Source: Acidobacteriaceae bacterium (GTDB taxonomy: Bacteria > Acidobacteriota > Terriglobia > Terriglobales > Acidobacteriaceae). Taken from it: a stretch of 64,000 nucleotides of DNA. The notes under the pieces are model-generated. The model ran no database searches, was not told where the DNA came from, and worked only from the letters and a program-made list of their open reading frames with translations. The position numbers and the translations under genes were made by a program. Where the stretch lies: contig PKVW01000021.1 of assembly GCA_003131585.1 (NCBI GenBank), positions 55,354 through 119,353 of the forward strand, written 5' to 3'. Every line of letters begins with the position of its first letter. Position 1 is the stretch's first letter. This document shows, piece after piece, positions 1 through 64,000 of the stretch.

Positions 1-154
1 GGCTAGAGCATAACCAATGTCACGGCCCTTTCAATTTTTCTCCGCTTTTTTGTTTCTGACCGTTCTGCAATATTCCTTGAAAGAGATTTGCGACAAACGT
101 TTATCCTCTGCTGGCAGACACCGACCCGTCCTTTTCGCGCGAATGGAGATCTTT

Positions 155-1378
155 ATGCCGCGCCTTCTTGTCGTCATCGCCCTTGCGCTTTGTCTCATAT
201 CCCTGCCCGCAATGTGCCAGCAGCCGAACGGCACCGCGCCGGGCCATTATATGTTTGCCTGGACGGGCGATGTAGCGAAAAACGGTAACGACTTTCTCGC
301 GGTGATCGACGCCGACCCAGCCTCCCCATCTTATGGTCGTCTCGTGACCACCGTCGCCACAGATCAGCCAACCAAACTGGTCCATCACACCGAATACATC
401 ATGCCTGCGAGTGGCATGCTCTTCGCCAACGATCACGATGCCGGCCGCACCTTCATTTTCGATGTGCGTGACCCGCTCCATCCCAGGATCGCGGCTTCGT
501 TCACGGACATGGCTGGCTACATGCATCCGCACTCCTACCTTCGGCTGCCCGATGGCCACGTTCTGGCCACCTTTCAGCACTCGCGCGACAGTATGAATCC
601 GGAGTCCCTGGGCAAGCATGGTGGCCTGGTCGAGATCGATGACACTGGCAAGGTGATTCGCTCGGCCAGCAGCGCCGATCCGGCATTTCCCGATGCGTTG
701 CTCACGCCTTATAGCCTGGTGGTTCTCCCCGAACTCGACCGCGTGGTTTCTACGAATTCCGCCATGGACGACGAAGATTTGTTCCGCGGACTCACCTACC
801 AGGTCTGGCGGCTTTCCGATCTTAAGCTGTTAAAGACCATGTACCTCGATGAAGGAGATAATCACTACGGCGAGATCAGTCCGGAAGAACCGCGGCTTGG
901 CCCCGACGGAGCCATTTATGTACAAACACTCGCCTGTGGCCTCGAGCGCATCACCGGTGTCAGTTCCGATGAACCTAAGTCGCAATTGGTCTATTCGTTT
1001 CCTGCCTCGTTCTGCGGCGTCCCTACCATTGTTGGCCATTATTTACTGCAGAGCGTTTCCTACCTTCACAGCGTGATCGTGCTGGATATTGCAAATGGAG
1101 CGAAGCCGGCGGAGGTCTCCAGACTTAAATTCGACGATCGCTATTATCCGCACTGGACCGGCTGGGACCCGAAAACGCATCGCATCGTGGTCACCAGCGG
1201 CGGCAGCGGCGATCCCCGGCTTTATCTGCTGAAGCTGGACTTGTCGAACGGGGCGGTCTCCATGGACAAGGCTTTCCGCGACGCCGACGGAAAGCCTGGC
1301 TTCAACTTCGCCGACCGAAATTGGCCGCATGGATGGAAGGGATCGGGCCAGCCCCACGGAGTTGTTTTCTCTCGCTGA
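155..1378 (+). CDS. Exported selenium-binding / methanethiol oxidase-like protein
   Basis: About 407 aa. The ORF opens at 17, but I choose ATG 155: GGAGA lies just upstream and the protein then begins with a signal peptide (MPRLLVVIALALCLISLPA). The body resembles the SBP56/SELENBP1 family, whose bacterial members include periplasmic copper-dependent methanethiol oxidases. Histidine motifs expected for metal binding are visible: HHTEY near the N-terminus, HPHSY in the middle and GQPHGVV at the C-terminus. The start YMFAWTGDVAKNGNDFLAVI and the repeated DVRDP-type strands fit a seven-bladed propeller. The family is clear; the substrate (methanethiol or another thiol) is inferred. It stands alone, convergent with the minus-strand genes that follow. 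Confidence 0.75.
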   Translation: MPRLLVVIALALCLISLPAMCQQPNGTAPGHYMFAWTGDVAKNGNDFLAVIDADPASPSYGRLVTTVATDQPTKLVHHTEYIMPASGMLFANDHDAGRTFIFDVRDPLHPRIAASFTDMAGYMHPHSYLRLPDGHVLATFQHSRDSMNPESLGKHGGLVEIDDTGKVIRSASSADPAFPDALLTPYSLVVLPELDRVVSTNSAMDDEDLFRGLTYQVWRLSDLKLLKTMYLDEGDNHYGEISPEEPRLGPDGAIYVQTLACGLERITGVSSDEPKSQLVYSFPASFCGVPTIVGHYLLQSVSYLHSVIVLDIANGAKPAEVSRLKFDDRYYPHWTGWDPKTHRIVVTSGGSGDPRLYLLKLDLSNGAVSMDKAFRDADGKPGFNFADRNWPHGWKGSGQPHGVVFSR

Positions 1379-1534
1379 CCCCTCACGATGCGCGAACTCG
1401 CAACCTCCCGCGCTCGCCGCAAAATCGACTTACTTGCGGTCTCCCTTCCTGTGGCATAATCTCACGCGGTATTCGGTCAAAGAAATCGCACTGACGCGAA
1501 TGCCCAGAGGCAGAATCGCAATGGCCAAGGATCT

Positions 1535-1807
1535 CTACGCGGCGACTGCGCCGGCAATCATTTCATCGACGTAGCACCAGATCCATTCCTCTCCAGGCTC
1601 GACCGAGCGCATCACCGGATGGCTGCTCTGATGAAAATGTTTGGTGGCATGCTTATTCTTCGACGAGTCGCAGCAGCCCACGTGTCCGCATAACATGCAC
1701 ATCCGCAGGTGAACCCACGTGTCCCCGATTTTGACGCAGTCCTCACAAACGTGCTGGTCGGTGGTCGTGATCTTGATCTGATCCAGGTGCTTGCATTTCT
1801 TTGACAT
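1535..1807 (-). CDS. UBP-type zinc finger protein
   Basis: 90 aa, essentially one ZnF-UBP domain. The Cys/His ligands are visible as KKCKHLD, HVCEDCVKIGDTWVHLRMC, LCGHVGCCDSS, HATKHFH and HPV. In eukaryotes this fold binds the ubiquitin C-terminus; in bacteria it occurs as a small stand-alone protein of unknown role. It lies 36 bp downstream of the DUF5996 gene on the same strand, so the two are probably co-transcribed. Family assignment is firm; function is unknown. Confidence 0.8.
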   Translation of the reverse strand: MSKKCKHLDQIKITTTDQHVCEDCVKIGDTWVHLRMCMLCGHVGCCDSSKNKHATKHFHQSSHPVMRSVEPGEEWIWCYVDEMIAGAVAA

Positions 1808-1843
1808 TTCCAGCTCCCGACAGTTTCGTTCAGCATTTGTCGA

Positions 1844-2758
1844 TCAGGCTCTTTCCAGTTCCTTCCGGTCCCATTGCCCGAGATTGGCGCCCGCCTCGTA
1901 CGTGCTGTGCAGGAAGCTGAGCAGCGCCTCCCGGGGTGAGGCGGCGCGGCGCACATCGTCGTACATCAGGAGAAACTCCTTCAGCTTCGGATGGTAGAAA
2001 GCCGCCGCTGGCCGCACCTTTTGTTCGGCGAACCCGGGAGGCTCAGGCGCTGCATAGGCATAGAACGCGGCGCCTTTGATGTCACCACCGCCCGGCCAGA
2101 ATCCCGCGCTGATCGCCTCATGCGAGTAGGCTTCGCGCGTAATGAGGTCGGCTCCCGCGCGTTCCGGAGCGCGCCGCCCGGAAAAGCGCGTCACCGCCAG
2201 GTCGAAGCTTCCCCAGAAGAAATGCACTGGACTGTCCTTGCCGATGAAGCCGGCGCGAAATTCCTTGAAGACGGTATCGCACGAGACCAATATCTGCCAG
2301 AAGCGGTGCGCGTATTCGGGATCATAGGAGGCGTGCTGCGTATCGCCCTCGAAGCGCACAGGGTTCGGCACTTCGCAAGGCATGGTCCAGATTTTCACTT
2401 CAATGCCCAGCGACTGCAAGGCAGACATGAATTCGGCGTAGAAGTCGGCGACCGATCGCGGCTTCAGCGCCAGAGTCTTCGACGAATCCCAGCCGGTCTC
2501 GATGGTCAGACTATGGTCGATAAAATCGAACTGAACCTCGAAAATCCCGTCACCATAAGGAATCGCGGAAGTGGTGAGCCCTCGCGCATTGACATACAGC
2601 GGAACTTCCCACCAGTGATTGACCCGCGGGCTTAGCGCCAGCCGCACCTTGCCCACAACCTGCGTCCACATGTGGAGTGTGGCGTAAGTGTCCTGCCATG
2701 CCTCGAGCCTCAATTCGGGCCAGGATTCCTGGTTCGAGCTGTAGGGATGCGCGGCCAT
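1844..2758 (-). CDS. DUF5996 family protein
   Basis: 304 aa. The N-terminal half (SWPELRLEAWQDTYATLHMW, then NHWWEVPLYVNARGLTTSAIPYG) and the C-terminal Trp/Gly-rich part (VHFFWGSFDLAVTRFSGRRAP, GFWPGGGDIKGAAFYAYAAPEP) match DUF5996 as I know it. There is no signal peptide or membrane segment. The function is unknown. It is the upstream gene of a likely two-gene unit with the UBP zinc-finger protein. Confidence 0.75.
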   Translation of the reverse strand: MAAHPYSSNQESWPELRLEAWQDTYATLHMWTQVVGKVRLALSPRVNHWWEVPLYVNARGLTTSAIPYGDGIFEVQFDFIDHSLTIETGWDSSKTLALKPRSVADFYAEFMSALQSLGIEVKIWTMPCEVPNPVRFEGDTQHASYDPEYAHRFWQILVSCDTVFKEFRAGFIGKDSPVHFFWGSFDLAVTRFSGRRAPERAGADLITREAYSHEAISAGFWPGGGDIKGAAFYAYAAPEPPGFAEQKVRPAAAFYHPKLKEFLLMYDDVRRAASPREALLSFLHSTYEAGANLGQWDRKELERA

Positions 2759-2820
2759 AGCGAAACCTCCCGCTTTCGACCTAAGTTTCTACAAGCTGTC
2801 TCATAAATCGTTTCGGGAAG

Positions 2821-2840
2821 GGCACGGCCTCAGCCGTGCC
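2821..2840. repeat. REP-like hairpin GGCACGGC/GCCGTGCC
   Basis: A perfect 8-bp stem with a 4-nt loop, immediately downstream of sequence that continues into CGGGCTTTAGCCC. It looks like part of the same class of short palindromic intergenic repeats seen elsewhere in the window. Confidence 0.55.
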
Positions 2841-2975
2841 GCCCAGAGCCAATAAAGACGCGGGCTTTAGCCCTTGGGGCATTCGGCGGCTTACTCCTCC
2901 GGTTCATTGCCAGACGGTTTCTCGAAAAATGCGCAAATGGATTACCGCCCGGAAATGATAACACCGTTGCCTTCT

Positions 2976-3043
2976 GATTTTGGGTGGTGCAGGATTTTGG
3001 GTAGTACATGATTCTGGGTGGCGCAGGATTTCGGGTGGCGCAG
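2976..3043. repeat. 17-bp tandem repeat, four copies
   Basis: Units start at 2976, 2993, 3010 and 3027 with consensus GATTTTGGGTGGCGCAG. The last unit merges into the dispersed palindrome at 3027-3097. The unit equals the end of that palindromic element (TTTTGGGTGGCGCAG), so one end of the element seems to have been tandemly amplified. Confidence 0.85.
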
Positions 3044-3097
3044 CGCTTCCAGCGCTGCGATAACTGCCCGCCAATCCTGCGGGCTTTTAGCCCCCGA
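3027..3097 (-). repeat. Dispersed palindromic repeat, family A (copy D)
   Basis: Read on the minus strand it is GGGGGCTAAAAGCCC, about 21 nt of spacer, then TCGCAGCGCTGGAAGCGCTGCG and CCACCC. The same layout occurs at 15548-15614, 16384-16449 and 17110-17172. The core CGCAGCGCT-gga-AGCGCTGCG is a perfect hairpin. Confidence 0.75.
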
Positions 3098-3112
3098 GTA
3101 CTTACCGCCGCG

Positions 3113-4117
3113 TCACTTCTTCTTCGCCGGCAAATACTTCTTCTCAATCGACGCCACGACCACGTAGTTCGGGTCCACCATTTCATTCAAATGAATCTTC
3201 GCAACTTTCGACAGCAGCTCATAAGCGTCCAGTTCCGACAAGCCATAATCCTTGTGGATCCAATGCACAAGCTCGGTAAACGCGATTCGCAGCGCGTCGT
3301 CCAGCGGACGGTAGGCGCCCACGGTCATGATGGCATCGTCGTTCTCAAACTGCGGCCAGGCGATGGTGCGGCCCTTGATCACGCTCAACTGCACTCGCGC
3401 CTTCAGCGGAACTTCGATGGCGGTGCCGGCGATTTCTCCATCGCCCATGGCGGCGTGTCCGTCGCCGATGTAGAACAGTCCACCCTTCACGTTCACCGGA
3501 AAATAAACCGTGTTGCCCACGCTGGCTTCGGGCGAATCCATGTTGCCGCCGAATTCGGCGGGAACCACTGAGCTGCGCGCCTCGCCATTGGCGGGCGCGA
3601 CTCCGATGCAGCCGAAGAAAGGATGCATGGGAATCTTCACCGAGAAATCGGAATCGAGCGCCTTGAACGTGGCCGTGTTCGCCGCATGATCGATGGGATA
3701 GAACCAGATGCGCTCAGGCAGCGGCGCATGCAGCATCGGCGTGTAGTTGGTCTCATTGAGCGCGCCAAATCCCGGAGCGAACGCGCCCGCGCCGGTATCG
3801 CCGTCTACCTGCAGATCGAGAATCTTCGCTACGAGCGTGTCCCCCGGCTCCGCACCTTCGACGAAAAATGGCCCGGTCAGCGGATTGTCGCCCTTCGCCA
3901 TGCTGAGCGTGTCCCCCGGTTTCTTCAGCACGTTGCCAAAGCAATCGAGCGTGTTGGTGTCAAGAATGTCGCCCGACCTCAAATGCGCCACCGGTTCGGC
4001 CGTCGCGAACAAGTACTTCACATTGGCGTTAGTGGCGGCGTAGTGTACTGTATTTTGCGCAGATGCGGCTTGCGCGGCGACAATCAGCAGCAGGACTGCC
4101 GAGACACGAGCAATCAC
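3113..4117 (-). CDS. Exported acetamidase/formamidase family protein
   Basis: 334 aa with a signal peptide (MIARVSAVLLLIVAAQAASA) followed by the FmdA/AmdA-type beta-rich fold. Family features include DTLVAKILDLQVDGDTG, HPFFGCIGVAPANGEARS, EFGGNMDSPEASVGNTVYFPV and GDGHAAMGDGEIAGTAIE. Family members hydrolyse formamide or short amides to the acid and ammonia. Export would place the activity in the periplasm, which is unlike the cytoplasmic formamidases. Substrate specificity cannot be read from sequence. The C-terminus ends in Lys-rich KKYLPAKKK. Confidence 0.8.
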   Translation of the reverse strand: MIARVSAVLLLIVAAQAASAQNTVHYAATNANVKYLFATAEPVAHLRSGDILDTNTLDCFGNVLKKPGDTLSMAKGDNPLTGPFFVEGAEPGDTLVAKILDLQVDGDTGAGAFAPGFGALNETNYTPMLHAPLPERIWFYPIDHAANTATFKALDSDFSVKIPMHPFFGCIGVAPANGEARSSVVPAEFGGNMDSPEASVGNTVYFPVNVKGGLFYIGDGHAAMGDGEIAGTAIEVPLKARVQLSVIKGRTIAWPQFENDDAIMTVGAYRPLDDALRIAFTELVHWIHKDYGLSELDAYELLSKVAKIHLNEMVDPNYVVVASIEKKYLPAKKK

Positions 4118-4288
4118 AGGGATCCTCCGGAGTATTCTTCATTTTACCTTGGTCATTCCGAATCGGGCTGAAAGCCCGCTCCGCGACTATCTTGGTTTTC
4201 CCACGCGGTGCGCGACTCGTCAACGCGCGACCCGCTTCTCTTCGCTACCTCGCGTTGTCTACTAAACATGAGACACACGCCATACACA

Positions 4289-4942
4289 CTAATCAGATAT
4301 GGAAAAACGCTGCGCGGTCTTCTTCTTGGCATAGAACGTCCGCGCTTTGGCGCGGTTGCCGCACTGCTGCATGCTGCACCAGCGGCGGTGGTGATTCTTG
4401 CTACTGTCGAGAAAGAGCCACTGGCAGGTGGGCGACGAACAGGCGCGCACCAGCGCCAGATCGCTCGAGCCGAGCAGATCCGCGGCCGCGCGGGCGATCG
4501 GCCACAGCATCGCGGGCAACGAAGACTTTAGGTCTTCGAAGCGCCACTCGCAACGTCCCTCGCGTTGCGCCAGCCGCGAATGCAGCGCCGCGTCGTGGAT
4601 ATTCGCATTGAGTCTGTCCATCGCCAGTTGCGGCGCGGTTTTCTGATTCATCACAGCCGAAAAGATGGCGTAGAGGGCCTCGCGCAAATTGATGGCGCGG
4701 CGCATCGCCTCCGCGGCCTCATCGGGCATAAGGTGAACGCGCTCGAAGAAGTAATCAAGCTGCTCCGCGGTAAGGATGCCCGTGTCTTCGCCGAAGCGCG
4801 CCAGTTCGTAATAGGACGTCAGCAACTCCTTTGGTTTGGCGCTGGGACGATTGTCGAGCGTGTTGATAAAATCAAGGCAGACGTTTCCTCCGACTAGCTC
4901 GAATTTCGGTGGCCGTCGTCTCCCGGGTTTGGTTTCTGTCAT
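4289..4942 (-). CDS. ABATE/CGNR zinc-finger transcriptional regulator
   Basis: 217 aa. The N-terminal ABATE-type domain starts GGNVCLDFINTLDNR. The C-terminal CGNR zinc finger has its four Cys in CSSPTCQWLF and RRWCSMQQCGNRAKA, a presumed DNA-binding element. Such proteins are treated as stress-linked regulators. It is divergent from the EamA transporter gene, and the 259-bp gap between them carries a clear inverted repeat (5073-5100), so control of the transporter is a reasonable inference. Confidence 0.8.
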   Translation of the reverse strand: MTETKPGRRRPPKFELVGGNVCLDFINTLDNRPSAKPKELLTSYYELARFGEDTGILTAEQLDYFFERVHLMPDEAAEAMRRAINLREALYAIFSAVMNQKTAPQLAMDRLNANIHDAALHSRLAQREGRCEWRFEDLKSSLPAMLWPIARAAADLLGSSDLALVRACSSPTCQWLFLDSSKNHHRRWCSMQQCGNRAKARTFYAKKKTAQRFSISD

Positions 4943-5072
4943 GGAATCAGACCGATCAAGTCTCCGATGTTAGCGCGCGTGCGCCTGCACCATGACCGGT
5001 GCAATCGTCTCCAAGTCGTCTAACCACTAAAAGCAATTTGACCAGTTATACGAAGTCCATTATTATTCTCTA

Positions 5073-5100
5073 TAACCTGTGAATACAGTTTTACAGGTTA
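5073..5100. promoter_or_regulatory. Inverted repeat, candidate operator
   Basis: TAACCTGT-12 nt-ACAGGTTA is a perfect 8-bp inverted repeat, with a nested CTGT-gaat-ACAG inside. It lies in the divergent gap between the CGNR regulator and the EamA transporter, about 100 bp before the transporter start. The AT-rich setting suits a promoter region. That CGNR protein binds here is inference. Confidence 0.5.
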
Positions 5101-5105
5101 ACACG

Positions 5106-5148
5106 CCGAGATGGTTTTTTCCACTGTTTCGGCGATCCATCATCTCGG
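5106..5148. repeat. Second inverted repeat in the CGNR-EamA gap
   Basis: CCGAGATG ... CATCTCGG, 8-bp arms separated by 27 nt. It could be a second operator half-site pair or an mRNA leader stem of the transporter gene. No evidence separates these. Confidence 0.3.
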
Positions 5149-5201
5149 ATTCTGGACCCGACTCGCGAAGGCAAGATAATACTTAGTTAGGAGGTAGAAC
5201 C

Positions 5202-6192
5202 GTGATCGTCGCTGAGCCACGCAAAGCCGCGAGCGCGCATGATCGAAGTCACGCCATCAAGCTGGCGCTGGCCTTCGTAGCAATCTACGTCATATGGGGA
5301 TCGACCTACCTCGCGATCCGCTATACGGTGGAAACGATTCCGCCGCTGGTGGCGGCGGGGATCCGGCACTCGATTGCGGGCGGGATCATGCTCACATGGG
5401 CCTGGTGGCGCGGATTTCGTCCGACGCGGCAGCAATGGATGGCGGGATTTGGGTTGGGCGCGCTCTTCTTTTTAATCGGGCATGGGACGCTGCACTGGGC
5501 GGAGCAGTACGTGGCATCGGGGCTGGCGGCGCTGCTGATCGCGACCGAGCCGATGTTCATTCTGGTGCTGGGCTGGATGATGGGGCAGCGGAAGATCAGC
5601 CGAATAAGCGCTCTGGGCCTGGGTTTAGGCGTGGCGGGCGTGGCCATGCTGACGGGAGCGGAACTTACTGTAAAAGGTTCGAGCCTGTGGGGATTGCTGG
5701 CGGTGCTTCTGGGTTCTTTGTCGTGGTCGTTTGGCGTGGTGATTTCGCCGAAGCTCAAGCTGCCCACTGACGCGTTGGGACGAACGGCGCTGCCGACGAT
5801 CTTGCGGTGCGCTGATGCTGCTGGTTGCCGCGGGCGTTATGGGCGAGTTCCAGCAGACGCACTGGTCGAGCATCTCGCTGCGGTCTGTGTTTGGGCTGGG
5901 ATATCTGATCACGTTTGGGTCGGTGGTGGCGTTCACGGCTTACATGTGGCTGCTGCAGCACTGTCCGCCGGCGCTGGTGGCGACGCATACCTATGCGAAT
6001 CCCGTGGTGGCGGTGATTCTGGGATGGCTGTTGGCGCGCGAGCCGTTGACGATGCGTATTGTGCTGGCGTCTGTGGCAATTCTGGGAGCGATTGTGCTGA
6101 TCCGGCGGGGCGAACAAGCCATGCTGGCCACGGATCCGCAGGCCGCGGCTAGGTTTGAGGAAGATGACGCCGCGGGCGTAAGGAGCGCGTAA
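5202..6192 (+). pseudogene. EamA/DMT-family permease (YedA-like), frameshifted
   Basis: The reading frame starts at GTG 5202 behind a strong AGGAGGT and encodes the N-terminal EamA repeat (LAFVAIYVIWGSTYLAIRYT through LSWSFGVVISPKLKLP). Near 5795-5803 the homology moves to another frame, where it continues as SCGALMLLVAAGVMGEFQQ, FGSVVAFTAYMWLLQH and a final helix ending at 6192. Original-frame codons after the shift run to 6152 as non-homologous sequence. Joined, the two parts give a normal ~330-aa, ten-helix drug/metabolite exporter. One extra base (or two missing) would explain it: either a recent pseudogene or a sequencing error. Confidence 0.75.
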
Positions 6193-6257
6193 TGAGCCGC
6201 CACGTCTGGCCTGGGACGACGACGGCGGCGCACCCGCGCGGCATCTCTACTTACTTG

Positions 6258-6611
6258 CTACGAATAGGGTGCGGCGCGCCGATTCTGAATGCGATGCTGC
6301 CGCATCTCATTCTGCTGATGAGTGCGGATTCGCAGAGCGGACCGCGGCTTGCCCGTGCAAAGCAGAACGAAGCCCGACTCCCGATCTTGAGGATAGTAAT
6401 CCACTGAGTCTGACTGATCCACATTGCCGGGACCGTCGAGACGGCCGGCACATGTCAGACATCGTCCCTGATGGCACAGTGCGGGCAGCACGATGCCGGC
6501 TTTGAACGCGGCATCCCAAATGTGCTCTTCGCGGCCGACCAGGATGGAGCGCTCATCGTCATTATCGGGTAACACCAGGACGACCTGAAAGGCGGTTGGG
6601 TCAGGCTTCAT
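6258..6611 (-). CDS. Plant-type [2Fe-2S] ferredoxin
   Basis: 117 aa from ATG 6611; the ORF track's 6626 start is a TTG five codons earlier. The cluster motif is C-x4-C-x2-C (CHQGRCLTC) with the fourth Cys in LLCTGKP, the standard plant-type spacing. It is an electron carrier of about the usual size with a short basic C-terminal tail. It sits downstream of the DpsL-type ferritin gene on the same strand, separated by a strong hairpin; a link to iron reduction or release is inference. Confidence 0.8.
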   Translation of the reverse strand: MKPDPTAFQVVLVLPDNDDERSILVGREEHIWDAAFKAGIVLPALCHQGRCLTCAGRLDGPGNVDQSDSVDYYPQDRESGFVLLCTGKPRSALRIRTHQQNEMRQHRIQNRRAAPYS

Positions 6612-6642
6612 ACGTTTTCCCAGCAAGTCTTTTTTCCCGAGT

Positions 6643-6670
6643 CCTGCCTGGCGCTTGGGCGCCAGGCAGG
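6643..6670. repeat. Strong hairpin between dpsL-like and ferredoxin genes
   Basis: CCTGCCTGGCGC-ttgg-GCGCCAGGCAGG, a perfect 12-bp GC-rich stem. On the minus (transcribed) strand no T-run follows, so it is not a classic terminator. It could be an mRNA stabiliser or a REP-like element that lowers ferredoxin expression relative to the ferritin. Confidence 0.6.
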
Positions 6671-6686
6671 GACTTGGGAGTGGCGA

Positions 6687-7307
6687 TCAGGGATTGTAGA
6701 AGGCTGCGTTCTTGCTGTAGGGAGCGTGTCCGGGCTCGCCGCGCCGGAAATGTCCGGACGGAATCGACTTGCCATCGCGTTCATGGGCCAGCAGTTCGAT
6801 GAACCAGGCTTCGTGCTCGATCTCCTCGTTAAGAATGCGGGAAGCCATGTCGTAGGTGCGAGGATCTTTGCCGAAAGTCATGTCGCAAATGGCGATCCAG
6901 CTGCGAATTGCGCAACGCTCCGATTCCAGCAGCAGAGTAAGGATATTCACCGCCGTGGGAGGGTCGGGCAACTTGGCTGCCGCACAACCGGCTAAGTCAT
7001 GAAAGGCCTTGAGATCGTTCGGCAGTTCGCCGCCGAGCTCATAAATTCGGGGCACAATCAGTTCCCAATGAGCGCGGTCTTCTAACCTTGCGTCCTCGCA
7101 GATCTCTTTATAGTCTTCGTGGCCGGCAAGGTGCATACGCAGGATCGTGTAGTAGTAATAGGTGCTGGCGAATTCCGCGGCTGCGTTCGCGATCAACATC
7201 GTGATTAACTTGCCGACGTCGACGCCACGGGCGGCAATCACTTCGACGCCCACGCGTTGCGTGACGTCGCCGTACTTTACGACTGGTGTTTTCTGTTTTT
7301 CCGGCAT
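6687..7307 (-). CDS. DpsL-type thioferritin (Dps-like ferritin)
   Basis: 206 aa. The protein matches the archaeal/bacterial Dps-like thioferritin group rather than classic Dps. Visible features are [18 protein letters not shown], a carboxylate cluster in [32 protein letters not shown] with the group's paired cysteines (C-x7-C), and [13 protein letters not shown]. The C-terminal [14 protein letters not shown] is also typical. The role is to oxidise and store iron while consuming peroxide in the cytoplasm. A ferredoxin gene lies directly downstream on the same strand. Confidence 0.85.
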
Positions 7308-7397
7308 GCGGATCTCCTTATCGTTTGAGTGTATCGTAACCGATAATAACGTGCAGGTCTGGCAGAGTCTTCTTTGGCGAGGGCCGACACGAACTGG

Positions 7398-7530
7398 CTA
7401 GCGGGGCAGGTCGCGTTTGCGGAGGTAGTCGATGAACATTTGCTCGACCGGCTTGTCGTAGGCCCATGAGGGCGCGGCGGGCGGTGTGTCCGCTGACGAA
7501 GTGGCAAACTTCTTCGGCGAGGCCGTGCCG
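7398..7530 (-). pseudogene. phoU 3'-end relic (fragment 1)
   Basis: On the minus strand this encodes LAEEVCHFVSGHTARRALM, then after a one-base shift AYDKPVEQMFIDYLRKRDLPR and a stop, which is the look of a PhoU C-terminus. Only about 45 codons remain and there is no start. It is roughly 80% identical at DNA level to fragment 2 at 10275-10460; the two lie either side of the Ser/Thr kinase gene. PhoU is the phosphate-signalling accessory protein of PhoR systems. Confidence 0.6.
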
Positions 7531-7602
7531 GAGAGGCCATTCGTTGACTAGCCCATGCCGCGTCCGTAAGATGAAGCGACCTGAAAACTATTCATCTCCC
7601 GC

Positions 7603-9996
7603 ATGATCGACGAGACCATCTCGCACTACCGCATTGTCGAGAAGTTGGGCGGCGGTGGGATGGGGGTTGTCTACAAGGCACAAGACGCTCGCCTTCATCG
7701 TTTTGTGGCACTAAAATTCCTGCCCGAAGATGTTGCCCGTGATGCCCAGTCGCTGGCCCGCTTTCAGCGCGAGGCGCAGGCAGCGTCCGCACTGAATCAT
7801 CCCAATATCTGCATTATCTATGACATCGGGGAGCAGGACGGTAAGGCGTTCATCGCCATGGAGTATCTGGAAGGCGAAACACTGAAGCATCGCATTGCCG
7901 GGAAGCCGATGGAGAGCGAGACGGTGCTGGCGCTCGGCATCGAGATGGCCGACGCTCTGAATGCGGCGCACGCTAAGGGCGTGATCCATCGCGACATCAA
8001 GCCTGCCAACATTTTTGTGACGGCACAGGGGCATGCCAAGATTCTCGACTTCGGACTGGCCAAGCTTTCCTCCGCCGGCGCGCGAATTCCTGAAGGTGCG
8101 GTGATGATGGAAGCTACGGTCGAGGTGGGCCCCTCGGAACTGACCAGCCCGGGCACGGCGCTGGGGACGGTCGCCTATATGTCGCCGGAGCAGGTGCGGG
8201 GAAAACAATTGGACGCTCGCACAGACCTGTTTTCCTTTGGCGTGGTGCTTTATGAAATGGCGACGGGCACACTGCCCTTTCGCGGCGATACTTCGGGAGT
8301 GGTCTTTGAGTCCATCCTGAACCGGGCGCCGGCATCGCTGGCGCGCCTCAACCCGGAAGTGCACCCAGAGCTGGAACGGATCATTGACAAAGCGCTGGAA
8401 AAAGATAAGGACACCCGTTATCAACACGCCTCCGACCTGCTGGCCGACCTCAAGCGTCTGAAGAGGCAAAGCGAATCGACCAGAATCGCGGTGCAGATAG
8501 CGCCCGAGGCGAAGCGCAACAGGGCCTGGATTTGGATTGCCGCGGGCGTTGCACTCATCGCGCTGGTGGCTGCTTTCGCGGGGTACCTGCGATCCGGTAG
8601 GGCAGCGCAGATTGATTCGATTGCCGTTCTGCCTTTTGCTAACGTCAGCGGGGATGCCAGCGTTGACTACCTGAGCGACGGCATCACGGAGTCCCTGATT
8701 GCCAGCCTTACCCACGTTCCCGACCTGAAGGTGAAGTCACGCAACTCGGTCTTCCGCTACAAAGGAAAGGATGTAGACGCGCAGAAGGCCGGCAGCGAGC
8801 TGGGCGTGTCGGCCCTGGTCAGCGGGCGCGTAACGCCGCACGGCGACAACGTGGAAGTCAGCGCTGAACTGACCGACGTCCGGGATAATACGGAACTTTG
8901 GGGGCAGCATTACAGCGGCAAGAGCACGCAGATCATCGTGCTGGAGCAGCAGATTGCCGGCGATCTGGCGGCGAAGTTGCGCTCCGGTATAAGCACCTCC
9001 GAGAAACACCTAGTCACCAAACAGGGCACGCAAAATCCTGAGGCCTATGAGCTGTATTTGAAGGGACGCTACGCCTGGAATAAAAGAACGGCTGCGGATC
9101 TGGAGACAGCAATTTCTTATTTCAATCAGGCCCTTGCCAAAGATCCCGGCTACGCTTTGGCGTATTCGGGTCTGGCCGATGTTTATACGGTGTATCCGGT
9201 CTATGGCGGCAAACCGAGCGAGGTTGTTCCCAAGTCGAATGCTGCCGCGCGCAAGGCGCTGGAACTGGATCCGACTCTGGCTCATCCCCATGCGGTTCTG
9301 GGGAGCAACTACATGGAGTACGACTGGGATTTTCCCGGGGGAGAGGCCGAGTACAAGAAAGCCATGCAACTTGACCCCAATGACGCCACGGCCCACCAAT
9401 GGTATGGGGAGGATATGGAATGGATTGGCGGCCGAGAGCAGGAAGCAGTAGCCGAGCTCAATCGCGCCCACCAGCTTGATCCGCTGTCACCGATTATCAC
9501 CCAGACCATGGGAATAGTTCAATTCACGGCACGAAGGTACGACCAGGCTATCGCCACCTGCCGAAAATTGGCCACAGAGAACCCGACGTTTGCCCAAGCC
9601 CACTTTTGTTTAGCCCGCGCCTATTGGGGGAAAGGCATGTACCCACAGGTAGTGGAGGAATTCAAGCTCTTCGGTCAGTTGGATGGGAACCCGAAGGAGG
9701 CTGAGTTTGCCTCCGCTCTGGAACAAGGCTTTCATGCAGGAGGCTGGAAGGGCGCGCTCACCAAAGGCATTGAAATCCGGCAGGCACAGCGGAAGGGCAG
9801 CTACCGGTCTGCATACGACATTGCGGACCTTTACGCTGCATTGGGAGAAAAAGAGGAAGTCTTCCGGTGGCTCAATACCGCTTACGAAGAGCGCGATTGG
9901 CACATGGAGGGCTTGAGAACCGACTTCCGGCTCGATTCCATGCATTCCGACCCGCGCTTCGCCGAACTCGTACGTAAAGTTGGGCTGCCGCAATAG
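7603..9996 (+). CDS. Serine/threonine protein kinase with TolB-like and TPR regions
   Basis: 797 aa. An N-terminal Hanks-type kinase (about 8-285) has the glycine loop [11 protein letters not shown], catalytic Lys38, HRD at 129-131 and DFG at 149-151, so it looks active. A single membrane helix lies near 308-329. Outside it comes a TolB N-terminal-like segment ([20 protein letters not shown]) of the kind found in adenylate cyclase and FlgO-like proteins, then TPR repeats from about 470 to 770. This layout is abundant in Acidobacteriota. The likely role is a transmembrane sensor kinase; the signal and targets are unknown. It is transcribed opposite to the phoBR-like pair. Confidence 0.9.
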
Positions 9997-10274
9997 TGAC
10001 GGTAGCTGTACTTTTTACTTTTTACCGGAATCCCACATTCGCACCCATGATTGCATAGACCAAGCGATTGGCGTCTACAGGCAGGTCTACTAATTCTTGC
10101 CAACGATTCTGGGCGGTTAACGGGCAATCCGGAAGGTAGCCGCTTGAGGGGCTTTGCCGCGGCTAGGACTGGGGCCGACACGGTCAGAGGTGGGTTAGAC
10201 ATCAACGGATTGGTCGTGACGGACGAAGGCGGACCAGAGTGTTCCGCACCACGCGAGCATTCTTTCCAAACAAC
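9997..10274. other. Intergenic stretch with no recognised feature
   Basis: About 280 bp after the kinase stop. I found no credible ORF, RNA or terminator in it. It leads into the second phoU relic. Confidence 0.5.
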
Positions 10275-10460
10275 TTATTGCCGGTCCCGGCGGCGGAGGT
10301 AGTCGATGAACATTTGCTACGACGGGCTTGTCGTAGGCCATTAGGAAGTGGCGGACGGTGTGGCCGCTGACGAAGTGGCCGACCTCTTCGGCGAGGTTCT
10401 TGGCGTGATCGCCGGCGCGCTCAAGAGACTGGGTCATGAAGATGACCTGCAGAAACCGCA
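10275..10460 (-). pseudogene. phoU 3'-end relic (fragment 2)
   Basis: The minus strand reads RFLQVIFMTQSLERAGDHAK, NLAEEVGHFVSGHTVRHFL and MAYDKPV, then after a one-base insertion near 10318 EQMFIDYLRRRDRQ and TAA. SLERAGDHAKNLAEEV is the signature helix of PhoU. The upstream part is lost: a palindromic element begins at 10461. Gene order on this strand is phoB-like, phoR-like, a small secreted protein, then this relic, consistent with a former phoB-phoR-phoU operon. Confidence 0.7.
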
Positions 10461-10514
10461 GCGCCTGAAGGCGCGATTGATAGTGCGCGCTTGCGGTATG
10501 CCTGAAGGCATACC
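10461..10514. repeat. Palindromic element abutting the phoU relic
   Basis: Two perfect palindromes, GCGCCT-ga-AGGCGC (10461-10474) and GGTATGCCT-ga-AGGCATACC (10495-10514), lie exactly where PhoU homology stops. The two share the core GCCTGAAGGC. This fits insertion of a REP-like element into phoU, although a deletion that happens to end here is also possible. Confidence 0.55.
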
Positions 10515-10568
10515 CTGATACGAATCTTGAGTTTTTCCGCAGCCTTTTCAGGCAGTGGGGAGTAAGGG

Positions 10569-10805
10569 CTACTTGGCGCGATGTTGCTGCTGGTTGGCTG
10601 CTTTGCGTTGGGCCTTCTGGTATTTCTTCATTGCTTTCCGCTGTTTCCTGGCTGCCTTCTTTGACGCTTTTTGATATTGCCTGGACGACTTCTTGGCCTC
10701 GCGGCCGTTTTCTCCGATACTGGTGTTTTCATGTTGAGCATTAGCCGGGATCGACCATGCAACACTCGGGGCGACCAGCAGGATGAAAGCCGCAATTCGT
10801 TTCAT
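10569..10805 (-). CDS. Small secreted Lys/Gln-rich basic protein
   Basis: 78 aa from ATG 10805, which has GGAGAC just upstream; the track's longer start adds 13 unlikely residues. A signal peptide (MKRIAAFILLVAPSVAWSIPANA) precedes a highly basic, helix-prone tail built of KKAARKQRKAMKKYQKAQRK-like repeats. There are no Cys. It could be a periplasmic polyanion-binding peptide, but the function is unknown. It lies about 85 bp downstream of the histidine kinase gene on the same strand. Confidence 0.6.
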   Translation of the reverse strand: MKRIAAFILLVAPSVAWSIPANAQHENTSIGENGREAKKSSRQYQKASKKAARKQRKAMKKYQKAQRKAANQQQHRAK

Positions 10806-10858
10806 AACGTCTCCGAACGGAAGATCCTCCGGTGATCTTAACACCGAAGCTGCGCTGG

Positions 10859-10875
10859 GCCGGCGGGACGCCGGC
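10859..10875. repeat. GCCGGCG-gga-CGCCGGC hairpin
   Basis: A perfect 7-bp GC stem just downstream of the histidine kinase stop on the minus strand, with no T-run. It may be a REP-type 3' stabiliser or a weak terminator. Confidence 0.45.
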
Positions 10876-10889
10876 GCTACTGTCTTGGT

Positions 10890-12731
10890 TCAGGCGGTAG
10901 GGAGGGTGAAGAGAAAAGCGGAGCCGTGAGCCACATCGCTTTCGGCGCGGATGGAGCCGCCGTGGGCGAGCATGATGTGTTTGGCGATGGCGAGGCCGAG
11001 GCCGGTGCCTCCGGACTCGCGGGAGCGGGCTTTGTCGACGCGGTAGAAGCGTTCGAACAGGCGCGGGAGGTGCTCGGAGGCGATGCCAGCGCCGAAGTCC
11101 TGGACGAAGAATTCGACGGCGTGGGGAACCGCGCGGGCACCGAGCACGATTCGTCCGCCGGAAGGGCCGTACCTTGCACCGTACTTCAGGGCATTGTCGA
11201 TCAGGTTGGCAAAGACCTGGTGAATGGCTTCGCGATCCGCGAGGACCGGGGGGAGATTCTGGATCGGCAAATCGTCACTCGGCGCATCGGGGACCGAGGA
11301 ATCGTGGATTTGCAAATCTTGTATCCGCAGGTCTTGTATCCGCGAATCTTGTATCCGCAGATCAATGCCGTGATTGCGGGCGATTTCGCGGAAGCTCTCT
11401 TCGGCATCGCGAACAAGTTCGGCGGGCGGGACGGGCTCCATATCGAAACGAGTTTCGCCGGATTCGACGCGGGCTAAAGTGAGCAGATCTTCGGTGAGGC
11501 GGGACATGCGGGAGGAATTCTTGCGGATGATTTCCAGAAACTCGCGGGTGGGAGCTCCGTGTTCGGGAGTGCTGTCGAGCAAGGTTTCGGCATAGCCCTG
11601 AATCGAAGTGAGGGGCGTGCGCAGTTCGTGGGAAACGTTGGCGATGAAGTCGCGGCGGGTTTTTTCGACGCGCTCGGTTTCGGTAAGGTCGCGGAGCACG
11701 GCGACGGCACCTCCGCCGGGCAGCGGCGCGGCTGTCACGTCGAAAGCGCGACCGGGGACGATGGAAGTGGCGCGGGCGGTTTTGACTTCGCGGGCGGCGG
11801 TGGCTTCCTTGACCGTGGCGAGGAAGTCGGGGTCGCGGATGGTCTCGACGACGGGCTGGTGCAGGCGAGCGCCTTGCGGAACCAGGCGATCCATGGATTG
11901 ATTGGCCCACTGCACGAAGCCGTCGGCACTGACGGCGATAACGGCGTCCTGCATGCTGTTGAGCAGGGTTTCAAGCTGGCGCTGGCTGGAGCGGACGGCG
12001 GCGAAGCTTTGTTCGACGCGGCGGGCAGGCTGGTCATTGTCACCATCAATATCTTCACCATCAATATCAAGGGCGCCGGCGACGCGGCCAACGTCGTCCT
12101 GAGAAGGTTCGAGGATGCGGGCCTGAAGATCGCCGTCGGCGATGCGGGCGGCGACCTGGACGATGCGATCGAGGCGGCGAGCCGTCCAGTAGGCTGCGAT
12201 GGCAGCCATTACAAGGGCGAACAGAAACGCCAGGCCGGAAGCCAGCTCCAGCCTGCGGCGAAGCTGCGCGGAGACGGCTTCGACATCGGAGAGCGGATAG
12301 GCCAGGCGTACGGCTCCGCCGGCAATGGGAACCGCCACGTAAAGAAACGGAATGCCCGCGGCCGCGCTCGGACGCTGGTCCACGCCTACGCGCCCGGAGA
12401 GCGCGGCGGCGAACTCCTTGCGCTGGGGAACGTTTTCGATTGTGCCCAGGCTGGATTCGGAATCGGCCAGCACGTTGCCGGCGGGATCGATGATGGTGAC
12501 GCGAGCGCCGGCGGCTTGTCCTTCCTGGGCGGCGATATCGGCGAGAGAATGGATGCGGTCGGTTTCGACGCGGTGGGCGAGGAGCTGGGTCTTTTGGATG
12601 AGGTTGCGCTCAATTTCGGAGCGCAGCGAAGTTCGCCAGGCGCTCCCGAGCATGAGGTCGAACATTACTACGGCTGCAAGGATGACGACCAGAAAGGCCG
12701 CCAGCAGCTTAAGGAAAATCCCGTTTCTCAC
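10890..12731 (-). CDS. PhoR-like membrane sensor histidine kinase
   Basis: 613 aa, GTG start at 12731, 22 bp after the response regulator stop. Order: membrane helix (about 8-28), extracytoplasmic domain, second helix (160-183), HAMP (184-235), PAS (about 250-345), HisKA with His368 in FIANVSHELRTPL, and HATPase with NLIDNALKYG, FGAGI and GTGLGLAI. Two low-complexity inserts encoded by tandem DNA repeats interrupt it: DIDGEDIDGDND in the distal part of HAMP (221-233), and four five-residue units (RIQD-type) at about 458-477 just before the N-box. Partnered with the adjacent PhoB-like regulator; the nearby phoU relic supports a phosphate-signalling origin. Confidence 0.88.
   Translation of the reverse strand: MRNGIFLKLLAAFLVVILAAVVMFDLMLGSAWRTSLRSEIERNLIQKTQLLAHRVETDRIHSLADIAAQEGQAAGARVTIIDPAGNVLADSESSLGTIENVPQRKEFAAALSGRVGVDQRPSAAAGIPFLYVAVPIAGGAVRLAYPLSDVEAVSAQLRRRLELASGLAFLFALVMAAIAAYWTARRLDRIVQVAARIADGDLQARILEPSQDDVGRVAGALDIDGEDIDGDNDQPARRVEQSFAAVRSSQRQLETLLNSMQDAVIAVSADGFVQWANQSMDRLVPQGARLHQPVVETIRDPDFLATVKEATAAREVKTARATSIVPGRAFDVTAAPLPGGGAVAVLRDLTETERVEKTRRDFIANVSHELRTPLTSIQGYAETLLDSTPEHGAPTREFLEIIRKNSSRMSRLTEDLLTLARVESGETRFDMEPVPPAELVRDAEESFREIARNHGIDLRIQDSRIQDLRIQDLQIHDSSVPDAPSDDLPIQNLPPVLADREAIHQVFANLIDNALKYGARYGPSGGRIVLGARAVPHAVEFFVQDFGAGIASEHLPRLFERFYRVDKARSRESGGTGLGLAIAKHIMLAHGGSIRAESDVAHGSAFLFTLPTA
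11300..11359. repeat. 15-bp in-frame tandem repeat inside the histidine kinase gene
   Basis: Four units of AATCTTGTATCCGCA type start at 11300 (degenerate), 11315, 11330 and 11345. On the coding strand they give LQIHD, LRIQD, SRIQD, LRIQD. Because the unit is 15 bp, copy changes keep the frame. Confidence 0.85.
12041..12070. repeat. 15-bp in-frame tandem duplication in the HAMP region
   Basis: CACCATCAATATCTT followed by CACCATCAATATCAA. It encodes DIDGE-DIDGD in the histidine kinase where HAMP normally continues as helix 2. Confidence 0.75.
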
Positions 12732-12753
12732 TTCTTGCTCGCTTTGAAGCTTC

Positions 12754-13446
12754 TCACTTTGGGGCCTCGAAGCGGTAGCCCGCGCCGCGCACGGTCTTGA
12801 GGTAGCGCGGGTTTTCCGGGTCCGGTTCGATTTTTTCCCGGATGCGGCGGACGTAAACGTCGACCGAGCGCGGGGTCACGTAAGACGTGTCACGCCAAAC
12901 AGAATCGAGAAGATGATCGCGGGAAAAGACGCGGCCGAGGTGGCGGGCGAAGTAATCGAGCAGGCGAAACTCGGTGGCGGTGGTGGGAACGGCTTGTCCG
13001 CGGACGGTGAGGGTCATGGCGGCGGGGTCGATGGCGATGTCGCCGACCTGGAGCGGGCTGGGCGGAAGCGGGCGCTCAAAGCGGCGCAGCACGGCCTTGA
13101 CCCGGGCCACGAGTTCGCGCGGGCTGAAAGGCTTGGCGATGTAGTCATCGGCTCCGATCTCGAGACCGAGGACGCGGTCGGCTTCGCTGCTTTTGGCGGT
13201 GAGGAAGATCACCGGCACGGCAGCGAGGCTGGGAGTTTGTCGGACGGTGCGGCAGAGTTCGAGACCGTCTTTGCCGGGCACCATGATGTCGAGCACGAAG
13301 AGCGCCGGGCGCTGGCGCTCGGCGTCGGCGATCACGTTGGATCCGGTGGGATAGACGCGCACGGCAAACCCATCGTTCTCCAGGTGGTGGCGAACGAGGC
13401 GGGAAATATCGGGATCGTCTTCGACAACGAAGATGCTGGGTTTCAC
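12754..13446 (-). CDS. PhoB-like response regulator (OmpR family)
   Basis: 230 aa from GTG 13446 (VKPSIFVVEDDPD); the track's start at 13770 adds a non-homologous leader. Receiver domain: acidic pair EDD, phospho-acceptor Asp53 in VLDIMVPGKDG, Thr in FLTAKS and Lys in YIAKPFSP. The C-terminal winged helix ends with VDVYVRRIREKIEPDP and YLKTVRGAGYRFE. All catalytic residues are present. The histidine kinase follows after 22 bp, so they form an operon. The likely regulon is phosphate starvation, by family resemblance and the phoU relic nearby. Confidence 0.88.
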   Translation of the reverse strand: MKPSIFVVEDDPDISRLVRHHLENDGFAVRVYPTGSNVIADAERQRPALFVLDIMVPGKDGLELCRTVRQTPSLAAVPVIFLTAKSSEADRVLGLEIGADDYIAKPFSPRELVARVKAVLRRFERPLPPSPLQVGDIAIDPAAMTLTVRGQAVPTTATEFRLLDYFARHLGRVFSRDHLLDSVWRDTSYVTPRSVDVYVRRIREKIEPDPENPRYLKTVRGAGYRFEAPK

Positions 13447-13656
13447 GGCTTTTATTGTAGCTGGAAAACAGTTGTCCGCAGCCAGTTGCCAGTTGCCGAA
13501 ACGGGTTAGGGGCGTGATTTTTATCGGATTGTAACAATCAGGTTGGAGGCGAGGTCGAGGTGGAAGCGGGACGATTGTCCGGTTACGGCATTGACTCAGC
13601 GGTGTCCAAAATGATTTGATGAGCATCAGGATTTGTTTCGTCCGCGACGGAGGATA

Positions 13657-13872
13657 ATGATCAGCATGTCGTTTGAAGAAGCATTGGCGGTGGCCTCGCG
13701 GGATGAGGGCTTTAAGGCAACGGTGTACGCGATGAATACGCTGCTGATTCATAAAGGCATCTACACGCAAGAGGAATTTCAGGCACTCTTCGTGGAATGG
13801 GTGGAGAAAGAGCAGATTAGGAAGGCTCCTGCGGTTCAGCGTGCTGAGACATCTAGTGCGTTTTCCGCGTAG
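13657..13872 (+). CDS. Small hypothetical protein
   Basis: 71 aa from ATG 13657, directly behind GGAGG; ATG 13666 (MSFEEALAVASRDEG) is an alternative. The sequence is acidic and helical with no signal peptide, and includes FKATVYAMNTLLIHKGIYTQ and EEFQALFVEWVEKEQ. I do not recognise the family. Its last 20 bp overlap the end of the minus-strand Cys-rich ORF. Confidence 0.55.
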   Translation: MISMSFEEALAVASRDEGFKATVYAMNTLLIHKGIYTQEEFQALFVEWVEKEQIRKAPAVQRAETSSAFSA

Positions 13873-14002
13873 TTCTATAGGGCGGATGTTCGCAGCCCGA
13901 CTTCTTGTTTCCGCAGTGAATTCCTTTGTCGTAGGCCCAGCACTCGCACTGGCAGGGAGGCGCGGGTTTGATTTCCGTGGGCGGCTTTCTTGTTGGCCGC
14001 AT
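13853..14002 (-). CDS. 49-aa Cys-rich small protein (not in the ORF track)
   Basis: Minus-strand ATG 14002 to TAG 13853, preceded by TGAGGT eight bases before the start. The product is basic at both ends with a cysteine core: PPCQCECWAYDKGIHCGNKK then SGCEHPPYRTTRKTH. Five Cys (C-x-C-x-C, later C-x6-C) and two His suggest a metal-binding ribbon. It is not a shadow of a longer gene: the opposite strand here is mainly intergenic, with a 20-bp tail-to-tail overlap with the 71-aa gene. I do not recognise the family. Confidence 0.55.
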   Translation of the reverse strand: MRPTRKPPTEIKPAPPCQCECWAYDKGIHCGNKKSGCEHPPYRTTRKTH

Positions 14003-14147
14003 ATGACGAGACCTCATATCCAGCTACTCTGGCACTAGCGCCTGGACTAATGGAAGCGAAGGGAAAGCCAATATTTCATATTAACCTGTGGAGAAATCCA
14101 ATTCCCTGTGGAAAGCGGAGGAAAGATGGCGTGACCGTTTTGCGGAG

Positions 14148-16334
14148 TCATCGGAGTACCGCAATGACAAGGTTTCCAGCACGGTCGAGGTGGAAGCGTT
14201 TGCCGGGCGGGATGACTGTGGTGGCGCTGTATTCGGTGACGATGGCGGGTCCGGAGTAAGTTGTGCCGGGGTTCAGGGCGTCGCGGGAGTAGATCGCGGT
14301 AGCGAGTTTCTTGCCGTCGAAGAAGACTGGGGCGTTGGGCGCGAAAAGCGATCCGAGCTTTGCTCGGCCTGGACGGCCGAGGGCGGCCGTCCCCACATGG
14401 GCTGTGCCCGCTTCACCAATCTTCTCCACATGTGCCGTAGTTGCTTTCAGTGGCGGCGATTTCACAACTGCGCGGAGGCGGACGGTTACTAGCTCTACTT
14501 CGCGCGTGGGATGGGCGTAGCCATAGCGACGCTGGTGTTCTTGTTGGAAATCGGCTAGCAGATTCCTGGTAAAGGGCAGGTTGAGTTCGTATCCCTGGCC
14601 TCGGTAGCGGATGTCGACGCTCGCTTGACAGTGCACTCTTCCCTGCCAGGCTTCCTGATGAAAATCTTTCGCGGCTTGCTTCCGCAGGGCAGAGAACTCA
14701 CGATCCAGTTGCGCGGCTGGAAGTTTGCCGGAGGCGTGCCACAGAATGGTGCGGGAGTAATCCTTGACCACGTCGCTGACCAGAACGCCGAGAGCGGAGA
14801 GCGCGCCGGGCAGGGCGGGCACGATCACGCGGGGGATGCTGAGGGCTTCGGCCAAGGCGCAGGCGTGGAGGCCTCCGGCGCCGCCGAAGGCGACCAGGGC
14901 GAAGTCGCGGGGATCGCGGCCGCGCTCGATGGAGACCACGCGAACGGCTTTCTCCATGGTGGCGTTCACCACGCGGACGACGCCGGCGGCGAAGCGATCG
15001 AGAGTGAGAGGATTTCCCTGAAGCTTGAGCCAATCGCGCGTGATGCGGCGGGTGCGGTCGACATCGAGAGTAAAGTCACCGCCGAGGAAGCGGGTAGACT
15101 GCAGGCGGCCGAGTAAGAGGTTGGCGTCAGTGACCGTGGGCTGCGTGCCCCGGCCGTAGCAGATGGGGCCGGGATCGGCGCCGGCGGATTCGGGACCGAC
15201 GCGGAGAACGCCGCCAGCGTCGAAGCGGGCGAGCGAGCCTCCGCCTGCGCCCACGGTGTGGATGTCGAGCATGGGGACGCCGATGGGGAGTCCGGCGACT
15301 TCGGCTTGGTTGGCGGTGGCGATGGCGCCTTCGACCAGAGAAACATCGGTGGAAGTGCCTCCCATGTCGAAGGCGATGATGCGGGGGAGGCCGCTGCGGC
15401 GGGCGCTGGCGGCGGCGCCGACTACGCCTCCGGCGGGACCGGAAAGAACGGCGCGGACCGGTTCACGGGCGGCGGCGGCCAGGGACGTGATACCGCCGCT
15501 GGATTGCATTACGAAGATTCGAGGGGCATTGGCGCGCTGAGGTCCCTCGGGAGCTAAAGCCCTGATCGAGTTGGACATCTTTTTCGCAGCGCTGAAGCGC
15601 CGCGCCACCCAAAAGCTTCCGGCTGCCGCACTGGTTGCTTCGTCCGCAGACAATTGCTGCGCCGAGCGCTGCTCTAGATTTTCCAGGTAGCGCTGCATGA
15701 CTGGCTGGAGGTAGGCGTTGATTACTACTGTGGATGTGCGTTCGTATTCGCGGAATTCGGGGAGGATTTTGTGAGAGATGGAGAGCGGGACGCCGAGGGG
15801 CTTTAGGACTTCGGCAATTTCTAACTCGGTTTTTGGATTCGCGAACGAGAAGAGCAACGAGATGGCGACGGACTCGGGGTGCTTCGCAGATACTTGGGAG
15901 AAGAGAGATTGCAAATCCGCGGGTGAAGGCGAGGTCAGGATTTCGCCCTCGCTGTCACTGCGTTCTGCGATGCCGAAGCGGAGATCGGCGGGGACGAGCG
16001 GTTCGACACGGTCGAAGAAGAAGTCGTAGAGCTTGGGGCGGGCCTGGCGGCCGATCTCGATGACGTCTTCAAAACCCGCAGTGGTGACCAGAGCGGTGCG
16101 CGCGCCTTTGCGTTCGAGCAGGGTGTTGGTGCCGACGGTGGTGCCGTGCAGGAGAATGAGTTCGCCTTCATGACTGATTTTGCGGAGGGCTTCGACGATG
16201 GCTTGGGAGGGATCGGCGGGAGTGGAGAAGACCTTCAACATGCGCAGGCGGCCAGCGTCCTCGATCCAGACACAATCGGTGAAGGTGCCGCCAGTGTCGA
16301 TGGCTACGCGGAGGGGTTGGGGGCGACGGGGCAT
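14148..16334 (-). CDS. Hydantoinase/5-oxoprolinase family protein (HyuA-like)
   Basis: 728 aa, longer than the usual ~690. The N-terminal ATPase-like fold starts RVAIDTGGTFTDCVWIEDAG, followed by LLHGTTVGTNTLLERKGART. The central HyuA domain has SGPAGGVVGAAA, IIAFDMGGTSTDVSLVEG and DIHTVGAGGGSLA. The family performs ATP-dependent opening of 5-oxoproline or hydantoin rings. No HyuB partner is adjacent, so the substrate is open. Two segments are encoded by palindromic repeats: residues about 241-263 (SFWVARRFSAAKKMSNSIRA) by a family A element and about 645-661 by a family B element. Both keep the frame and fall in linkers. Confidence 0.85.
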   Translation of the reverse strand: MPRRPQPLRVAIDTGGTFTDCVWIEDAGRLRMLKVFSTPADPSQAIVEALRKISHEGELILLHGTTVGTNTLLERKGARTALVTTAGFEDVIEIGRQARPKLYDFFFDRVEPLVPADLRFGIAERSDSEGEILTSPSPADLQSLFSQVSAKHPESVAISLLFSFANPKTELEIAEVLKPLGVPLSISHKILPEFREYERTSTVVINAYLQPVMQRYLENLEQRSAQQLSADEATSAAAGSFWVARRFSAAKKMSNSIRALAPEGPQRANAPRIFVMQSSGGITSLAAAAREPVRAVLSGPAGGVVGAAASARRSGLPRIIAFDMGGTSTDVSLVEGAIATANQAEVAGLPIGVPMLDIHTVGAGGGSLARFDAGGVLRVGPESAGADPGPICYGRGTQPTVTDANLLLGRLQSTRFLGGDFTLDVDRTRRITRDWLKLQGNPLTLDRFAAGVVRVVNATMEKAVRVVSIERGRDPRDFALVAFGGAGGLHACALAEALSIPRVIVPALPGALSALGVLVSDVVKDYSRTILWHASGKLPAAQLDREFSALRKQAAKDFHQEAWQGRVHCQASVDIRYRGQGYELNLPFTRNLLADFQQEHQRRYGYAHPTREVELVTVRLRAVVKSPPLKATTAHVEKIGEAGTAHVGTAALGRPGRAKLGSLFAPNAPVFFDGKKLATAIYSRDALNPGTTYSGPAIVTEYSATTVIPPGKRFHLDRAGNLVIAVLR
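14353..14401. repeat. Dispersed palindromic repeat, family B, inside hyuA
   Basis: CCGAGCTTTGCTCGG followed by GGACGGCCG-agg-GCGGCCGTCC and CCACATG. It matches 17206-17252 along its length, and the second stem carries compensatory changes between the copies (GGACgGCCG/CGGCcGTCC here, GGACaGCCG/CGGCtGTCC there). It is read in frame within the HyuA-like gene. Confidence 0.75.
15548..15614 (+). repeat. Dispersed palindromic repeat, family A (copy A), inside hyuA
   Basis: GCTAAAGCCC, 22 nt, then TTCGCAGCGCTGAAGCGCCGCG and CCACCCAAAA. It is the same element as the intergenic copies at 16384-16449 and 17110-17172 but lies inside the hyuA coding sequence, read antisense without a stop. Confidence 0.8.
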
Positions 16335-16383
16335 GGAGTTGAATTCGAAAATTTTCAGGCTACTGCAAGCTCCAGGTAGCTCA

Positions 16384-16449
16384 GGGGCTGAAGCCCTCAG
16401 TCAGGGGTTGGCATTTATCGCAGCGCTGGAAGCGCTGCGCCACCCAAAA
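16384..16449 (+). repeat. Dispersed palindromic repeat, family A (copy B)
   Basis: GGGGCTGAAGCCCT, 22 nt, TCGCAGCGCTGGAAGCGCTGCG, CCACCCAAAA, in the gap between hyuA and dinB-like genes. The hairpin core is perfect. Confidence 0.8.
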
Positions 16450-16490
16450 TCGGAGCGATTCAGCAGCTTGCTAGGGTAACATTTGCGGCT

Positions 16491-17096
16491 ATGAGATACG
16501 CATTTCTCGTCGAGACGTATGCGACCGAACGGGTGAAGGTGGTCAGCGTGTGGAGCGAGTTCCGGGACGAGGATCTTCGGGTGCGTCCGCGGGAGGACGA
16601 TGCGCGAGGCCGCAGTGTGCACGAACAGATGGTGCATCAGTGCATGAGCGAAGACCTGTGGTTCCGCAATATGCTGGGAATTGATGTGAGTGCGCCGCCG
16701 CTGCCGAAGCAGGAGGTGCGTTTGGAGTTCATGAAGCGGTATGCCGAGGACAGCGGGAAACGGCTGGCCGCGCTGTTGAAGAGGGATGAAGGTTGGTGGG
16801 AAGAGAATGTGAAGTTTTTCGATGTGCAACGGTCGCGGGCTTGGGTGATGACGCGGCGGATCGCGCATACCTCGCATCATCGGGGCCAGTTGATGGCGAT
16901 GCTGCGCATGCTGGGGCGGGATGTGCACAGCAATTACGGGCCGACTGCCGACACGGGTGGGCTGATGCAGAATCATGCGCCTATGATTTATGCGTATGCG
17001 AATTTGGAGGCGCTGTTCGTCGGGGAGAGTGCTGGAGGGGCGAAGGCTGCGTTGCCGGGGACTGGAGGGAAGGTGGTGACGGAAAGACCGGAGTAG
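16491..17096 (+). CDS. DinB family protein
   Basis: 201 aa. Four-helix DinB/YfiT-like fold with the expected histidine ligands in SVHEQMVHQCMSED and in AHTSHHRGQLMAMLRML. Family members are metal-dependent thiol transferases or damage-inducible proteins; the substrate is unknown. It starts at ATG 16491, about 40 bp after a family A repeat, and is followed by another family A and a family B repeat, so it is boxed in by palindromic elements. Confidence 0.82.
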   Translation: MRYAFLVETYATERVKVVSVWSEFRDEDLRVRPREDDARGRSVHEQMVHQCMSEDLWFRNMLGIDVSAPPLPKQEVRLEFMKRYAEDSGKRLAALLKRDEGWWEENVKFFDVQRSRAWVMTRRIAHTSHHRGQLMAMLRMLGRDVHSNYGPTADTGGLMQNHAPMIYAYANLEALFVGESAGGAKAALPGTGGKVVTERPE

Positions 17097-17109
17097 ATTG
17101 GGTACCTTG

Positions 17110-17172
17110 GAAGCTAAAGCCTCATCCATGGTGGAGCTTTTCGCAGCGCTAAAAGCGCCGCGCCACCCAAAG
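17110..17172 (+). repeat. Dispersed palindromic repeat, family A (copy C)
   Basis: GAAGCTAAAGCCTC, 20 nt, TTCGCAGCGCTAAAAGCGCCGCG, CCACCCAAAG, just downstream of dinB. It has a single mismatch in the hairpin core. Confidence 0.75.
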
Positions 17173-17205
17173 GCATATGGGCAGGAGTGCCCGCGCCACA
17201 ACCTT

Positions 17206-17252
17206 AGCCGAGCTTCGCTCGGCGGACAGCCGGGGGCGGCTGTCCCCACATA
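17206..17252. repeat. Dispersed palindromic repeat, family B (intergenic copy)
   Basis: CCGAGCTTCGCTCGG then GGACAGCCG-ggg-GCGGCTGTCC and CCACATATG. The first stem has loop TTC and the second is a perfect 9-bp stem. It lies between the convergent dinB-like and sucA genes and could double as a bidirectional transcript end. Confidence 0.7.
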
Positions 17253-17275
17253 TGATCTCATGATTTCCGTCGTCA

Positions 17276-19792
17276 CTATCCCTTTGTGGTGAAGGCTAAC
17301 GTCAGCAGCGTCTTCTGTTCTACTTCGTGCGCTTTGGCGCTTCCCGTTGCGGGGCTGGCGCTGGAGCTGCGTTTTACGGAGAGCACGTGGCGGGCTCCGG
17401 CGATGCGCTGGAGACGGGGGAGCATGTTGAAAAGCGCTCCCATGTTGGCGGGCTCTTCCTGCACCCAGACGATCTCGCCGGCGTCGCCGTGGCGGGCGAA
17501 TTCGGCGATGAGTTCTTTGTCCGGGAAGGGATAGATCTGTTCGAGAAATACGATGGCGGTGGAGTTGTCGTTTCTTTTTTTGCGCTCGGCGCGGAGCTCG
17601 TGGCCGATCTTGCCGGTGCAGACCAGGATGCGGTCGGCTTCTCCGATTTCAGTGTCGGCAAGCACGTTCTGGAAATTCTTGTGGGTGAAGTCCGCGATGG
17701 GCGATGACGCGTCGGGATGGCGCAGCATGCTCTTGGGAGTGAATACGACCAGCGGTTTGCGCCAGTGACGCAGGGCCTGGCGGCGCAGTAGATGAAAGTA
17801 TTGTGCGGCGTTGGAAGGCTGCGCGATCTGGATGTTGTGTTTCGCGGCGAGTTGCAGGAAGCGCTCAATGCGGGCGCTGGAGTGTTCCGGTCCCTGGCCT
17901 TCGTAGCCGTGGGGGAGAAGCAGGACGAGGCCGGAGAGCAGGTTCCACTTGGCTTCGCCGGCGGAGATGAATTGATCGATGATGGCTTGCGCGACGTTCA
18001 CGAAGTCGCCGAACTGAGCCTCCCAGAGGACCAGCGCTTCGGGATAGTCGCGGCTGTAGCCATACTCGAAGCCGAGCACGCCCGGTTCGGAAAGCGTCGA
18101 ATTATATACTTCGCAGCGGGCCTGGCCGGGCGCGATGTTTTCCAGCGGGACGTATTCGTTCTCGTTTTCGATATCGATCAGAGCGGAATGGCGCTGGTTG
18201 AAAGTGCCGCGGCGGGAGTCCTGGCCGGACAGGCGAACCGGAATACCGGCTTTTACCAGGCTCGCGAAGGCGAGAGCTTCGGCCATGCCATAGTCCGTGG
18301 CGCGTTTGCCCGCGCCCATTTCGGCGCGTTGCTCAAGAAGCTTCTTTACCTTGGGATGGATGTGGAAGCCTTCGGGGTAGGTGGTGAGGTCACGGGTAAG
18401 CTCGGTTAATTCTGCCGTGGAGAGTCCGGTTTCCACTTCGAATTCCGGCTTATGGAGGCCTCCATAGTATTGGTCCCAATACCTAGGCAAGTCTCGCATC
18501 AAGGGCTTCTGAGTGAGAGTGCCGGCTTTTTTCTGAGCGGATTCGAACTCAGCCTTGATGGCGGCGGCCTGCGCCGGAGCGTCGGTTATTCCGGTGTCGT
18601 CGGCGTAGATTTCCCACAGCGGTGGGTGTTCTTTGATCTTCTTGTAGAGCAGCGGCTGGGTAATGGTGGGGTCGTCGACTTCGCTGTGACCGTGGCGGCG
18701 GTAACCGATGAGGTCGATGACCACGTCGGTGCCGAACTGGTAGCGGTATTCGGTGGCGAGGCGGGCCACGCGGACCACGGCGTCAACGTCTTCTCCATTC
18801 ACGTGGAAGATGGGGATCGACTGGCGGCGCGCGATGCAGGCGGCGAAGCGGGTGGAGTGTTCTTCGATATAGCTGGTGGTGAATCCGAGCAGATTGTTAG
18901 CGATGACATGAATGGTGCCGCCGACGGTGTAGCCGGGAAGGTCGGCGTAATTCATGGTTTCGGCGAGGATGCCTTGTCCGGCGAAGGCGGCATCGCCGTG
19001 AACCAGCAGTGGCAGATATTTCTCGCGCCCGCCTTCTCCGGTGCGGTCTTGTTTGGCGCGAGTGCGGCCGACGGTGACGGGGTCGACGGCCTCGAGGTGG
19101 CTGGGGTTGGAAACCAGATGGATGTGAACCTTGTTGCCGCTACGAGTGATGTACTCGCCGGTCGCGCCCATGTGGTACTTGACGTCGCCGGAGCCGAGAA
19201 CGCTGCGCGGGTCGACGTCTTCGAAGCCGGCGAAGATTTCTTCGGGGGATCGGCGGGCTACATGGGCCATAACATTGAGGCGGCCGCGGTGGCTCATGCC
19301 CATCACGAGCTCGATGGCGCCGAGGCGGGAGCCGGTATCGAGAATTTCATCCACCAACGGGATCAGCGCGGTGACGCCTTCGAGCGAGAAGCGCTTGCTG
19401 CCCAAGTAACGCTGCTGCATGACCTGCTCGAAAATGTCGGCGCGGATGAGCAGGTCAAGGATGCGCCGCTGGTCTTCTTTCGGAGGCTCGGACTCCATGC
19501 GCTCGTGGATCCAGCGGCGCCGTTCGGGGGCGTAGATGTGGTTGATTTCGACGCCGATGGTCGAGGAGTAGATGGCGCGGGCTTCGCGGGCGTACTGGCT
19601 GTCGATCTGCAGTTCAACGGTCAGGCGGGGACGGAGAAAACCGAGGGGATCGAGATCGCCTTCGAGGTATCCCCATTGGCGGAAGGCGCTGAAGACGCGT
19701 TCGCGCTCGGAATTGACGCCGTTGTTGTTCGAGGTGTCGATGAGGGCGGCGCCAGCCTCACCGTTGGAAGTCTTCGATTCCGGGGTAGCCAT
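17276..19792 (-). CDS. sucA: 2-oxoglutarate dehydrogenase E1 component
   Basis: 838 aa. Thiamine-diphosphate-dependent decarboxylase of the TCA cycle. Landmarks: DLDPLGFLRPRLTVELQ, ELVMGMSHRGRLNVMAH, SGDVKYHMGATGEY, HGDAAFAGQGILAETMNYAD, IHVIANNLLGFTT, DLIGYRRHGHSEVDDP, and C-terminal QEEPANMGALFNMLPRL. It is about 95 residues shorter than the E. coli enzyme: the N-terminal segment that docks E1 to the E2 core is replaced by a short unrelated leader. No sucB or lpd gene is adjacent. ATG 19792 gives MATPESKTSNGEAG. Confidence 0.92.
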   Translation of the reverse strand: MATPESKTSNGEAGAALIDTSNNNGVNSERERVFSAFRQWGYLEGDLDPLGFLRPRLTVELQIDSQYAREARAIYSSTIGVEINHIYAPERRRWIHERMESEPPKEDQRRILDLLIRADIFEQVMQQRYLGSKRFSLEGVTALIPLVDEILDTGSRLGAIELVMGMSHRGRLNVMAHVARRSPEEIFAGFEDVDPRSVLGSGDVKYHMGATGEYITRSGNKVHIHLVSNPSHLEAVDPVTVGRTRAKQDRTGEGGREKYLPLLVHGDAAFAGQGILAETMNYADLPGYTVGGTIHVIANNLLGFTTSYIEEHSTRFAACIARRQSIPIFHVNGEDVDAVVRVARLATEYRYQFGTDVVIDLIGYRRHGHSEVDDPTITQPLLYKKIKEHPPLWEIYADDTGITDAPAQAAAIKAEFESAQKKAGTLTQKPLMRDLPRYWDQYYGGLHKPEFEVETGLSTAELTELTRDLTTYPEGFHIHPKVKKLLEQRAEMGAGKRATDYGMAEALAFASLVKAGIPVRLSGQDSRRGTFNQRHSALIDIENENEYVPLENIAPGQARCEVYNSTLSEPGVLGFEYGYSRDYPEALVLWEAQFGDFVNVAQAIIDQFISAGEAKWNLLSGLVLLLPHGYEGQGPEHSSARIERFLQLAAKHNIQIAQPSNAAQYFHLLRRQALRHWRKPLVVFTPKSMLRHPDASSPIADFTHKNFQNVLADTEIGEADRILVCTGKIGHELRAERKKRNDNSTAIVFLEQIYPFPDKELIAEFARHGDAGEIVWVQEEPANMGALFNMLPRLQRIAGARHVLSVKRSSSASPATGSAKAHEVEQKTLLTLAFTTKG

Positions 19793-19980
19793 ATGAGTTC
19801 GTTACTTAGGATAACGGATGCCGGGCCGGATCCGGAGGATTCTGGTCCTGGGAACCGATCAACCAAAGAAGGCGCAGAGGCAGAAAAAGACGGAAGCGGC
19901 TAGCGGGATTTTGGACATCCGCTTGCCGGAGCAGGCAAGGTAGACTTGCAGGAATCTCGGTAGGGAGCGAAACACCAGAC

Positions 19981-20784
19981 ATGCCAACTATTCTCGGAAT
20001 TCCGTTCGATGTGAACTCGTCCTGTCTGCGTGGACCGGCGGGCGCGCCGGCGAAGATCCGCGAGGCCCTGCGCAGTGACGCTTCCAACAAGTGGACGGAA
20101 CTGGGTGTGGACTTGGGTGCGGCGGGTGCCTTTGCGGACGCGGGCGATTTGCCGCTGAACGATTCGCCTGAGAGCGTCGGCGATGACTTCGCTGAGATTG
20201 AGCGCGCGGTGGGCAAGTTGTTGGCGAAGGGCGAGGCTCCGGTCTCGCTGGGCGGCGACCACTCGGTTACGTACCCGATTCTCAAGGCTTTTGCGCGGCG
20301 GTATCCCGAGCTGACGATCATTCATTTCGACGCTCATCCGGATTTATATGACGAGTTCGAGGGCAGCCGGGTGTCGCACGCGTGTCCGTTTGCGCGCATC
20401 ATGGAGGAGCGCCTGGCGAAGCGGCTGGTGCAGGTGGGCATTCGAACGATGAATGGCCATCAGCGCGAGCAGGCGGCGAGATTCGGCGTCGAGGTGGTGG
20501 AGATGCGAGCGCTTCCCGCATTCGATCGGCTCAAGATTCGGGGACCGGTTTATGTTTCGTTCGACATGGACGTGCTCGATCCGGCGTTTGCGCCGGGGAT
20601 CTCGCACCGCGAGCCGGGCGGGATCACGGTGCGGGAAGCGATCGCCCATCTGCATGCGATTGAGGGAACGATCGCCGGGGCGGACATCGTTGAATACAAC
20701 CCTGTGCAGGATGTTTCCGGAATGACGGCTACGGTCGCGGCCAAGATTCTGAAGGAAATCTTGGGGAAGATGATTATGGCGTAA
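19981..20784 (+). CDS. speB: Agmatinase / arginase-family ureohydrolase
   Basis: 267 aa. Binuclear manganese hydrolase. All metal-ligand motifs are visible: GGDHSVTYP, HFDAHPDLYDEFEG, SFDMDVLDPAFAPGISHREPGG, and a final EYNPVQDVSGMTA. The GGDHS, DAHxD and DMDxLDPxxAPG pattern and the short N-terminus favour agmatinase (agmatine to putrescine and urea), but related guanidino hydrolases cannot be ruled out. It is divergent from sucA and stands alone. Confidence 0.82.
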   Translation: MPTILGIPFDVNSSCLRGPAGAPAKIREALRSDASNKWTELGVDLGAAGAFADAGDLPLNDSPESVGDDFAEIERAVGKLLAKGEAPVSLGGDHSVTYPILKAFARRYPELTIIHFDAHPDLYDEFEGSRVSHACPFARIMEERLAKRLVQVGIRTMNGHQREQAARFGVEVVEMRALPAFDRLKIRGPVYVSFDMDVLDPAFAPGISHREPGGITVREAIAHLHAIEGTIAGADIVEYNPVQDVSGMTATVAAKILKEILGKMIMA

Positions 20785-20960
20785 TAAGCGGCGCTTCAAA
20801 CACGTCCCAGCAGGCAAGAAGCAAGAAACGCGGGGCTGATAGGAATGCCTTGCGGGGGTGCCGAGGACTTGATCAAGAATAATTGCGGGCGCCGGCGCGC
20901 TGGTGGCGAAGGCTGTGGAATAATGCTGCCGTCATTATACTTTCGCGATGGGGAGGCCCT

Positions 20961-21341
20961 GTGGCGGAGAATTCCAACCGAGCCCGCGATCATTTAGCCA
21001 ACGAGCGCACGTTTCTGGCCTGGGTGCGGACCAGTGTAGCGATTGTGGTGTTTGGGTTCGCGATTGGGCGATTTGCGATCGCGATGAGGCAGTTGACGGA
21101 GTTTCAGGGCCACGCGTCCAAGACGACGGGGCTTTCGGTGTGGATGGGGATGAGCGCGATTCTGGCGGGAGTGGTGATGGTCGTCGCCGGACTGACGCGC
21201 TATCGGAAGACACGAGCGCAACTGGATGAGGGGAAGTTTGAGCCGGCGGGATTTGTCGTGGATCTGATTACGATTCTGACGGTGTTGTTCGGGCTGGCGC
21301 TGGCGGGGTACTTGATTTACGTGGAGAAGAGCTTGGGATGA
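20961..21341 (+). CDS. DUF202 / YidH family membrane protein
   Basis: 126 aa from GTG 20961, four bases after GGGAGG; the track's upstream start adds a non-homologous leader. The family hallmark RDHLANERTFLAWVRTSVAI is at the N-terminus, followed by three membrane helices (about 23-40, 68-86 and 100-120). The function of DUF202 proteins is not established. About 100 bp separates it from rpiA on the same strand. Confidence 0.85.
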   Translation: MAENSNRARDHLANERTFLAWVRTSVAIVVFGFAIGRFAIAMRQLTEFQGHASKTTGLSVWMGMSAILAGVVMVVAGLTRYRKTRAQLDEGKFEPAGFVVDLITILTVLFGLALAGYLIYVEKSLG

Positions 21342-21444
21342 GTGGGCGGCAGGCTTAAGGAGGCTGCGGAAAGAGTCGGTTCCCGAATCGTAGGCGCCTC
21401 CCCAACCGGGCACTCCCGAAAGGAGTCCTCAGCATCGAAGACTT

Positions 21445-22128
21445 ATGGCGAACGATCGAGAAAAAGAAGCGGCGGCGCGGGCGAGCTTGCGATTCGTAGG
21501 AGATGGGCAGGTGGTGGGATTGGGCACCGGCTCGACTGCCGCTTATTTCATTCGGCTGCTGGGCGAGCAGGTGAAGAATGGGCTGCGGATTCGCGGCATA
21601 CCCACGTCGAACCGTTCGCAGGAGCAGGCGGCGAGCCTGGGGATTCCGCTCACCACGCTGGATGAATGTCAGGAGATCGATGTGACCGTGGACGGGGCGG
21701 ATGAAGTCGATCCGCAATTGCGGCTGATAAAAGGTGGAGGCGGAGCGCTATTACGGGAAAAAATTGTGGCTTCGGCTACCAAGCAACTCGTGATTGTGGC
21801 CGATGCGACGAAGAGAGTCCCGGTACTTGGAAGGTTTCCACTGCCGGTGGAAGTGGTCAAGTTCGCGCAGGCGATGGTGGCGAAGAAGATTGAGGCGCTG
21901 GGTGCGGAAGTTGGGCTGCGGCGGCAAGCGGAGGGTCAGCCGTATTTGACCGACGAGAACAATTACATTCTTGATTGCCGGTTCGGGCGGATTCCGGATG
22001 CAAATAGGCTGGCCCGGCAGCTTAGCGATATGCCGGGAGTGGTGGAACACGGTCTGTTCATTGGCATGGCGAGTGTGGTGCTGGTGGCAAACGGGAGTGA
22101 GATCGTCGAGCTGCGGCGCGGACATTAG
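21445..22128 (+). CDS. rpiA: Ribose-5-phosphate isomerase A
   Basis: 227 aa, the usual length. It interconverts ribose-5-P and ribulose-5-P in the pentose phosphate pathway. Motifs: VVGLGTGSTAAYFI, SNRSQEQAASLGIPL, DVTVDGADEVDPQLRLIKGGGGALLREKI and the C-terminal ITDxxNYILD-like YLTDENNYILDCRFG. Catalytic Asp (DGADE), Glu and Lys are present. It could receive ribose-5-P from the nucleoside locus about 32 kb away. Confidence 0.93.
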   Translation: MANDREKEAAARASLRFVGDGQVVGLGTGSTAAYFIRLLGEQVKNGLRIRGIPTSNRSQEQAASLGIPLTTLDECQEIDVTVDGADEVDPQLRLIKGGGGALLREKIVASATKQLVIVADATKRVPVLGRFPLPVEVVKFAQAMVAKKIEALGAEVGLRRQAEGQPYLTDENNYILDCRFGRIPDANRLARQLSDMPGVVEHGLFIGMASVVLVANGSEIVELRRGH

Positions 22129-22214
22129 GTTCGCAGCCCGTAAGGTTTATTTTGGAGTCGCTCTTCTCCGTGACTCCGCGATGAATTTAGTTCCTTCACA
22201 AAACCAGAGGCTCA

Positions 22215-23084
22215 ATGGCGGCAGGGGCGCAAGCACAGGATCAGTCTCACCCGTCGCGGCGGCGTGGGCGGCGATACCGCGTGCAGGCGCCGGTGGATGT
22301 GACCGTGCTGCGTTCGGGGATTCCGGACACTCTGCCGGGACGGTCGGTCAACCTGGGAGAGGGCGGAGTGGCTGTGGTGCTGGCGGGAGAATTGTTGCCG
22401 GATGAGGCGGTGGGATTGGAGATCCGGCTGCCGCTGGCGGCCGATCCGCTGTGCACGCGGGCGCTGGTGCGGCATCACGATAAGCTGCGCTACGGGATGG
22501 AGTTTGTCGGGCTGTCGGTGGAGCAGCAGGCGGCGATTCGCGATTGGGCGGGAGAGGCGAAAGCGGAACCGGAACTGGAAGTACGCGCGAAGATTCCCGT
22601 AGCGGCCGGGAAAGGCTCCGAGAGTGGGAGATCGGGTGGCGCGCCGCCTCCTCCCCGCAAGCGGTTTGGCCGGGGATGGATATTCTTGCTGATGTCGGCG
22701 GCAATCTTACTGGCGGTTTTGTGGTGGCGCTGGAATCGCGGGTGGGAAGATTTGGAATCGGGTCTGCAGGAAAACGAAAAGATAACGGAACCGCCGCAGC
22801 CTCAGGCCCACGTTCCAGCCGATGTGATGGAGAAGCTGGTGACTCACCGCGTGGACCCCGACTATCCCGCGGCGGCGCGGCCGGAGAAGCTGCAGGGAGT
22901 GATCGTGGTGGATGTAGTCGTGGGACGCGACGGGTCAGTGGCGGACATGCACGCGCTGAATGGTCCCGAAGTGCTGGCACAGGCCGCAATGGATGCGCTG
23001 CGCTGGTGGCGGTTCGATCCTTACCGCGTCGAGGGTCAGCCGGTGGTGGTAGAGACGACGGTGGCGGTGGAGTTCAAACCCTAG
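22215..23084 (+). CDS. PilZ domain - TonB C-terminal domain fusion protein
   Basis: 289 aa. The N-terminal PilZ domain (about 15-115) has an Arg-rich start RRRGRRYRV and the motif SVNLGEGGVAVVL, where the usual Ser of N/DxSxxG is Gly. A proline-rich linker leads to one membrane helix (WIFLLMSAAILLAVLWWRW, about 156-174), then a TonB C-terminal domain (VDPDYPAAARPEKLQGVIVVDVVVG and WWRFDPYRVEGQPV). The topology puts the PilZ part in the cytoplasm and the TonB part in the periplasm. This could couple c-di-GMP to an outer-membrane process; that is inference. TonB_C domains without ExbBD nearby are common in this phylum. Confidence 0.8.
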   Translation: MAAGAQAQDQSHPSRRRGRRYRVQAPVDVTVLRSGIPDTLPGRSVNLGEGGVAVVLAGELLPDEAVGLEIRLPLAADPLCTRALVRHHDKLRYGMEFVGLSVEQQAAIRDWAGEAKAEPELEVRAKIPVAAGKGSESGRSGGAPPPPRKRFGRGWIFLLMSAAILLAVLWWRWNRGWEDLESGLQENEKITEPPQPQAHVPADVMEKLVTHRVDPDYPAAARPEKLQGVIVVDVVVGRDGSVADMHALNGPEVLAQAAMDALRWWRFDPYRVEGQPVVVETTVAVEFKP

Positions 23085-23165
23085 GGCGGCCTTCTGGCAT
23101 TGAAACTCATCGTTCCGGATCGCGGCAGAAAAGGCAAAGCCGGCCCCCTAACCTGAAGCCGCTCT

Positions 23166-23570
23166 TCAAATGCGGCGTTTGCGCAGAGCGTTGAGGACGA
23201 TGATGCCGCTGACCCCAAAGGACACGACGGCGGCCAGCGCGGCGATCAGCATGAACACTCCGTTGAGCTGAAGGATGTCGGCGAATACGGCTGCGACGGC
23301 GAAGACAACCCCCAGCGCGTTGAGCCAAAGCGGACCTCGAACGGAAGACGCTCGGACGGACGAGGAAAGATCGGGACGCAGGCGAAGCTGCAAAAGCAAC
23401 GCGGCCACTCCGATGGCGGCGACCACGACCAACGCCACCGGGCTCAGGAACGCTCGACGGCTGGTATAGAGGACCACCAGCGCAAGAGCCGCGAGCAACA
23501 GCGCGGCGGCGATGATGGTGGCACCGCGCGGCTGAGGATTGGGGCCGGGGTTGGAGGAGTCGTCAGGCAC
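23166..23570 (-). CDS. Small four-helix membrane protein, unknown function
   Basis: 134 aa with a polar N-terminus (MPDDSSNPGPNPQPRG) and four predicted membrane helices at about 17-36, 43-62, 80-100 and 103-125, ending in RKRRI. No recognised domain. It is convergent with the PilZ-TonB gene and lies 42 bp downstream of the LuxR-type regulator on the same strand, so the two may be co-transcribed. Confidence 0.6.
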   Translation of the reverse strand: MPDDSSNPGPNPQPRGATIIAAALLLAALALVVLYTSRRAFLSPVALVVVAAIGVAALLLQLRLRPDLSSSVRASSVRGPLWLNALGVVFAVAAVFADILQLNGVFMLIAALAAVVSFGVSGIIVLNALRKRRI

Positions 23571-23612
23571 GGAGTTCCGTCCCCAGATTTATACAGGCGT
23601 CGGGGAAAGTTT

Positions 23613-24383
23613 TCAAATTGGAGCGCGCCCAGCCTGTATTGGAATCCCTTCTTGAGCGTCCGGTGTGGAGCGGCCCATCCCGGCGAGCCATTCGGCCTGG
23701 AGCGGATCGCCATGATTGACGGCATAGAGGACGAGTTCGACCCGGGATGAGATTCCCAACTTGTCGAATATGCGGAACAGGTACTTCTTAACGGTGTGCT
23801 CGCTGAGGTCGAGTTCCCGGGCAGTATCGCGATTGCTGAGGCCTTCCGCGACGAGTGCGACGACCTGTTCTTCGCGCGGAGTAAGGAGCTGGTGGCCGCG
23901 GGAGTTGAGCACGCGCAGCGAAGGGACTTCGGAGATCAGATCGAGCAGGAAAGTAATCTGCTCGGTGTTGGCCCAGATCTGACCGCCGGCGACCCGCTGG
24001 ATGCACCTGCAGAGCAGCCGGAAATGCGTGTCCGAAATGCAGAAAATGCCGCGGGCGCCGGAGCGAAAAGCGCTCACCACCAGTTCACGATCATAGGACT
24101 CGACCAAAAGAACTTTGGGGACGGTGGGGTGGGAGAGATGAATGCGGCGCATTGCCGCCATCTGGTTGGCGATGCTGACGGAGTGATTCAGCGAAAGAAC
24201 AACGACTTTGGCCGGAGTGGAGGCGACCACCTGGAGAATCGAAGCTGTGTCGACCGGACAGGTGGAGATGCGGAACTCGGAGCGCCGGCGCAAGGCGCTG
24301 GTCAGCAGCTGAGCCTGCATCCGGTTGGAGTCCGCGATGAGGACCGTGATTGCGGGTGAAGTGATGGCTAAGGACGAACTCAT
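23613..24383 (-). CDS. LuxR/NarL-type regulator with degenerate receiver
   Basis: 256 aa. The C-terminal HTH is a clear GerE/LuxR domain (LTPREEQVVALVAEGLSNRD, then SEHTVKKYLFRIFDKLGISS). The N-terminal half has the receiver fold, with VLIADSNRMQ, but the phospho-acceptor position reads VVVLSLNHS (Ser in place of Asp), the Thr strand reads VLLVESYD, and the conserved Lys is lost in GARGIFCISD. It probably works without phosphorylation. It is divergent from the exopolysaccharide operon with a 506-bp gap, so it is a good candidate for that operon's regulator. Confidence 0.8.
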   Translation of the reverse strand: MSSSLAITSPAITVLIADSNRMQAQLLTSALRRRSEFRISTCPVDTASILQVVASTPAKVVVLSLNHSVSIANQMAAMRRIHLSHPTVPKVLLVESYDRELVVSAFRSGARGIFCISDTHFRLLCRCIQRVAGGQIWANTEQITFLLDLISEVPSLRVLNSRGHQLLTPREEQVVALVAEGLSNRDTARELDLSEHTVKKYLFRIFDKLGISSRVELVLYAVNHGDPLQAEWLAGMGRSTPDAQEGIPIQAGRAPI

Positions 24384-24889
24384 GAAACAGGGCTCCCCAT
24401 GAAACGGAATTGAGTAATGTCATCTTAGGGTGGGCACGGAAAGCTACTCAAGGGGACATGCCACATAATTTGCTCGAGGTTTTCAAATCGGGAATACAGG
24501 TTGCAATGCTGTGGAAAACCGAGGAGTACGTCTGGCGATCTGGGGATTCTTGAGGAAGTTCGAGGAGAATATCTCAGTAGAGTGGCTTTGCTCCGCATCT
24601 TCGAGGCCGCGCTTCTTGAGCGGGGTGTGATTCAGTGAACATGCAAGTCTACTTTTGTAGGTAGCCGGCAAGGGAACAGTCTTACGGCCCTAATCGAAAG
24701 CACCCGGCGCGAAGAAGACCCGCGGCACTTCTGGCTTCGGCACACTTCGGCGCCTAAGCCCGGCATGACCACATTGGTAGACGGTACTTTGCATGTCTTG
24801 CTGCGAAATCGGCATCGAGATACCTTGCACAAAGAGAGCCGCGGAACTGAGTGGCGCTCGGAATCCAGGAAAATAGAGTCCATCACGCA
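24384..24889. other. Long divergent intergenic region before the exopolysaccharide operon
   Basis: 506 bp between the pseudo-receiver regulator and the Wza-like gene. No ORF here has coding support. It must hold the promoters of both directions and a long leader for the operon, which encodes its own UpxY-type antiterminator. I see no convincing sigma-70 boxes or terminator hairpin by eye. Confidence 0.5.
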
Positions 24890-25681
24890 ATGAAGCTCCT
24901 CGTCGGCTGGAAAGTAGTTGCGGTAATGGCGCTGTTGGTATTGCAGGTTTGCGTAGCCGCATTCGCCCAGGAGGAAAAGAGGCAGCAGTACCTGGGAGCA
25001 ACCATACAGTCTTCTCAAACCGGCCAAACCGGGGCTGGGCTGGGAAGCACAGGAATGACGGCTGCAAAACCCGGGCAGGCGGACGGCATGGGAAACCCTC
25101 AGCTCGGAGGGGAACGCCGTTCGCTTTACCGGCTGAACCGTAGCGACGTGGTGGCCTTGAGTTTCACGTTATCGCCGGAGTTCGACCAGACGCTCACGAT
25201 ACAACCGGACGGATATGTCGCGCTGAAGGATGCGGGCCCGGTGCTCGCCCAGGGATTCACGCTGGAGGAGTTCCGTCTGGCCGTACGGCGGGCGTACACG
25301 GGATATTTGCACGACCCGCAGGTCGCGGTGGCGCTGAAGGAGTTTGAGCACCCCTATTTTGTGGCGGGTGGAGAAGTGGGAAAGCCCGGCAAGTACGAGT
25401 TGCGCGCAGACACGAGCATCATGGAAGCGGTAGAGATCGCGGGCGGCTTCACGCACGAAGCGAAGCATTCGCAGGTTCTTCTATTCCGGCACGTGAACGA
25501 TGATTTGGTGGAGGCGCGCGTTTTCAACCTGAAGAGGATGTTGAGGGAAAAGAGCCTGGGCGAGGCCTTTCAGTTGCGCCCGGGTGATCTGGTCTTTGTT
25601 CCCCAAAATTCCATCTCGAAGATCGAGCGGTTTCTCAGCAAGCCTTCCCTAAGCATGTACGTGAGTTCTACCCAGTTCTAG
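24890..25681 (+). CDS. Polysaccharide biosynthesis/export protein (Wza-like)
   Basis: 263 aa from ATG 24890 (MKLLVGWK), where a signal peptide ends at AAFAQ; the track's start at 24851 is too early. The Poly_export domain spans YRLNRSDVVALSFTLSPEF to about residue 165. A SLBB-type domain follows (YFVAGGEVGKPGKYELRADT), and the protein ends with RPGDLVFVPQNSISKIERFL. It would form the outer-membrane/periplasmic part of the exopolysaccharide export channel. It is the first gene of the plus-strand operon. Confidence 0.88.
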   Translation: MKLLVGWKVVAVMALLVLQVCVAAFAQEEKRQQYLGATIQSSQTGQTGAGLGSTGMTAAKPGQADGMGNPQLGGERRSLYRLNRSDVVALSFTLSPEFDQTLTIQPDGYVALKDAGPVLAQGFTLEEFRLAVRRAYTGYLHDPQVAVALKEFEHPYFVAGGEVGKPGKYELRADTSIMEAVEIAGGFTHEAKHSQVLLFRHVNDDLVEARVFNLKRMLREKSLGEAFQLRPGDLVFVPQNSISKIERFLSKPSLSMYVSSTQF

Positions 25682-25703
25682 TAAGCGACGCAGGTCAATC
25701 CGC

Positions 25704-27203
25704 ATGCCAAACCAAGATCCAGCGCGCAAAGAAGAAGAATCACAGTCGCCGACGATGCGGGAGCTTGCGATGGTCCTGTTCCGGCAGCGGAAACTCTTTG
25801 TCGGCGTCTCGGGGTTGGTTCTGTTCTTGGCCTTTGTCTATGCATTCGCTGGGGCCACGTATCGCGCCCAAGTGCGGGTGCTGGTGCGTCGAGGACGTGC
25901 CGACCCTCCGGTAACCGCACAGCAGAATGCTCCTCCCGATTTTTCCCGGGTGGAAGTAACCGAAGAAGAACTGAATTCGGAGGTGGAACTACTGAAGGAC
26001 GACGATGTTTTGCGCCGCGTGGCGGAGGCCAACAATTTGGCTGTCCAGGATTGGTTGCGATGGCTCCGGCCCCACGAAGAGCAGGCGGCGCGCGTGGAGC
26101 GGGCAGCGAAGAAACTGGCGGGACGGCTGAACGTGGAACCGATTAAGAAAACCAACCTGATCGCGGTGAGTTATGACGCGCCGGATCCGCAAGTGGCGGC
26201 GCACGTGCTGCAGTCGCTAGCCAGCATCTACCTGGAAAAGCACATGGCAGTCCACCGGCCGGGCGGGCAACTTCATTTCTTCGATCGGCAGACCGGGGAG
26301 TCGCGACGGCAACTGGAGGAGGCTCAGGGAAAGCTGGTGGATTTCACGAAGAGTCATGGCGTGGTGGTGGCGGCACAGCAACGTGATCTGGCGCTGCAAC
26401 GGCTCGACGACGTGGAGGCGAGTTACCGGCAGACTCAGGTCGAGATATCGGAGACAGCGCACCGGGTTCAAGAACTCCATGCGCAGTTGGCGAAGTTGCC
26501 GGAGCGGACCACTACGCAGGTTCGCACGGCAGACAATCCGGAGCTGTTGCGGGCGCTGAAGGCGAGCCTGCTGGATCTTGAACTGAAGAAGACTCAGTTA
26601 CTGACCAAGTTTGAGCCAAACCATCGCCTGGTGCGGGAAGTCGAGCAGCAGATCCTGCAGGCCAAGGCTGCGATCGCGGCCGAAAGATTGAGTCCGTTGC
26701 GCGACGAAACCACGGACCAGAATGCGAACTATGAATGGGCCAAAGCGGAACTGCAGAAAGCGCAGGTTGAGATGAGGGGATTGGAAGCTCGAGAGGCAAC
26801 GACAAGCGCGCACTTGGCGGGATATCGCGCCTTGGCCCGCCAACTCGGCGAGGATGCCATTGCCCAGGACGATCTGACGAACAGCGAAAAGGCGGCCCAG
26901 GAGAATTACCTCCTCTATGTGAAGAAACGGGAACAATCACGGATGGGCGATGCGTTGGACGAGGGCGGCATCGTCAATGTAGCTATCGCCGAGCAACCGG
27001 TCGTGCCGGCACTGCCGGTGTGGCCGGCCGGAGCGGTCGTGCTGATGGGATTTGTCGTGGCCCTGACTTCGGGCACTGGAGCCGCGTTCGCCGCGGATTA
27101 TCTGGATCCGGCGCTGCGCACGCCAGAGGAAGTGTTGGCCTGTTTGGAAATTCCGGTACTAGCTTCGATACCGGCAGGAATGGGCAGGCGGTTGTCCGCC
27201 TGA
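25704..27203 (+). CDS. Chain-length determinant / GumC-Wzc-like protein without kinase domain
   Basis: 499 aa. Wzz domain with an N-terminal membrane helix (about 32-50) after a basic, cytoplasmic start, a long periplasmic coiled-coil region (RQLEEAQGKLVDFTKSHGVV, then EVEQQILQAKAAIAAERL), and a second helix near 437-458 (PVWPAGAVVLMGFVVALTSG). The C-terminus stops soon after (PEEVLACLEIPVLASIPAGM), where fused BY-kinases would begin. It would act as polysaccharide co-polymerase. The next gene encodes a separate kinase-like domain. Confidence 0.85.
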   Translation: MPNQDPARKEEESQSPTMRELAMVLFRQRKLFVGVSGLVLFLAFVYAFAGATYRAQVRVLVRRGRADPPVTAQQNAPPDFSRVEVTEEELNSEVELLKDDDVLRRVAEANNLAVQDWLRWLRPHEEQAARVERAAKKLAGRLNVEPIKKTNLIAVSYDAPDPQVAAHVLQSLASIYLEKHMAVHRPGGQLHFFDRQTGESRRQLEEAQGKLVDFTKSHGVVVAAQQRDLALQRLDDVEASYRQTQVEISETAHRVQELHAQLAKLPERTTTQVRTADNPELLRALKASLLDLELKKTQLLTKFEPNHRLVREVEQQILQAKAAIAAERLSPLRDETTDQNANYEWAKAELQKAQVEMRGLEAREATTSAHLAGYRALARQLGEDAIAQDDLTNSEKAAQENYLLYVKKREQSRMGDALDEGGIVNVAIAEQPVVPALPVWPAGAVVLMGFVVALTSGTGAAFAADYLDPALRTPEEVLACLEIPVLASIPAGMGRRLSA

Positions 27204-27213
27204 AGGAGATGAG

Positions 27214-27924
27214 ATGAGCGCGAATGCTGACGTACTGCAAGGGTCCGAAGTGATGGGGTCACCGGCGCAGGAAAGAGCGTGGCCGCAGGTTGGGGTCTTT
27301 CGCGAGACGAACGATTGGAATCCGGAGAACTTCGCGCGCGAACAGATTCGGGGCTTGGTGCGGCGGGTGTTCTTTACCAGCCCAGCTCGACCGGTAAAAC
27401 AGGTCGTCTTCAGCGCGGCGGAGCCGCACACAGATGTGGCCGGTATCTGCGACCAGGTGGGACAGGCTCTGGCGCTGGAGACACGTGCTCATATCGCCGT
27501 CGTGGGCCGTAACCCGCGCGTAGAAGAAATGGTGCGGGCTCACCATCGCGGTATGGGGGGTGCTGCGATCAAATCCTGGTCTACCCAAACGGCGATCAAC
27601 CTGTGGCGCGTGCCGGGGTTTGGGCTGCGCCCATGCGGCGAAGAGTCAGGGACGGGGCGCTATTGGCTTTCCTGCCTCGCGGAGCTCCGAAGTGAATTCG
27701 AATATGCCGTAATTCACGGGCCCGCAGCGGGGATATCGAGCGAGGCCGTATTGCTGGGACAGCTAGCGGATGGAATTATTCTCGTGCTGGGGGCTCATAG
27801 CACACGGCGAGCGACCGCTCGCAAGATCAAGGAAACGCTGGAAGCCGCGCAGTCTCGAATCCTGGGAACGGTGCTGAGCGAGAGAACATTTCCGGTCCCG
27901 GAGCGGATTTACCGCCGGCTGTAG
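27214..27924 (+). CDS. BY-kinase/MinD-like protein lacking Walker A
   Basis: 236 aa, 10 bp after the chain-length gene. Position and fold match the CpsD/CapB-type tyrosine kinase usually paired with Wzc-like proteins: VKQVVFSAAEPHTDVAGICD where a P-loop (GEGKST) should be, FEYAVIHGPAAGISSEAVLL where the Walker B DxP is expected, then ADGIILVLGAHSTRRATARK. The P-loop Gly/Lys and the Walker B Asp are missing and there is no C-terminal Tyr cluster. It is probably a catalytically dead structural partner. The fold call rests on the C-terminal half and operon position. Confidence 0.65.
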   Translation: MSANADVLQGSEVMGSPAQERAWPQVGVFRETNDWNPENFAREQIRGLVRRVFFTSPARPVKQVVFSAAEPHTDVAGICDQVGQALALETRAHIAVVGRNPRVEEMVRAHHRGMGGAAIKSWSTQTAINLWRVPGFGLRPCGEESGTGRYWLSCLAELRSEFEYAVIHGPAAGISSEAVLLGQLADGIILVLGAHSTRRATARKIKETLEAAQSRILGTVLSERTFPVPERIYRRL

Positions 27925-28134
27925 TCAATTGAAGCAATTGCGGGCGAAGGCCGACGCTTCTTGAAGTCTCATAGCGCGGCATGATGGATGCCGTGCCGGG
28001 CCACACGCTGGTGGAGCGAAAACGCGCTCCAACCATTGGGCAGGCCGTTCCAACGAGTAACCGTTGTTGCCGCAAGTAGGCGGCAAGAACTGAAAATGCT
28101 GTGCAATGGGAAACTGGAAGGGCGATGGGACTCA

Positions 28135-28707
28135 ATGAGCGGTAGCTATGGGGCCCCGGCGGCAGGCGTTGCCCCTCGGGCACAGATGCCGCCGCAGCCA
28201 GTAGTAGAGGCCACACGGCCACAGTGGTTTGCGGTACAGACGCGATACCGGTTCGAGAAAAGGGTCGTCGCGCAGCTTAACCGCAAGCGCTGCGAAGTCT
28301 ACCTGCCATTGCTGACCGAGCACCACTCCTGGAGCGACCGGCAGCAGGTGGTGACGGTTCCTCTGTTTCCGGGATACGCGTTCGTGCATATCGATCGGTC
28401 CCACGATGCGCGGCGGGCGGTATTGCAAACAGCGGGCCTGATCGGCTTCGTGAGCTTCGGAGGGATGGTTGCGGCGGTTCCGACGAAGCAGATTGAAGAT
28501 CTGAAATTGCTGTTGCAGGAGAAGGGACTCTTCTCCCTGCACCCGTTCGTGCACGCTGGACAGCGCGTGCGAATCCGGGGCGGTTGCCTGCACGGATTAG
28601 AAGGAGTGCTGGTACAACACGAGAAGAGCAAGTTGCTGATCTCAATTGAGTCGATCCAGCGCTCGCTGGCGATTGAGATCCAGGGGTACGAGTTGGAATT
28701 GATCTGA
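28135..28707 (+). CDS. UpxY/NusG-like transcription antiterminator
   Basis: 190 aa from ATG 28135; ATG 28096 and the track's 27988 are alternatives. NGN domain: QWFAVQTRYRFEKRVVAQLN and VTVPLFPGYAFVHID. C-terminal KOW segment: FVHAGQRVRIRGGCLHGLEG. Specialised NusG paralogues such as UpxY, LoaP and RfaH bind RNA polymerase early in long polysaccharide operons and suppress termination. Its place within the exopolysaccharide operon fits that role here. The target leader would be the long region before 24890. Confidence 0.85.
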   Translation: MSGSYGAPAAGVAPRAQMPPQPVVEATRPQWFAVQTRYRFEKRVVAQLNRKRCEVYLPLLTEHHSWSDRQQVVTVPLFPGYAFVHIDRSHDARRAVLQTAGLIGFVSFGGMVAAVPTKQIEDLKLLLQEKGLFSLHPFVHAGQRVRIRGGCLHGLEGVLVQHEKSKLLISIESIQRSLAIEIQGYELELI

Positions 28708-28708
28708 A

Positions 28709-30025
28709 GTGTCTTCTCCTTTCTTACATCCCAGACAGCCGAACCCTCAGGGAACCGAGTGGGCGGCGCGGTTAATCCCAGGAGCAGCCTCCGTCGGCGG
28801 CCGGAAAAAGGCGCAGCGGGAAGCAGGTCTGCATGCTGCATTCTCGCGTTGGGATGAGGCAACACCATTCCCGCCCCCTGGCCCGAAAAGTGGTCCGAGC
28901 GTTCTCGCTCCGCAGTGGCCCGAACCGCTGCAGAGCCGAGGCGGCAAGAATTGGGTGCGGTCAACCATTGTCTGGAGCGCCGGCATCCTGCACTTTGGCG
29001 CTTTGTTGATATGGCGATGGGCCGAACGGCAGGGCAATCAGCGTGGCACACGCGCCATGAGTAGCATGCGGAATGTGCTCATCGTGGGAACGGGCGAACT
29101 GGGCCGCAGGATCGCGGACCATTTGGAAAAGCATCCGGAGATGGGCCGATCGGTTTGCGGTTTTCTGGACGACTGGGAGGCGTTAGGAAATGGCGTAATC
29201 GGACGAATAAGCGAACTGGCGGAGCTTGCACGCACCGGGTTCGTAGACGAGGTGATCCTGGCGGGGCCGCATGATCGGGAGAAAACCTTGCGCGTGCTTC
29301 GCGCAGCCCAGCAACTGCGGTTGGACGTCAAGATGGCGCCCGATCTGTTTGGTTGCGAGCCGACGCGGGAAACGGAACGGATTGGGGGCATTCCTCTCAT
29401 TTCCCTGCATGAAGAGCGATTGCCGGTCGCGGGATTGTTGCTGAAACGGGCGTTGGACGTGGTGGGTGCCGGGGCGGCGCTGATCCTGATGGCGCCAGCG
29501 CTGGCCCTGCTCGCGATTCTCATCGGACTAGATTCGCCGGGGCCAGTGCTCTATGCAGCACTGCGCGCCGGGCGCAAGGGCCGGCCGTTTCGCTGCTACA
29601 AGTTTCGCACCATGGTTAGGGATGCGGACGCTTTGAAGGAGGGCTTGCGCGAGCGCAATCAGAGGCAGGGTCCGTTCTTCAAAATCACAGACGATCCGCG
29701 AATTACACGGGTCGGACGACTCCTGCGCCGCTATAGTCTGGACGAACTTCCGCAGCTATGGAACGTGCTGAAAGGCGAGATGAGCTTGGTGGGGCCGCGG
29801 CCGCATCCGCTGGACGACTTTTCCGCTTATGCGATTGAGCACTTGCCGCGGCTGGACGTGGTCCCGGGAATCACAGGGCTTTGGCAGGTGTCGGCGCGGC
29901 GGGATCCATCCTTTCAAGCCGGAATGAACCTGGATATTGAGTACATCCACCGCTGGAGCCTGGGGATGGACCTGAGGATTTTGCTGAAGACCGCAGGGGC
30001 CGTGCTGCGGGGGAGCGGAGACTGA
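28709..30025 (+). CDS. Undecaprenyl-phosphate sugar phosphotransferase (WcaJ/PssE-like)
   Basis: 438 aa, GTG start right after the UpxY stop. The N-terminus is a low-complexity stretch with one possible helix (about 92-110), not the usual four-helix bundle. A Rossmann CoA_binding_3-like part starts at VLIVGTGELGRRIADHLEKH. The C-terminal bacterial sugar transferase domain has LLKRALDVVGAGAALILMAP, CYKFRTMVRDAD, YSLDELPQLWNVLKGEMSLV and GPRP, and GITGLWQVSAR. It would start repeat-unit synthesis by transferring a sugar-1-P to undecaprenyl phosphate. ATG 29057 is a possible internal start. Confidence 0.88.
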   Translation: MSSPFLHPRQPNPQGTEWAARLIPGAASVGGRKKAQREAGLHAAFSRWDEATPFPPPGPKSGPSVLAPQWPEPLQSRGGKNWVRSTIVWSAGILHFGALLIWRWAERQGNQRGTRAMSSMRNVLIVGTGELGRRIADHLEKHPEMGRSVCGFLDDWEALGNGVIGRISELAELARTGFVDEVILAGPHDREKTLRVLRAAQQLRLDVKMAPDLFGCEPTRETERIGGIPLISLHEERLPVAGLLLKRALDVVGAGAALILMAPALALLAILIGLDSPGPVLYAALRAGRKGRPFRCYKFRTMVRDADALKEGLRERNQRQGPFFKITDDPRITRVGRLLRRYSLDELPQLWNVLKGEMSLVGPRPHPLDDFSAYAIEHLPRLDVVPGITGLWQVSARRDPSFQAGMNLDIEYIHRWSLGMDLRILLKTAGAVLRGSGD

Positions 30026-31386
30026 TGGCGTCGGCGTCGGTCAGGACGGCGTCACCCGCTTCGTGGGCAGGGGAGGCAGCCTGGCGAGGGCTTCGGGTAG
30101 GGCTGCATCCGCTGCAGGCGATGATGATGTCGCCGGCTGCGCTGTTTCTCGCGGCGCTGGCGGCCATGCTGCTGCGGCCTCCCGATGTGTCTTTCTACGA
30201 GATCGATCGCGTCGCATTCGTGTTGTTAGTCCTCGGGGTGATGGGACGAGCGGTCGTGACGCGGCAGCGGTTACTGGTGGTGGAACGTGCCACGTGGCCA
30301 ATGATCGGGCTGACGCTTTTGGCGGTGGCGAGCGTCATGGGGCAACCGTTCGACAATCGGACCTGGTGTCTGCTCGCGGCGAAATTTATTGTGCCGTTCG
30401 CGCTGTTTCATCTGGCGGCGCTAGTGTTTCGCGAGGAGCGGCGGTTAGAGCAATTCGAGCTTTTCGCCCTCGTGGTGCTTGCCTATCTGTGCTTCACGTC
30501 GATCGCGTTCCTGGTGGGCGCGAAGTCATTGATTTTTCCGCGCTTCATTCTGGACGAGAGCCTGGGCTACCACGCCGACCGGGCGCGAGGACCGCTGCTG
30601 CAGGCGGTGGCAAACGGGGTTTCCTTGAATCTGCTTGGTGTGCTGGCGCTGCACGCGTTTCTGCGGGGAAGAATACGCGGCTTAAGAGCTGCTCTGCTGC
30701 TGGCTTCCCTGCCGGTCGCAATCCTGGCGACGATGACACGCGCCGTCTGGCTCTCATTCGCGGCCAGCATTGGGTTTCTGATTTTTCGTTCGCACAACCG
30801 GAGGCTGAGGCGTATCTGCATCGCCGTAATGATCGTGGGATCTCTGGGCTTACTCATAGCTTTGAGCTTTGACGACCAGCGCCGCGCGCTCACGGACCGG
30901 TTGCGGGAATCTGGCCCCCTCGATTTTCGCCAGGCGGTTTACGCCGGCGGCTGGCAGATGTTCTTAGAAAAGCCATTGACCGGGTGGGGCGTAAACCAGA
31001 TGCCGGCGGAGTTGGCGCGTCACGTCAGCGGCTACAAGGAGAAGGAACTATATCCGCACAACACCTATCTGGAAATACTGGTGGAACATGGCATTGCCGG
31101 ACTGGCGCTGTATGTGTGGCTGATGTGGGAGGTTTTGCGGCTGGGACGGAGCCTGGTGCCACGGGCCGAACGCGAGGGCCTGCTGAATCAGCGGTTTCAT
31201 GCCATGTGGCCGGTATTGCTCGGAGTCTATTGGGTGAACGCCGCTGTTGTGGTGATGAATTATCAGTTCGTGAACGGGCTTCTGTTCACCATGGCGGGAA
31301 TGCTGGCAGCACAGCGGCGGCGCGCTGCTAGAGACTTGGAACGCCCCGCGGCTCCTCTCCTGACACTGCGCGGCTCCGCTGCTTAA
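30025..31386 (+). CDS. O-antigen ligase/polymerase family membrane protein
   Basis: 453 aa, overlapping the previous stop (TGATG). About ten to twelve membrane helices with the Wzy_C/O-antigen ligase signature loop FLEKPLTGWGVNQMPAELAR followed by YPHNTYLEILVEHGIAGLAL. This family polymerises or ligates lipid-linked glycans in the periplasm. As the only such gene in the operon, it most likely acts as the Wzy polymerase. Confidence 0.85.
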   Translation: MASASVRTASPASWAGEAAWRGLRVGLHPLQAMMMSPAALFLAALAAMLLRPPDVSFYEIDRVAFVLLVLGVMGRAVVTRQRLLVVERATWPMIGLTLLAVASVMGQPFDNRTWCLLAAKFIVPFALFHLAALVFREERRLEQFELFALVVLAYLCFTSIAFLVGAKSLIFPRFILDESLGYHADRARGPLLQAVANGVSLNLLGVLALHAFLRGRIRGLRAALLLASLPVAILATMTRAVWLSFAASIGFLIFRSHNRRLRRICIAVMIVGSLGLLIALSFDDQRRALTDRLRESGPLDFRQAVYAGGWQMFLEKPLTGWGVNQMPAELARHVSGYKEKELYPHNTYLEILVEHGIAGLALYVWLMWEVLRLGRSLVPRAEREGLLNQRFHAMWPVLLGVYWVNAAVVVMNYQFVNGLLFTMAGMLAAQRRRAARDLERPAAPLLTLRGSAA

Positions 31387-31422
31387 GTCTTAGTCCTTCA
31401 AGTTCCGCAACTCTCCGATCCC

Positions 31423-32733
31423 GTGTTGACGGTCGCCTATCTCGCCAATCAATTTCCTGCCGCCGTGGAGCCCTACGTGAGCGAGGAGATTCAGGAACTG
31501 CGGCAGCGGGGAGTTCAGGTCATTCCCGGCAGTGTGCGAAGGCCGCATGCGCCACAACGCGGATCGGCCAACGAAGCCTCTGAGCCGCAGATTCTATGCC
31601 TGCAGCCGGTTCGGGCGCTGACGCTTCTGCGAGCTTTGGGGCTGGCGGCGCGGCGCTGGGATCGGATTGCCGATTTAGTGACGCGGGTGCTCCTTCGGGG
31701 AAAGGAATCGCCCAAGCGTCGCCTGAAAGCCCTGCTGCACACCTGGTTGGGAGCGTATTACGCCGTACTGTTGCAAGAGCGTGGGGTGGATCACGTCCAT
31801 GTGCATCACGGCTATTTCGGGTCGTGGATCGCGATGGTGGCGGCCCGGTTGTTGGGAGTGAGTTTCAGCCTGACGCTGCACGGGTCGGACCTGCTGCTCG
31901 ACGGCGCCTATCTCGACGCGAAACTGGAGAATTGCCGGTTTTGCCTAACCATTTCCGAGTACAACCGCCGCTATATTCTGAAGCATTTTCCGGCAATCGA
32001 CCCGGCAAAGATCATAGTCTCGCGGCTGGGCGTCGACGCACCGGAACACGCGGAATCTCCCCGGAAGGTTGCATGTGGGGCACGCCGCACTTTCACTCTG
32101 CTGGCCGTCGGACGCCTGCATGCGGTGAAGGATCACGCATTTCTGGTTCGCGCCTGTGAGCGGCTTCGCGACCGTGGACTCGACTTTGAGTGTCTGATAG
32201 CTGGCGAAGGACCGGAGCGGCAGCATCTCGAATTGCTGATCCGGAAAAACCGGCTGCAAGACCGTCTCAAGCTACTCGGCCACGTCACCCGGCAGCAGAT
32301 GGATTCACTCTACCGGCGCGCCGATGTGGTTGTGCTTACAAGCCGCAGCGAAGGAATTCCGCTGGTGCTCATGGAAGCGATGGTGCGGGGCAAAATTGTG
32401 CTCGCGCCCGCGATTACTGGGATCCCCGAGATCGTCATCGCCGGGGAAACGGGATTCCTCTTTGCGCCGGGGGCGCTGGAGGATTTCGTCGAGAGGATTC
32501 TCTTCCTTCACATCCTGATGCGCTCGGAGGATCGCTATGCAGCGAGCAGGCTGGACTGGATTCGGCACGCAGCGCGGATACAAGTCCTTCACAACTTTAG
32601 CCGCAGGAAAAACCTGACTCACTTTGGCGACCGGTTCCTGCAATTGATCGCAACCCAGAATTTCGCAACCCAGAATTTCGCAAACCAGGATTGGAGCCCT
32701 CCCCATGAGGATCTTGTATTGCAACAAATATAA
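31423..32733 (+). CDS. Glycosyltransferase family 4 protein
   Basis: 436 aa, GTG start (MLTVAYLANQFPAAVEPYV). GT4 of the colanic-acid WcaL type: N-terminal domain with HVHHGYFGSWIAMVA and TLHGSDLLLDGAYLD, C-terminal domain with LAVGRLHAVKDHAFLVRACE and the nucleotide-sugar motif SEGIPLVLMEAMVRGK. Its C-terminal tail FATQNFATQNFANQDW is encoded by a 15-bp tandem repeat and lies just before the overlap with the next gene. The transferred sugar is unknown. Confidence 0.87.
   Translation: MLTVAYLANQFPAAVEPYVSEEIQELRQRGVQVIPGSVRRPHAPQRGSANEASEPQILCLQPVRALTLLRALGLAARRWDRIADLVTRVLLRGKESPKRRLKALLHTWLGAYYAVLLQERGVDHVHVHHGYFGSWIAMVAARLLGVSFSLTLHGSDLLLDGAYLDAKLENCRFCLTISEYNRRYILKHFPAIDPAKIIVSRLGVDAPEHAESPRKVACGARRTFTLLAVGRLHAVKDHAFLVRACERLRDRGLDFECLIAGEGPERQHLELLIRKNRLQDRLKLLGHVTRQQMDSLYRRADVVVLTSRSEGIPLVLMEAMVRGKIVLAPAITGIPEIVIAGETGFLFAPGALEDFVERILFLHILMRSEDRYAASRLDWIRHAARIQVLHNFSRRKNLTHFGDRFLQLIATQNFATQNFANQDWSPPHEDLVLQQI
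32649..32693. repeat. 15-bp in-frame tandem repeat at the GT4 C-terminus
   Basis: CGCAACCCAGAATTT occurs twice exactly and a third time degenerately. It adds FATQN-type units to the GT4 tail without changing frame. Confidence 0.8.
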
Positions 32734-35281
32734 CTACCCCTTTAGCGGTACCGAAGCCTACCTGTTCGAAGCCATGGAACTCATGCGCTCCAACGGACAT
32801 GAGGCGGCCCTATTCTCCATGAACGACCCTAGAGGCCAGCCCACTCCGTACGACCGCCATTTCATGCCGCATATCGACTTCAAAACGCAGAGTGGATGGT
32901 TTCACAAGGTAAGGCTGGCGGGACGCGCGATTTATTCACGCGAGGCACGCCGACGGATTCGGGCGATGATCGCGGAATCCCGGCCGGACGTGGCCCATGT
33001 CCGCAACATCTATCATCATCTGTCGCCGTCGATCTTATGGGAGTTGAAGGCGCAGAAAGTTCCAGTCGTCTATCACCTGAACGACTTCAAGGTGCTGTGT
33101 CCCAGCTACAACCTGGTCTTGCGCGGCGAAGCCTGCGAGGCCTGCAAGGGCGGCGAATTCTGGCACGCGCTGCAAGAGAAGTGTTATCCGGGGCGGGGGG
33201 CGCGGATGACGCTGGTCGCGGAGGCTTACGTCCACAAATGGCTGGGCACGTACCGGAAATGCGTGGACTGCTTCCTTGCGCCCAGCCAATTTGTGCGCGA
33301 CAAGTTTGTCGAGCATGGATGGGATCCGGCCAAGTTCGAAGTTCTTCCCCACTTCCAGCCAGTCAAGGCGGTTGTGGAGCGCAATGCCGAAAACGCACCG
33401 CTGCTTTATTTCGGCCGGTTGTCACCGGAGAAGGGCGTAGCCGACCTGCTGTATGCCATGCAGCGCCTGCCAAATCTTCGTCTGATCGTCGCGGGGGAAG
33501 GACCGGAGCGCGGCCCCCTGGAGCAGCTTGCAGTCCAGTTGGGATTGGCCAACGTGGAGTTTGCAGGTCACATGCGGGGAGCGGAACTGGATCGCGCGAT
33601 TGCTAACTCGCGTTTCACGGTCCTGCCGTCGCATGCGTATGAAACGCTGGGCAAGACGATTCTCGAATCCTATGCTGAAGCGCGAGCCGTGGTGGCCACA
33701 GACCTGGGATCGCGGCGGGAATTGGTACACGAGGGCAAGACGGGACTTCTATATAGAACGGGCGATGTCGGCCAACTGACATCGGCCATCCAATTTCTCA
33801 GCTCGCAACCGGAACTGGCGGACAAAATGGGGCTGGCCGGCCGGGAGCAGTTGTGGCGGAGATATGCGCCAGAGGCGCATTACGAAGCGTTGGTTGGCTT
33901 GTATGAGCGCCTGGCGGATGGAAAAAAGCAATCGTCAGGCGTGTCAAAGCTGAGAAAGATTCGAAGCACGGCTCTCACGGCGAACACCGCACAAACTGGG
34001 ATGCCGCGAGTGGATAGAGGTGACTTCGTTCCCTTGCAACGCTTGGCCTTCGCCGCTGCGTTGCCGGGTTCCACCGACGTTCCTCCGGCAGCGGTGCAGA
34101 AACGGATGCTACGGGTCGCGTTCATTGGTGGGCGGGGCGTAGTTTCGAAGTACAGCGGGATTGAGACCTACTACGAAGAAGTTGGAAAACGGCTGGCGGG
34201 GATGGGACACCAGGTAACGGCATATTGCCGGACCTACTTCACTCCGCCGGGGAAACAACACAACGGAATACAAGTGGTGCGGCTGCCAACGGTCCGATCC
34301 AAGCATCTGGAAACGTTGGTGCATACGTTTCTCAGCACACTCCATGTGCTCGCGAGCCCCTGTGATGTCGTTCACTACCATGCGCTGGGGCCGGCACTAT
34401 TTTCGTTTATTCCGCGCCTCGCAGGAAAGAAAACCGTGGTCACGGTGCAGGGTCTGGACTGGCAGCGCAAGAAATGGGGACGCATCGCCTCGATTGTCCT
34501 GCGGTTTGGGGAGCGAGCGGCAGTGAGTCTGCCCACCCGCACAATGGTGGTCTCCCACGCGTTGCAGAAGCACTACAGGGGGAACTATGGAGTGGAGACC
34601 TCTTACGTGCCGAACGGCGGCGCGCTGCGCGAGCGGCGTTTGCCAGATAAAATCTTTGATTGGGGTCTTGAGGCGGGAGAATACATTCTGTTTCTGGGAA
34701 GATTTTCGCCGGAAAAGGGCTGCCATCTGCTGGTCGAGGCGTATGAGAAGTTGGACACCGACATAAAGCTCGTAATGGCGGGGGCGTCGAGCTATTGCGA
34801 CGACTACTCACGCCGCCTGCGAGCCCATGCGGGTGAGCGGATCAAGATGCTGGACTGGGTTTCGGGCGAAGCTCTCGACGAGTTGCTGACCAATGCCATG
34901 GTGTTTGTCTTGCCGTCCGATCTGGAGGGCTTGTCCCTGGCCCTGCTGGATGCAATGGGCGCCGGGCTTTGCGTGCTCAGCAGCGACGTTGCGGAAAATC
35001 GGGAAGCGGTCGACGACGCAGGATTCACGTTCCGGCGCGGTGACGTTGCAGATTTGACGGACCGCCTGCGATTCCTGATTGCGAATCCAGCGGTGCGCGA
35101 GGCCGCGGGACAGGCCGCGAAACGCCGCATCCGCGAACATTACCAGTGGCCGAAGATTGCCGCGGAGATCGAGCGGGTCTATTTCGAAATGATGGGATGG
35201 GAGTCGGCGGAGACTCCATCCAGAAAGCCGCTCGGACGGGTAGCAGCGCCTGCACTGGCCACACGACGACGGGCGGGATAG
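32705..35281 (+). CDS. Double glycosyltransferase (GT4-GT4 fusion)
   Basis: 858 aa; ATG 32705 overlaps the previous gene by 29 bp. The first GT4 (about 1-400) runs from MRILYCNKYNYPFSGTEAYL to its C-terminal domain (LLYFGRLSPEKGVADLLYAM, YETLGKTILESYAEARAVVA). A linker of about 65 residues follows. The second GT (about 468-840) starts LRVAFIGGRGVVSKYSGIET, similar to DUF1972-type rhamnosyltransferases, with LFLGRFSPEKGCHLLVEAYE and DLEGLSLALLDAMGAG. The frame is continuous; Met468 suggests an older gene boundary. It could add two successive sugars. Last gene of the operon, with a terminator after it. Confidence 0.88.
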   Translation: MRILYCNKYNYPFSGTEAYLFEAMELMRSNGHEAALFSMNDPRGQPTPYDRHFMPHIDFKTQSGWFHKVRLAGRAIYSREARRRIRAMIAESRPDVAHVRNIYHHLSPSILWELKAQKVPVVYHLNDFKVLCPSYNLVLRGEACEACKGGEFWHALQEKCYPGRGARMTLVAEAYVHKWLGTYRKCVDCFLAPSQFVRDKFVEHGWDPAKFEVLPHFQPVKAVVERNAENAPLLYFGRLSPEKGVADLLYAMQRLPNLRLIVAGEGPERGPLEQLAVQLGLANVEFAGHMRGAELDRAIANSRFTVLPSHAYETLGKTILESYAEARAVVATDLGSRRELVHEGKTGLLYRTGDVGQLTSAIQFLSSQPELADKMGLAGREQLWRRYAPEAHYEALVGLYERLADGKKQSSGVSKLRKIRSTALTANTAQTGMPRVDRGDFVPLQRLAFAAALPGSTDVPPAAVQKRMLRVAFIGGRGVVSKYSGIETYYEEVGKRLAGMGHQVTAYCRTYFTPPGKQHNGIQVVRLPTVRSKHLETLVHTFLSTLHVLASPCDVVHYHALGPALFSFIPRLAGKKTVVTVQGLDWQRKKWGRIASIVLRFGERAAVSLPTRTMVVSHALQKHYRGNYGVETSYVPNGGALRERRLPDKIFDWGLEAGEYILFLGRFSPEKGCHLLVEAYEKLDTDIKLVMAGASSYCDDYSRRLRAHAGERIKMLDWVSGEALDELLTNAMVFVLPSDLEGLSLALLDAMGAGLCVLSSDVAENREAVDDAGFTFRRGDVADLTDRLRFLIANPAVREAAGQAAKRRIREHYQWPKIAAEIERVYFEMMGWESAETPSRKPLGRVAAPALATRRRAG

Positions 35282-35344
35282 ACCAGCCAGCCGTGTAGCC
35301 GCACGAACCGCTTTAGCTCGCACAAACCGAACGCACCAACAAGA

Positions 35345-35370
35345 GGACGGGATGAATCCCGTCCTTTTTG
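35345..35370 (+). terminator. Rho-independent terminator after the exopolysaccharide operon
   Basis: GGACGGGAT-ga-ATCCCGTCC followed by TTTTTGTTT. Perfect stem and U-run, about 64 bp after the double-GT stop. It separates the export/assembly operon from rfbBACD. Confidence 0.88.
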
Positions 35371-35449
35371 TTTACAATTGGAAGTAGCCTCGCGGGCAGC
35401 GGCGTGGCGAGCGGGCGCATGCCGTTTAATCCAGAGCAGCTTCCACGAT

Positions 35450-36514
35450 ATGGAAAACACGATCCTGGTCACTGGCGGAGCAGGCTTTATCGGATCCAAT
35501 TTCATCCTGCAGCGGATGGAACGGGAATCGGATTCCGTTGTGAACCTGGACAAACTCACCTATGCGGGGCATCTGCGCAATCTGGAAGCCATCGCAAACG
35601 ACCGGCGCCACGAGTTTGTGCACGGAGACATTGCAGACCGGGGGCTGGTGCGGGGCCTGCTGGAACGTCGGAGGCCACAGGCCATCGTGCATTTTGCAGC
35701 CGAGAGCCATGTGGATCGTTCCATCCGGGGACCGGATGATTTCATCCGCACGAATGTGGATGGTACTTTCGCGCTGCTGGAAGAGGTACGAACATATTGG
35801 GGAGGTCTGACTGAGCAGGAGAGAGCGGACTTTCGCTTTCTACATGTTTCCACGGATGAGGTGTTCGGCTCGCTCGATCCCGAGGATCCCGCTTTTTCTG
35901 AAACTACGCCGTATGCGCCCAATAGTCCTTACGCCGCTTCCAAAGCAGCCTCGGACCATTTTGTGCGCGCCTACCACCACACGTACGGGTTGCCAGTCCT
36001 GACCACCAACTGCTCGAATAACTACGGGCGATTTCAATTCCCGGAGAAGCTGATACCGCTGGTGATCCTGAACGCGCGCGCCGGTAAACCGCTGCCCGTT
36101 TACGGGGACGGGCAGAACGTTCGGGATTGGCTTTATGTGGAGGATCACTGCGAAGCGATCGCAACGGTACTCACCCGAGGACGAGTAGGGCAGACGTATA
36201 ACATCGGCGGCTGGAATGAGAAGCGGAACATCGACATCGTGGAAATAATCTGCGACATTGTGGATGAGATGGCGGGGCGCCGCGGATCTTCGCGCCGCGG
36301 CCTGATTACATTTGTGAAGGACCGCCCCGGGCACGACCGGCGTTACGCCATGGACGCAAATAAGATTGAGCGGGAACTCGGCTGGCGTCCGCTGGAAACA
36401 TTTGAGAGTGGAATTCGCAAGACGGTACGATGGTACTTGGAGAATGAGGAGTGGGTCCGCGATGTGACGAGCGGGAGCTACCGGCAGTGGATTGAAACGC
36501 ACTATTCTTCGTGA
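35450..36514 (+). CDS. rfbB: dTDP-glucose 4,6-dehydratase
   Basis: 354 aa from ATG 35450 ([20 protein letters not shown]); the track start at 35378 adds 24 unlikely residues. Extended SDR enzyme with the NAD motif [21 protein letters not shown], catalytic Thr in [12 protein letters not shown] and [15 protein letters not shown] (YxxxK). It makes dTDP-4-keto-6-deoxyglucose from dTDP-glucose, the second step to dTDP-L-rhamnose. First gene of rfbBACD, about 80 bp after the terminator. Confidence 0.95.
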
Positions 36515-36562
36515 ATTAGAGCCGTTGAATTGCGGCCGCAGCCCGAGCAGAAGAATCGCCCT

Positions 36563-37465
36563 ATGATGCACGCCTCGAACAGCACAGGTTATAAGGGGAT
36601 CATTTTGGCGGGAGGGTCGGGAACCCGCCTCTATCCCGTGACCCATGCCATGGGCAAGAGCCTGCTCCCGGTTTACAACAAACCCATGATCTATTACCCG
36701 CTGTGCACGCTGATGCTGGCGGGGATTCGCGACATCCTTCTTATTACGACGCCAGAGGACGTGCTCAAGTTTCAAACGTTGCTGGGGGACGGAAGTCAGT
36801 TTGGAATCCACTTGCAATACAAAGTGCAGCCCAAGCCGGAAGGAATCGCTCAGGCTTTTTTAGTAGGAGAGGCATTTCTTGGATCCAGCGCTTGCGCCCT
36901 GGTATTGGGCGACAATATTTTTTATGGGCACGACCTGGCCAAGGACTTGCGGGAAGCCGCAACTAAGACTCAGGGTGCGCGCGTATTTGCCTATCCCGTA
37001 CACGATCCCGAACGTTATGGCGTTGTGGAATTCGATGGCGCCGGGCGGGCTCTCAGCATCGAAGAGAAGCCCAAGCGGCCGAAATCGCGTTACGCGGTGA
37101 CTGGAATTTATTTTTACGACGATCAGGTGGTCAAGATCGCGAAGTCGCTGAAGCCCAGCGCACGGGGCGAGTTGGAGATCACCGACGTGAACAAGGCATA
37201 CCTGGAACGCGGCCAATTGGAGGTCGTGGTCATGGGACGTGGCATGGCATGGCTGGATACAGGCACGCATGAGTCCTTGATGGATGCGGCGCTCTACATT
37301 CAAGCCATCGAGAAAAGGCAAGGGCTGATGGTGGCTTGCCCCGAAGAGATTGCCCTCCGCTCCGGTTACATTACGGCAGAGCAAGTGGAGAAAATCGGCA
37401 ACTCGATGAAGAACAACAGTTACGGCACTTACCTGCTGCAACTCTTGCGAGAGAAGGTATTCTGA
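36563..37465 (+). CDS. rfbA: Glucose-1-phosphate thymidylyltransferase
   Basis: 300 aa from ATG 36563 (36566 also possible). Nucleotidyltransferase with [48 protein letters not shown] and [20 protein letters not shown]. It joins glucose-1-P and dTTP to give dTDP-glucose, the first step to dTDP-L-rhamnose. Its stop overlaps the rfbC start (TGATG), indicating translational coupling. Confidence 0.95.
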
Positions 37466-38046
37466 TGGATGCAGTTCAAGCAATTCGCCCGGTGATGGAT
37501 GCACTCAAGAGAATCCCGACCTCGCTGCCCGGAGTATTCGTCCTCGAACCAAGGGTATTCGGGGACGAGCGTGGATTTTTCTTCGAGAGCTACAACCAGC
37601 GCATCATGGCCGATGTGGGAATTGTTGAGAGATTTGTGCAGGACAACCATTCCTGCTCCTCCCGCAACGTTTTGCGGGGTTTGCATTATCAGGTAAGGCA
37701 TCCGCAGGGAAAACTTGTGCGCGTTGCCGAGGGGGAGATTCTGGACGTCGCCGTCGACCTGCGCCGAAGTTCTCCGAGCTTTGGCCACTGGGAAGCGGTG
37801 CGGTTGACGGGCGAGAACAAACGCATGTTGTGGATCCCGATGGGCTTTGCGCACGGATTCCGCGTGCTTTCGGAAAAGGCTCACGTGCTTTACAAGGCGA
37901 CTGATTTCTACGCACCCGAGCACGAACGCACACTCGCCTGGAACGATCCCCATCTCAAGATCAACTGGGAATTGGAAGGCGAACCGATCGTGTCGGCAAA
38001 AGACCAGCGCGGCGCCGCATTCCGCGACGCCGAGAGTTTCGAATAA
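37465..38046 (+). CDS. rfbC: dTDP-4-dehydrorhamnose 3,5-epimerase
   Basis: 193 aa from ATG 37465. Cupin-fold epimerase with EPRVFGDERGFFFESYNQR, DNHSCSSRNVLRGLHYQVRH (catalytic His), KLVRVAEGEILDVAVDLRRSS and GFAHGFRVLSEKAHVLYKAT. Third step of dTDP-L-rhamnose synthesis. Coupled to rfbA upstream; rfbD follows after 5 bp. Confidence 0.95.
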   Translation: MDAVQAIRPVMDALKRIPTSLPGVFVLEPRVFGDERGFFFESYNQRIMADVGIVERFVQDNHSCSSRNVLRGLHYQVRHPQGKLVRVAEGEILDVAVDLRRSSPSFGHWEAVRLTGENKRMLWIPMGFAHGFRVLSEKAHVLYKATDFYAPEHERTLAWNDPHLKINWELEGEPIVSAKDQRGAAFRDAESFE

Positions 38047-38051
38047 ATCCG

Positions 38052-38891
38052 ATGCGAGTCACAATTTTTGGCGTTTCCGGCCTGCTGGGTAAGGCGCTCA
38101 TGCAGGAGTGGAGCGGAGATATCGTGACTGGACTCACCTCGCGCGCTGCAGACATCCGCGATGCCAGGCGCGTAGAGGCGGTGGTGCAGGAAACACGTCC
38201 GGAGTGGATCGTGTTGGCCGCAGCTTACACCGATGTGGACGGATGCGAAAGCAATCCGGACCTGGCGTTCGCGGTGAACCGCGATGGAGCGGCAAATGTC
38301 GCCACGGCGGCAAAGATGGCCGGGGCACGGCTGCTATTCCTCAGTTCCGATTACGTCTTCGCCGGAAACAAGACCACACCCTATGAGACCTGCGACGCAC
38401 GAAATCCGCAGAGCGCCTACGGGCGCACCAAGGCGGAAGCGGAGATCAAGCTGCTGGAGTTGATGCCGGATTGTTGCATCGTCAGAACGTCGTGGCTGTT
38501 CGGCACGGGCGGGAAATGCTTTCCCGACACGATCTTGAAGTTGGCAGCCAGCCGTCCTGCAATCGATGTGGTCAACGATCAGCGCGGTTGCCCAACTTAT
38601 GCGGTAGACCTGGCACGGGCGATTACTCAATTGTGCCGGAAGAGCGCGAACGGAATTGTGCACGTGACCAACGCGGGCGACTGCACTTGGTTTGAGTTTG
38701 CGCAAGAAATTGTCCGGGGAGCGGCCCTTTCCACAACCGTGCGGCCGGTGAGCAGTCAGCAGATGGCGCGGCCTGCGCCTCGGCCCGCGTATTCAGTTTT
38801 GTCGCCGGCCGGTCTGCAGGCGCTCGGAATTGAAATGCCTCCCTGGCGCGATGCATTGCGGCGCTACCTGGAGCAACGACAGAGCCGATAA
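38052..38891 (+). CDS. rfbD: dTDP-4-dehydrorhamnose reductase
   Basis: 279 aa. SDR/RmlD fold with a GVSGLLGK nucleotide loop, AAAYTDVDGCESNPDLAFAV, LSSDYVFAGNKTTPYETCDA and YGRTKAEAEIKLLE (YxxxK). Final NAD(P)H-dependent step giving dTDP-L-rhamnose. The rhamnose donor probably feeds the glycosyltransferases upstream, including the DUF1972-like domain. The tryptophan-degradation operon begins only 67 bp downstream. Confidence 0.93.
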   Translation: MRVTIFGVSGLLGKALMQEWSGDIVTGLTSRAADIRDARRVEAVVQETRPEWIVLAAAYTDVDGCESNPDLAFAVNRDGAANVATAAKMAGARLLFLSSDYVFAGNKTTPYETCDARNPQSAYGRTKAEAEIKLLELMPDCCIVRTSWLFGTGGKCFPDTILKLAASRPAIDVVNDQRGCPTYAVDLARAITQLCRKSANGIVHVTNAGDCTWFEFAQEIVRGAALSTTVRPVSSQQMARPAPRPAYSVLSPAGLQALGIEMPPWRDALRRYLEQRQSR

Positions 38892-38958
38892 GCTGGCGCG
38901 GAGATTGCCTCGCCTCCAGCCGCCCTGCTACGATTGCCGAGGCCCGCCTGGGGATCTC

Positions 38959-40413
38959 GTGAAATTAATCCAGAATTACGTTGATGGCCGCTTCGTGCCC
39001 GGGAAGCGCGAGTTTGCGGATGTGAATCCCGCGGACGGGACGGTGATCGCGCAGGTCACCGAAGCCGACGACGCGCAAGTGGATGAGGCGGTGCACGCGG
39101 CTCGGCGTGCATTGCGCGGAGAATGGGGGCGGCTCGGAGTCCGCGAACGCGCGGCGCGATTGCACAGGGTCGCGGATGCGATTGAGAAGCGGTTCGAATG
39201 CTTCGTTCAGGCCGAGGTTGGGGACACGGGCAAGCCGGTCTCCCTGGCTTCAAAGCTCGACGTTCCTCGCGCGGCGGCGAATTTCCGTGTCTTTGCCGAC
39301 TTGGTGAAAATGGCTGGGCTGGAATCGTTTCAGACAGAAACTCCGGACGGAACAAATGCTCTGAACTACGCGGTGCGCAAGCCGCTTGGAGTCGTCGGCG
39401 TGATCACGCCGTGGAACCTGCCATTGCTCTTGCTCACCTGGAAAGTCGCGCCGGCGCTGGCTTGCGGGAATGCGGTGGTCGTCAAGCCTTCGGAAGAAAC
39501 TCCGGCTACAACCACGCTGCTCGCGGAGGCGATGCAGGACGCGGGAATTCCGAATGGCGTCTATAACGTGGTGCATGGCTTCGGGCCCGGGTCGGCGGGA
39601 GAGTTTCTGACGAAACATCCTGACGTGGACGCGGTCACATTTACCGGCGAATCAACCACCGGTGCAGCCATCATGAAGTCGGTGGCGCCCACGGTGAAGC
39701 CGGTCTCGTTTGAACTGGGCGGAAAGAATGCGGCGGTCGTATTCGCGGACTGCAACTTTGAAGAAGCAGTGAACGGATTGGCCGAGGCCGTGTTCCTTAA
39801 TACGGGACAAGTCTGTTTATGCACCGAGCGCATTTATGTGGAACGGAAGATTTTCAGCGCGTTTGTGGAGGCTCTGAAACAGAAAGCGGAGAGCCTGCAT
39901 TCGGGCTGGCCGAACGACGCGAAGACTGATCTGGGTCCGCTGATTTCGGCGCAACATCGCGAGAAAGTACTCTCTTACTACCGGCTGGCCCGGGAAGAAG
40001 GGGCGACGGTGGTGACTGGCGGAGGGGTTCCGAAACTTGGCGACAATCGCGACAACGGTTTCTACGTGCAACCAACCATCTATACTGGACTTCCGGAATC
40101 GGCGCGGTGCGTGAAGGAAGAAATCTTTGGACCGGTGTGCCACATCACGCCGTTTGATTCGGAAGAAGAAGCGATCGCCATGGCCAATGACACGAAGTAC
40201 GGACTCGCGGCGTCAATCTGGACCGGCAACCTGAAGCGCGGTCATCGCGTAGCACATCAAATGAATGTGGGTATTACGTGGGTGAATTGCTGGTTCTTGC
40301 GCGATCTGCGAACGCCGTTTGGTGGAGCGGGGATTTCTGGCATTGGCCGCGAAGGCGGGATGCATTCGTTGAATTTCTATTCCGAACTGAACAATGTCTG
40401 CATTCGGCTGTGA
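38959..40413 (+). CDS. 2-aminomuconic 6-semialdehyde dehydrogenase (ALDH family)
   Basis: 484 aa from GTG 38959 (VKLIQNYVDGRFVPG); the track's start runs back into rfbD. Standard ALDH: GVVGVITPWNLPLLLLTWKV, Glu in SFELGGKNAAVVF and catalytic Cys in FLNTGQVCLCTERIYVER, a context typical of 2-aminomuconate and 2-hydroxymuconate semialdehyde dehydrogenases. Position ahead of a 2-aminomuconate deaminase and 3-hydroxyanthranilate dioxygenase fixes the likely substrate: it oxidises the product of ACMS decarboxylase with NAD+. First gene of the tryptophan-degradation operon. Confidence 0.88.
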   Translation: MKLIQNYVDGRFVPGKREFADVNPADGTVIAQVTEADDAQVDEAVHAARRALRGEWGRLGVRERAARLHRVADAIEKRFECFVQAEVGDTGKPVSLASKLDVPRAAANFRVFADLVKMAGLESFQTETPDGTNALNYAVRKPLGVVGVITPWNLPLLLLTWKVAPALACGNAVVVKPSEETPATTTLLAEAMQDAGIPNGVYNVVHGFGPGSAGEFLTKHPDVDAVTFTGESTTGAAIMKSVAPTVKPVSFELGGKNAAVVFADCNFEEAVNGLAEAVFLNTGQVCLCTERIYVERKIFSAFVEALKQKAESLHSGWPNDAKTDLGPLISAQHREKVLSYYRLAREEGATVVTGGGVPKLGDNRDNGFYVQPTIYTGLPESARCVKEEIFGPVCHITPFDSEEEAIAMANDTKYGLAASIWTGNLKRGHRVAHQMNVGITWVNCWFLRDLRTPFGGAGISGIGREGGMHSLNFYSELNNVCIRL

Positions 40414-40464
40414 ATTTTGCGGCTGCACAAATCAGCGCGGCCAGGATAGGTTGACCAGGAGAAG

Positions 40465-40887
40465 ATGGGCGGGATGGAGAGCCAAGTCGTCGAAGGGAAA
40501 GCGGCGCCGCGCGGCAAATATCCGCACATCAAGCGGGCCGGCGACTTTCTGTTTGTATCCGGCACCAGCGCGCGTCGTGCCGACAACACGATTACCGGCG
40601 CCGAAGTCGACCCATTGGGTGCAACACGTCTCGACATCCGCGCGCAAACGCGCGCGGTGATCGAGAATATCCGCGACATCCTGCGGAGCGCAGGAGCGCA
40701 ACTGCAAGATGTGGTCGAAATTTCCACTTATCTGGTGAACATGAATGATTTCGCCGGCTACAACGAAGTGTATGGCGAATTTTTCGGATACGATGGTCCG
40801 GCGAGAACGACGGTGGCCGTGCATCAGTTGCCGCATCCGCACTTGCTGATTGAAATCAGGACCATGGCTTACAAACCGCTGAAATAG
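40465..40887 (+). CDS. 2-aminomuconate deaminase (RidA superfamily)
   Basis: 140 aa. A RidA/YjgF fold with [20 protein letters not shown] and [20 protein letters not shown], ending [13 protein letters not shown]. It matches the 2-aminomuconate deaminases of the 3-hydroxyanthranilate and nitrobenzene pathways rather than housekeeping RidA. It would release ammonia to give 4-oxalocrotonate. HAAO follows 8 bp downstream. Confidence 0.85.
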
Positions 40888-40895
40888 GAGGCGCG

Positions 40896-41423
40896 ATGGC
40901 GTCCATCAAAAATCTGAAGGCGTTCAACTTTCAGGGCTGGATCGAGGAAAACAAAGAGAAGCTCAAGCCTCCCGTGGGAAACGCGCAGGTGTGGGAAGAC
41001 GGCGAGATGATGGTGACCGTGGTGGGTGGGCCAAACCAGCGGCGCGATTATCATGACGATCCCACGGAGGAATTCTTCTACCAATTGAAGGGCAACATTG
41101 TTCTCCGCATCATGGAGACCCCGGGAAAGCCGCCGCTGGAAATACCGATCAAAGAAGGCGAAATCTTCCTTTTGCCCAAGCACATGCGCCACTCGCCGCA
41201 GCGGCCGGCTGAAACCGTCGGAGTGGTCGTCGAAGTGCCGCGCCCGGAGGGCTCTCTGGATGCCTTTGAATGGTACTGCCCGAGCTGCCACCAGTTGATC
41301 TACCGCGCCGAAGTGAAGCTGAAGAGTATTGTCAAAGATCTGCCGCCTCTGTTCGAACAGTTCTATTCGAACGAGAGCCGGCGCAAATGCAAGCATTGCG
41401 GCACGATTCATCCGGGCAAATGA
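40896..41423 (+). CDS. 3-hydroxyanthranilate 3,4-dioxygenase
   Basis: 175 aa. Cupin dioxygenase with the ferrous-iron ligands in RRDYHDDPTEEFFYQLKG (His, Glu) and KHMRHSPQRP (His). The bacterial-type C-terminal rubredoxin-like iron site is complete: CPSCHQ and CKHCGTIHPG. It opens the ring of 3-hydroxyanthranilate to 2-amino-3-carboxymuconate semialdehyde (ACMS), the substrate of the N-terminal half of the next protein, encoded 3 bp downstream. Confidence 0.93.
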   Translation: MASIKNLKAFNFQGWIEENKEKLKPPVGNAQVWEDGEMMVTVVGGPNQRRDYHDDPTEEFFYQLKGNIVLRIMETPGKPPLEIPIKEGEIFLLPKHMRHSPQRPAETVGVVVEVPRPEGSLDAFEWYCPSCHQLIYRAEVKLKSIVKDLPPLFEQFYSNESRRKCKHCGTIHPGK

Positions 41424-41426
41424 AGC

Positions 41427-43298
41427 ATGCAAGTCATCGACATCCATAACCATTTTTTTCCCAGCTCATGGCCCGATCTGGCGGCGCGCTACGGCACGCC
41501 GAACTGGCCCTGGATCAAACATACCGAGCCGGGGAAGGCGGACATAATGGTGGGGGACCGCTTCTTCCGGCATATTTATTCGGCGTGTTGGGAGCCGGAG
41601 GTTCGACTCCAGGAAATGGATCGTGACGGCGTTGACGTGCAGGTCATCTCTGCCACGCCGGTGTTGTTCGCCTATGAGCGTCCGGTGGAACACGCGCTGG
41701 ATTGTGCGCAAATGTTCAACGATGCAGCGCTTCAGCTTTGTAGCCGGGGAAAAGGCAGGTTGAAATCGCTTTGCCAGGTGCCGCTACAGGATGTTGACGC
41801 GGCTTGCAAGGAAGTTAGCCGGTGCATGCGGTCAGGACATCTGGGCGTACAAATTGGCAACCATGTTGGAAGCAAGAATTTGGACGATCCCGGCGTTGTG
41901 ACTTTTCTACACCACTGCGCGGATGAAGGCGCGGCCGTGCTCGTCCATCCCTGGGAGATGTTGGGACAGGACCGGATGCCGAAATACATGATGCCGTGGA
42001 CGGTCGGCATGCCGGCGGAGACGCACCTGTCGGTGGTAGCGCTGATCTTGAGTGGAGCGTTCGATCGGCTGCCGAGTGCGCTCCGCATCTGTTTCGCGCA
42101 TGGCGGCGGGAGTTTCGCGTTTTTACTCGGGCGGCTGGAAAATGCCTGGCATCACCATCCAGTCGCGCGTGGAGACTGTCAACACCCACCCAGCCACTAT
42201 CTCAACCGCTTCTATGCCGACTCCGCGGTGTTCGACCAACGCTCGCTGCAATTCCTGGTGGGAACGATGGGAGCGGATCAGGTGATGCTCGGTTCGGACT
42301 ATCCTTTTCCGCTCGGCGAAGAACGCGTAGGCTCCCTCATCCGCCAAAGCAATTTGCCACAGCATACCAAGACTAAGCTTCTGAGCGGGAATGCAATGCG
42401 GTTCCTGGAACTTACAGCCGAGTCGCATGAGGCCCGGGACAAGAGGTTTGCCGCGGATGTCGGTTCATCCCCGCCCGCGCCCGAGCCTGGGCAGCTCACT
42501 TACAGCTCGTATTTGAAGATTCCGGAACTGTTGGAGTTGCAGCAGCCGCAATCTTCACCACCGCACCATGATGAGTTGCTATTCATCCTTGTGCATCAGA
42601 CCTACGAACTGTGGTTCAAGGAACTGCTGCACGATCTCGATGCCGTGGTCGCGAATTTGCGAAGGGCCGGCGCCGCTCGGCAAGCGCGTGACGAAGTCTA
42701 TGAAGCGGCACGCCTGCTGCGCCGCTGCACTGAGATCACGCGGGTATTGGTCGAGCAGTTCACGATTCTGGAAACGATGCTGCCCACGCATTTTCTCGCG
42801 TTTCGCGGCCTGCTGGAGCCTGCCAGCGGATTTCAATCCGAGCAGTTTCGAGAGATTGAATTTCTATGCGGCCTGAAGGACGAGAAAATGCTTCGCTATC
42901 ACCGGCCTACACCGGAGGCTTACGCGAATCTGAAACGCCGACTGGAAGAACCCTCGCTGCACGACGTATTCTTCGGAGCTTTGCAGGCGATGGGCAAACT
43001 ACCGCCGGCCAGCGAGGAGTCGACCGACAGGGAGCGATTCGAAGCCCGCGCCCGCGCGGTCCACGCGCTCTACAAGGATGAGCATCATCATCGCGACTGG
43101 ATTGATGTATGCGAGCGGCTGACGGAGTTTGACGAACTGGTGGTGAGCTGGCGGTTGCGCCACATTCAACTGGTCGAGCGCATCATCGGCATACGCATGG
43201 GCACTGGGGGAAGCACGGGAGCGTCCTACCTGAAGCTCACGCTCGACAAGAAGTTCTTTCCCGAATTGTGGGAGGCAAGGACGTTATTGACCGAATGA
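41427..43298 (+). CDS. ACMS decarboxylase - tryptophan 2,3-dioxygenase fusion
   Basis: 623 aa in one frame. Residues 1 to about 333 are a complete ACMSD of the amidohydrolase fold: DIHNHFF (His7, His9), VLVHPWEMLG (His174) and MLGSDYPFPLG (Asp291). About 25 residues of linker (RDKRFAADVGSSPPAPEPG) lead to a complete tryptophan 2,3-dioxygenase (about 358-623): SYLKIPELLELQ, HQTYELWFKE (His390, distal), FRGLLEPASGFQSEQFREIE, WRLRHIQLVERIIG (His579, haem ligand) and GTGGSTGASYLKL. It joins the first pathway step (tryptophan to N-formylkynurenine) with the later ACMS decarboxylation. Every catalytic residue I can check is present. Confidence 0.92.
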   Translation: MQVIDIHNHFFPSSWPDLAARYGTPNWPWIKHTEPGKADIMVGDRFFRHIYSACWEPEVRLQEMDRDGVDVQVISATPVLFAYERPVEHALDCAQMFNDAALQLCSRGKGRLKSLCQVPLQDVDAACKEVSRCMRSGHLGVQIGNHVGSKNLDDPGVVTFLHHCADEGAAVLVHPWEMLGQDRMPKYMMPWTVGMPAETHLSVVALILSGAFDRLPSALRICFAHGGGSFAFLLGRLENAWHHHPVARGDCQHPPSHYLNRFYADSAVFDQRSLQFLVGTMGADQVMLGSDYPFPLGEERVGSLIRQSNLPQHTKTKLLSGNAMRFLELTAESHEARDKRFAADVGSSPPAPEPGQLTYSSYLKIPELLELQQPQSSPPHHDELLFILVHQTYELWFKELLHDLDAVVANLRRAGAARQARDEVYEAARLLRRCTEITRVLVEQFTILETMLPTHFLAFRGLLEPASGFQSEQFREIEFLCGLKDEKMLRYHRPTPEAYANLKRRLEEPSLHDVFFGALQAMGKLPPASEESTDRERFEARARAVHALYKDEHHHRDWIDVCERLTEFDELVVSWRLRHIQLVERIIGIRMGTGGSTGASYLKLTLDKKFFPELWEARTLLTE

Positions 43299-43352
43299 GG
43301 TGTTTTCGTCTTCCGCCGTGTTTGTCGAACGTCTTGCTTAGTCGAATCTGGC

Positions 43353-44720
43353 ATGAAACCCACACTTGAAAAAATCACACTGATCGGCGCCGGACTCAAC
43401 GGTCCCCTTCTGGCGATTCTTCTAATGCAGAGGGGATTCGCGGTTGAGATCTATGAGCGGCGCCCGGACATGCGGCAAGTGCGCATGAGCGCGGGACGGT
43501 CCATCAATCTCGCACTCTCAACCCGCGGTATTCACGGGTTAAAGCAGGCCGGCCTGTGGGAGCGGATGCAGAGCATCATCATCCCGATGAAGGGCCGGAT
43601 GATGCATTCGATTGCTGGAGAACTTACCTTCCAACCCTATGGAAAGAATGAAGCGGAGGTCATCAACTCGATTTCCAGGTCGGAGCTGAACATCGCGCTC
43701 ATAAACGCGGCGGAGGAACACGGTGCCACCATTCATTTCCATCAGCGCTGCACGGAATACGACCTGAGGACCGGCTCGATACGAGTGCGCAACGAGGAGA
43801 CGGGCGAAGAGACCACCCGGGAGGCTGGGGTTGTGATCGGCTGCGATGGTTCAGCGTCGTCGATTCGGGCGCAGATGCTCAAGCTGAACCGTTTCAACTT
43901 TTCACAACAGTATCTCGATTACGGCTACAAAGAGCTGACGATTCCGGCCGGTTCCCAAGCAGAGCATCTGCTGGAGACTCACGCCCTGCACATCTGGCCG
44001 CGGGGCAACCACATGCTGATTGCATTGCCGAACATCGATGGCACGTTCGCCTGCATTCTGTTTCTGCCGTTTGAGGGCGCAGACGGTTTTGCCAGCCTGA
44101 CCACGCAGGCACGGGTGATTCGGTTTTTTGAATCTCGCTTCCCGGACACGGTTCCGCTGATGCCGCAGTTGGCCGAGAACTACTTCACAAATCCGACCGG
44201 CGCGATGGTTACCATCAAGTGCTCCCCGTGGCATGTGGAAGGAAGAGCTCTACTTCTCGGGGATGCGGTTCATGCCATCGTTCCCTTCTTCGGCCAGGGA
44301 TTGAATTGCGGATTCGAAGACTGTACCTGTCTGTTGGAGTTGCTCGACCGGCACGGTCCAGACTGGAAGCGCGTGTTCGCCGAGTTCGAGATTGAGCGCA
44401 AGGTCAACACTGACGCGATCGCGGACATGGCCATTGAGAATTTTACGGAGATGAGAGATCGGGTTGCGGACTCACGCTTCCTGTTTCGAAAGAAAGTGGA
44501 ATTGGCGCTGGAAGCAAAGTATCCCCAAATCTTTGTGCCGAAATATGCCATGGTGACCTTTCATCGCATTCCATACTCGGTCGCACTGACTCGCGGCGCC
44601 GTGCAGGACCGAATGCTGGCTGAACTCTGCGAGCCTATCAATCGCGTGGAGGATCTCGACTGGGAAAAGGCAGACCGGTTGATTCGCCGCGATCTCACTC
44701 CCTTGGAGCTCCGGCCGTGA
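43353..44720 (+). CDS. kmo: Kynurenine 3-monooxygenase
   Basis: 455 aa. FAD-dependent aromatic hydroxylase: FAD loop LIGAGLNGPLLAILLMQRG, MSAGRSINLALSTRGIHGLK, VVIGCDGSASSIRAQ and the GD motif LLLGDAVHAIVPFFGQGLNC with GFEDC. A C-terminal hydrophobic/basic segment (VTFHRIPYSVALTRGAVQDR) fits the family. It hydroxylates kynurenine to 3-hydroxykynurenine with NADPH and O2. The stop overlaps the kynU start. Confidence 0.94.
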   Translation: MKPTLEKITLIGAGLNGPLLAILLMQRGFAVEIYERRPDMRQVRMSAGRSINLALSTRGIHGLKQAGLWERMQSIIIPMKGRMMHSIAGELTFQPYGKNEAEVINSISRSELNIALINAAEEHGATIHFHQRCTEYDLRTGSIRVRNEETGEETTREAGVVIGCDGSASSIRAQMLKLNRFNFSQQYLDYGYKELTIPAGSQAEHLLETHALHIWPRGNHMLIALPNIDGTFACILFLPFEGADGFASLTTQARVIRFFESRFPDTVPLMPQLAENYFTNPTGAMVTIKCSPWHVEGRALLLGDAVHAIVPFFGQGLNCGFEDCTCLLELLDRHGPDWKRVFAEFEIERKVNTDAIADMAIENFTEMRDRVADSRFLFRKKVELALEAKYPQIFVPKYAMVTFHRIPYSVALTRGAVQDRMLAELCEPINRVEDLDWEKADRLIRRDLTPLELRP

Positions 44721-46000
44721 CCGGCTTCGAATTCCAACCAGAGTTCCAACCAGGCGAGGATTTTGCGATTGCGATGGATGAACTCGATCCCCTGAAGGAA
44801 TTCCGCGAGCGCTTCTTGTTTCCCAAGATAGAGGGCGGTGATTGCGTTTACCTGTGTGGGCACTCGCTCGGGCTGCAGCCTAAAACCGCGGCAGCATATG
44901 TTGAGCAAGAATTGAAAGACTGGGCTCAACTTGGCGTGGAGGGCCACTTCCGGGCGAAGAACCCGTGGATGCCCTACCACAGGTTGCTTGCAGAACAGAC
45001 CGCAGAATTAGTGGGAGCGAAGCCCCTCGAAGTGGTGGTGATGAATTCGCTCACGGTGAACCTTCATCTAATGATGGTTTCGTTTTACCTTCCGACGGCG
45101 GGGAGGCACAAGGTTGTTGTGGAGCGCGGAGCTTTTCCCTCCGATCAGTACGCCGTGGAGTCGCAGATTCGTTTCCACGGTTTTGATCCCGCGACTTCGC
45201 TGATCGAGTTGACTCCGCTGCCCGGTGAGTCCTGCCTTCGCGATGAAGACATTGAGTCAGTGATCGAGCGCGCGGGGAATGACACCGCACTGATCCTGCT
45301 GGGAGGACTGAATTACGCGACCGGTCAAGCGTTTGACATGGCACGCATCACGCGATCGGGCCACGCGAGGGGCTGCGTGGTTGGTTTCGACCTGGCACAC
45401 GCAGCCGGCAATTTGCATTTGAAGCTTCATGAGTGGGGCCCGGACTTTGCCGTGTGGTGCAGCTACAAATATCTGAATGGCGGTCCGGGATGTGTTGCGG
45501 GATGTTTTGTTCATGAGCGGCACGCGCGCTCCTGGGATCTGCCTCGCCTCGCCGGTTGGTGGGGCCACGACGAAAAGTCACGGTTCGAGATGGGACCGAA
45601 GTTTCAACCGATGTCCGGCGCCGACGGCTGGCAGTTGAGTAATCCTTCAATTCTGAGCCTGGCTGCTCTGCGCGCTTCGATGGATATCTTCCACGAAGCG
45701 AGCATGGAGCGTTTGCGGGCTAAGAGCGTATCGTTGACCAGTTATCTGGAGTTCCTGCTAAGTCGGAAGGCATCTCCCAAGTTCTCAATCATCACGCCGC
45801 GTGAAAAAGAGCGGCGCGGCGCGCAGCTCTCTATCCGCGTTCCTCGGAACGGTCGGGCATTGTGTGAACATCTGACCCAGGAAGGCATACTGGGCGACTG
45901 GCGGGAGCCGGATACTTTCCGAGTTGCGCCCGTGCCCCTGTACAACTCCTATCGCGATGTTTTCCGGTTTGTTCGGCGATTCGCGGCCGTGCTCGACTAA
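44717..46000 (+). CDS. kynU: Kynureninase
   Basis: 427 aa, GTG start overlapping kmo (GTGA). PLP enzyme of fold type I: YLCGHSLGLQPKTA, GVEGHFRAKNPWMPYH, FDLAHAAGNLHLKLHEWG and the Schiff-base Lys in WCSYKYLNGGPGCVAGCF. It cleaves 3-hydroxykynurenine to 3-hydroxyanthranilate and alanine. The N-terminus contains FEFQPEFQPGED, produced by a 12-bp tandem duplication (44729-44752). Last gene of the operon. Confidence 0.94.
   Translation: MTGFEFQPEFQPGEDFAIAMDELDPLKEFRERFLFPKIEGGDCVYLCGHSLGLQPKTAAAYVEQELKDWAQLGVEGHFRAKNPWMPYHRLLAEQTAELVGAKPLEVVVMNSLTVNLHLMMVSFYLPTAGRHKVVVERGAFPSDQYAVESQIRFHGFDPATSLIELTPLPGESCLRDEDIESVIERAGNDTALILLGGLNYATGQAFDMARITRSGHARGCVVGFDLAHAAGNLHLKLHEWGPDFAVWCSYKYLNGGPGCVAGCFVHERHARSWDLPRLAGWWGHDEKSRFEMGPKFQPMSGADGWQLSNPSILSLAALRASMDIFHEASMERLRAKSVSLTSYLEFLLSRKASPKFSIITPREKERRGAQLSIRVPRNGRALCEHLTQEGILGDWREPDTFRVAPVPLYNSYRDVFRFVRRFAAVLD
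44729..44752. repeat. 12-bp in-frame tandem duplication at the kynU N-terminus
   Basis: GAATTCCAACCA followed by GAGTTCCAACCA, giving EFQP-EFQP directly after the start region. Confidence 0.7.
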
Positions 46001-46081
46001 CAGTCAGGGAGCACGTTCAGGCCACTTGTGCGATTACTTCCGTAATGCCGTGCCCTCCTGGCACGAACATACACTCTTAGA

Positions 46082-47917
46082 GTGGGCTTAAGTTCTGTGC
46101 GACAACCCAGCAGGTGGATGGGAATCGTGTGTGCAGTGATATGCGTGCATGTTTTCGTGTCTCTGCTGGTCCCACGCGGTGCTGGACTCACCGCTTTCGG
46201 CGACCTGACGCAGGCTGCTCTGCTTTTGTGCGGAACGCTGTCCATTCTCTCGAACATTAAAACCAGCGACAAGAAAGCCCAGCTCTTCTGGGCCCTCATG
46301 GCGTTCGGCTGCGGAATGTGGCTCTGCGCGCAGGTTCTGTGGACTTATTTCGAGGTCTTTCTGCGCCAGGAGACGCCGAACCCCTTTGTCGGAGACGTGG
46401 TTCTGTTCCTGCACGTCGTTCCCATGATGGCGGCCCTGGCGGTGCAGCCGCACATTCAACGGAAGGACCGTTCCCTGCGGCTCGTATCTCTCGATTTCTT
46501 CCTGCTGCTGACGTGGTGGCTTTACCTGTATTTATTTATTGTGATCCCATGGCAGTACGTTTCCCCGAACGAAACTGTGTATGGACGCAGCTTCGACCTG
46601 CTCTATGCCGGTGAGCAGATCGTCTTGATTCTTGGGGTGGGGCTGGTTTGGAAGCGCAGCAGTGGGCCTTGGCGGACAGTCTATGGGCACCTTTTCAAAG
46701 CGGCAGTCCTCTACAGTGTGGGCTCCATTCTCGCCAGCGTGGCCATCGATTATCATCAGTACTATACGGGCAGTCTTTACGATGTTCTGTTGGTGGCGGC
46801 TATGGCGTGGTTCGCGAGCGTGGGGTTTGTAGCGCGGGGAACTCTGCCAGAACAGCCCGCCGACCAGGCGTCCAGCCACGACCACAGCATGTGGACCGCG
46901 CGCCTGGCAATGATGGCTGTATTCTCCACGCCGCTCATGGTGGCGTGGGCGGAGTTTGGCGGAACAGCCCCGCCGCGCGTGCGCGCGTACCGGCTATTGT
47001 TGACCGCAGCGGCGATGATCTTCATGGGCACGCTGGTGTTCTTAAAGCAGCATTGGATGGACCGCGAACTGCTTCACCTGCTGCGTTTGTCGCGCCAAAA
47101 TCTCGATGAGATGTGCAAACTAAAAGACGAATTGGAGAGCAAGGAACAGTCTCTGCGGTGGCACAGCCTGGAACTGCAGCGCAAGAATCTTGAACTTCAG
47201 GAAATCTCCTTCACCGATTCTCTGACTGGCTTGTGGAATCGGCGCTATCTCGAAGAGATCCTTACGGCCGAAGCCGGACAAGTCTTGCGAAACTATGAGC
47301 GGGCCCGCGGCAGCGGCATTCGCAAGATGGACCATCGCGATCTGGTCTTCATCATAGTGGATATGGACTTCTTCAAGCAAGTGAACGATCTTCATGGTCA
47401 TCCCGCGGGTGATCGCCTGTTGCAGCGAGTGGCCGAGCGTCTGACCAGTGTTGTGCGGAAGTCTGATGTCCTGGTTCGGTGGGGAGGGGAAGAATTCCTG
47501 ATTATGTCCCGTTCCGCGGACCCGTCCGGAACGCCTGCTTTCTGCGAACGAATTTTGGACATCATGGCATCGGAAGCGTTCGATCTCGGACACGGCGTTC
47601 GGGTGCGGAAGACTTGTTCCGTGGGATGGGCTCCCTTCCCTTGGAGTCGCGGCGCATACGAGGCCATTTGCGCGGAAGAGACCATCGAACTCGCGGACAC
47701 CGCGCTCTACCGGGCAAAGGCTGGAGGACGAAATCAGGGCATAGGAATTCTGCCTGGCGATGGCGCCGTTGCGGCTCCCCATGCCATTACGCTGGAAGCC
47801 CTGCAAGGCGACGACGGTGTTCTGACGCATACTGTGAGGGTCCAGAATTCCGGCGTCGGCGGCAGCAGCCACCCTGTTGCTGAAGACATGATATCGAGCG
47901 AACAACGCGAAGTCTAA
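46082..47917 (+). CDS. Membrane diguanylate cyclase (GGDEF protein)
   Basis: 611 aa from GTG 46082; ATG 46118 is an alternative. The N-terminal half has about eight to ten membrane helices, not a recognised MASE. A coiled-coil linker (LKDELESKEQSLRWHSLELQ) leads to the GGDEF domain from SFTDSLTGLWNRRYLEE, with DMDFFKQVNDLHGHPAGD and the active loop RWGGEEFLIM. No EAL domain. It would make c-di-GMP from two GTP; the PilZ-TonB protein in this window is a possible reader. It lies 81 bp after kynU on the same strand. Confidence 0.9.
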   Translation: MGLSSVRQPSRWMGIVCAVICVHVFVSLLVPRGAGLTAFGDLTQAALLLCGTLSILSNIKTSDKKAQLFWALMAFGCGMWLCAQVLWTYFEVFLRQETPNPFVGDVVLFLHVVPMMAALAVQPHIQRKDRSLRLVSLDFFLLLTWWLYLYLFIVIPWQYVSPNETVYGRSFDLLYAGEQIVLILGVGLVWKRSSGPWRTVYGHLFKAAVLYSVGSILASVAIDYHQYYTGSLYDVLLVAAMAWFASVGFVARGTLPEQPADQASSHDHSMWTARLAMMAVFSTPLMVAWAEFGGTAPPRVRAYRLLLTAAAMIFMGTLVFLKQHWMDRELLHLLRLSRQNLDEMCKLKDELESKEQSLRWHSLELQRKNLELQEISFTDSLTGLWNRRYLEEILTAEAGQVLRNYERARGSGIRKMDHRDLVFIIVDMDFFKQVNDLHGHPAGDRLLQRVAERLTSVVRKSDVLVRWGGEEFLIMSRSADPSGTPAFCERILDIMASEAFDLGHGVRVRKTCSVGWAPFPWSRGAYEAICAEETIELADTALYRAKAGGRNQGIGILPGDGAVAAPHAITLEALQGDDGVLTHTVRVQNSGVGGSSHPVAEDMISSEQREV

Positions 47918-48207
47918 TTCCTCTCCAAGAGTTGCACTTTCTCCGAAAGCGGCGGTTGCCGTCGATCCCGGTGAGATCGAAACGGTGAAGCTACGATTCA
48001 CAGCCCAGCAGCGGAAAACACGCGGAGACTCCTGCCTTGAGCCGCGAGTCGCTTATTCAGCGTGTTCGAAGCCCCTTGACCTTCCGATGCTGCGTTGAAT
48101 ACATTGAGAAGCCGCCCTGCCGGGATGCAAGGTTGGCACTAAAGTGAAGCAGGCCGCGCCAAGTCAAGAATAGAATTCTGTGGGGCACATTCTGTGAGGT
48201 ACATCCG

Positions 48208-48780
48208 ATGATGAATGCGAGAACTAATCTCCGAACGACGGGACTGCGCCAGAAGGCGCAACTGATGTCGGCATCGGAAATTGAGCGAACGCTGGTCCGC
48301 TTAGCTTACGAGATTGTCGAGAAAAACGGCGGCGTCGAGGGTTTGGGATTGGTCGGAATTCGCCGCCGCGGCGTCCCCATCGCGGAGCGCCTGGGGAAGA
48401 TCGTCACTCGCATCGAGAACGCCGAAGTCCCGGTCGGCACGTTGGACATTACTTTCTATCGCGACGATCTTTCAACGCTTGGACCCAAGCCAGTGGTGCA
48501 AGACAAGGAGATTGGGTTCTCGATTGAGGACAGGAACATCGTGCTGGTCGACGACGTGCTTTTCACCGGGCGCACGACGCGGGCCGCGCTGGACGCGCTC
48601 TTTTCGCACGGCAGACCTCGGCGGGTGCAACTGTGCGTGCTGATTGACCGTGGGCATCGGGAATTGCCAGTCGAGGCCAGCTTCGTCGGCCGTAATATTC
48701 AAACCTCCATGAACGAGGTGATCGAGGTCAAGTTAACTGAGATTGACGGCGCGGAGAAGGTTCTCCTCATGGAGAGATAG
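48208..48780 (+). CDS. pyrR: PyrR: bifunctional pyr regulator / uracil phosphoribosyltransferase
   Basis: 190 aa with two adjacent ATGs at the start. Type I PRTase fold: [32 protein letters not shown] and the PRPP loop [20 protein letters not shown], then [20 protein letters not shown]. In other bacteria PyrR binds pyr mRNA when UMP is high and salvages uracil. No pyrimidine synthesis gene is adjacent, but the pyrimidine-nucleoside locus that would supply uracil starts just beyond. A strong terminator follows. Confidence 0.9.
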
Positions 48781-48811
48781 GACTGGCGGACAAGGTGCGA
48801 CCGGCAAAATG

Positions 48812-48844
48812 AAAAAGACGGCGGTGAACCCGCCGTCTTTTTTG
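48812..48844. terminator. Bidirectional rho-independent terminator
   Basis: AAAAAGACGGCGG-tgaac-CCGCCGTCTTTTTT. The A-run and T-run on either side let it serve both pyrR (plus) and the aldehyde dehydrogenase gene (minus) that converge here. Confidence 0.92.
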
Positions 48845-48855
48845 GGAGCGGCCGG

Positions 48856-50361
48856 CTAGGACAATCTGGTGCAGATCGCCTTGGTCTGGGTGTACAGGTT
48901 AAGGGCCTCATGCCCCATCTCGCGGCCCCAACCGGATTGTTTGTATCCGCCGAAGGGCAGCGCGGCATCGAGAATGTTGTAGCAGTTGATCCACACCGTA
49001 CCGGCGTGAAGATGTTCTGCCATGCGGTGGGCCTTGCCGATGTCCCGCGTCCAAACGGCAGCCGCCAGGCCGTAGTCGCTATCGTTGGCGCGCGGCAGAA
49101 TTTCCTCGGGATCGTCGAACGGCATCGCCACTACCACCGGCCCGAAGATTTCTTCCTGTACCACCTTCATGTCTTCGCGGGTATTCACGAGAACGGTAGG
49201 CTCCACAAAATAGCCTTTGTTCCCTTTCTTGTGGCCGCCAGCGAGCGCTGTGGCGCCTTCCGAGAAACCCGCCTCCAGATAGCCGCAGACTCGGCTTAAC
49301 TGTTCCTGAGAGACCAGCGGTCCCATGTGCGTCTCCGGATCGAGACCCGAGCCCACATTGATTTTCTTCGCATGGTCGGCGACCCCTTCCACAACCCGGT
49401 CGAAGATCGGTTTCTCGACGTAGAGACGCGATCCGGCGCAGCAACACTGGCCTTGATTGAAGAAGATCGCGCTCGCGGCCCCGGGGATCGCCGAGTCGAG
49501 ATCGGCGTCTTTGAACACGACGTTCGGAGACTTGCCTCCAAGTTCCAGCGAAACCTTCTTCAAGTTGCCCGTCGCGGCATGCACGATTAGCTTCCCAACT
49601 TCCGTGGAGCCGGTGAAAGCTATTTTGTCCACCTTCGGATGTGCGGCCAGTGCTGCGCCTGCCGTCTCGCCGTAGCCTGGCACGATGTTCACCACGCCTT
49701 CGGGGAATCCGGCTTCCATGATCAGTTCGCCGAGACGCAGCGCCGAAAGCGGCGTTTGCTCCGCCGGCTTCAAAACGACCGTGCAGCCGGAGGCCAGCGC
49801 CGGACCCAGCTTCCACGCTGCCATCAGCAGGGGAAAGTTCCACGGGATGATCTGTCCCGCGACTCCAACCGGCTCTCGCAGCGTGTAGGCAAGATACTTC
49901 GCTCCAGGCGTATACGGAACCGAGATCGGAATGGTATTGCCTTCGATCTTCGTGGTCCAGCCCGCCATATAGCGAAACAAGTCAACGGCCAGTGGCACAT
50001 CGGCGCCCCTCGCGATGGTGAGAGGCTTGCCGTTATCCAGGCTCTCCAGGTAGGCGAATTCTTCGGTGTGCGACTCCAACAAATCGGCGAGCTTCCAGAT
50101 GAGGCGTCCGCGTTCGGAGGCGGTCAACCGCCGCCAGGGACCCTGATCGAAGGCCCTGCGCGCGGCCTTCACCGCTTGTTCAATATCTTCGCGATCGCCT
50201 TCCGCCACTTGTGCCAGAATTTCACCCGTGGCGGGATTATAGGTGGGGAAAGTTTTGCCGGAAATGGAGTTTACCCACTTGCCATTGATCAACATTTGGC
50301 GCGGCTTTTCGAGGAACTCCGCGACTTGGGGATGAATCTGCGGTGACACTGCGATGCCCAT
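48856..50361 (-). CDS. NAD-dependent aldehyde dehydrogenase (ALDH class I/II-like)
   Basis: 501 aa. Typical ALDH: MLINGKWVNSISGKTFPTYN, AGQIIPWNFPLLMAAWKLGP, Glu in VSLELGGKSPNVVF and catalytic Cys in FFNQGQCCCAGSRLYVEK, ending FGGYKQSGWGREMGHEAL. Last gene of deoC - ALDH16 - ALDH on the minus strand. Acetaldehyde from deoxyribose-phosphate aldolase is the likely substrate by context; the sequence alone would allow a wide range of aldehydes. Confidence 0.88.
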   Translation of the reverse strand: MGIAVSPQIHPQVAEFLEKPRQMLINGKWVNSISGKTFPTYNPATGEILAQVAEGDREDIEQAVKAARRAFDQGPWRRLTASERGRLIWKLADLLESHTEEFAYLESLDNGKPLTIARGADVPLAVDLFRYMAGWTTKIEGNTIPISVPYTPGAKYLAYTLREPVGVAGQIIPWNFPLLMAAWKLGPALASGCTVVLKPAEQTPLSALRLGELIMEAGFPEGVVNIVPGYGETAGAALAAHPKVDKIAFTGSTEVGKLIVHAATGNLKKVSLELGGKSPNVVFKDADLDSAIPGAASAIFFNQGQCCCAGSRLYVEKPIFDRVVEGVADHAKKINVGSGLDPETHMGPLVSQEQLSRVCGYLEAGFSEGATALAGGHKKGNKGYFVEPTVLVNTREDMKVVQEEIFGPVVVAMPFDDPEEILPRANDSDYGLAAAVWTRDIGKAHRMAEHLHAGTVWINCYNILDAALPFGGYKQSGWGREMGHEALNLYTQTKAICTRLS

Positions 50362-50548
50362 AAGGCCTCCTTAGACCAAGCACGAGATCAAGTACGAACG
50401 ATCAAACAAGACTTGCATGATGTGAAGCTATAGATGCCAGGCGGATAAGAATGACGGGAGTATGCTAGCTCCGAGTCAGGACAAAAGCAATTGCGATTCG
50501 AGCGGCCTCGCCCCTGAGACCTCCAGGTCCAGGCTCGCGAGCTCCGGC

Positions 50549-52933
50549 TCATTCGCCGTAAGGAACCCAGATATTCTTCACCTGGGTGGCATGCTCGAGA
50601 AACCAGCGTCCTTCGGCCAGCTTCGGATTGAACCAGTCGATGGCTCGGCCTTCGTTGGTCCAAACCTGTTTTAGATTACCGATCGACATCGCTTTTGCGG
50701 CAGCGGCGCTGGCTTCGTCTCCAAAAGACCAGATGGCGTCCACATCGTCGTGCTCAGCGAGAACTTTCAAAAGTTGCGAAGCATAGCCCGTTACAATGTT
50801 CACCGCGCCGCCGGGCAGATCGCTGGTGTCGAAAAGCTGATAGAGATCACTGGCGATGAGCGGGTACGTTTCCGAGGGAACCGCGATGACGGTGTTGCCG
50901 ACAGCGAGGGCTGGCATCACAAGAGAAAGAAAACTCAGCAGCGGCGCTTCCGCGGGACAGATGATGCCCATGGTTCCGAGCGGCTCGTTCACTGCAATGG
51001 CGATGTTGCGGAACGGAGGATTGTGCACGGCGCCGTCAAACTTGTCGGCCCAAGCCGCGTACGAAAAAATGCGTTCGATCCCGAGATCCAACTCTGCGGC
51101 GGCTTGCTTCGCACCGACGACCGCCGTGAGTCCGCGAACAATTTCGTCGCGGCGTTGGGAGAGGTTCTCGGCGCAGTAGTAAAGCACCTGCGCACGATGG
51201 TGCGCGGTGGCTTTCGCCCATACATCCGCCTTACGGGCGGCTTCGACAGCATTGCGAATGTCCTTGCGGTTGCCGAGCGAAGCTTCGCCCAACAAACGGC
51301 CATCGGCTGAACGCACCTCCGTGCTGTAGCCAGAGTCCGGCCGCGCCTGCTTGCCGCCAATGTAGAGCTTCACGGTGCGATCAATGGCCGGCGTGCCAGC
51401 TTCCGGCTGGCCTGCTGTCTGCGGAGCCGCGGGCGTGTGCGCGGCGGGCAACTTGGGAGCGTTCTTGAACCACGCCGGTTGCATATATTCGAGCAGGCCT
51501 TCCCTGCCACCCTCGCGCCCGTACCCGCTCTCGCGGTAGCCGCCGAAACCGCAGGATGCGTCGAACAAGTTCGTGCAGTTCACCCAGACGACGCCGGCTT
51601 TCAGTTGCGCCGCAATATGCAAGGCTACGTTGATGTTCTCGCTCCAAACGCATGCCGCCAGACCATAGACCGTATTGTTGGCCAATTCAACAGCTTCTTT
51701 CGGAGTGCGAAACGTCATCGCAGCCAGCACAGGTCCGAAGATCTCCTGCTGCGCAACGATGGATGTTGGATGCACATTGCTCAGCAGCGTGGGCGGATAG
51801 TAAAAGCCGCGCGAAGGCAATGCTACCTGCGGTTGCCAGCAGATGGCGCCGTCTGCGACCCCTTGCTCAACCATGCGCTGGATACGATCCAGTTGCACAC
51901 GCGCAACGATCGCACCGATGTCAATCGCCTTGTCCAGAGGAAGACCGACGCGCAGGCTGCTCATGCGCTCCCTGATTTTGCCGAGCAAAGTCTCGGCAAT
52001 ACTTTCCTGCATCAGCAGGCGCGAGCCCGCGCAGCATACCTGCCCCTGGTTGAACCAAATTCCGTCCACCAACCCTTCGACTGCGCTATCCAGGTCAGCA
52101 TCGTCGAAGATGATGAACGGAGACTTGCCTCCCAACTCAAGCGATAAACGTTTGTGAGTTGCTGCCGTGGCACTTCGAATCGCGCGTCCGACTTCAGTCG
52201 AACCAGTGAACGCGATTTTGTCCACGTCGGGATGTTTCACCAGGGCCTCGCCGGTCGAGCCGTCGCCAGTCACAATGTTGACGACTCCGGCGGGCAATCC
52301 GGCTTCCTGGCAAAGCTCGGCGAAAGCGAGAACAGTCAGAGGAGTGAATTCCGCGGGCTTTAAGACCACCGTGTTTCCGGTGGCTAGAGCCGGAGCGATC
52401 TTCCACGCCGCCATGAGCAACGGAAAATTCCAGGGAATAATCTGGCCCACAACACCGCAACTTTCGTGCGTGGGAAACTCCTGATCGAGCAGTTGCGCCC
52501 AGCCGGCATGGTAGTAGAAGTGCCGCGATACCAGCGGAATGTCGATGTCACGGCTTTCGCGGATCGGCTTGCCGTTGTCCATCGTCTCCAGAACGGCGAG
52601 AAGACGGGAATGTTTCTGCACCAATCGCGCCAGGGCGTACAAGTAACGTGCCCGGACATGCGGAGTGAGTGCACGCCACTTTGGAAACGCTGCGCGCGCA
52701 GCCCGCACAGCACCGTCGATGTCGGCGGATGAACCCTGAGCAATCGAGGCCAGCTTTTCTCCATTCGAAGGATCAAGCGTGTCGAAATGTTCGCCGGCGG
52801 CCGGAGTTTGCCATGCACCGTTAATGAAATGTCCAAAGCGATGGCCGTGGCGCTCCAGCCAGGCTTGCGCTTCTTTCGGATCTTCCGCAGCGGGACCGTA
52901 CTCCATCGTCACAAATTTGTTAGCAATACTCAT
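50549..52933 (-). CDS. ALDH16-like double-domain aldehyde dehydrogenase
   Basis: About 794 aa from ATG 52933; the track's 52966 start adds 11 residues and cannot be excluded. The first ALDH domain (about 30-500) is complete: VGQIIPWNFPLLMAAWKIAP, LSLELGGKSPFIIF and Cys in WFNQGQVCCAGSRLLMQ. After a Pro/Ala-rich linker, a second, truncated ALDH-like domain (about 525-790) has LYIGGKQARPDSGYST and GTMGIICPAEAPLLSFLSLV but no catalytic Cys region. This matches the ALDH16 family, with an active first and a pseudo second domain. It lies between deoC and a single-domain ALDH. Confidence 0.88.
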   Translation of the reverse strand: MSIANKFVTMEYGPAAEDPKEAQAWLERHGHRFGHFINGAWQTPAAGEHFDTLDPSNGEKLASIAQGSSADIDGAVRAARAAFPKWRALTPHVRARYLYALARLVQKHSRLLAVLETMDNGKPIRESRDIDIPLVSRHFYYHAGWAQLLDQEFPTHESCGVVGQIIPWNFPLLMAAWKIAPALATGNTVVLKPAEFTPLTVLAFAELCQEAGLPAGVVNIVTGDGSTGEALVKHPDVDKIAFTGSTEVGRAIRSATAATHKRLSLELGGKSPFIIFDDADLDSAVEGLVDGIWFNQGQVCCAGSRLLMQESIAETLLGKIRERMSSLRVGLPLDKAIDIGAIVARVQLDRIQRMVEQGVADGAICWQPQVALPSRGFYYPPTLLSNVHPTSIVAQQEIFGPVLAAMTFRTPKEAVELANNTVYGLAACVWSENINVALHIAAQLKAGVVWVNCTNLFDASCGFGGYRESGYGREGGREGLLEYMQPAWFKNAPKLPAAHTPAAPQTAGQPEAGTPAIDRTVKLYIGGKQARPDSGYSTEVRSADGRLLGEASLGNRKDIRNAVEAARKADVWAKATAHHRAQVLYYCAENLSQRRDEIVRGLTAVVGAKQAAAELDLGIERIFSYAAWADKFDGAVHNPPFRNIAIAVNEPLGTMGIICPAEAPLLSFLSLVMPALAVGNTVIAVPSETYPLIASDLYQLFDTSDLPGGAVNIVTGYASQLLKVLAEHDDVDAIWSFGDEASAAAAKAMSIGNLKQVWTNEGRAIDWFNPKLAEGRWFLEHATQVKNIWVPYGE

Positions 52934-52960
52934 GCAGTTCGGCTCGATTCTCTCGTTTTC

Positions 52961-52984
52961 TGGCAACTACGCTGGCAACTACGC
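52961..52984. repeat. 12-bp tandem duplication at the deoC stop
   Basis: TGGCAACTACGC twice in a row; the deoC stop (complement of CTA at 52979-52981) falls in the second copy. Confidence 0.75.
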
Positions 52985-54151
52985 TATCGGATGACGATAC
53001 TCCGCCGAATAACGTCCCGTCGCATGGTGCTGCAGTTGCCGCTCGATATCGCCCAACAAGCCACTGGCGCCAAAGCGAAAAAGCTCCGCGCGCATCCACG
53101 ACTGCCCGAGTTCTTCTTTCATCATGGCCAGCCAGTCGGTCGACTGCTTCGCAGTGCGAATCCCACCGGCGGCCTTGAACCCCACGGTCATTCCCGTTTG
53201 CCCGGCATATTCGCGGATGGCGCGGGTCATCACCAAGCCCACGGGCAACGTGGCATTGGTGGGTTCTTTGCCGGTTGAGGTCTTGATGAAGTCGGCTCCC
53301 GCCATCATGGCTACGACGCTGGCGCGCGCCACGTTGCGCAAAGTGAGCAGGTCGCCGGTCGCCAGGATGACCTTCATGCGAGTAGATCCGCAGGCTTGTT
53401 TGAAGGCCGCAATTTCGTCATACAGCGCCTGCCAGCGGCCGCCAAACACATGGGCTCGCGTGATCACAACGTCAATCTCGTGGGCGCCCGCCTCCACCGA
53501 GCGGCGAATTTCTGCAACCCGCTCCGCCAGCGGCGATAGACCTGCTGGGAAGCCAGCGGACACCGCTGCGACGTGCACGCCACTTCCTTCCAGGGCGTAC
53601 AGCGCCGTTTCAATAAACGCGTGATAGACACAAACCGCTGCGACTTTCACTCCAAGTTCTTCAATTTGCAGCTTGTGCACGAGATCTTGCTGTACCGGCT
53701 GCCGAGCCTTGGCACACAGGCGCCGCACCCGCTTTTCCGTGTCATCGCCGGAAAGCGTGGTCAAATCCATGCAGGTGATCGCCCGCAGAAGCCATGCCGC
53801 CTGCCATTCTTTCTTCACCGTTCTTCGCGCTACCTGCGTCTGGGCGCGGCGTTCCACCGCGCTTGGGTTTACTCGAACCTCCCGCACCCAATTCAGGTCG
53901 AGAGGAATTCCAAAGTTTGGCTGGAGAGGGCGGCCACCAAGGGCGGCAATGGAAGTTCCGGCAGGCGGCTGCTCGCTTGCCGCCCTACGCGCAATTTCGT
54001 GCGCTGCTTCGGGATGGTTGTGATCTACCGGCACTGGATTTCGCTTCACCCGCGGGACGGCAACCACGCCACGAGCCGTTTCTCGCGCTGTAATTGTACG
54101 GCAGGCTATCCTCACAACGCGAGTTGCGGTGCACGGCAATCCTCGCTTCAC
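52979..54151 (-). CDS. deoC: Deoxyribose-phosphate aldolase, DERA (animal-like) type
   Basis: 390 aa as given; the family core starts near LDLNWVREVRVNPSAVERRA (residue ~83), so a later GTG start is likely. The core is strikingly like animal DERA: RRTVKKEWQAAWLLRAITCM, DLTTLSGDDTEKRVRRLCAK, EIDVVITRAHVFGGRWQALYDEI, then Schiff-base Lys in GADFIKTSTGKEPTNAT and VGFKAAGGIRTAKQS. It splits deoxyribose-5-P into glyceraldehyde-3-P and acetaldehyde. Divergent from the cdd-deoA operon, with ALDH genes downstream to oxidise the acetaldehyde. Confidence 0.9.
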   Translation of the reverse strand: MKRGLPCTATRVVRIACRTITARETARGVVAVPRVKRNPVPVDHNHPEAAHEIARRAASEQPPAGTSIAALGGRPLQPNFGIPLDLNWVREVRVNPSAVERRAQTQVARRTVKKEWQAAWLLRAITCMDLTTLSGDDTEKRVRRLCAKARQPVQQDLVHKLQIEELGVKVAAVCVYHAFIETALYALEGSGVHVAAVSAGFPAGLSPLAERVAEIRRSVEAGAHEIDVVITRAHVFGGRWQALYDEIAAFKQACGSTRMKVILATGDLLTLRNVARASVVAMMAGADFIKTSTGKEPTNATLPVGLVMTRAIREYAGQTGMTVGFKAAGGIRTAKQSTDWLAMMKEELGQSWMRAELFRFGASGLLGDIERQLQHHATGRYSAEYRHPIA

Positions 54152-54242
54152 TCATCGCGCTCCAAGAAAAAGCGTTGAATAGTTTGGCCAGGGTTTACAA
54201 TGGCCCTCGATTTCGCCGTTTCGCCGCGAGACCTTTCCCGTT

Positions 54243-54653
54243 ATGCGCAAGAAAACGCTGCCTGCCGATGCAAGAGCGACACTGCTGCGGTCCGCGAAGA
54301 AAGTCATGAAGAACGCCCACGCACCCTACTCGAAGTTCAGGGTCGGGGCCGCCATCCTCCTCTCGAACGGAAAAATCTTTCCGGGGTGCAATGTGGAGAA
54401 CGCTTCCTACGGAATGACCAACTGCGCCGAACGCACGGCGATTTTCTCGGCTGTCGCGCAGCTTGGACCCATGATCGAGATCCGCGCGGTCGCTGTAGTC
54501 AACGGCCAAGGAGTGCCCTGTTCTCCCTGCGGTGCGTGCCGTCAGGTCATTTACGAATTCGGTCCCGATGCAACGATTTTTTTCCAGGGGGCGAAGGGGC
54601 CAAAACAGGCTCACATCACCGAACTCCTCCCGGAAGGATTTCGCCTCCCGTGA
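54243..54653 (+). CDS. cdd: Cytidine deaminase
   Basis: 136 aa, homotetrameric type. Zinc/active-site motifs GCNVENASYGMTNCAERTAI and PCSPCGACRQVIYEF are complete. It deaminates cytidine and deoxycytidine to uridine and deoxyuridine. Its TGA overlaps the GTG start of the next gene (GTGA), so it is translationally coupled to the phosphorylase. Confidence 0.93.
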   Translation: MRKKTLPADARATLLRSAKKVMKNAHAPYSKFRVGAAILLSNGKIFPGCNVENASYGMTNCAERTAIFSAVAQLGPMIEIRAVAVVNGQGVPCSPCGACRQVIYEFGPDATIFFQGAKGPKQAHITELLPEGFRLP

Positions 54654-56005
54654 GCCAGACCCCACCCACCACGCAGACTTTCCGTGCCATCGATGTGATC
54701 CGCAAAAAGCGGGATGGCGGCGAGCTGTCTCGGTACGAAATCGAGTCGCTGGTAAACGCGTACACTCGCAGTGATATTCCCGACTATCAGGTCTCGGCGT
54801 GGCTGATGGCGGTGGTGTTGCGGGGCATGACGCGGGCCGAGGCCGCTGCGCTGACGGATGCCATGCTGCGCTCGGGCGAAGTGCTCGATCTCTCTTCGCT
54901 TCCCGCGAAGAAAGTCGACAAACACTCGACCGGCGGAGTGGGGGACAAGACTTCACTCGTGCTGGCGCCGCTTGCGGCCGCCGCAGGCGTTGCGGTGCCC
55001 ATGATCAGCGGTCGCGGTCTGGGACATACGGGAGGCACGCTGGACAAGCTTGAGGCTATTCCCGGCTTCAACGTGAATCTTTCCCTCGCTCAGTTTCGCC
55101 GCGTGCTTGAGACCTGTGGTTGCGCCATGATTGGCCAGACCGCCGAAATCGCTCCCGCCGATCGCAAGCTCTACGCGCTACGCGATGTGACTGGCACGGT
55201 GGAAAGCCCCTATCTGATCTGCGCGTCCATTATGAGCAAGAAACTTGCGGAAGGCATCGACGCGCTCGTCCTCGACGTAAAGACCGGTTCCGGGGCGTTC
55301 ATGAAGACGGAAAAGGATGCCGCCTTTCTTGCTGAACTGATGGTTGAAACTGGCGAGCGGATGGGAAAGCTCGTGGTCGCACTTATCACGGACATGGACC
55401 AGCCGCTGGGATGCAGGATCGGCAATGCGCTTGAGGTGATCGAAGCAGTGGAGGTTCTGCGCGGAGAAGGACCAAAGGATTTGCGCCAGCTTTGTCTCGA
55501 ACTTGCAGGTTGGATGCTGCATCTGGGCGGAGTCTCCGATACGGTCGCGGAAGGAAGAAAGCAAAGCGAGAAACTGATCGCTTCCGGCAAAGCGCTCGAC
55601 AAGTTTCGCCAGATGGTAGAACTGCAGGGCGGAGATCCGCGAGCGGTCGACGATCCCAAGAAACTGCCTCAGGCTCGTCATGCGATGATGCTTTCCAGCC
55701 CGAAGGATGGATATCTCGCGTCTCTGCAGTGCGAAGAAGTTGGTATCGCATGCGTCATTCTTGGTGGCGGTCGCGAACGCAAAGAAGATTCGGTCGATCC
55801 CGCGGTGGGCATCGTGCTTCACAAGAAAGTGGGGGATGCCGTTTCCGCCGGCGAGCCGCTCGCGACGATTTACTACAATGCGGAAACCCGCGCGGCTCGT
55901 GCCCGGCAACTGCTCGAAGAGAGCTATCGGATTGCCGATTCGCGCGTGCTCGAGAACAGGCCGTTGATCCACCGCGTGATCGGAAAAACCGGAGAAAAAA
56001 ACTGA
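54650..56005 (+). CDS. Pyrimidine-nucleoside / thymidine phosphorylase
   Basis: 451 aa from GTG 54650; the track's frame from 54200 runs through cdd in another frame and is not the real start. Motifs: KKRDGGELSRYEIESLVNAY, KVDKHSTGGVGDKTSLVLAP, GRGLGHTGGTLDKLEAIPGF, VLDVKTGSGAFMKTEKDA. It phosphorolyses uridine, thymidine or deoxyuridine to base plus (deoxy)ribose-1-P. Sequence does not separate deoA from pdp with certainty. The transporter gene begins right after the stop. Confidence 0.92.
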   Translation: MSQTPPTTQTFRAIDVIRKKRDGGELSRYEIESLVNAYTRSDIPDYQVSAWLMAVVLRGMTRAEAAALTDAMLRSGEVLDLSSLPAKKVDKHSTGGVGDKTSLVLAPLAAAAGVAVPMISGRGLGHTGGTLDKLEAIPGFNVNLSLAQFRRVLETCGCAMIGQTAEIAPADRKLYALRDVTGTVESPYLICASIMSKKLAEGIDALVLDVKTGSGAFMKTEKDAAFLAELMVETGERMGKLVVALITDMDQPLGCRIGNALEVIEAVEVLRGEGPKDLRQLCLELAGWMLHLGGVSDTVAEGRKQSEKLIASGKALDKFRQMVELQGGDPRAVDDPKKLPQARHAMMLSSPKDGYLASLQCEEVGIACVILGGGRERKEDSVDPAVGIVLHKKVGDAVSAGEPLATIYYNAETRAARARQLLEESYRIADSRVLENRPLIHRVIGKTGEKN

Positions 56006-57250
56006 ATGGGACGATACACCGGAATCCTCGGCCTCTTGACCATGCTGGGATTGGCCTATGCCTTTTCGACCAATCGCCGCGCCATTCGGCTAAAGACAGT
56101 GGCGTGGGGTTTGGGCTTGCAGTTCGTTTTTGCGGTATTTGTATTGAGAGTCGACGCCGGGCGGCGGATTTTTCAGAAAGCCGGCGATGTAGTCAATCGC
56201 TTGCTCAGTTACGCTTTTGCCGGCTCGCAGTTTGTTTTCGGGGAACTCGGGAAACAAGGGTCCCACCTGGGCTTCTATTTCGCTTTCCAGGTGCTGCCCA
56301 CCATCATCTTTATCGCCGCATTTTTCGCCGTGCTTTACCACTACGGTGTCATGCAGTTCATCATTAAGATCGCCGCATGGATTATGACCCGCGTGATGGG
56401 CGCAAGCGGCGCGGAGTCTCTGAATGTGGCCGCCAGCATTTTCATGGGACAAACCGAAGCGCCATTGACCATCCGGCCATTTCTGCCCGATCTCACGCGA
56501 TCAGAACTGATGACCGTGATGACCAGCGGCATGGCGCACGTTTCCGGCGGGATCATGGCGGCCTACATCGCATTCGGCATCGAGCCCAAACACCTGTTGA
56601 GCGCGGTCATCATGACGGCGCCTGGAACGCTGTTAATGGCGAAGATGCTTGTGCCCGAAACGGAGCAGCCGAAAACCGCCGGAAGAGTTGTGATGCGCGA
56701 AGACGAAGAGAAAGCCGAGAAAGAAGAGAATCTGCTCGGCGCGGTCGCCCGCGGGACGACCGATGGCCTTCATCTGGCCTTGAACATCGCCGCCATGCTG
56801 ATTTCGTTTCTCGCCCTGATCGCGCTCACGAATGGCATCCTGGGCGGTGTACACAACTGGCTGGCCGGCCACGGCATCCTGTGGTTTCCCGCGAGCCTGG
56901 AAAGGATTTTCGGAGTACTCTTTGCGCCAATTGCCTGGGTCATCGGCATTCCCTGGCATGATTGCGGAATCATCGGCAACCTGCTCGGCACACGCATGGT
57001 GCTGAACGAGTTGGTGGCATTTTCCATGCTCGGACCGATGCGGGCGACGCTCGATCCGCGCTCTTTCACGATTGCCACGTTCGCGCTTTGCGGCTTCGCG
57101 AATCTCAGTTCAATCGGAATCCAGATCGGCGGCATCGGCGCACTCGCACCGAACAAGAAGAGCGAACTGGCGCGGCTGGGAATTCGCGCGATGCTGGCGG
57201 GAACCATGGCCAACCTGATGTCGGCATCCATCGCGGGCATGCTGCTATAG
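56006..57250 (+). CDS. NupC-type concentrative nucleoside transporter
   Basis: 414 aa, zero-gap after the phosphorylase. CNT family: N-terminal helices, then FGELGKQGSHLGFYFAFQVL, SLNVAASIFMGQTEAPLTIR (substrate/cation site region), SELMTVMTSGMAHVSGGIMA, and the second repeat GAVARGTTDGLHLALNIAAM with NEFVAY-equivalent VLNELVAFSML. About ten helices. It imports nucleosides across the inner membrane with H+ or Na+, supplying cdd and the phosphorylase. Confidence 0.92.
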   Translation: MGRYTGILGLLTMLGLAYAFSTNRRAIRLKTVAWGLGLQFVFAVFVLRVDAGRRIFQKAGDVVNRLLSYAFAGSQFVFGELGKQGSHLGFYFAFQVLPTIIFIAAFFAVLYHYGVMQFIIKIAAWIMTRVMGASGAESLNVAASIFMGQTEAPLTIRPFLPDLTRSELMTVMTSGMAHVSGGIMAAYIAFGIEPKHLLSAVIMTAPGTLLMAKMLVPETEQPKTAGRVVMREDEEKAEKEENLLGAVARGTTDGLHLALNIAAMLISFLALIALTNGILGGVHNWLAGHGILWFPASLERIFGVLFAPIAWVIGIPWHDCGIIGNLLGTRMVLNELVAFSMLGPMRATLDPRSFTIATFALCGFANLSSIGIQIGGIGALAPNKKSELARLGIRAMLAGTMANLMSASIAGMLL

Positions 57251-57281
57251 GCATACCGGCATTCGAGAAAGGACTATTCCC

Positions 57282-58334
57282 ATGAAGCGACTTCTGAGTG
57301 CATCCATCCTCATTTCGTTCTGCGTTCTAGCCTTTCTGACGAGTGCTCGAACGCAAGCCACACCGCGGCGGGTGATCATTGACACCGATCCCGGCACCGA
57401 CGATGCCATGGCCATCATCCTCGCTTTGAATTCTCCGGAGTTCAAGGTGGAAGCGCTGACGGTGGTGCCGGGCAATGTGGATGCGCGACAGGGATTGGAG
57501 AATGCGCTGAAGATCGTTTCGCTTGCAGGACGCTGCGACGTTGCGGTCGCGGGTGGAGCGCAACATCCGCTGAATCAGAAGCTGATTACCGCGCAGTTCT
57601 GGCATGGCAAGAACGGACTGGCGAACGTCCAATTGCCGCCTTCCAAATGCAAAGCGGATCCCCGGTTTGGTCCGGATCTCATCATCGAGATGGTCCATAA
57701 ATACCCGCATGAGATCACGCTGATTCCGGTAGGGCCGCTGACCAATATCGCACTTGCGGTTTCGAAAGATCCTTCGATTGCGGCCCTGGTCAAGGATATC
57801 GTCATCATGGGCGGCTCGATCACCGGCGGGAACGTCAACGGTGCGGCGGAAGCCAACATCTATAACGATCCCGAAGCGGCCCAGATTGTGTTCAATGCGG
57901 GCTGGATGGTGACGATGGTCGGCTCCGACATAGGGGAGCGAACGCTGATTACGCGAAAGTATCTCGCGGAGCTCCAGTCGTCCCACGGACCGCAGAGCGA
58001 CTTCATCGCTAAAATTGCCGACTTCTATTTGACTCGCAGCGAGAAGAGCGGATACAGCGGGGCCGCGATGTATGATCCGCTGGCGGTGGGGATCGCTCTG
58101 GATCCGACGCTAGGTACGCTGAAGGAGATGCACGTCGATGTCGAGACCAAGGGTGAATATACTCGCGGAGAAACCGTGGCGAACCGCATGGGCTCAAACG
58201 AGCTCAACGTCTTGCATGGAGACCACTACGAAATCGAGGGCGTCATCGATCTGAAACCGAATGCGCGAGTTTGCGTGGCTTCAGATGCCGAGCGGTTCTT
58301 GCAGCTATTTGTGAATCGGGTCAAAGGGAAATAG
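57282..58334 (+). CDS. Exported inosine-uridine-type nucleoside hydrolase
   Basis: 350 aa with a signal peptide (MKRLLSASILISFCVLAFLT). The calcium-binding signature VIIDTDPGTDDAMAIILALN is complete, followed by VAVAGGAQHPLN, IPVGPLTNIALAV, VIMGGSITGGNVN and EANIYNDPEAAQIVFNAG, and a C-terminal YDPLAVGIALDP. It cleaves nucleosides to base and ribose, here outside the cytoplasm. That would generate free ribose, matching the ribokinase nearby. A 13-bp tandem duplication includes its stop codon. Confidence 0.9.
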   Translation: MKRLLSASILISFCVLAFLTSARTQATPRRVIIDTDPGTDDAMAIILALNSPEFKVEALTVVPGNVDARQGLENALKIVSLAGRCDVAVAGGAQHPLNQKLITAQFWHGKNGLANVQLPPSKCKADPRFGPDLIIEMVHKYPHEITLIPVGPLTNIALAVSKDPSIAALVKDIVIMGGSITGGNVNGAAEANIYNDPEAAQIVFNAGWMVTMVGSDIGERTLITRKYLAELQSSHGPQSDFIAKIADFYLTRSEKSGYSGAAMYDPLAVGIALDPTLGTLKEMHVDVETKGEYTRGETVANRMGSNELNVLHGDHYEIEGVIDLKPNARVCVASDAERFLQLFVNRVKGK

Positions 58335-58351
58335 GCCCGGGAAATAGGCCC
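58326..58351. repeat. 13-bp tandem duplication over the nucleoside hydrolase stop
   Basis: GGGAAATAGGCCC twice head to tail. The first copy contains the real TAG; the second repeats it outside the gene. Confidence 0.75.
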
Positions 58352-58354
58352 GCC

Positions 58355-59332
58355 TTAGCCATTCGCCCGTACGACCAGGAAAATTGCCAATCCATAGAAG
58401 ACGAACATCAGGCCGAGGTAGGCTTTGGCACGAGATCCCGAATTCTCAAATTCTTTCCATACGAGAACTCCCCAGAGCGCCGCAACCATCGGAGCGGATT
58501 GGCCGATGGCATACGAAATGGCAACGCCGGTGAAGCTTGCGGCCACTAGATTGAAGACCGTGCCAATGCCCCAGATGAATCCACCAAGAAGCCCCAGCAG
58601 ATGCCCTGAGGCAGGCCCGCCGAAAAATCCACTGAAACTTACTGGCTCTCCCACCAGCGGGTGTTTCATGAAATAAATATTCCAGATAAAACAAGAGAGT
58701 AACGCTCCCAGCGTCAGGAACACGGCGGCGCTGTAGGGTCCTAAAGCATTGCCGCGGGTCATTGCATGCGTCATGAATGGGGCCCACAGGCCCATCAGAA
58801 TCCCTGACACCACGCATGTGATCAGACTCTTTTTTGAGATGGAGCGACCTGCAGCCGCGAGACTGCCATACGCCTTGCCATCCAACAGCACCGCGATCAA
58901 CGCGCAGGCGACGCCAAGGGCCAGGAAGATGGCATTCCCCTTGGGCTGCAACGCGTAACTCAGCACAACTCCGACCACCAACGCGATTCCGATTGAAATG
59001 GGAAACGCGACGGCCAGTCCGGCCATATCAATCGCAGCCACGAGCAGGAGATTGGCGAGGTTGAACAGCGCCCCTCCGATGAGTGCATTGGCGATGTTCG
59101 CGGTGTCCGCCGAGTGGAGGTTGTTCAGAAAACTGGAGGAGTCGTTCCCTGTGCTCCCCATTGTGAAGGCGAGCACCAGTGAGACCACAAAGATGCCAAC
59201 GGCATAATCCCAGTAGAAAAGCTCGAAACGATAGCCCTTAACGCCTTTATAGGTGTTCGCCCACGAGCCCCAGCAAACGGCGCTCATGATCATCATCAAC
59301 AGCGCAACGCTCAGACTCGACGGCGTGAACAT
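58355..59332 (-). CDS. GRP/RhaT-like sugar permease (DMT superfamily)
   Basis: 325 aa with ten membrane helices. N-terminal MMIMSAVCWGSWANTYKGVK and FELFYWDYAVGIFVV, then ALIGGALFNLANLLLVAAID and, in the second half, GFIWGIGTVFNLVAASFTGV with AISYAIGQSAPMVAALWGVL. This matches the GRP/RhaT glucose-ribose-rhamnose porter group. Located between the exported nucleoside hydrolase and ribokinase, ribose is the likely substrate. Convergent with the hydrolase gene and divergent from rbsK. Confidence 0.75.
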   Translation of the reverse strand: MFTPSSLSVALLMMIMSAVCWGSWANTYKGVKGYRFELFYWDYAVGIFVVSLVLAFTMGSTGNDSSSFLNNLHSADTANIANALIGGALFNLANLLLVAAIDMAGLAVAFPISIGIALVVGVVLSYALQPKGNAIFLALGVACALIAVLLDGKAYGSLAAAGRSISKKSLITCVVSGILMGLWAPFMTHAMTRGNALGPYSAAVFLTLGALLSCFIWNIYFMKHPLVGEPVSFSGFFGGPASGHLLGLLGGFIWGIGTVFNLVAASFTGVAISYAIGQSAPMVAALWGVLVWKEFENSGSRAKAYLGLMFVFYGLAIFLVVRANG

Positions 59333-59396
59333 CGCTTCCCCCTAAGGCGTCGTACGACCGGAAAGTTTGTAACTGTACTCCTCTTTTATTCGCGCC

Positions 59397-59424
59397 ACAA
59401 GTATTCACCCACAGGTATTCACCC
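59397..59424. repeat. 14-bp tandem duplication upstream of the sugar permease
   Basis: ACAAGTATTCACCC then ACAGGTATTCACCC, in the divergent promoter region between the permease and ribokinase. It could be a pair of direct-repeat regulator sites or just another slippage duplication. Confidence 0.55.
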
Positions 59425-59465
59425 CAGCAGGATGCGATCCTCACGGGTACGCAGGCCCGTCTCCG

Positions 59466-59494
59466 TTGACACAACGGCGAGTGCCAAATAAACT
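59466..59494 (+). promoter_or_regulatory. Candidate sigma-70 promoter of rbsK
   Basis: TTGACA, 17 nt, TAAACT, ending about 30 bp before ATG 59525. A consensus -35 with optimal spacing and a near-consensus -10. Confidence 0.6.
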
Positions 59495-59524
59495 CGGCGT
59501 TCGAACGGTTCTCCGAAAGAAGCT

Positions 59525-60460
59525 ATGGTCGCGCGCCCTCGCATCGCGGTGGTTGGAAGCGCCAACATCGATCTGACGACATTCACGGATCGGTTCCCGA
59601 AACCCGGGGAGACTATCTTCGGCCAGAGATTCGATCTCGGATTCGGGGGTAAGGGCGCGAATCAGGCGGCCGCAGCGCGCCTTTGTGGCGCGGATGTGTT
59701 CATGGTGGCGCGAGTTGGAAGCGACCTGTTTGGTCCGGCCACAATCGAGAACTTTAAGAAACTTGGCATCGACGCAAGCCACGTGAAGCAAGTCGAGGGA
59801 TTGTCCAGCGGCGTGGCACCGATCTTCGTCGAACCCAACGGGCAAAACCGCATTCTGGTGGTGAAAGGAGCGAACGACGCGTTGAAAGCGGCGGACGTTG
59901 ACGCCGCTGCCGAGACCTTGAAAACCGCCCATTGTATTGTCCTCCAGTTTGAGATTCCGCTAGAAACCGTCTACTACACGATCGCATTTGCGCGAAAGCA
60001 GGGAATTCGCTGCATCCTGAACCCGGCACCCGGTCAGCCCGTCGACATGGGCGCGCTAACGGGCCTCGATTACTTCGTTCCAAATGAGAGTGAAGCCGAA
60101 ACCATTACCGGGATTGCGGTACGGAATGTCGAGGACGCGAAGAAGTGTGCGGAGAAACTGGTGGCGGGCGGTATTCGCCACGTCATTATTACGCTGGGAG
60201 CCAACGGATCCCTGCTCGCGGGCGGCGCCTTAAGCGAGCACGTACCTCCGTTTGCCGTAAAAAGTATCGACAGCACTGGCGCAGGCGACGCATTCATCGG
60301 GAGCTTCGCGGTGTTCCTCGCAGAAGGAGTACCGGAACGAGAGGCCGTGCGGCGCGCCAATCTGTATGCTGCACTTTCGACGACAGGCGTCGGAACGCAA
60401 AAATCTTTTTATGATCGCCGGCGGTTTGATGCAGAGTGGGCTGTTCGAGGCCGAAACTAG
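59525..60460 (+). CDS. rbsK: Ribokinase (PfkB family)
   Basis: 311 aa. N-terminal PfkB signature VVGSANIDLTTFTDRFPKPG and GFGGKGANQAAAARL; C-terminal DSTGAGDAFIGSFAVFLAEG with the catalytic Asp. It phosphorylates ribose to ribose-5-P, which RpiA can then use. Its place beside a GRP-type sugar permease and an exported nucleoside hydrolase supports ribose over other sugars. Confidence 0.9.
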   Translation: MVARPRIAVVGSANIDLTTFTDRFPKPGETIFGQRFDLGFGGKGANQAAAARLCGADVFMVARVGSDLFGPATIENFKKLGIDASHVKQVEGLSSGVAPIFVEPNGQNRILVVKGANDALKAADVDAAAETLKTAHCIVLQFEIPLETVYYTIAFARKQGIRCILNPAPGQPVDMGALTGLDYFVPNESEAETITGIAVRNVEDAKKCAEKLVAGGIRHVIITLGANGSLLAGGALSEHVPPFAVKSIDSTGAGDAFIGSFAVFLAEGVPEREAVRRANLYAALSTTGVGTQKSFYDRRRFDAEWAVRGRN

Positions 60461-60588
60461 CTCGGCTTTCGCCGTGTCACCCAAACAAGGCCCACTCTCC
60501 AGAGCCACCAAGCGGTTTTGCTCATGAACCTGTTCCAAAAAGAGAGCCTGAAGACACCAGCTAATTATTTATATACTGCCGAAAAGTC

Positions 60589-60618
60589 TTGACTTGAGAA
60601 GGAGCGGCAATTTATAAG
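60589..60618 (+). promoter_or_regulatory. Candidate promoter of the TonB-dependent receptor gene
   Basis: TTGACT, 18 nt, TATAAG, in an AT-rich stretch about 90 bp before ATG 60707. It implies a leader of roughly 80 nt. Confidence 0.5.
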
Positions 60619-60706
60619 GCCGTTCTACGGTCTAAACACTCCCAGCATCAATACGGAACGGAAAGTCACTTCGTCGTTCAGTGCGGGGCCGCCGAAAGGG
60701 GTTGTA

Positions 60707-63700
60707 ATGTTGAATAAGAGGATGCTGCTCGGTGTCGTTTTCCTTTCGCTTGTGCTTTCGGTGTGTCCACTCCTTTACGGCCAGGCAACTGGCAGTCTTT
60801 CGGGCACTGTTTCCGACAAGGCGGGCGCTGTGGTGTCAGGCGCGAAGGTAAAGGTCACCTCGCAAGGCACGGGCGTTTCTCGCGAGGCGAAAACCGACGA
60901 TTCAGGCCATTACCTGATCCCCCTGCTGCCGGTGGCGTTCTACACGATTCGCATGGAGTCCCAAGGTTTCCAGACTACCGAACAGAAAGACATTCGGCTG
61001 CAAGTCGATGAGCATCGCGAAGTGGATTTCGCCCTCGCACCCGCGTCTGTTACCACTGCGGTCGAAGTAAGTGCAACCGAAGTGGCTGTGGAAACCGCGA
61101 ATCCAACGTTAGGCCAGGTCATCACGTCCGAGGAGGTCGCCGATCTCCCCTTAAACGGCCGCAACTTCGTGCAACTGGCGACGCTGACGCCGGGCACCAC
61201 CGCGTCAACCAGCCCGGTGAGTTTCTTCAATGGCGCTGCCAGCAGTGAAGCCTCCACTCGCGGATCGTTCTCGCTTTCGGTCGGGGGTTCTCGCGAACAG
61301 AGCACCGATTGGCTGCTCGATGGCAACGATAACAATCAACTAGATGAGGGCGGGATTGCGATTTTCTCTTCGATCGACGACATTCAGGAATTCAAAGTAT
61401 TGACCTATAACTACTCCGCGGAATACGGAGAACGAGCCGGTCCGACGGTATTGGTCACCACGAAGTCAGGGTCGAATCAGTTTCACGGGTCGCTGTTTGA
61501 ATTCTTTCGCAACACGGTCCTCGACGCCAGCACACCTTTCGTCAACAAAACGCCGCAATTCAATCTCAACCAGTTCGGCGGCTCTTTCGGCGGCCCAATC
61601 AAGAAGGACAAAACGTTCTTCTTCGCCGACTATCAGGCAAAAATGCAGCGCAAGGGAATTCCGTTTACGGGCGTGGTGCCGTCGCTTGCAATGAGGACGC
61701 CGAACGCCAACGGCGATTTCGATTTCAGCCTGGATCCGTTCGGCCTTACCCGCGGTGTTCCTCACCCTGAGTACAACAACAAGGTTGCGTTCCCCAATCT
61801 CGTGAATCCTTTTACTGGCCTGGCTTTCCCAGGCAACATAATCCCTGGCGCCATGGCCAATCCAGTTGGCCTCGCCGTGCTTAGCCTCTATCCCGCACCT
61901 AACGCGAACAACGCGGCCCTGGATTTTAACTACACCGAAGTGCCGGATAGGAAGCTCAACGAAGGCACATGGGACACCCGCCTCGATCACAATTTTTCCA
62001 GCAAGGATTCGATCTTCGCGCGCTTCAGCTACGATCAGGCGACCAACTTCGTGCCGGGCGGTTCCCCGGGATTCGCCGAAGCCACCGCCTTTGGCAGCAC
62101 GCAGTTGATTGACAACCACGGTCGCAATCTGGCGCTGTCGGAAACCCACATTCTGTCCCCGAATACGATCAACCAGTTCAATGCCGGCTTCAGCCGGATT
62201 TTCAACCACATTCTTTCTTTTGGCACCGGTAGCTGTAAGGCGGCGAGGCTGGTCGATCCAGTAACCGGCCTGCCCGCACCGATTCCCGGCGCCGATTTAG
62301 GGAGCGCGTGCGACAGTTTTACCGGCTATCCCGCGAGCCTGAACCAGGCCAGCAACGACTGCGAAGGGTGTGGTATGACTTCGTTCTCGATGTCCAGCTA
62401 CTACTCCGTGGGGGACCGCGGATATGCCCCTTACCAGGGTGGAAGCAATGTCTACTCGGTGTCCGATACGCTCGAATTGATTCGGGGCAAACATGAGATC
62501 CGGTTCGGCGGGGTATTTCGCGACAACCAAATGAATGTCAGGAATAACGCCTTCCAGGACGGCTTCGTCTCGGAGATTGGCAATCAAACGGGCGATGACA
62601 TCGCCGATACCCTTCTCGGCGGGATGGGGAGTTTTGCCGCCCACGATCAAACGTTCCTGGGCGCGACCGTCGGCCGGCGTTGGAAGCTGATTCGCCCGTT
62701 CGTCCAGGATAACTGGCGCGTGACGAGCAACCTGACCGTGAACATCGGACTGGCCTGGGCTGTGGTGACGCCTGAAACCGAAGTGGAGAATCGCCAGTCG
62801 AACTTCGACTTGGTGACGAAACAGTTTTACGTTCCGAAGGGCAGCCCCGCCGTGAGTGGCTGCACGAACTGCATTGCTTCCGACGGGCGCGTGGGTATCC
62901 AGCTTGACAAAAGCGCTTTGGAGCCGCGTATCGGGCTCGCTTGGAAGCCCATGGGAAGCCAGAGCACCGCAATCCGCCTCGGTTACGCGATCTTCCACGA
63001 CTCCTCGTGGAACCAGGGCGGACAGGGATTGTGGCAGAACCCGCCCTACTACGCGGAAGTGGATCCCAACGTCATTTTTGGTTTCACCTCTGGCGTGAAC
63101 TTATCCAGTGGCTTCCTCCTTCCGGTCGGCACCCCTTCTACCACGCCGGTCGCCGGCGGTGCAGTTTATAACGCACCTGTGAACCCAAGCTCCTACACCG
63201 GCACCATTCAATCCCAGAACCGCAATTTCAAGCAGGGTGTGGTGCAGCAATTCAACCTCAACATTGAGCATCAACTGCCCGGGAATGTTGTGCTGACCGC
63301 AGGTTATGCCGGCTCGCGCAGCGCACATATTCTGGTGAGCCAGGTGGATGAAAACATAGCCTCGCCTCTCGCGTGCCCTGGCAACGGCACCTCTACCGTG
63401 GCTGGCTACACGCTGGGCTGCGGCATTCCGGCCCCTCCCTACACACCGTTCCAGTTCATCGTCAGCAATAACAGCGTCGGCGCAGCCCGTTATGATTCTC
63501 TGCAAATAAAAGCTGAGACGAAGAGCGCGCGGCACGGGCTTTACGCCCTTGTAGGCTATACCTATGCCCGCAACTTCGACTCTGGCATGACCGATGGCCT
63601 GGGCACCAACGCCGGCGCCTTGTACTGGCCGCTGCCCGGAACGCAGAAGCTGGATTGGGGTTTGTCGCAACTGAACCTCAACAACGTCTTTACCGCCAGC

Positions 63701-64000
63701 ATTCTCTACGATCTGCCATTCGGCAAGGGCAAGCGCTACGGCAGCAACTGGAGCGGAGCCGCCAACACCCTCTTAGGACATTGGCAAGTGAATCTAATTG
63801 AGAGAGCCCAGTCGGGATTTCCGCTGTTTGTCGTCGATAGCGACAACGCGGACATCTTCCCCGGTGCGGCGGGGGACTCGGGAACTTTCTTCAATTACAA
63901 CGGCTTCAGTCTCAACCGTCCGGATGAGGTGGGGGACCCGAACAAGGGCGGCCCGGAGGGTGGCAGTACGAGCTGCCCGGCCCGGGTCCACACGCTGCAG
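60707..64000 (+). CDS. Oar-like TonB-dependent receptor with carboxypeptidase-regulatory-like domain (partial)
   Basis: At least 1098 codons, open to the window edge, which is why the ORF track omits it. ATG 60707 opens a signal peptide ending near LLYGQ. A carboxypeptidase-regulatory-like domain (GSLSGTVSDKAGAVVSGAKV, then DSGHYLIPLLPVAFYTIRME) is followed by a plug (DLPLNGRNFVQLATLTPGTT, WLLDGNDNNQLDEGGIAI) and beta-barrel strands such as FHGSLFEFFRNTVLDAS and QFGGSFGGPIKKDKTFFFAD. The family is greatly expanded in Acidobacteriota, for uptake of large or scarce nutrients. Proximity to nucleoside/ribose genes is suggestive only. Confidence 0.9.
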   Translation, partial: MLNKRMLLGVVFLSLVLSVCPLLYGQATGSLSGTVSDKAGAVVSGAKVKVTSQGTGVSREAKTDDSGHYLIPLLPVAFYTIRMESQGFQTTEQKDIRLQVDEHREVDFALAPASVTTAVEVSATEVAVETANPTLGQVITSEEVADLPLNGRNFVQLATLTPGTTASTSPVSFFNGAASSEASTRGSFSLSVGGSREQSTDWLLDGNDNNQLDEGGIAIFSSIDDIQEFKVLTYNYSAEYGERAGPTVLVTTKSGSNQFHGSLFEFFRNTVLDASTPFVNKTPQFNLNQFGGSFGGPIKKDKTFFFADYQAKMQRKGIPFTGVVPSLAMRTPNANGDFDFSLDPFGLTRGVPHPEYNNKVAFPNLVNPFTGLAFPGNIIPGAMANPVGLAVLSLYPAPNANNAALDFNYTEVPDRKLNEGTWDTRLDHNFSSKDSIFARFSYDQATNFVPGGSPGFAEATAFGSTQLIDNHGRNLALSETHILSPNTINQFNAGFSRIFNHILSFGTGSCKAARLVDPVTGLPAPIPGADLGSACDSFTGYPASLNQASNDCEGCGMTSFSMSSYYSVGDRGYAPYQGGSNVYSVSDTLELIRGKHEIRFGGVFRDNQMNVRNNAFQDGFVSEIGNQTGDDIADTLLGGMGSFAAHDQTFLGATVGRRWKLIRPFVQDNWRVTSNLTVNIGLAWAVVTPETEVENRQSNFDLVTKQFYVPKGSPAVSGCTNCIASDGRVGIQLDKSALEPRIGLAWKPMGSQSTAIRLGYAIFHDSSWNQGGQGLWQNPPYYAEVDPNVIFGFTSGVNLSSGFLLPVGTPSTTPVAGGAVYNAPVNPSSYTGTIQSQNRNFKQGVVQQFNLNIEHQLPGNVVLTAGYAGSRSAHILVSQVDENIASPLACPGNGTSTVAGYTLGCGIPAPPYTPFQFIVSNNSVGAARYDSLQIKAETKSARHGLYALVGYTYARNFDSGMTDGLGTNAGALYWPLPGTQKLDWGLSQLNLNNVFTASILYDLPFGKGKRYGSNWSGAANTLLGHWQVNLIERAQSGFPLFVVDSDNADIFPGAAGDSGTFFNYNGFSLNRPDEVGDPNKGGPEGGSTSCPARVHTLQ

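Follow-up and report, generated by a model that had tools for sequence, protein, structure and literature searches.

A direct action of c-di-GMP on polysaccharide synthesis has been worked out for Alg44 and the BcsA-type synthases (PMC3815931, which covers Alg44 and related systems). Alg44 is a PilZ-transmembrane (TM)-periplasmic protein needed for alginate polymerisation in Pseudomonas, and its periplasmic domain has been proposed as a link to other envelope components (PMC3815931). PixB of Myxococcus xanthus has two PilZ domains that carry the RxxxR motif and lack the serine of the second c-di-GMP motif, and the protein binds c-di-GMP in vitro (PMC8316039). In the TonB-ExbB-ExbD energy transducer of E. 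coli, an S-x3-H pair in the TonB helix contacts ExbB (PMC12215075). We found no description of a fusion between PilZ and a TonB C-terminal domain (TonB_C) in the open-access literature; architecture databases, which may list the fusion, and subscription journals lay outside the search. Nor did the literature searched describe an equivalent c-di-GMP receptor for a Wzy/Wza locus in Acidobacteriota.

In this study, we examine a protein of 289 residues that joins these two domains. It is encoded in the window, by which we mean the whole 64,000-nucleotide stretch of DNA that was analysed, in a genome whose nearest relatives are Candidatus Sulfotelmatobacter and Acidobacteriaceae metagenome-assembled genomes from peat and soil. 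The gene and its parts are as follows.

22215..23084, plus strand: PilZ-TM-TonB_C protein, open reading frame with ATG start, 289 aa
22257..22547, plus strand: PilZ domain, residues 15-111 (Pfam PF07238), predicted cytoplasmic
22260..22274, plus strand: RxxxR motif (R16 and R20), without variation in the 54 orthologues aligned
22350..22367, plus strand: second c-di-GMP motif, N46-L-G-E-G-G51 (NxGxxG where the consensus has [D/N]xSxxG)
22674..22775, plus strand: single TM helix with periplasmic extension, residues 154-187 (hydrophobicity and AlphaFold2)
22857..23078, plus strand: TonB C-terminal domain, residues 215-288 (Pfam PF03544), predicted periplasmic

An AGAGG-like ribosome-binding site, judged by eye, lies just 5' of the reading frame. 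The antisense strand was ruled out as coding, having two stops and no domain evidence. When the PilZ assignment made in a preliminary description of this DNA was put to a profile search, the domain scored 40.9 bits against a curated cut-off of 22.5 (Pfam, 2.7e-10), and TonB_C scored 56.9 bits against 24.6 (Pfam, 3e-15), with the NCBIfam tonB_Cterm profile also above its cut-off. One hydrophobic segment separates the two domains, and the helix that contains it is closed by a conserved WWxWNRGWxxLE. AlphaFold2 reached a mean pLDDT of only 65 when given 32 close orthologues; this model was superseded by one built with 54 diverse orthologues (mean pLDDT 84), in which PilZ and TonB_C are mostly above 90 and residues 154-187 form a single helix. 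Foldseek matched the PilZ half best to the PilZ domains of Alg44 with c-di-GMP (E ~1e-5) and of BcsA, and also to that of YcgR, many of these structures containing c-di-GMP; the C-terminal half matched the TonB C-terminal structures 6i97, 2gsk and 1u07. With both cut-offs passed and both folds modelled confidently, the fusion first described from the letters of this DNA is confirmed: PilZ and TonB_C are joined by one helix in a single polypeptide. An N-in topology, with PilZ inside and TonB_C outside, is predicted from the domain types.

The likeness to Alg44 lies in the cytoplasmic PilZ domain, the one membrane segment, the periplasmic domain (a topology that is predicted here) and the exopolysaccharide (EPS) locus described below. 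The differences are that TonB_C replaces the MexA-like membrane fusion domain of Alg44, that the locus is of the Wzy/Wza type whereas alginate is synthase-dependent, and that the motif-2 serine is not conserved among the orthologues. Since the periplasmic domain differs, the protein is not a member of the Alg44 family and at most works like Alg44.

The fusion is spread well beyond the host. Of 398 genomes sampled across the family, 82, belonging to 16 of the 79 genera, carry a full-length orthologue; this family-level search revealed a wider spread than a phylum sample of 297 genomes, where full-length matches occurred only within the host's own genus. In that genus, the gene is present in 39 of the 45 sampled genomes. 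Pairwise dN/dS values are ~0.08-0.26 for PilZ and ~0.06-0.14 for TonB_C and are higher in the linkers; such ratios indicate that both domains are under purifying selection. Because full-length orthologues occur in so many of the family genomes and dN/dS is low in both domains, the fusion is not a chance product.

Can the PilZ half bind c-di-GMP? The consensus [D/N]xSxxG is not matched in this protein, for G48 occupies the serine position (N46-x-G48-x-x-G51), as the preliminary description correctly pointed out. Across 68 orthologues this position holds glycine in 35, cysteine in 16, serine in 14, asparagine in 2 and alanine in 1. One reading of the 54 orthologues with a replaced serine is that the domain has lost c-di-GMP binding and acts as a module for protein-protein contacts, as degenerate PilZ proteins do. 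We regard this as unlikely: R16, R20 and G51, the last glycine of motif 2, are invariant in the 54 aligned orthologues, the serine is kept in 14 of the 68, and PixB binds the ligand without it (PMC8316039). PixB offers the closest parallel in having an RxxxR PilZ domain without the motif-2 serine, and differs in its double PilZ and acetyltransferase domain and in having no membrane or TonB_C part. Because PixB still binds c-di-GMP without the same serine, glycine at this position is compatible with binding and need not mean that the domain is dead; the earlier worry that it might alter binding is thus weakened. The host genome has 10 GGDEF and 26 PilZ matches by profile search, which makes it very probable that this organism has c-di-GMP signalling.

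The TonB_C half raises a separate question. The preliminary description suggested that c-di-GMP might gate either energy transduction or an envelope contact. In the first case, the protein would be coupled to ExbBD and would drive outer-membrane receptors when its PilZ domain is in the right state. The protein does share with the TonB-ExbB-ExbD transducer a genuine C-terminal TonB fold, with close matches to receptor-bound TonB (2gsk, 6i97), and an expected single-pass, N-in topology, and a receptor-like outer-membrane protein is encoded 38 kb away. It differs from the transducer in its N-terminal PilZ domain, its very short spacer and its position away from exbBD. Among the 20 TonB_C matches in the host genome, 11 proteins are membrane-anchored, and the spacer from hydrophobic segment to TonB_C is shortest in this one: 43 residues, as against 60-221 in the other ten. 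In the AlphaFold2 model, much of this spacer is helical, leaving ~12 flexible residues between the helix end at 187 and TonB_C, and it would be too short to cross the periplasm unless the membranes are locally close. The ordinary transducer is encoded elsewhere in the genome by a dedicated tonB-exbB-exbD-exbD operon, the TonB of which has a long, Pro-rich spacer of 125 residues. No exbB was found near the gene (C4:77.6 kb), the two ExbB-type genes lying at C4:227.9 kb and on C41. The helix also has no conserved polar residue, and S-x3-H is absent in all 65 orthologues scored; as the ExbB-linked TonB of this genome lacks that motif too, its absence was dropped as proof against ExbB coupling. 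Gating of energy transduction is therefore the part of the proposal that fared badly, and we consider it highly improbable in view of the short spacer and the separate exbBD operon. Control of an envelope contact by c-di-GMP is a reasonable suggestion, because PilZ on the inside and TonB_C on the outside are conserved as one unit.

The genomic surroundings bear on what is contacted. Two features that had been named as context are indeed in the window: a diguanylate cyclase (a GGDEF protein at 46082-47917) and a TonB-dependent receptor (the receptor-like outer-membrane protein at 60707-64000, with OMP_b-brl_4 and CarboxypepD_reg, which runs off the window). Lying 23 and 38 kb away, they form a weak context, and as functional partners they were rejected as too distant and outside the conserved neighbourhood. 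The closest context, an EPS locus, had been missed.

21445..22128, plus strand: rpiA-like gene, directly upstream, a neighbour conserved within the genus (name by reading the sequence)
23166..23570, minus strand: small multi-pass membrane protein, convergent, family not assigned
23613..24383, minus strand: LuxR-type response regulator of the EPS locus
24851..25681, plus strand: Wza-like polysaccharide export protein (Poly_export, SLBB), belonging to the subfamily with cross-genus linkage to the gene
25704..27203, plus strand: Wzz/EpsF-type chain length protein
27214..27924, plus strand: EPS tyrosine autokinase ATPase family, weak match (TIGR01007, 4e-8, below cut-off)
27988..28707, plus strand: UpxY/NusG-family antiterminator of polysaccharide operons
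28709..31386, plus strand: initiating sugar transferase and Wzy-type polymerase/ligase
31423..38891, plus strand: glycosyltransferase genes of the EPS cluster, with three genes of dTDP-rhamnose type (rfbB-, rfbA- and rfbD-like)

The gene thus stands at the edge of a Wza/Wzz/Wzy locus, with the EPS regulator and Wza beginning 0.5-1.8 kb downstream. It follows rpiA and is in a separate operon from Wza, two genes on the opposite strand intervening. Gene order is conserved in the host genus and runs rpiA, PilZ/TonB_C, small membrane protein, LuxR, Wza, Wzz. The small membrane protein has no Pfam or NCBIfam match; it is a recurrent neighbour of the gene in several further genera, including cases where the other neighbours differ, and is a candidate partner. 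Further along the window, a single reading frame on the plus strand (41427-43298) fuses an amidohydrolase to a tryptophan 2,3-dioxygenase, an unusual arrangement; genes for an FAD monooxygenase-like protein and a kynureninase come next, and together these make up a kynurenine-pathway cluster.

Linkage to one Wza subfamily holds across genera. Of the copies of the gene, 42 share a contig with the ortholog of this Wza; the distance between the two is 2.4-16.3 kb in 41 cases and 55 kb in the remaining one (G444). Sixteen genomes from 7 genera were tested for Poly_export matches, and in 15 of them one lies within 17 kb of the gene, against a background of 3-8 Poly_export genes per genome. By genus, 12 have both the gene and the Wza subfamily, 4 the gene only, 6 Wza only and 57 neither (Fisher 5e-7); both this co-occurrence and the linkage counts ignore shared descent. 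The ortholog tree has long branches and open forks, from which the count of independent moves to the side of the EPS locus is not derivable.

These data can also be read as an ancestral neighbourhood only, in which case the protein would be a c-di-GMP-responsive contact to the envelope or peptidoglycan with no special tie to polysaccharide. In several genera the gene is found beside mutL or metabolic genes, and at least two genera are true exceptions, carrying it on long contigs away from their Wza (G397 and G396). Some genomes keep the EPS locus and have no copy; in G005 and G035, of the host genus, the gene is missing from between retained flanking rpiA and EPS genes. Against this reading, the link to the same Wza subfamily persists through inverted and rearranged layouts and differing orientations in six genera. 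In genus g205, for example, the gene is beside rfbC/rfbA/rfbB-like genes (named by reading their sequences), and Wza is 10-14 kb away in the opposite orientation. A differently built protein, GAF-TM-TonB_C, shows the same tie to another Wza. We therefore judge a protein without a special EPS tie to be rather improbable.

The GAF-TM-TonB_C protein (L116) is encoded at positions 12296-14724 of a second EPS locus on contig C17 (L200, G000:C17:88000-107900). It adjoins a LuxR response regulator, and the second Wza is 8 kb away, in the company of Wzz, a BcsQ-like ATPase and a sugar transferase. Its presence at this locus is conserved through the host genus, and its orthologues lie 2-10 kb from the second-locus Wza in all 14 genomes that have both on one contig. 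Two further proteins of this kind are a receiver-like-TM-TonB_C protein of 541 aa, with a weak receiver match (L114; L202 7161-8783), and a Ser/Thr kinase-TM-TonB_C protein of 460 aa with one helix (L127; L203 7141-8520), neither of which was tied to EPS in this analysis. All three resemble the PilZ fusion in having a cytoplasmic signalling domain, one helix and a C-terminal TonB_C, and the GAF protein also in its place by a Wza locus; their sensor domains differ and their spacers are longer (60-158 residues). On contig C44 (~74963-75732; L204 4964-5733), a stand-alone PilZ gene has a neighbour ~70 bp away, in the same orientation, that encodes a short, secreted protein with TonB_C only; from its sequence, this pair is the fusion in split form, and a further PilZ gene comes after it. 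Elsewhere in the genome, a PilZ-GAF-TM-Sel1 protein (L201 10624-12375; G000:C68), which also combines PilZ with a tail that is probably periplasmic, is encoded ~4 kb from another Wza.

Because the protein is too short for an ordinary TonB and is usually near one EPS-export cluster, a role in the control of polysaccharide export, rather than of nutrient uptake, is probable. The specific proposal that we favour, on sequence and model evidence and at about even odds, is that the PilZ-TM-TonB_C protein may be an Alg44-like inner-membrane c-di-GMP receptor of the Wzy/Wza EPS machine, with TonB_C as its periplasmic contact module. In this proposal, c-di-GMP would bind the PilZ domain and the resulting change would pass through the helix, as has been proposed for Alg44-type receptors. 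TonB_C would then contact a periplasmic part of the EPS machine, which might be Wzz, Wza or the small membrane protein at 23166-23570, and this contact would switch EPS export or polymerisation. On this view TonB_C, positioned near the inner membrane, would serve for contact between proteins; it would not be driven by protons to pull on outer-membrane receptors.

A broader proposal is that, in this part of Acidobacteriota, TonB_C was recruited as a non-energising periplasmic output of single-pass signalling proteins (PilZ, GAF, perhaps receiver or kinase), each dedicated to a Wza-type export machine; EPS export would then be under a new class of control, by c-di-GMP or by a sensor. We put this forward tentatively, as a possibility that is somewhat doubtful at present.

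The name "energy transducer TonB" may mislead when it is applied in annotation to proteins of the PilZ-TM-TonB_C type. If the proposed role is true, the TonB C-terminal fold would be shown to do work beyond the powering of outer-membrane uptake, and the abundant, hardly cultured Acidobacteriota of soil and peat would gain a concrete receptor for the control of their exopolysaccharide.
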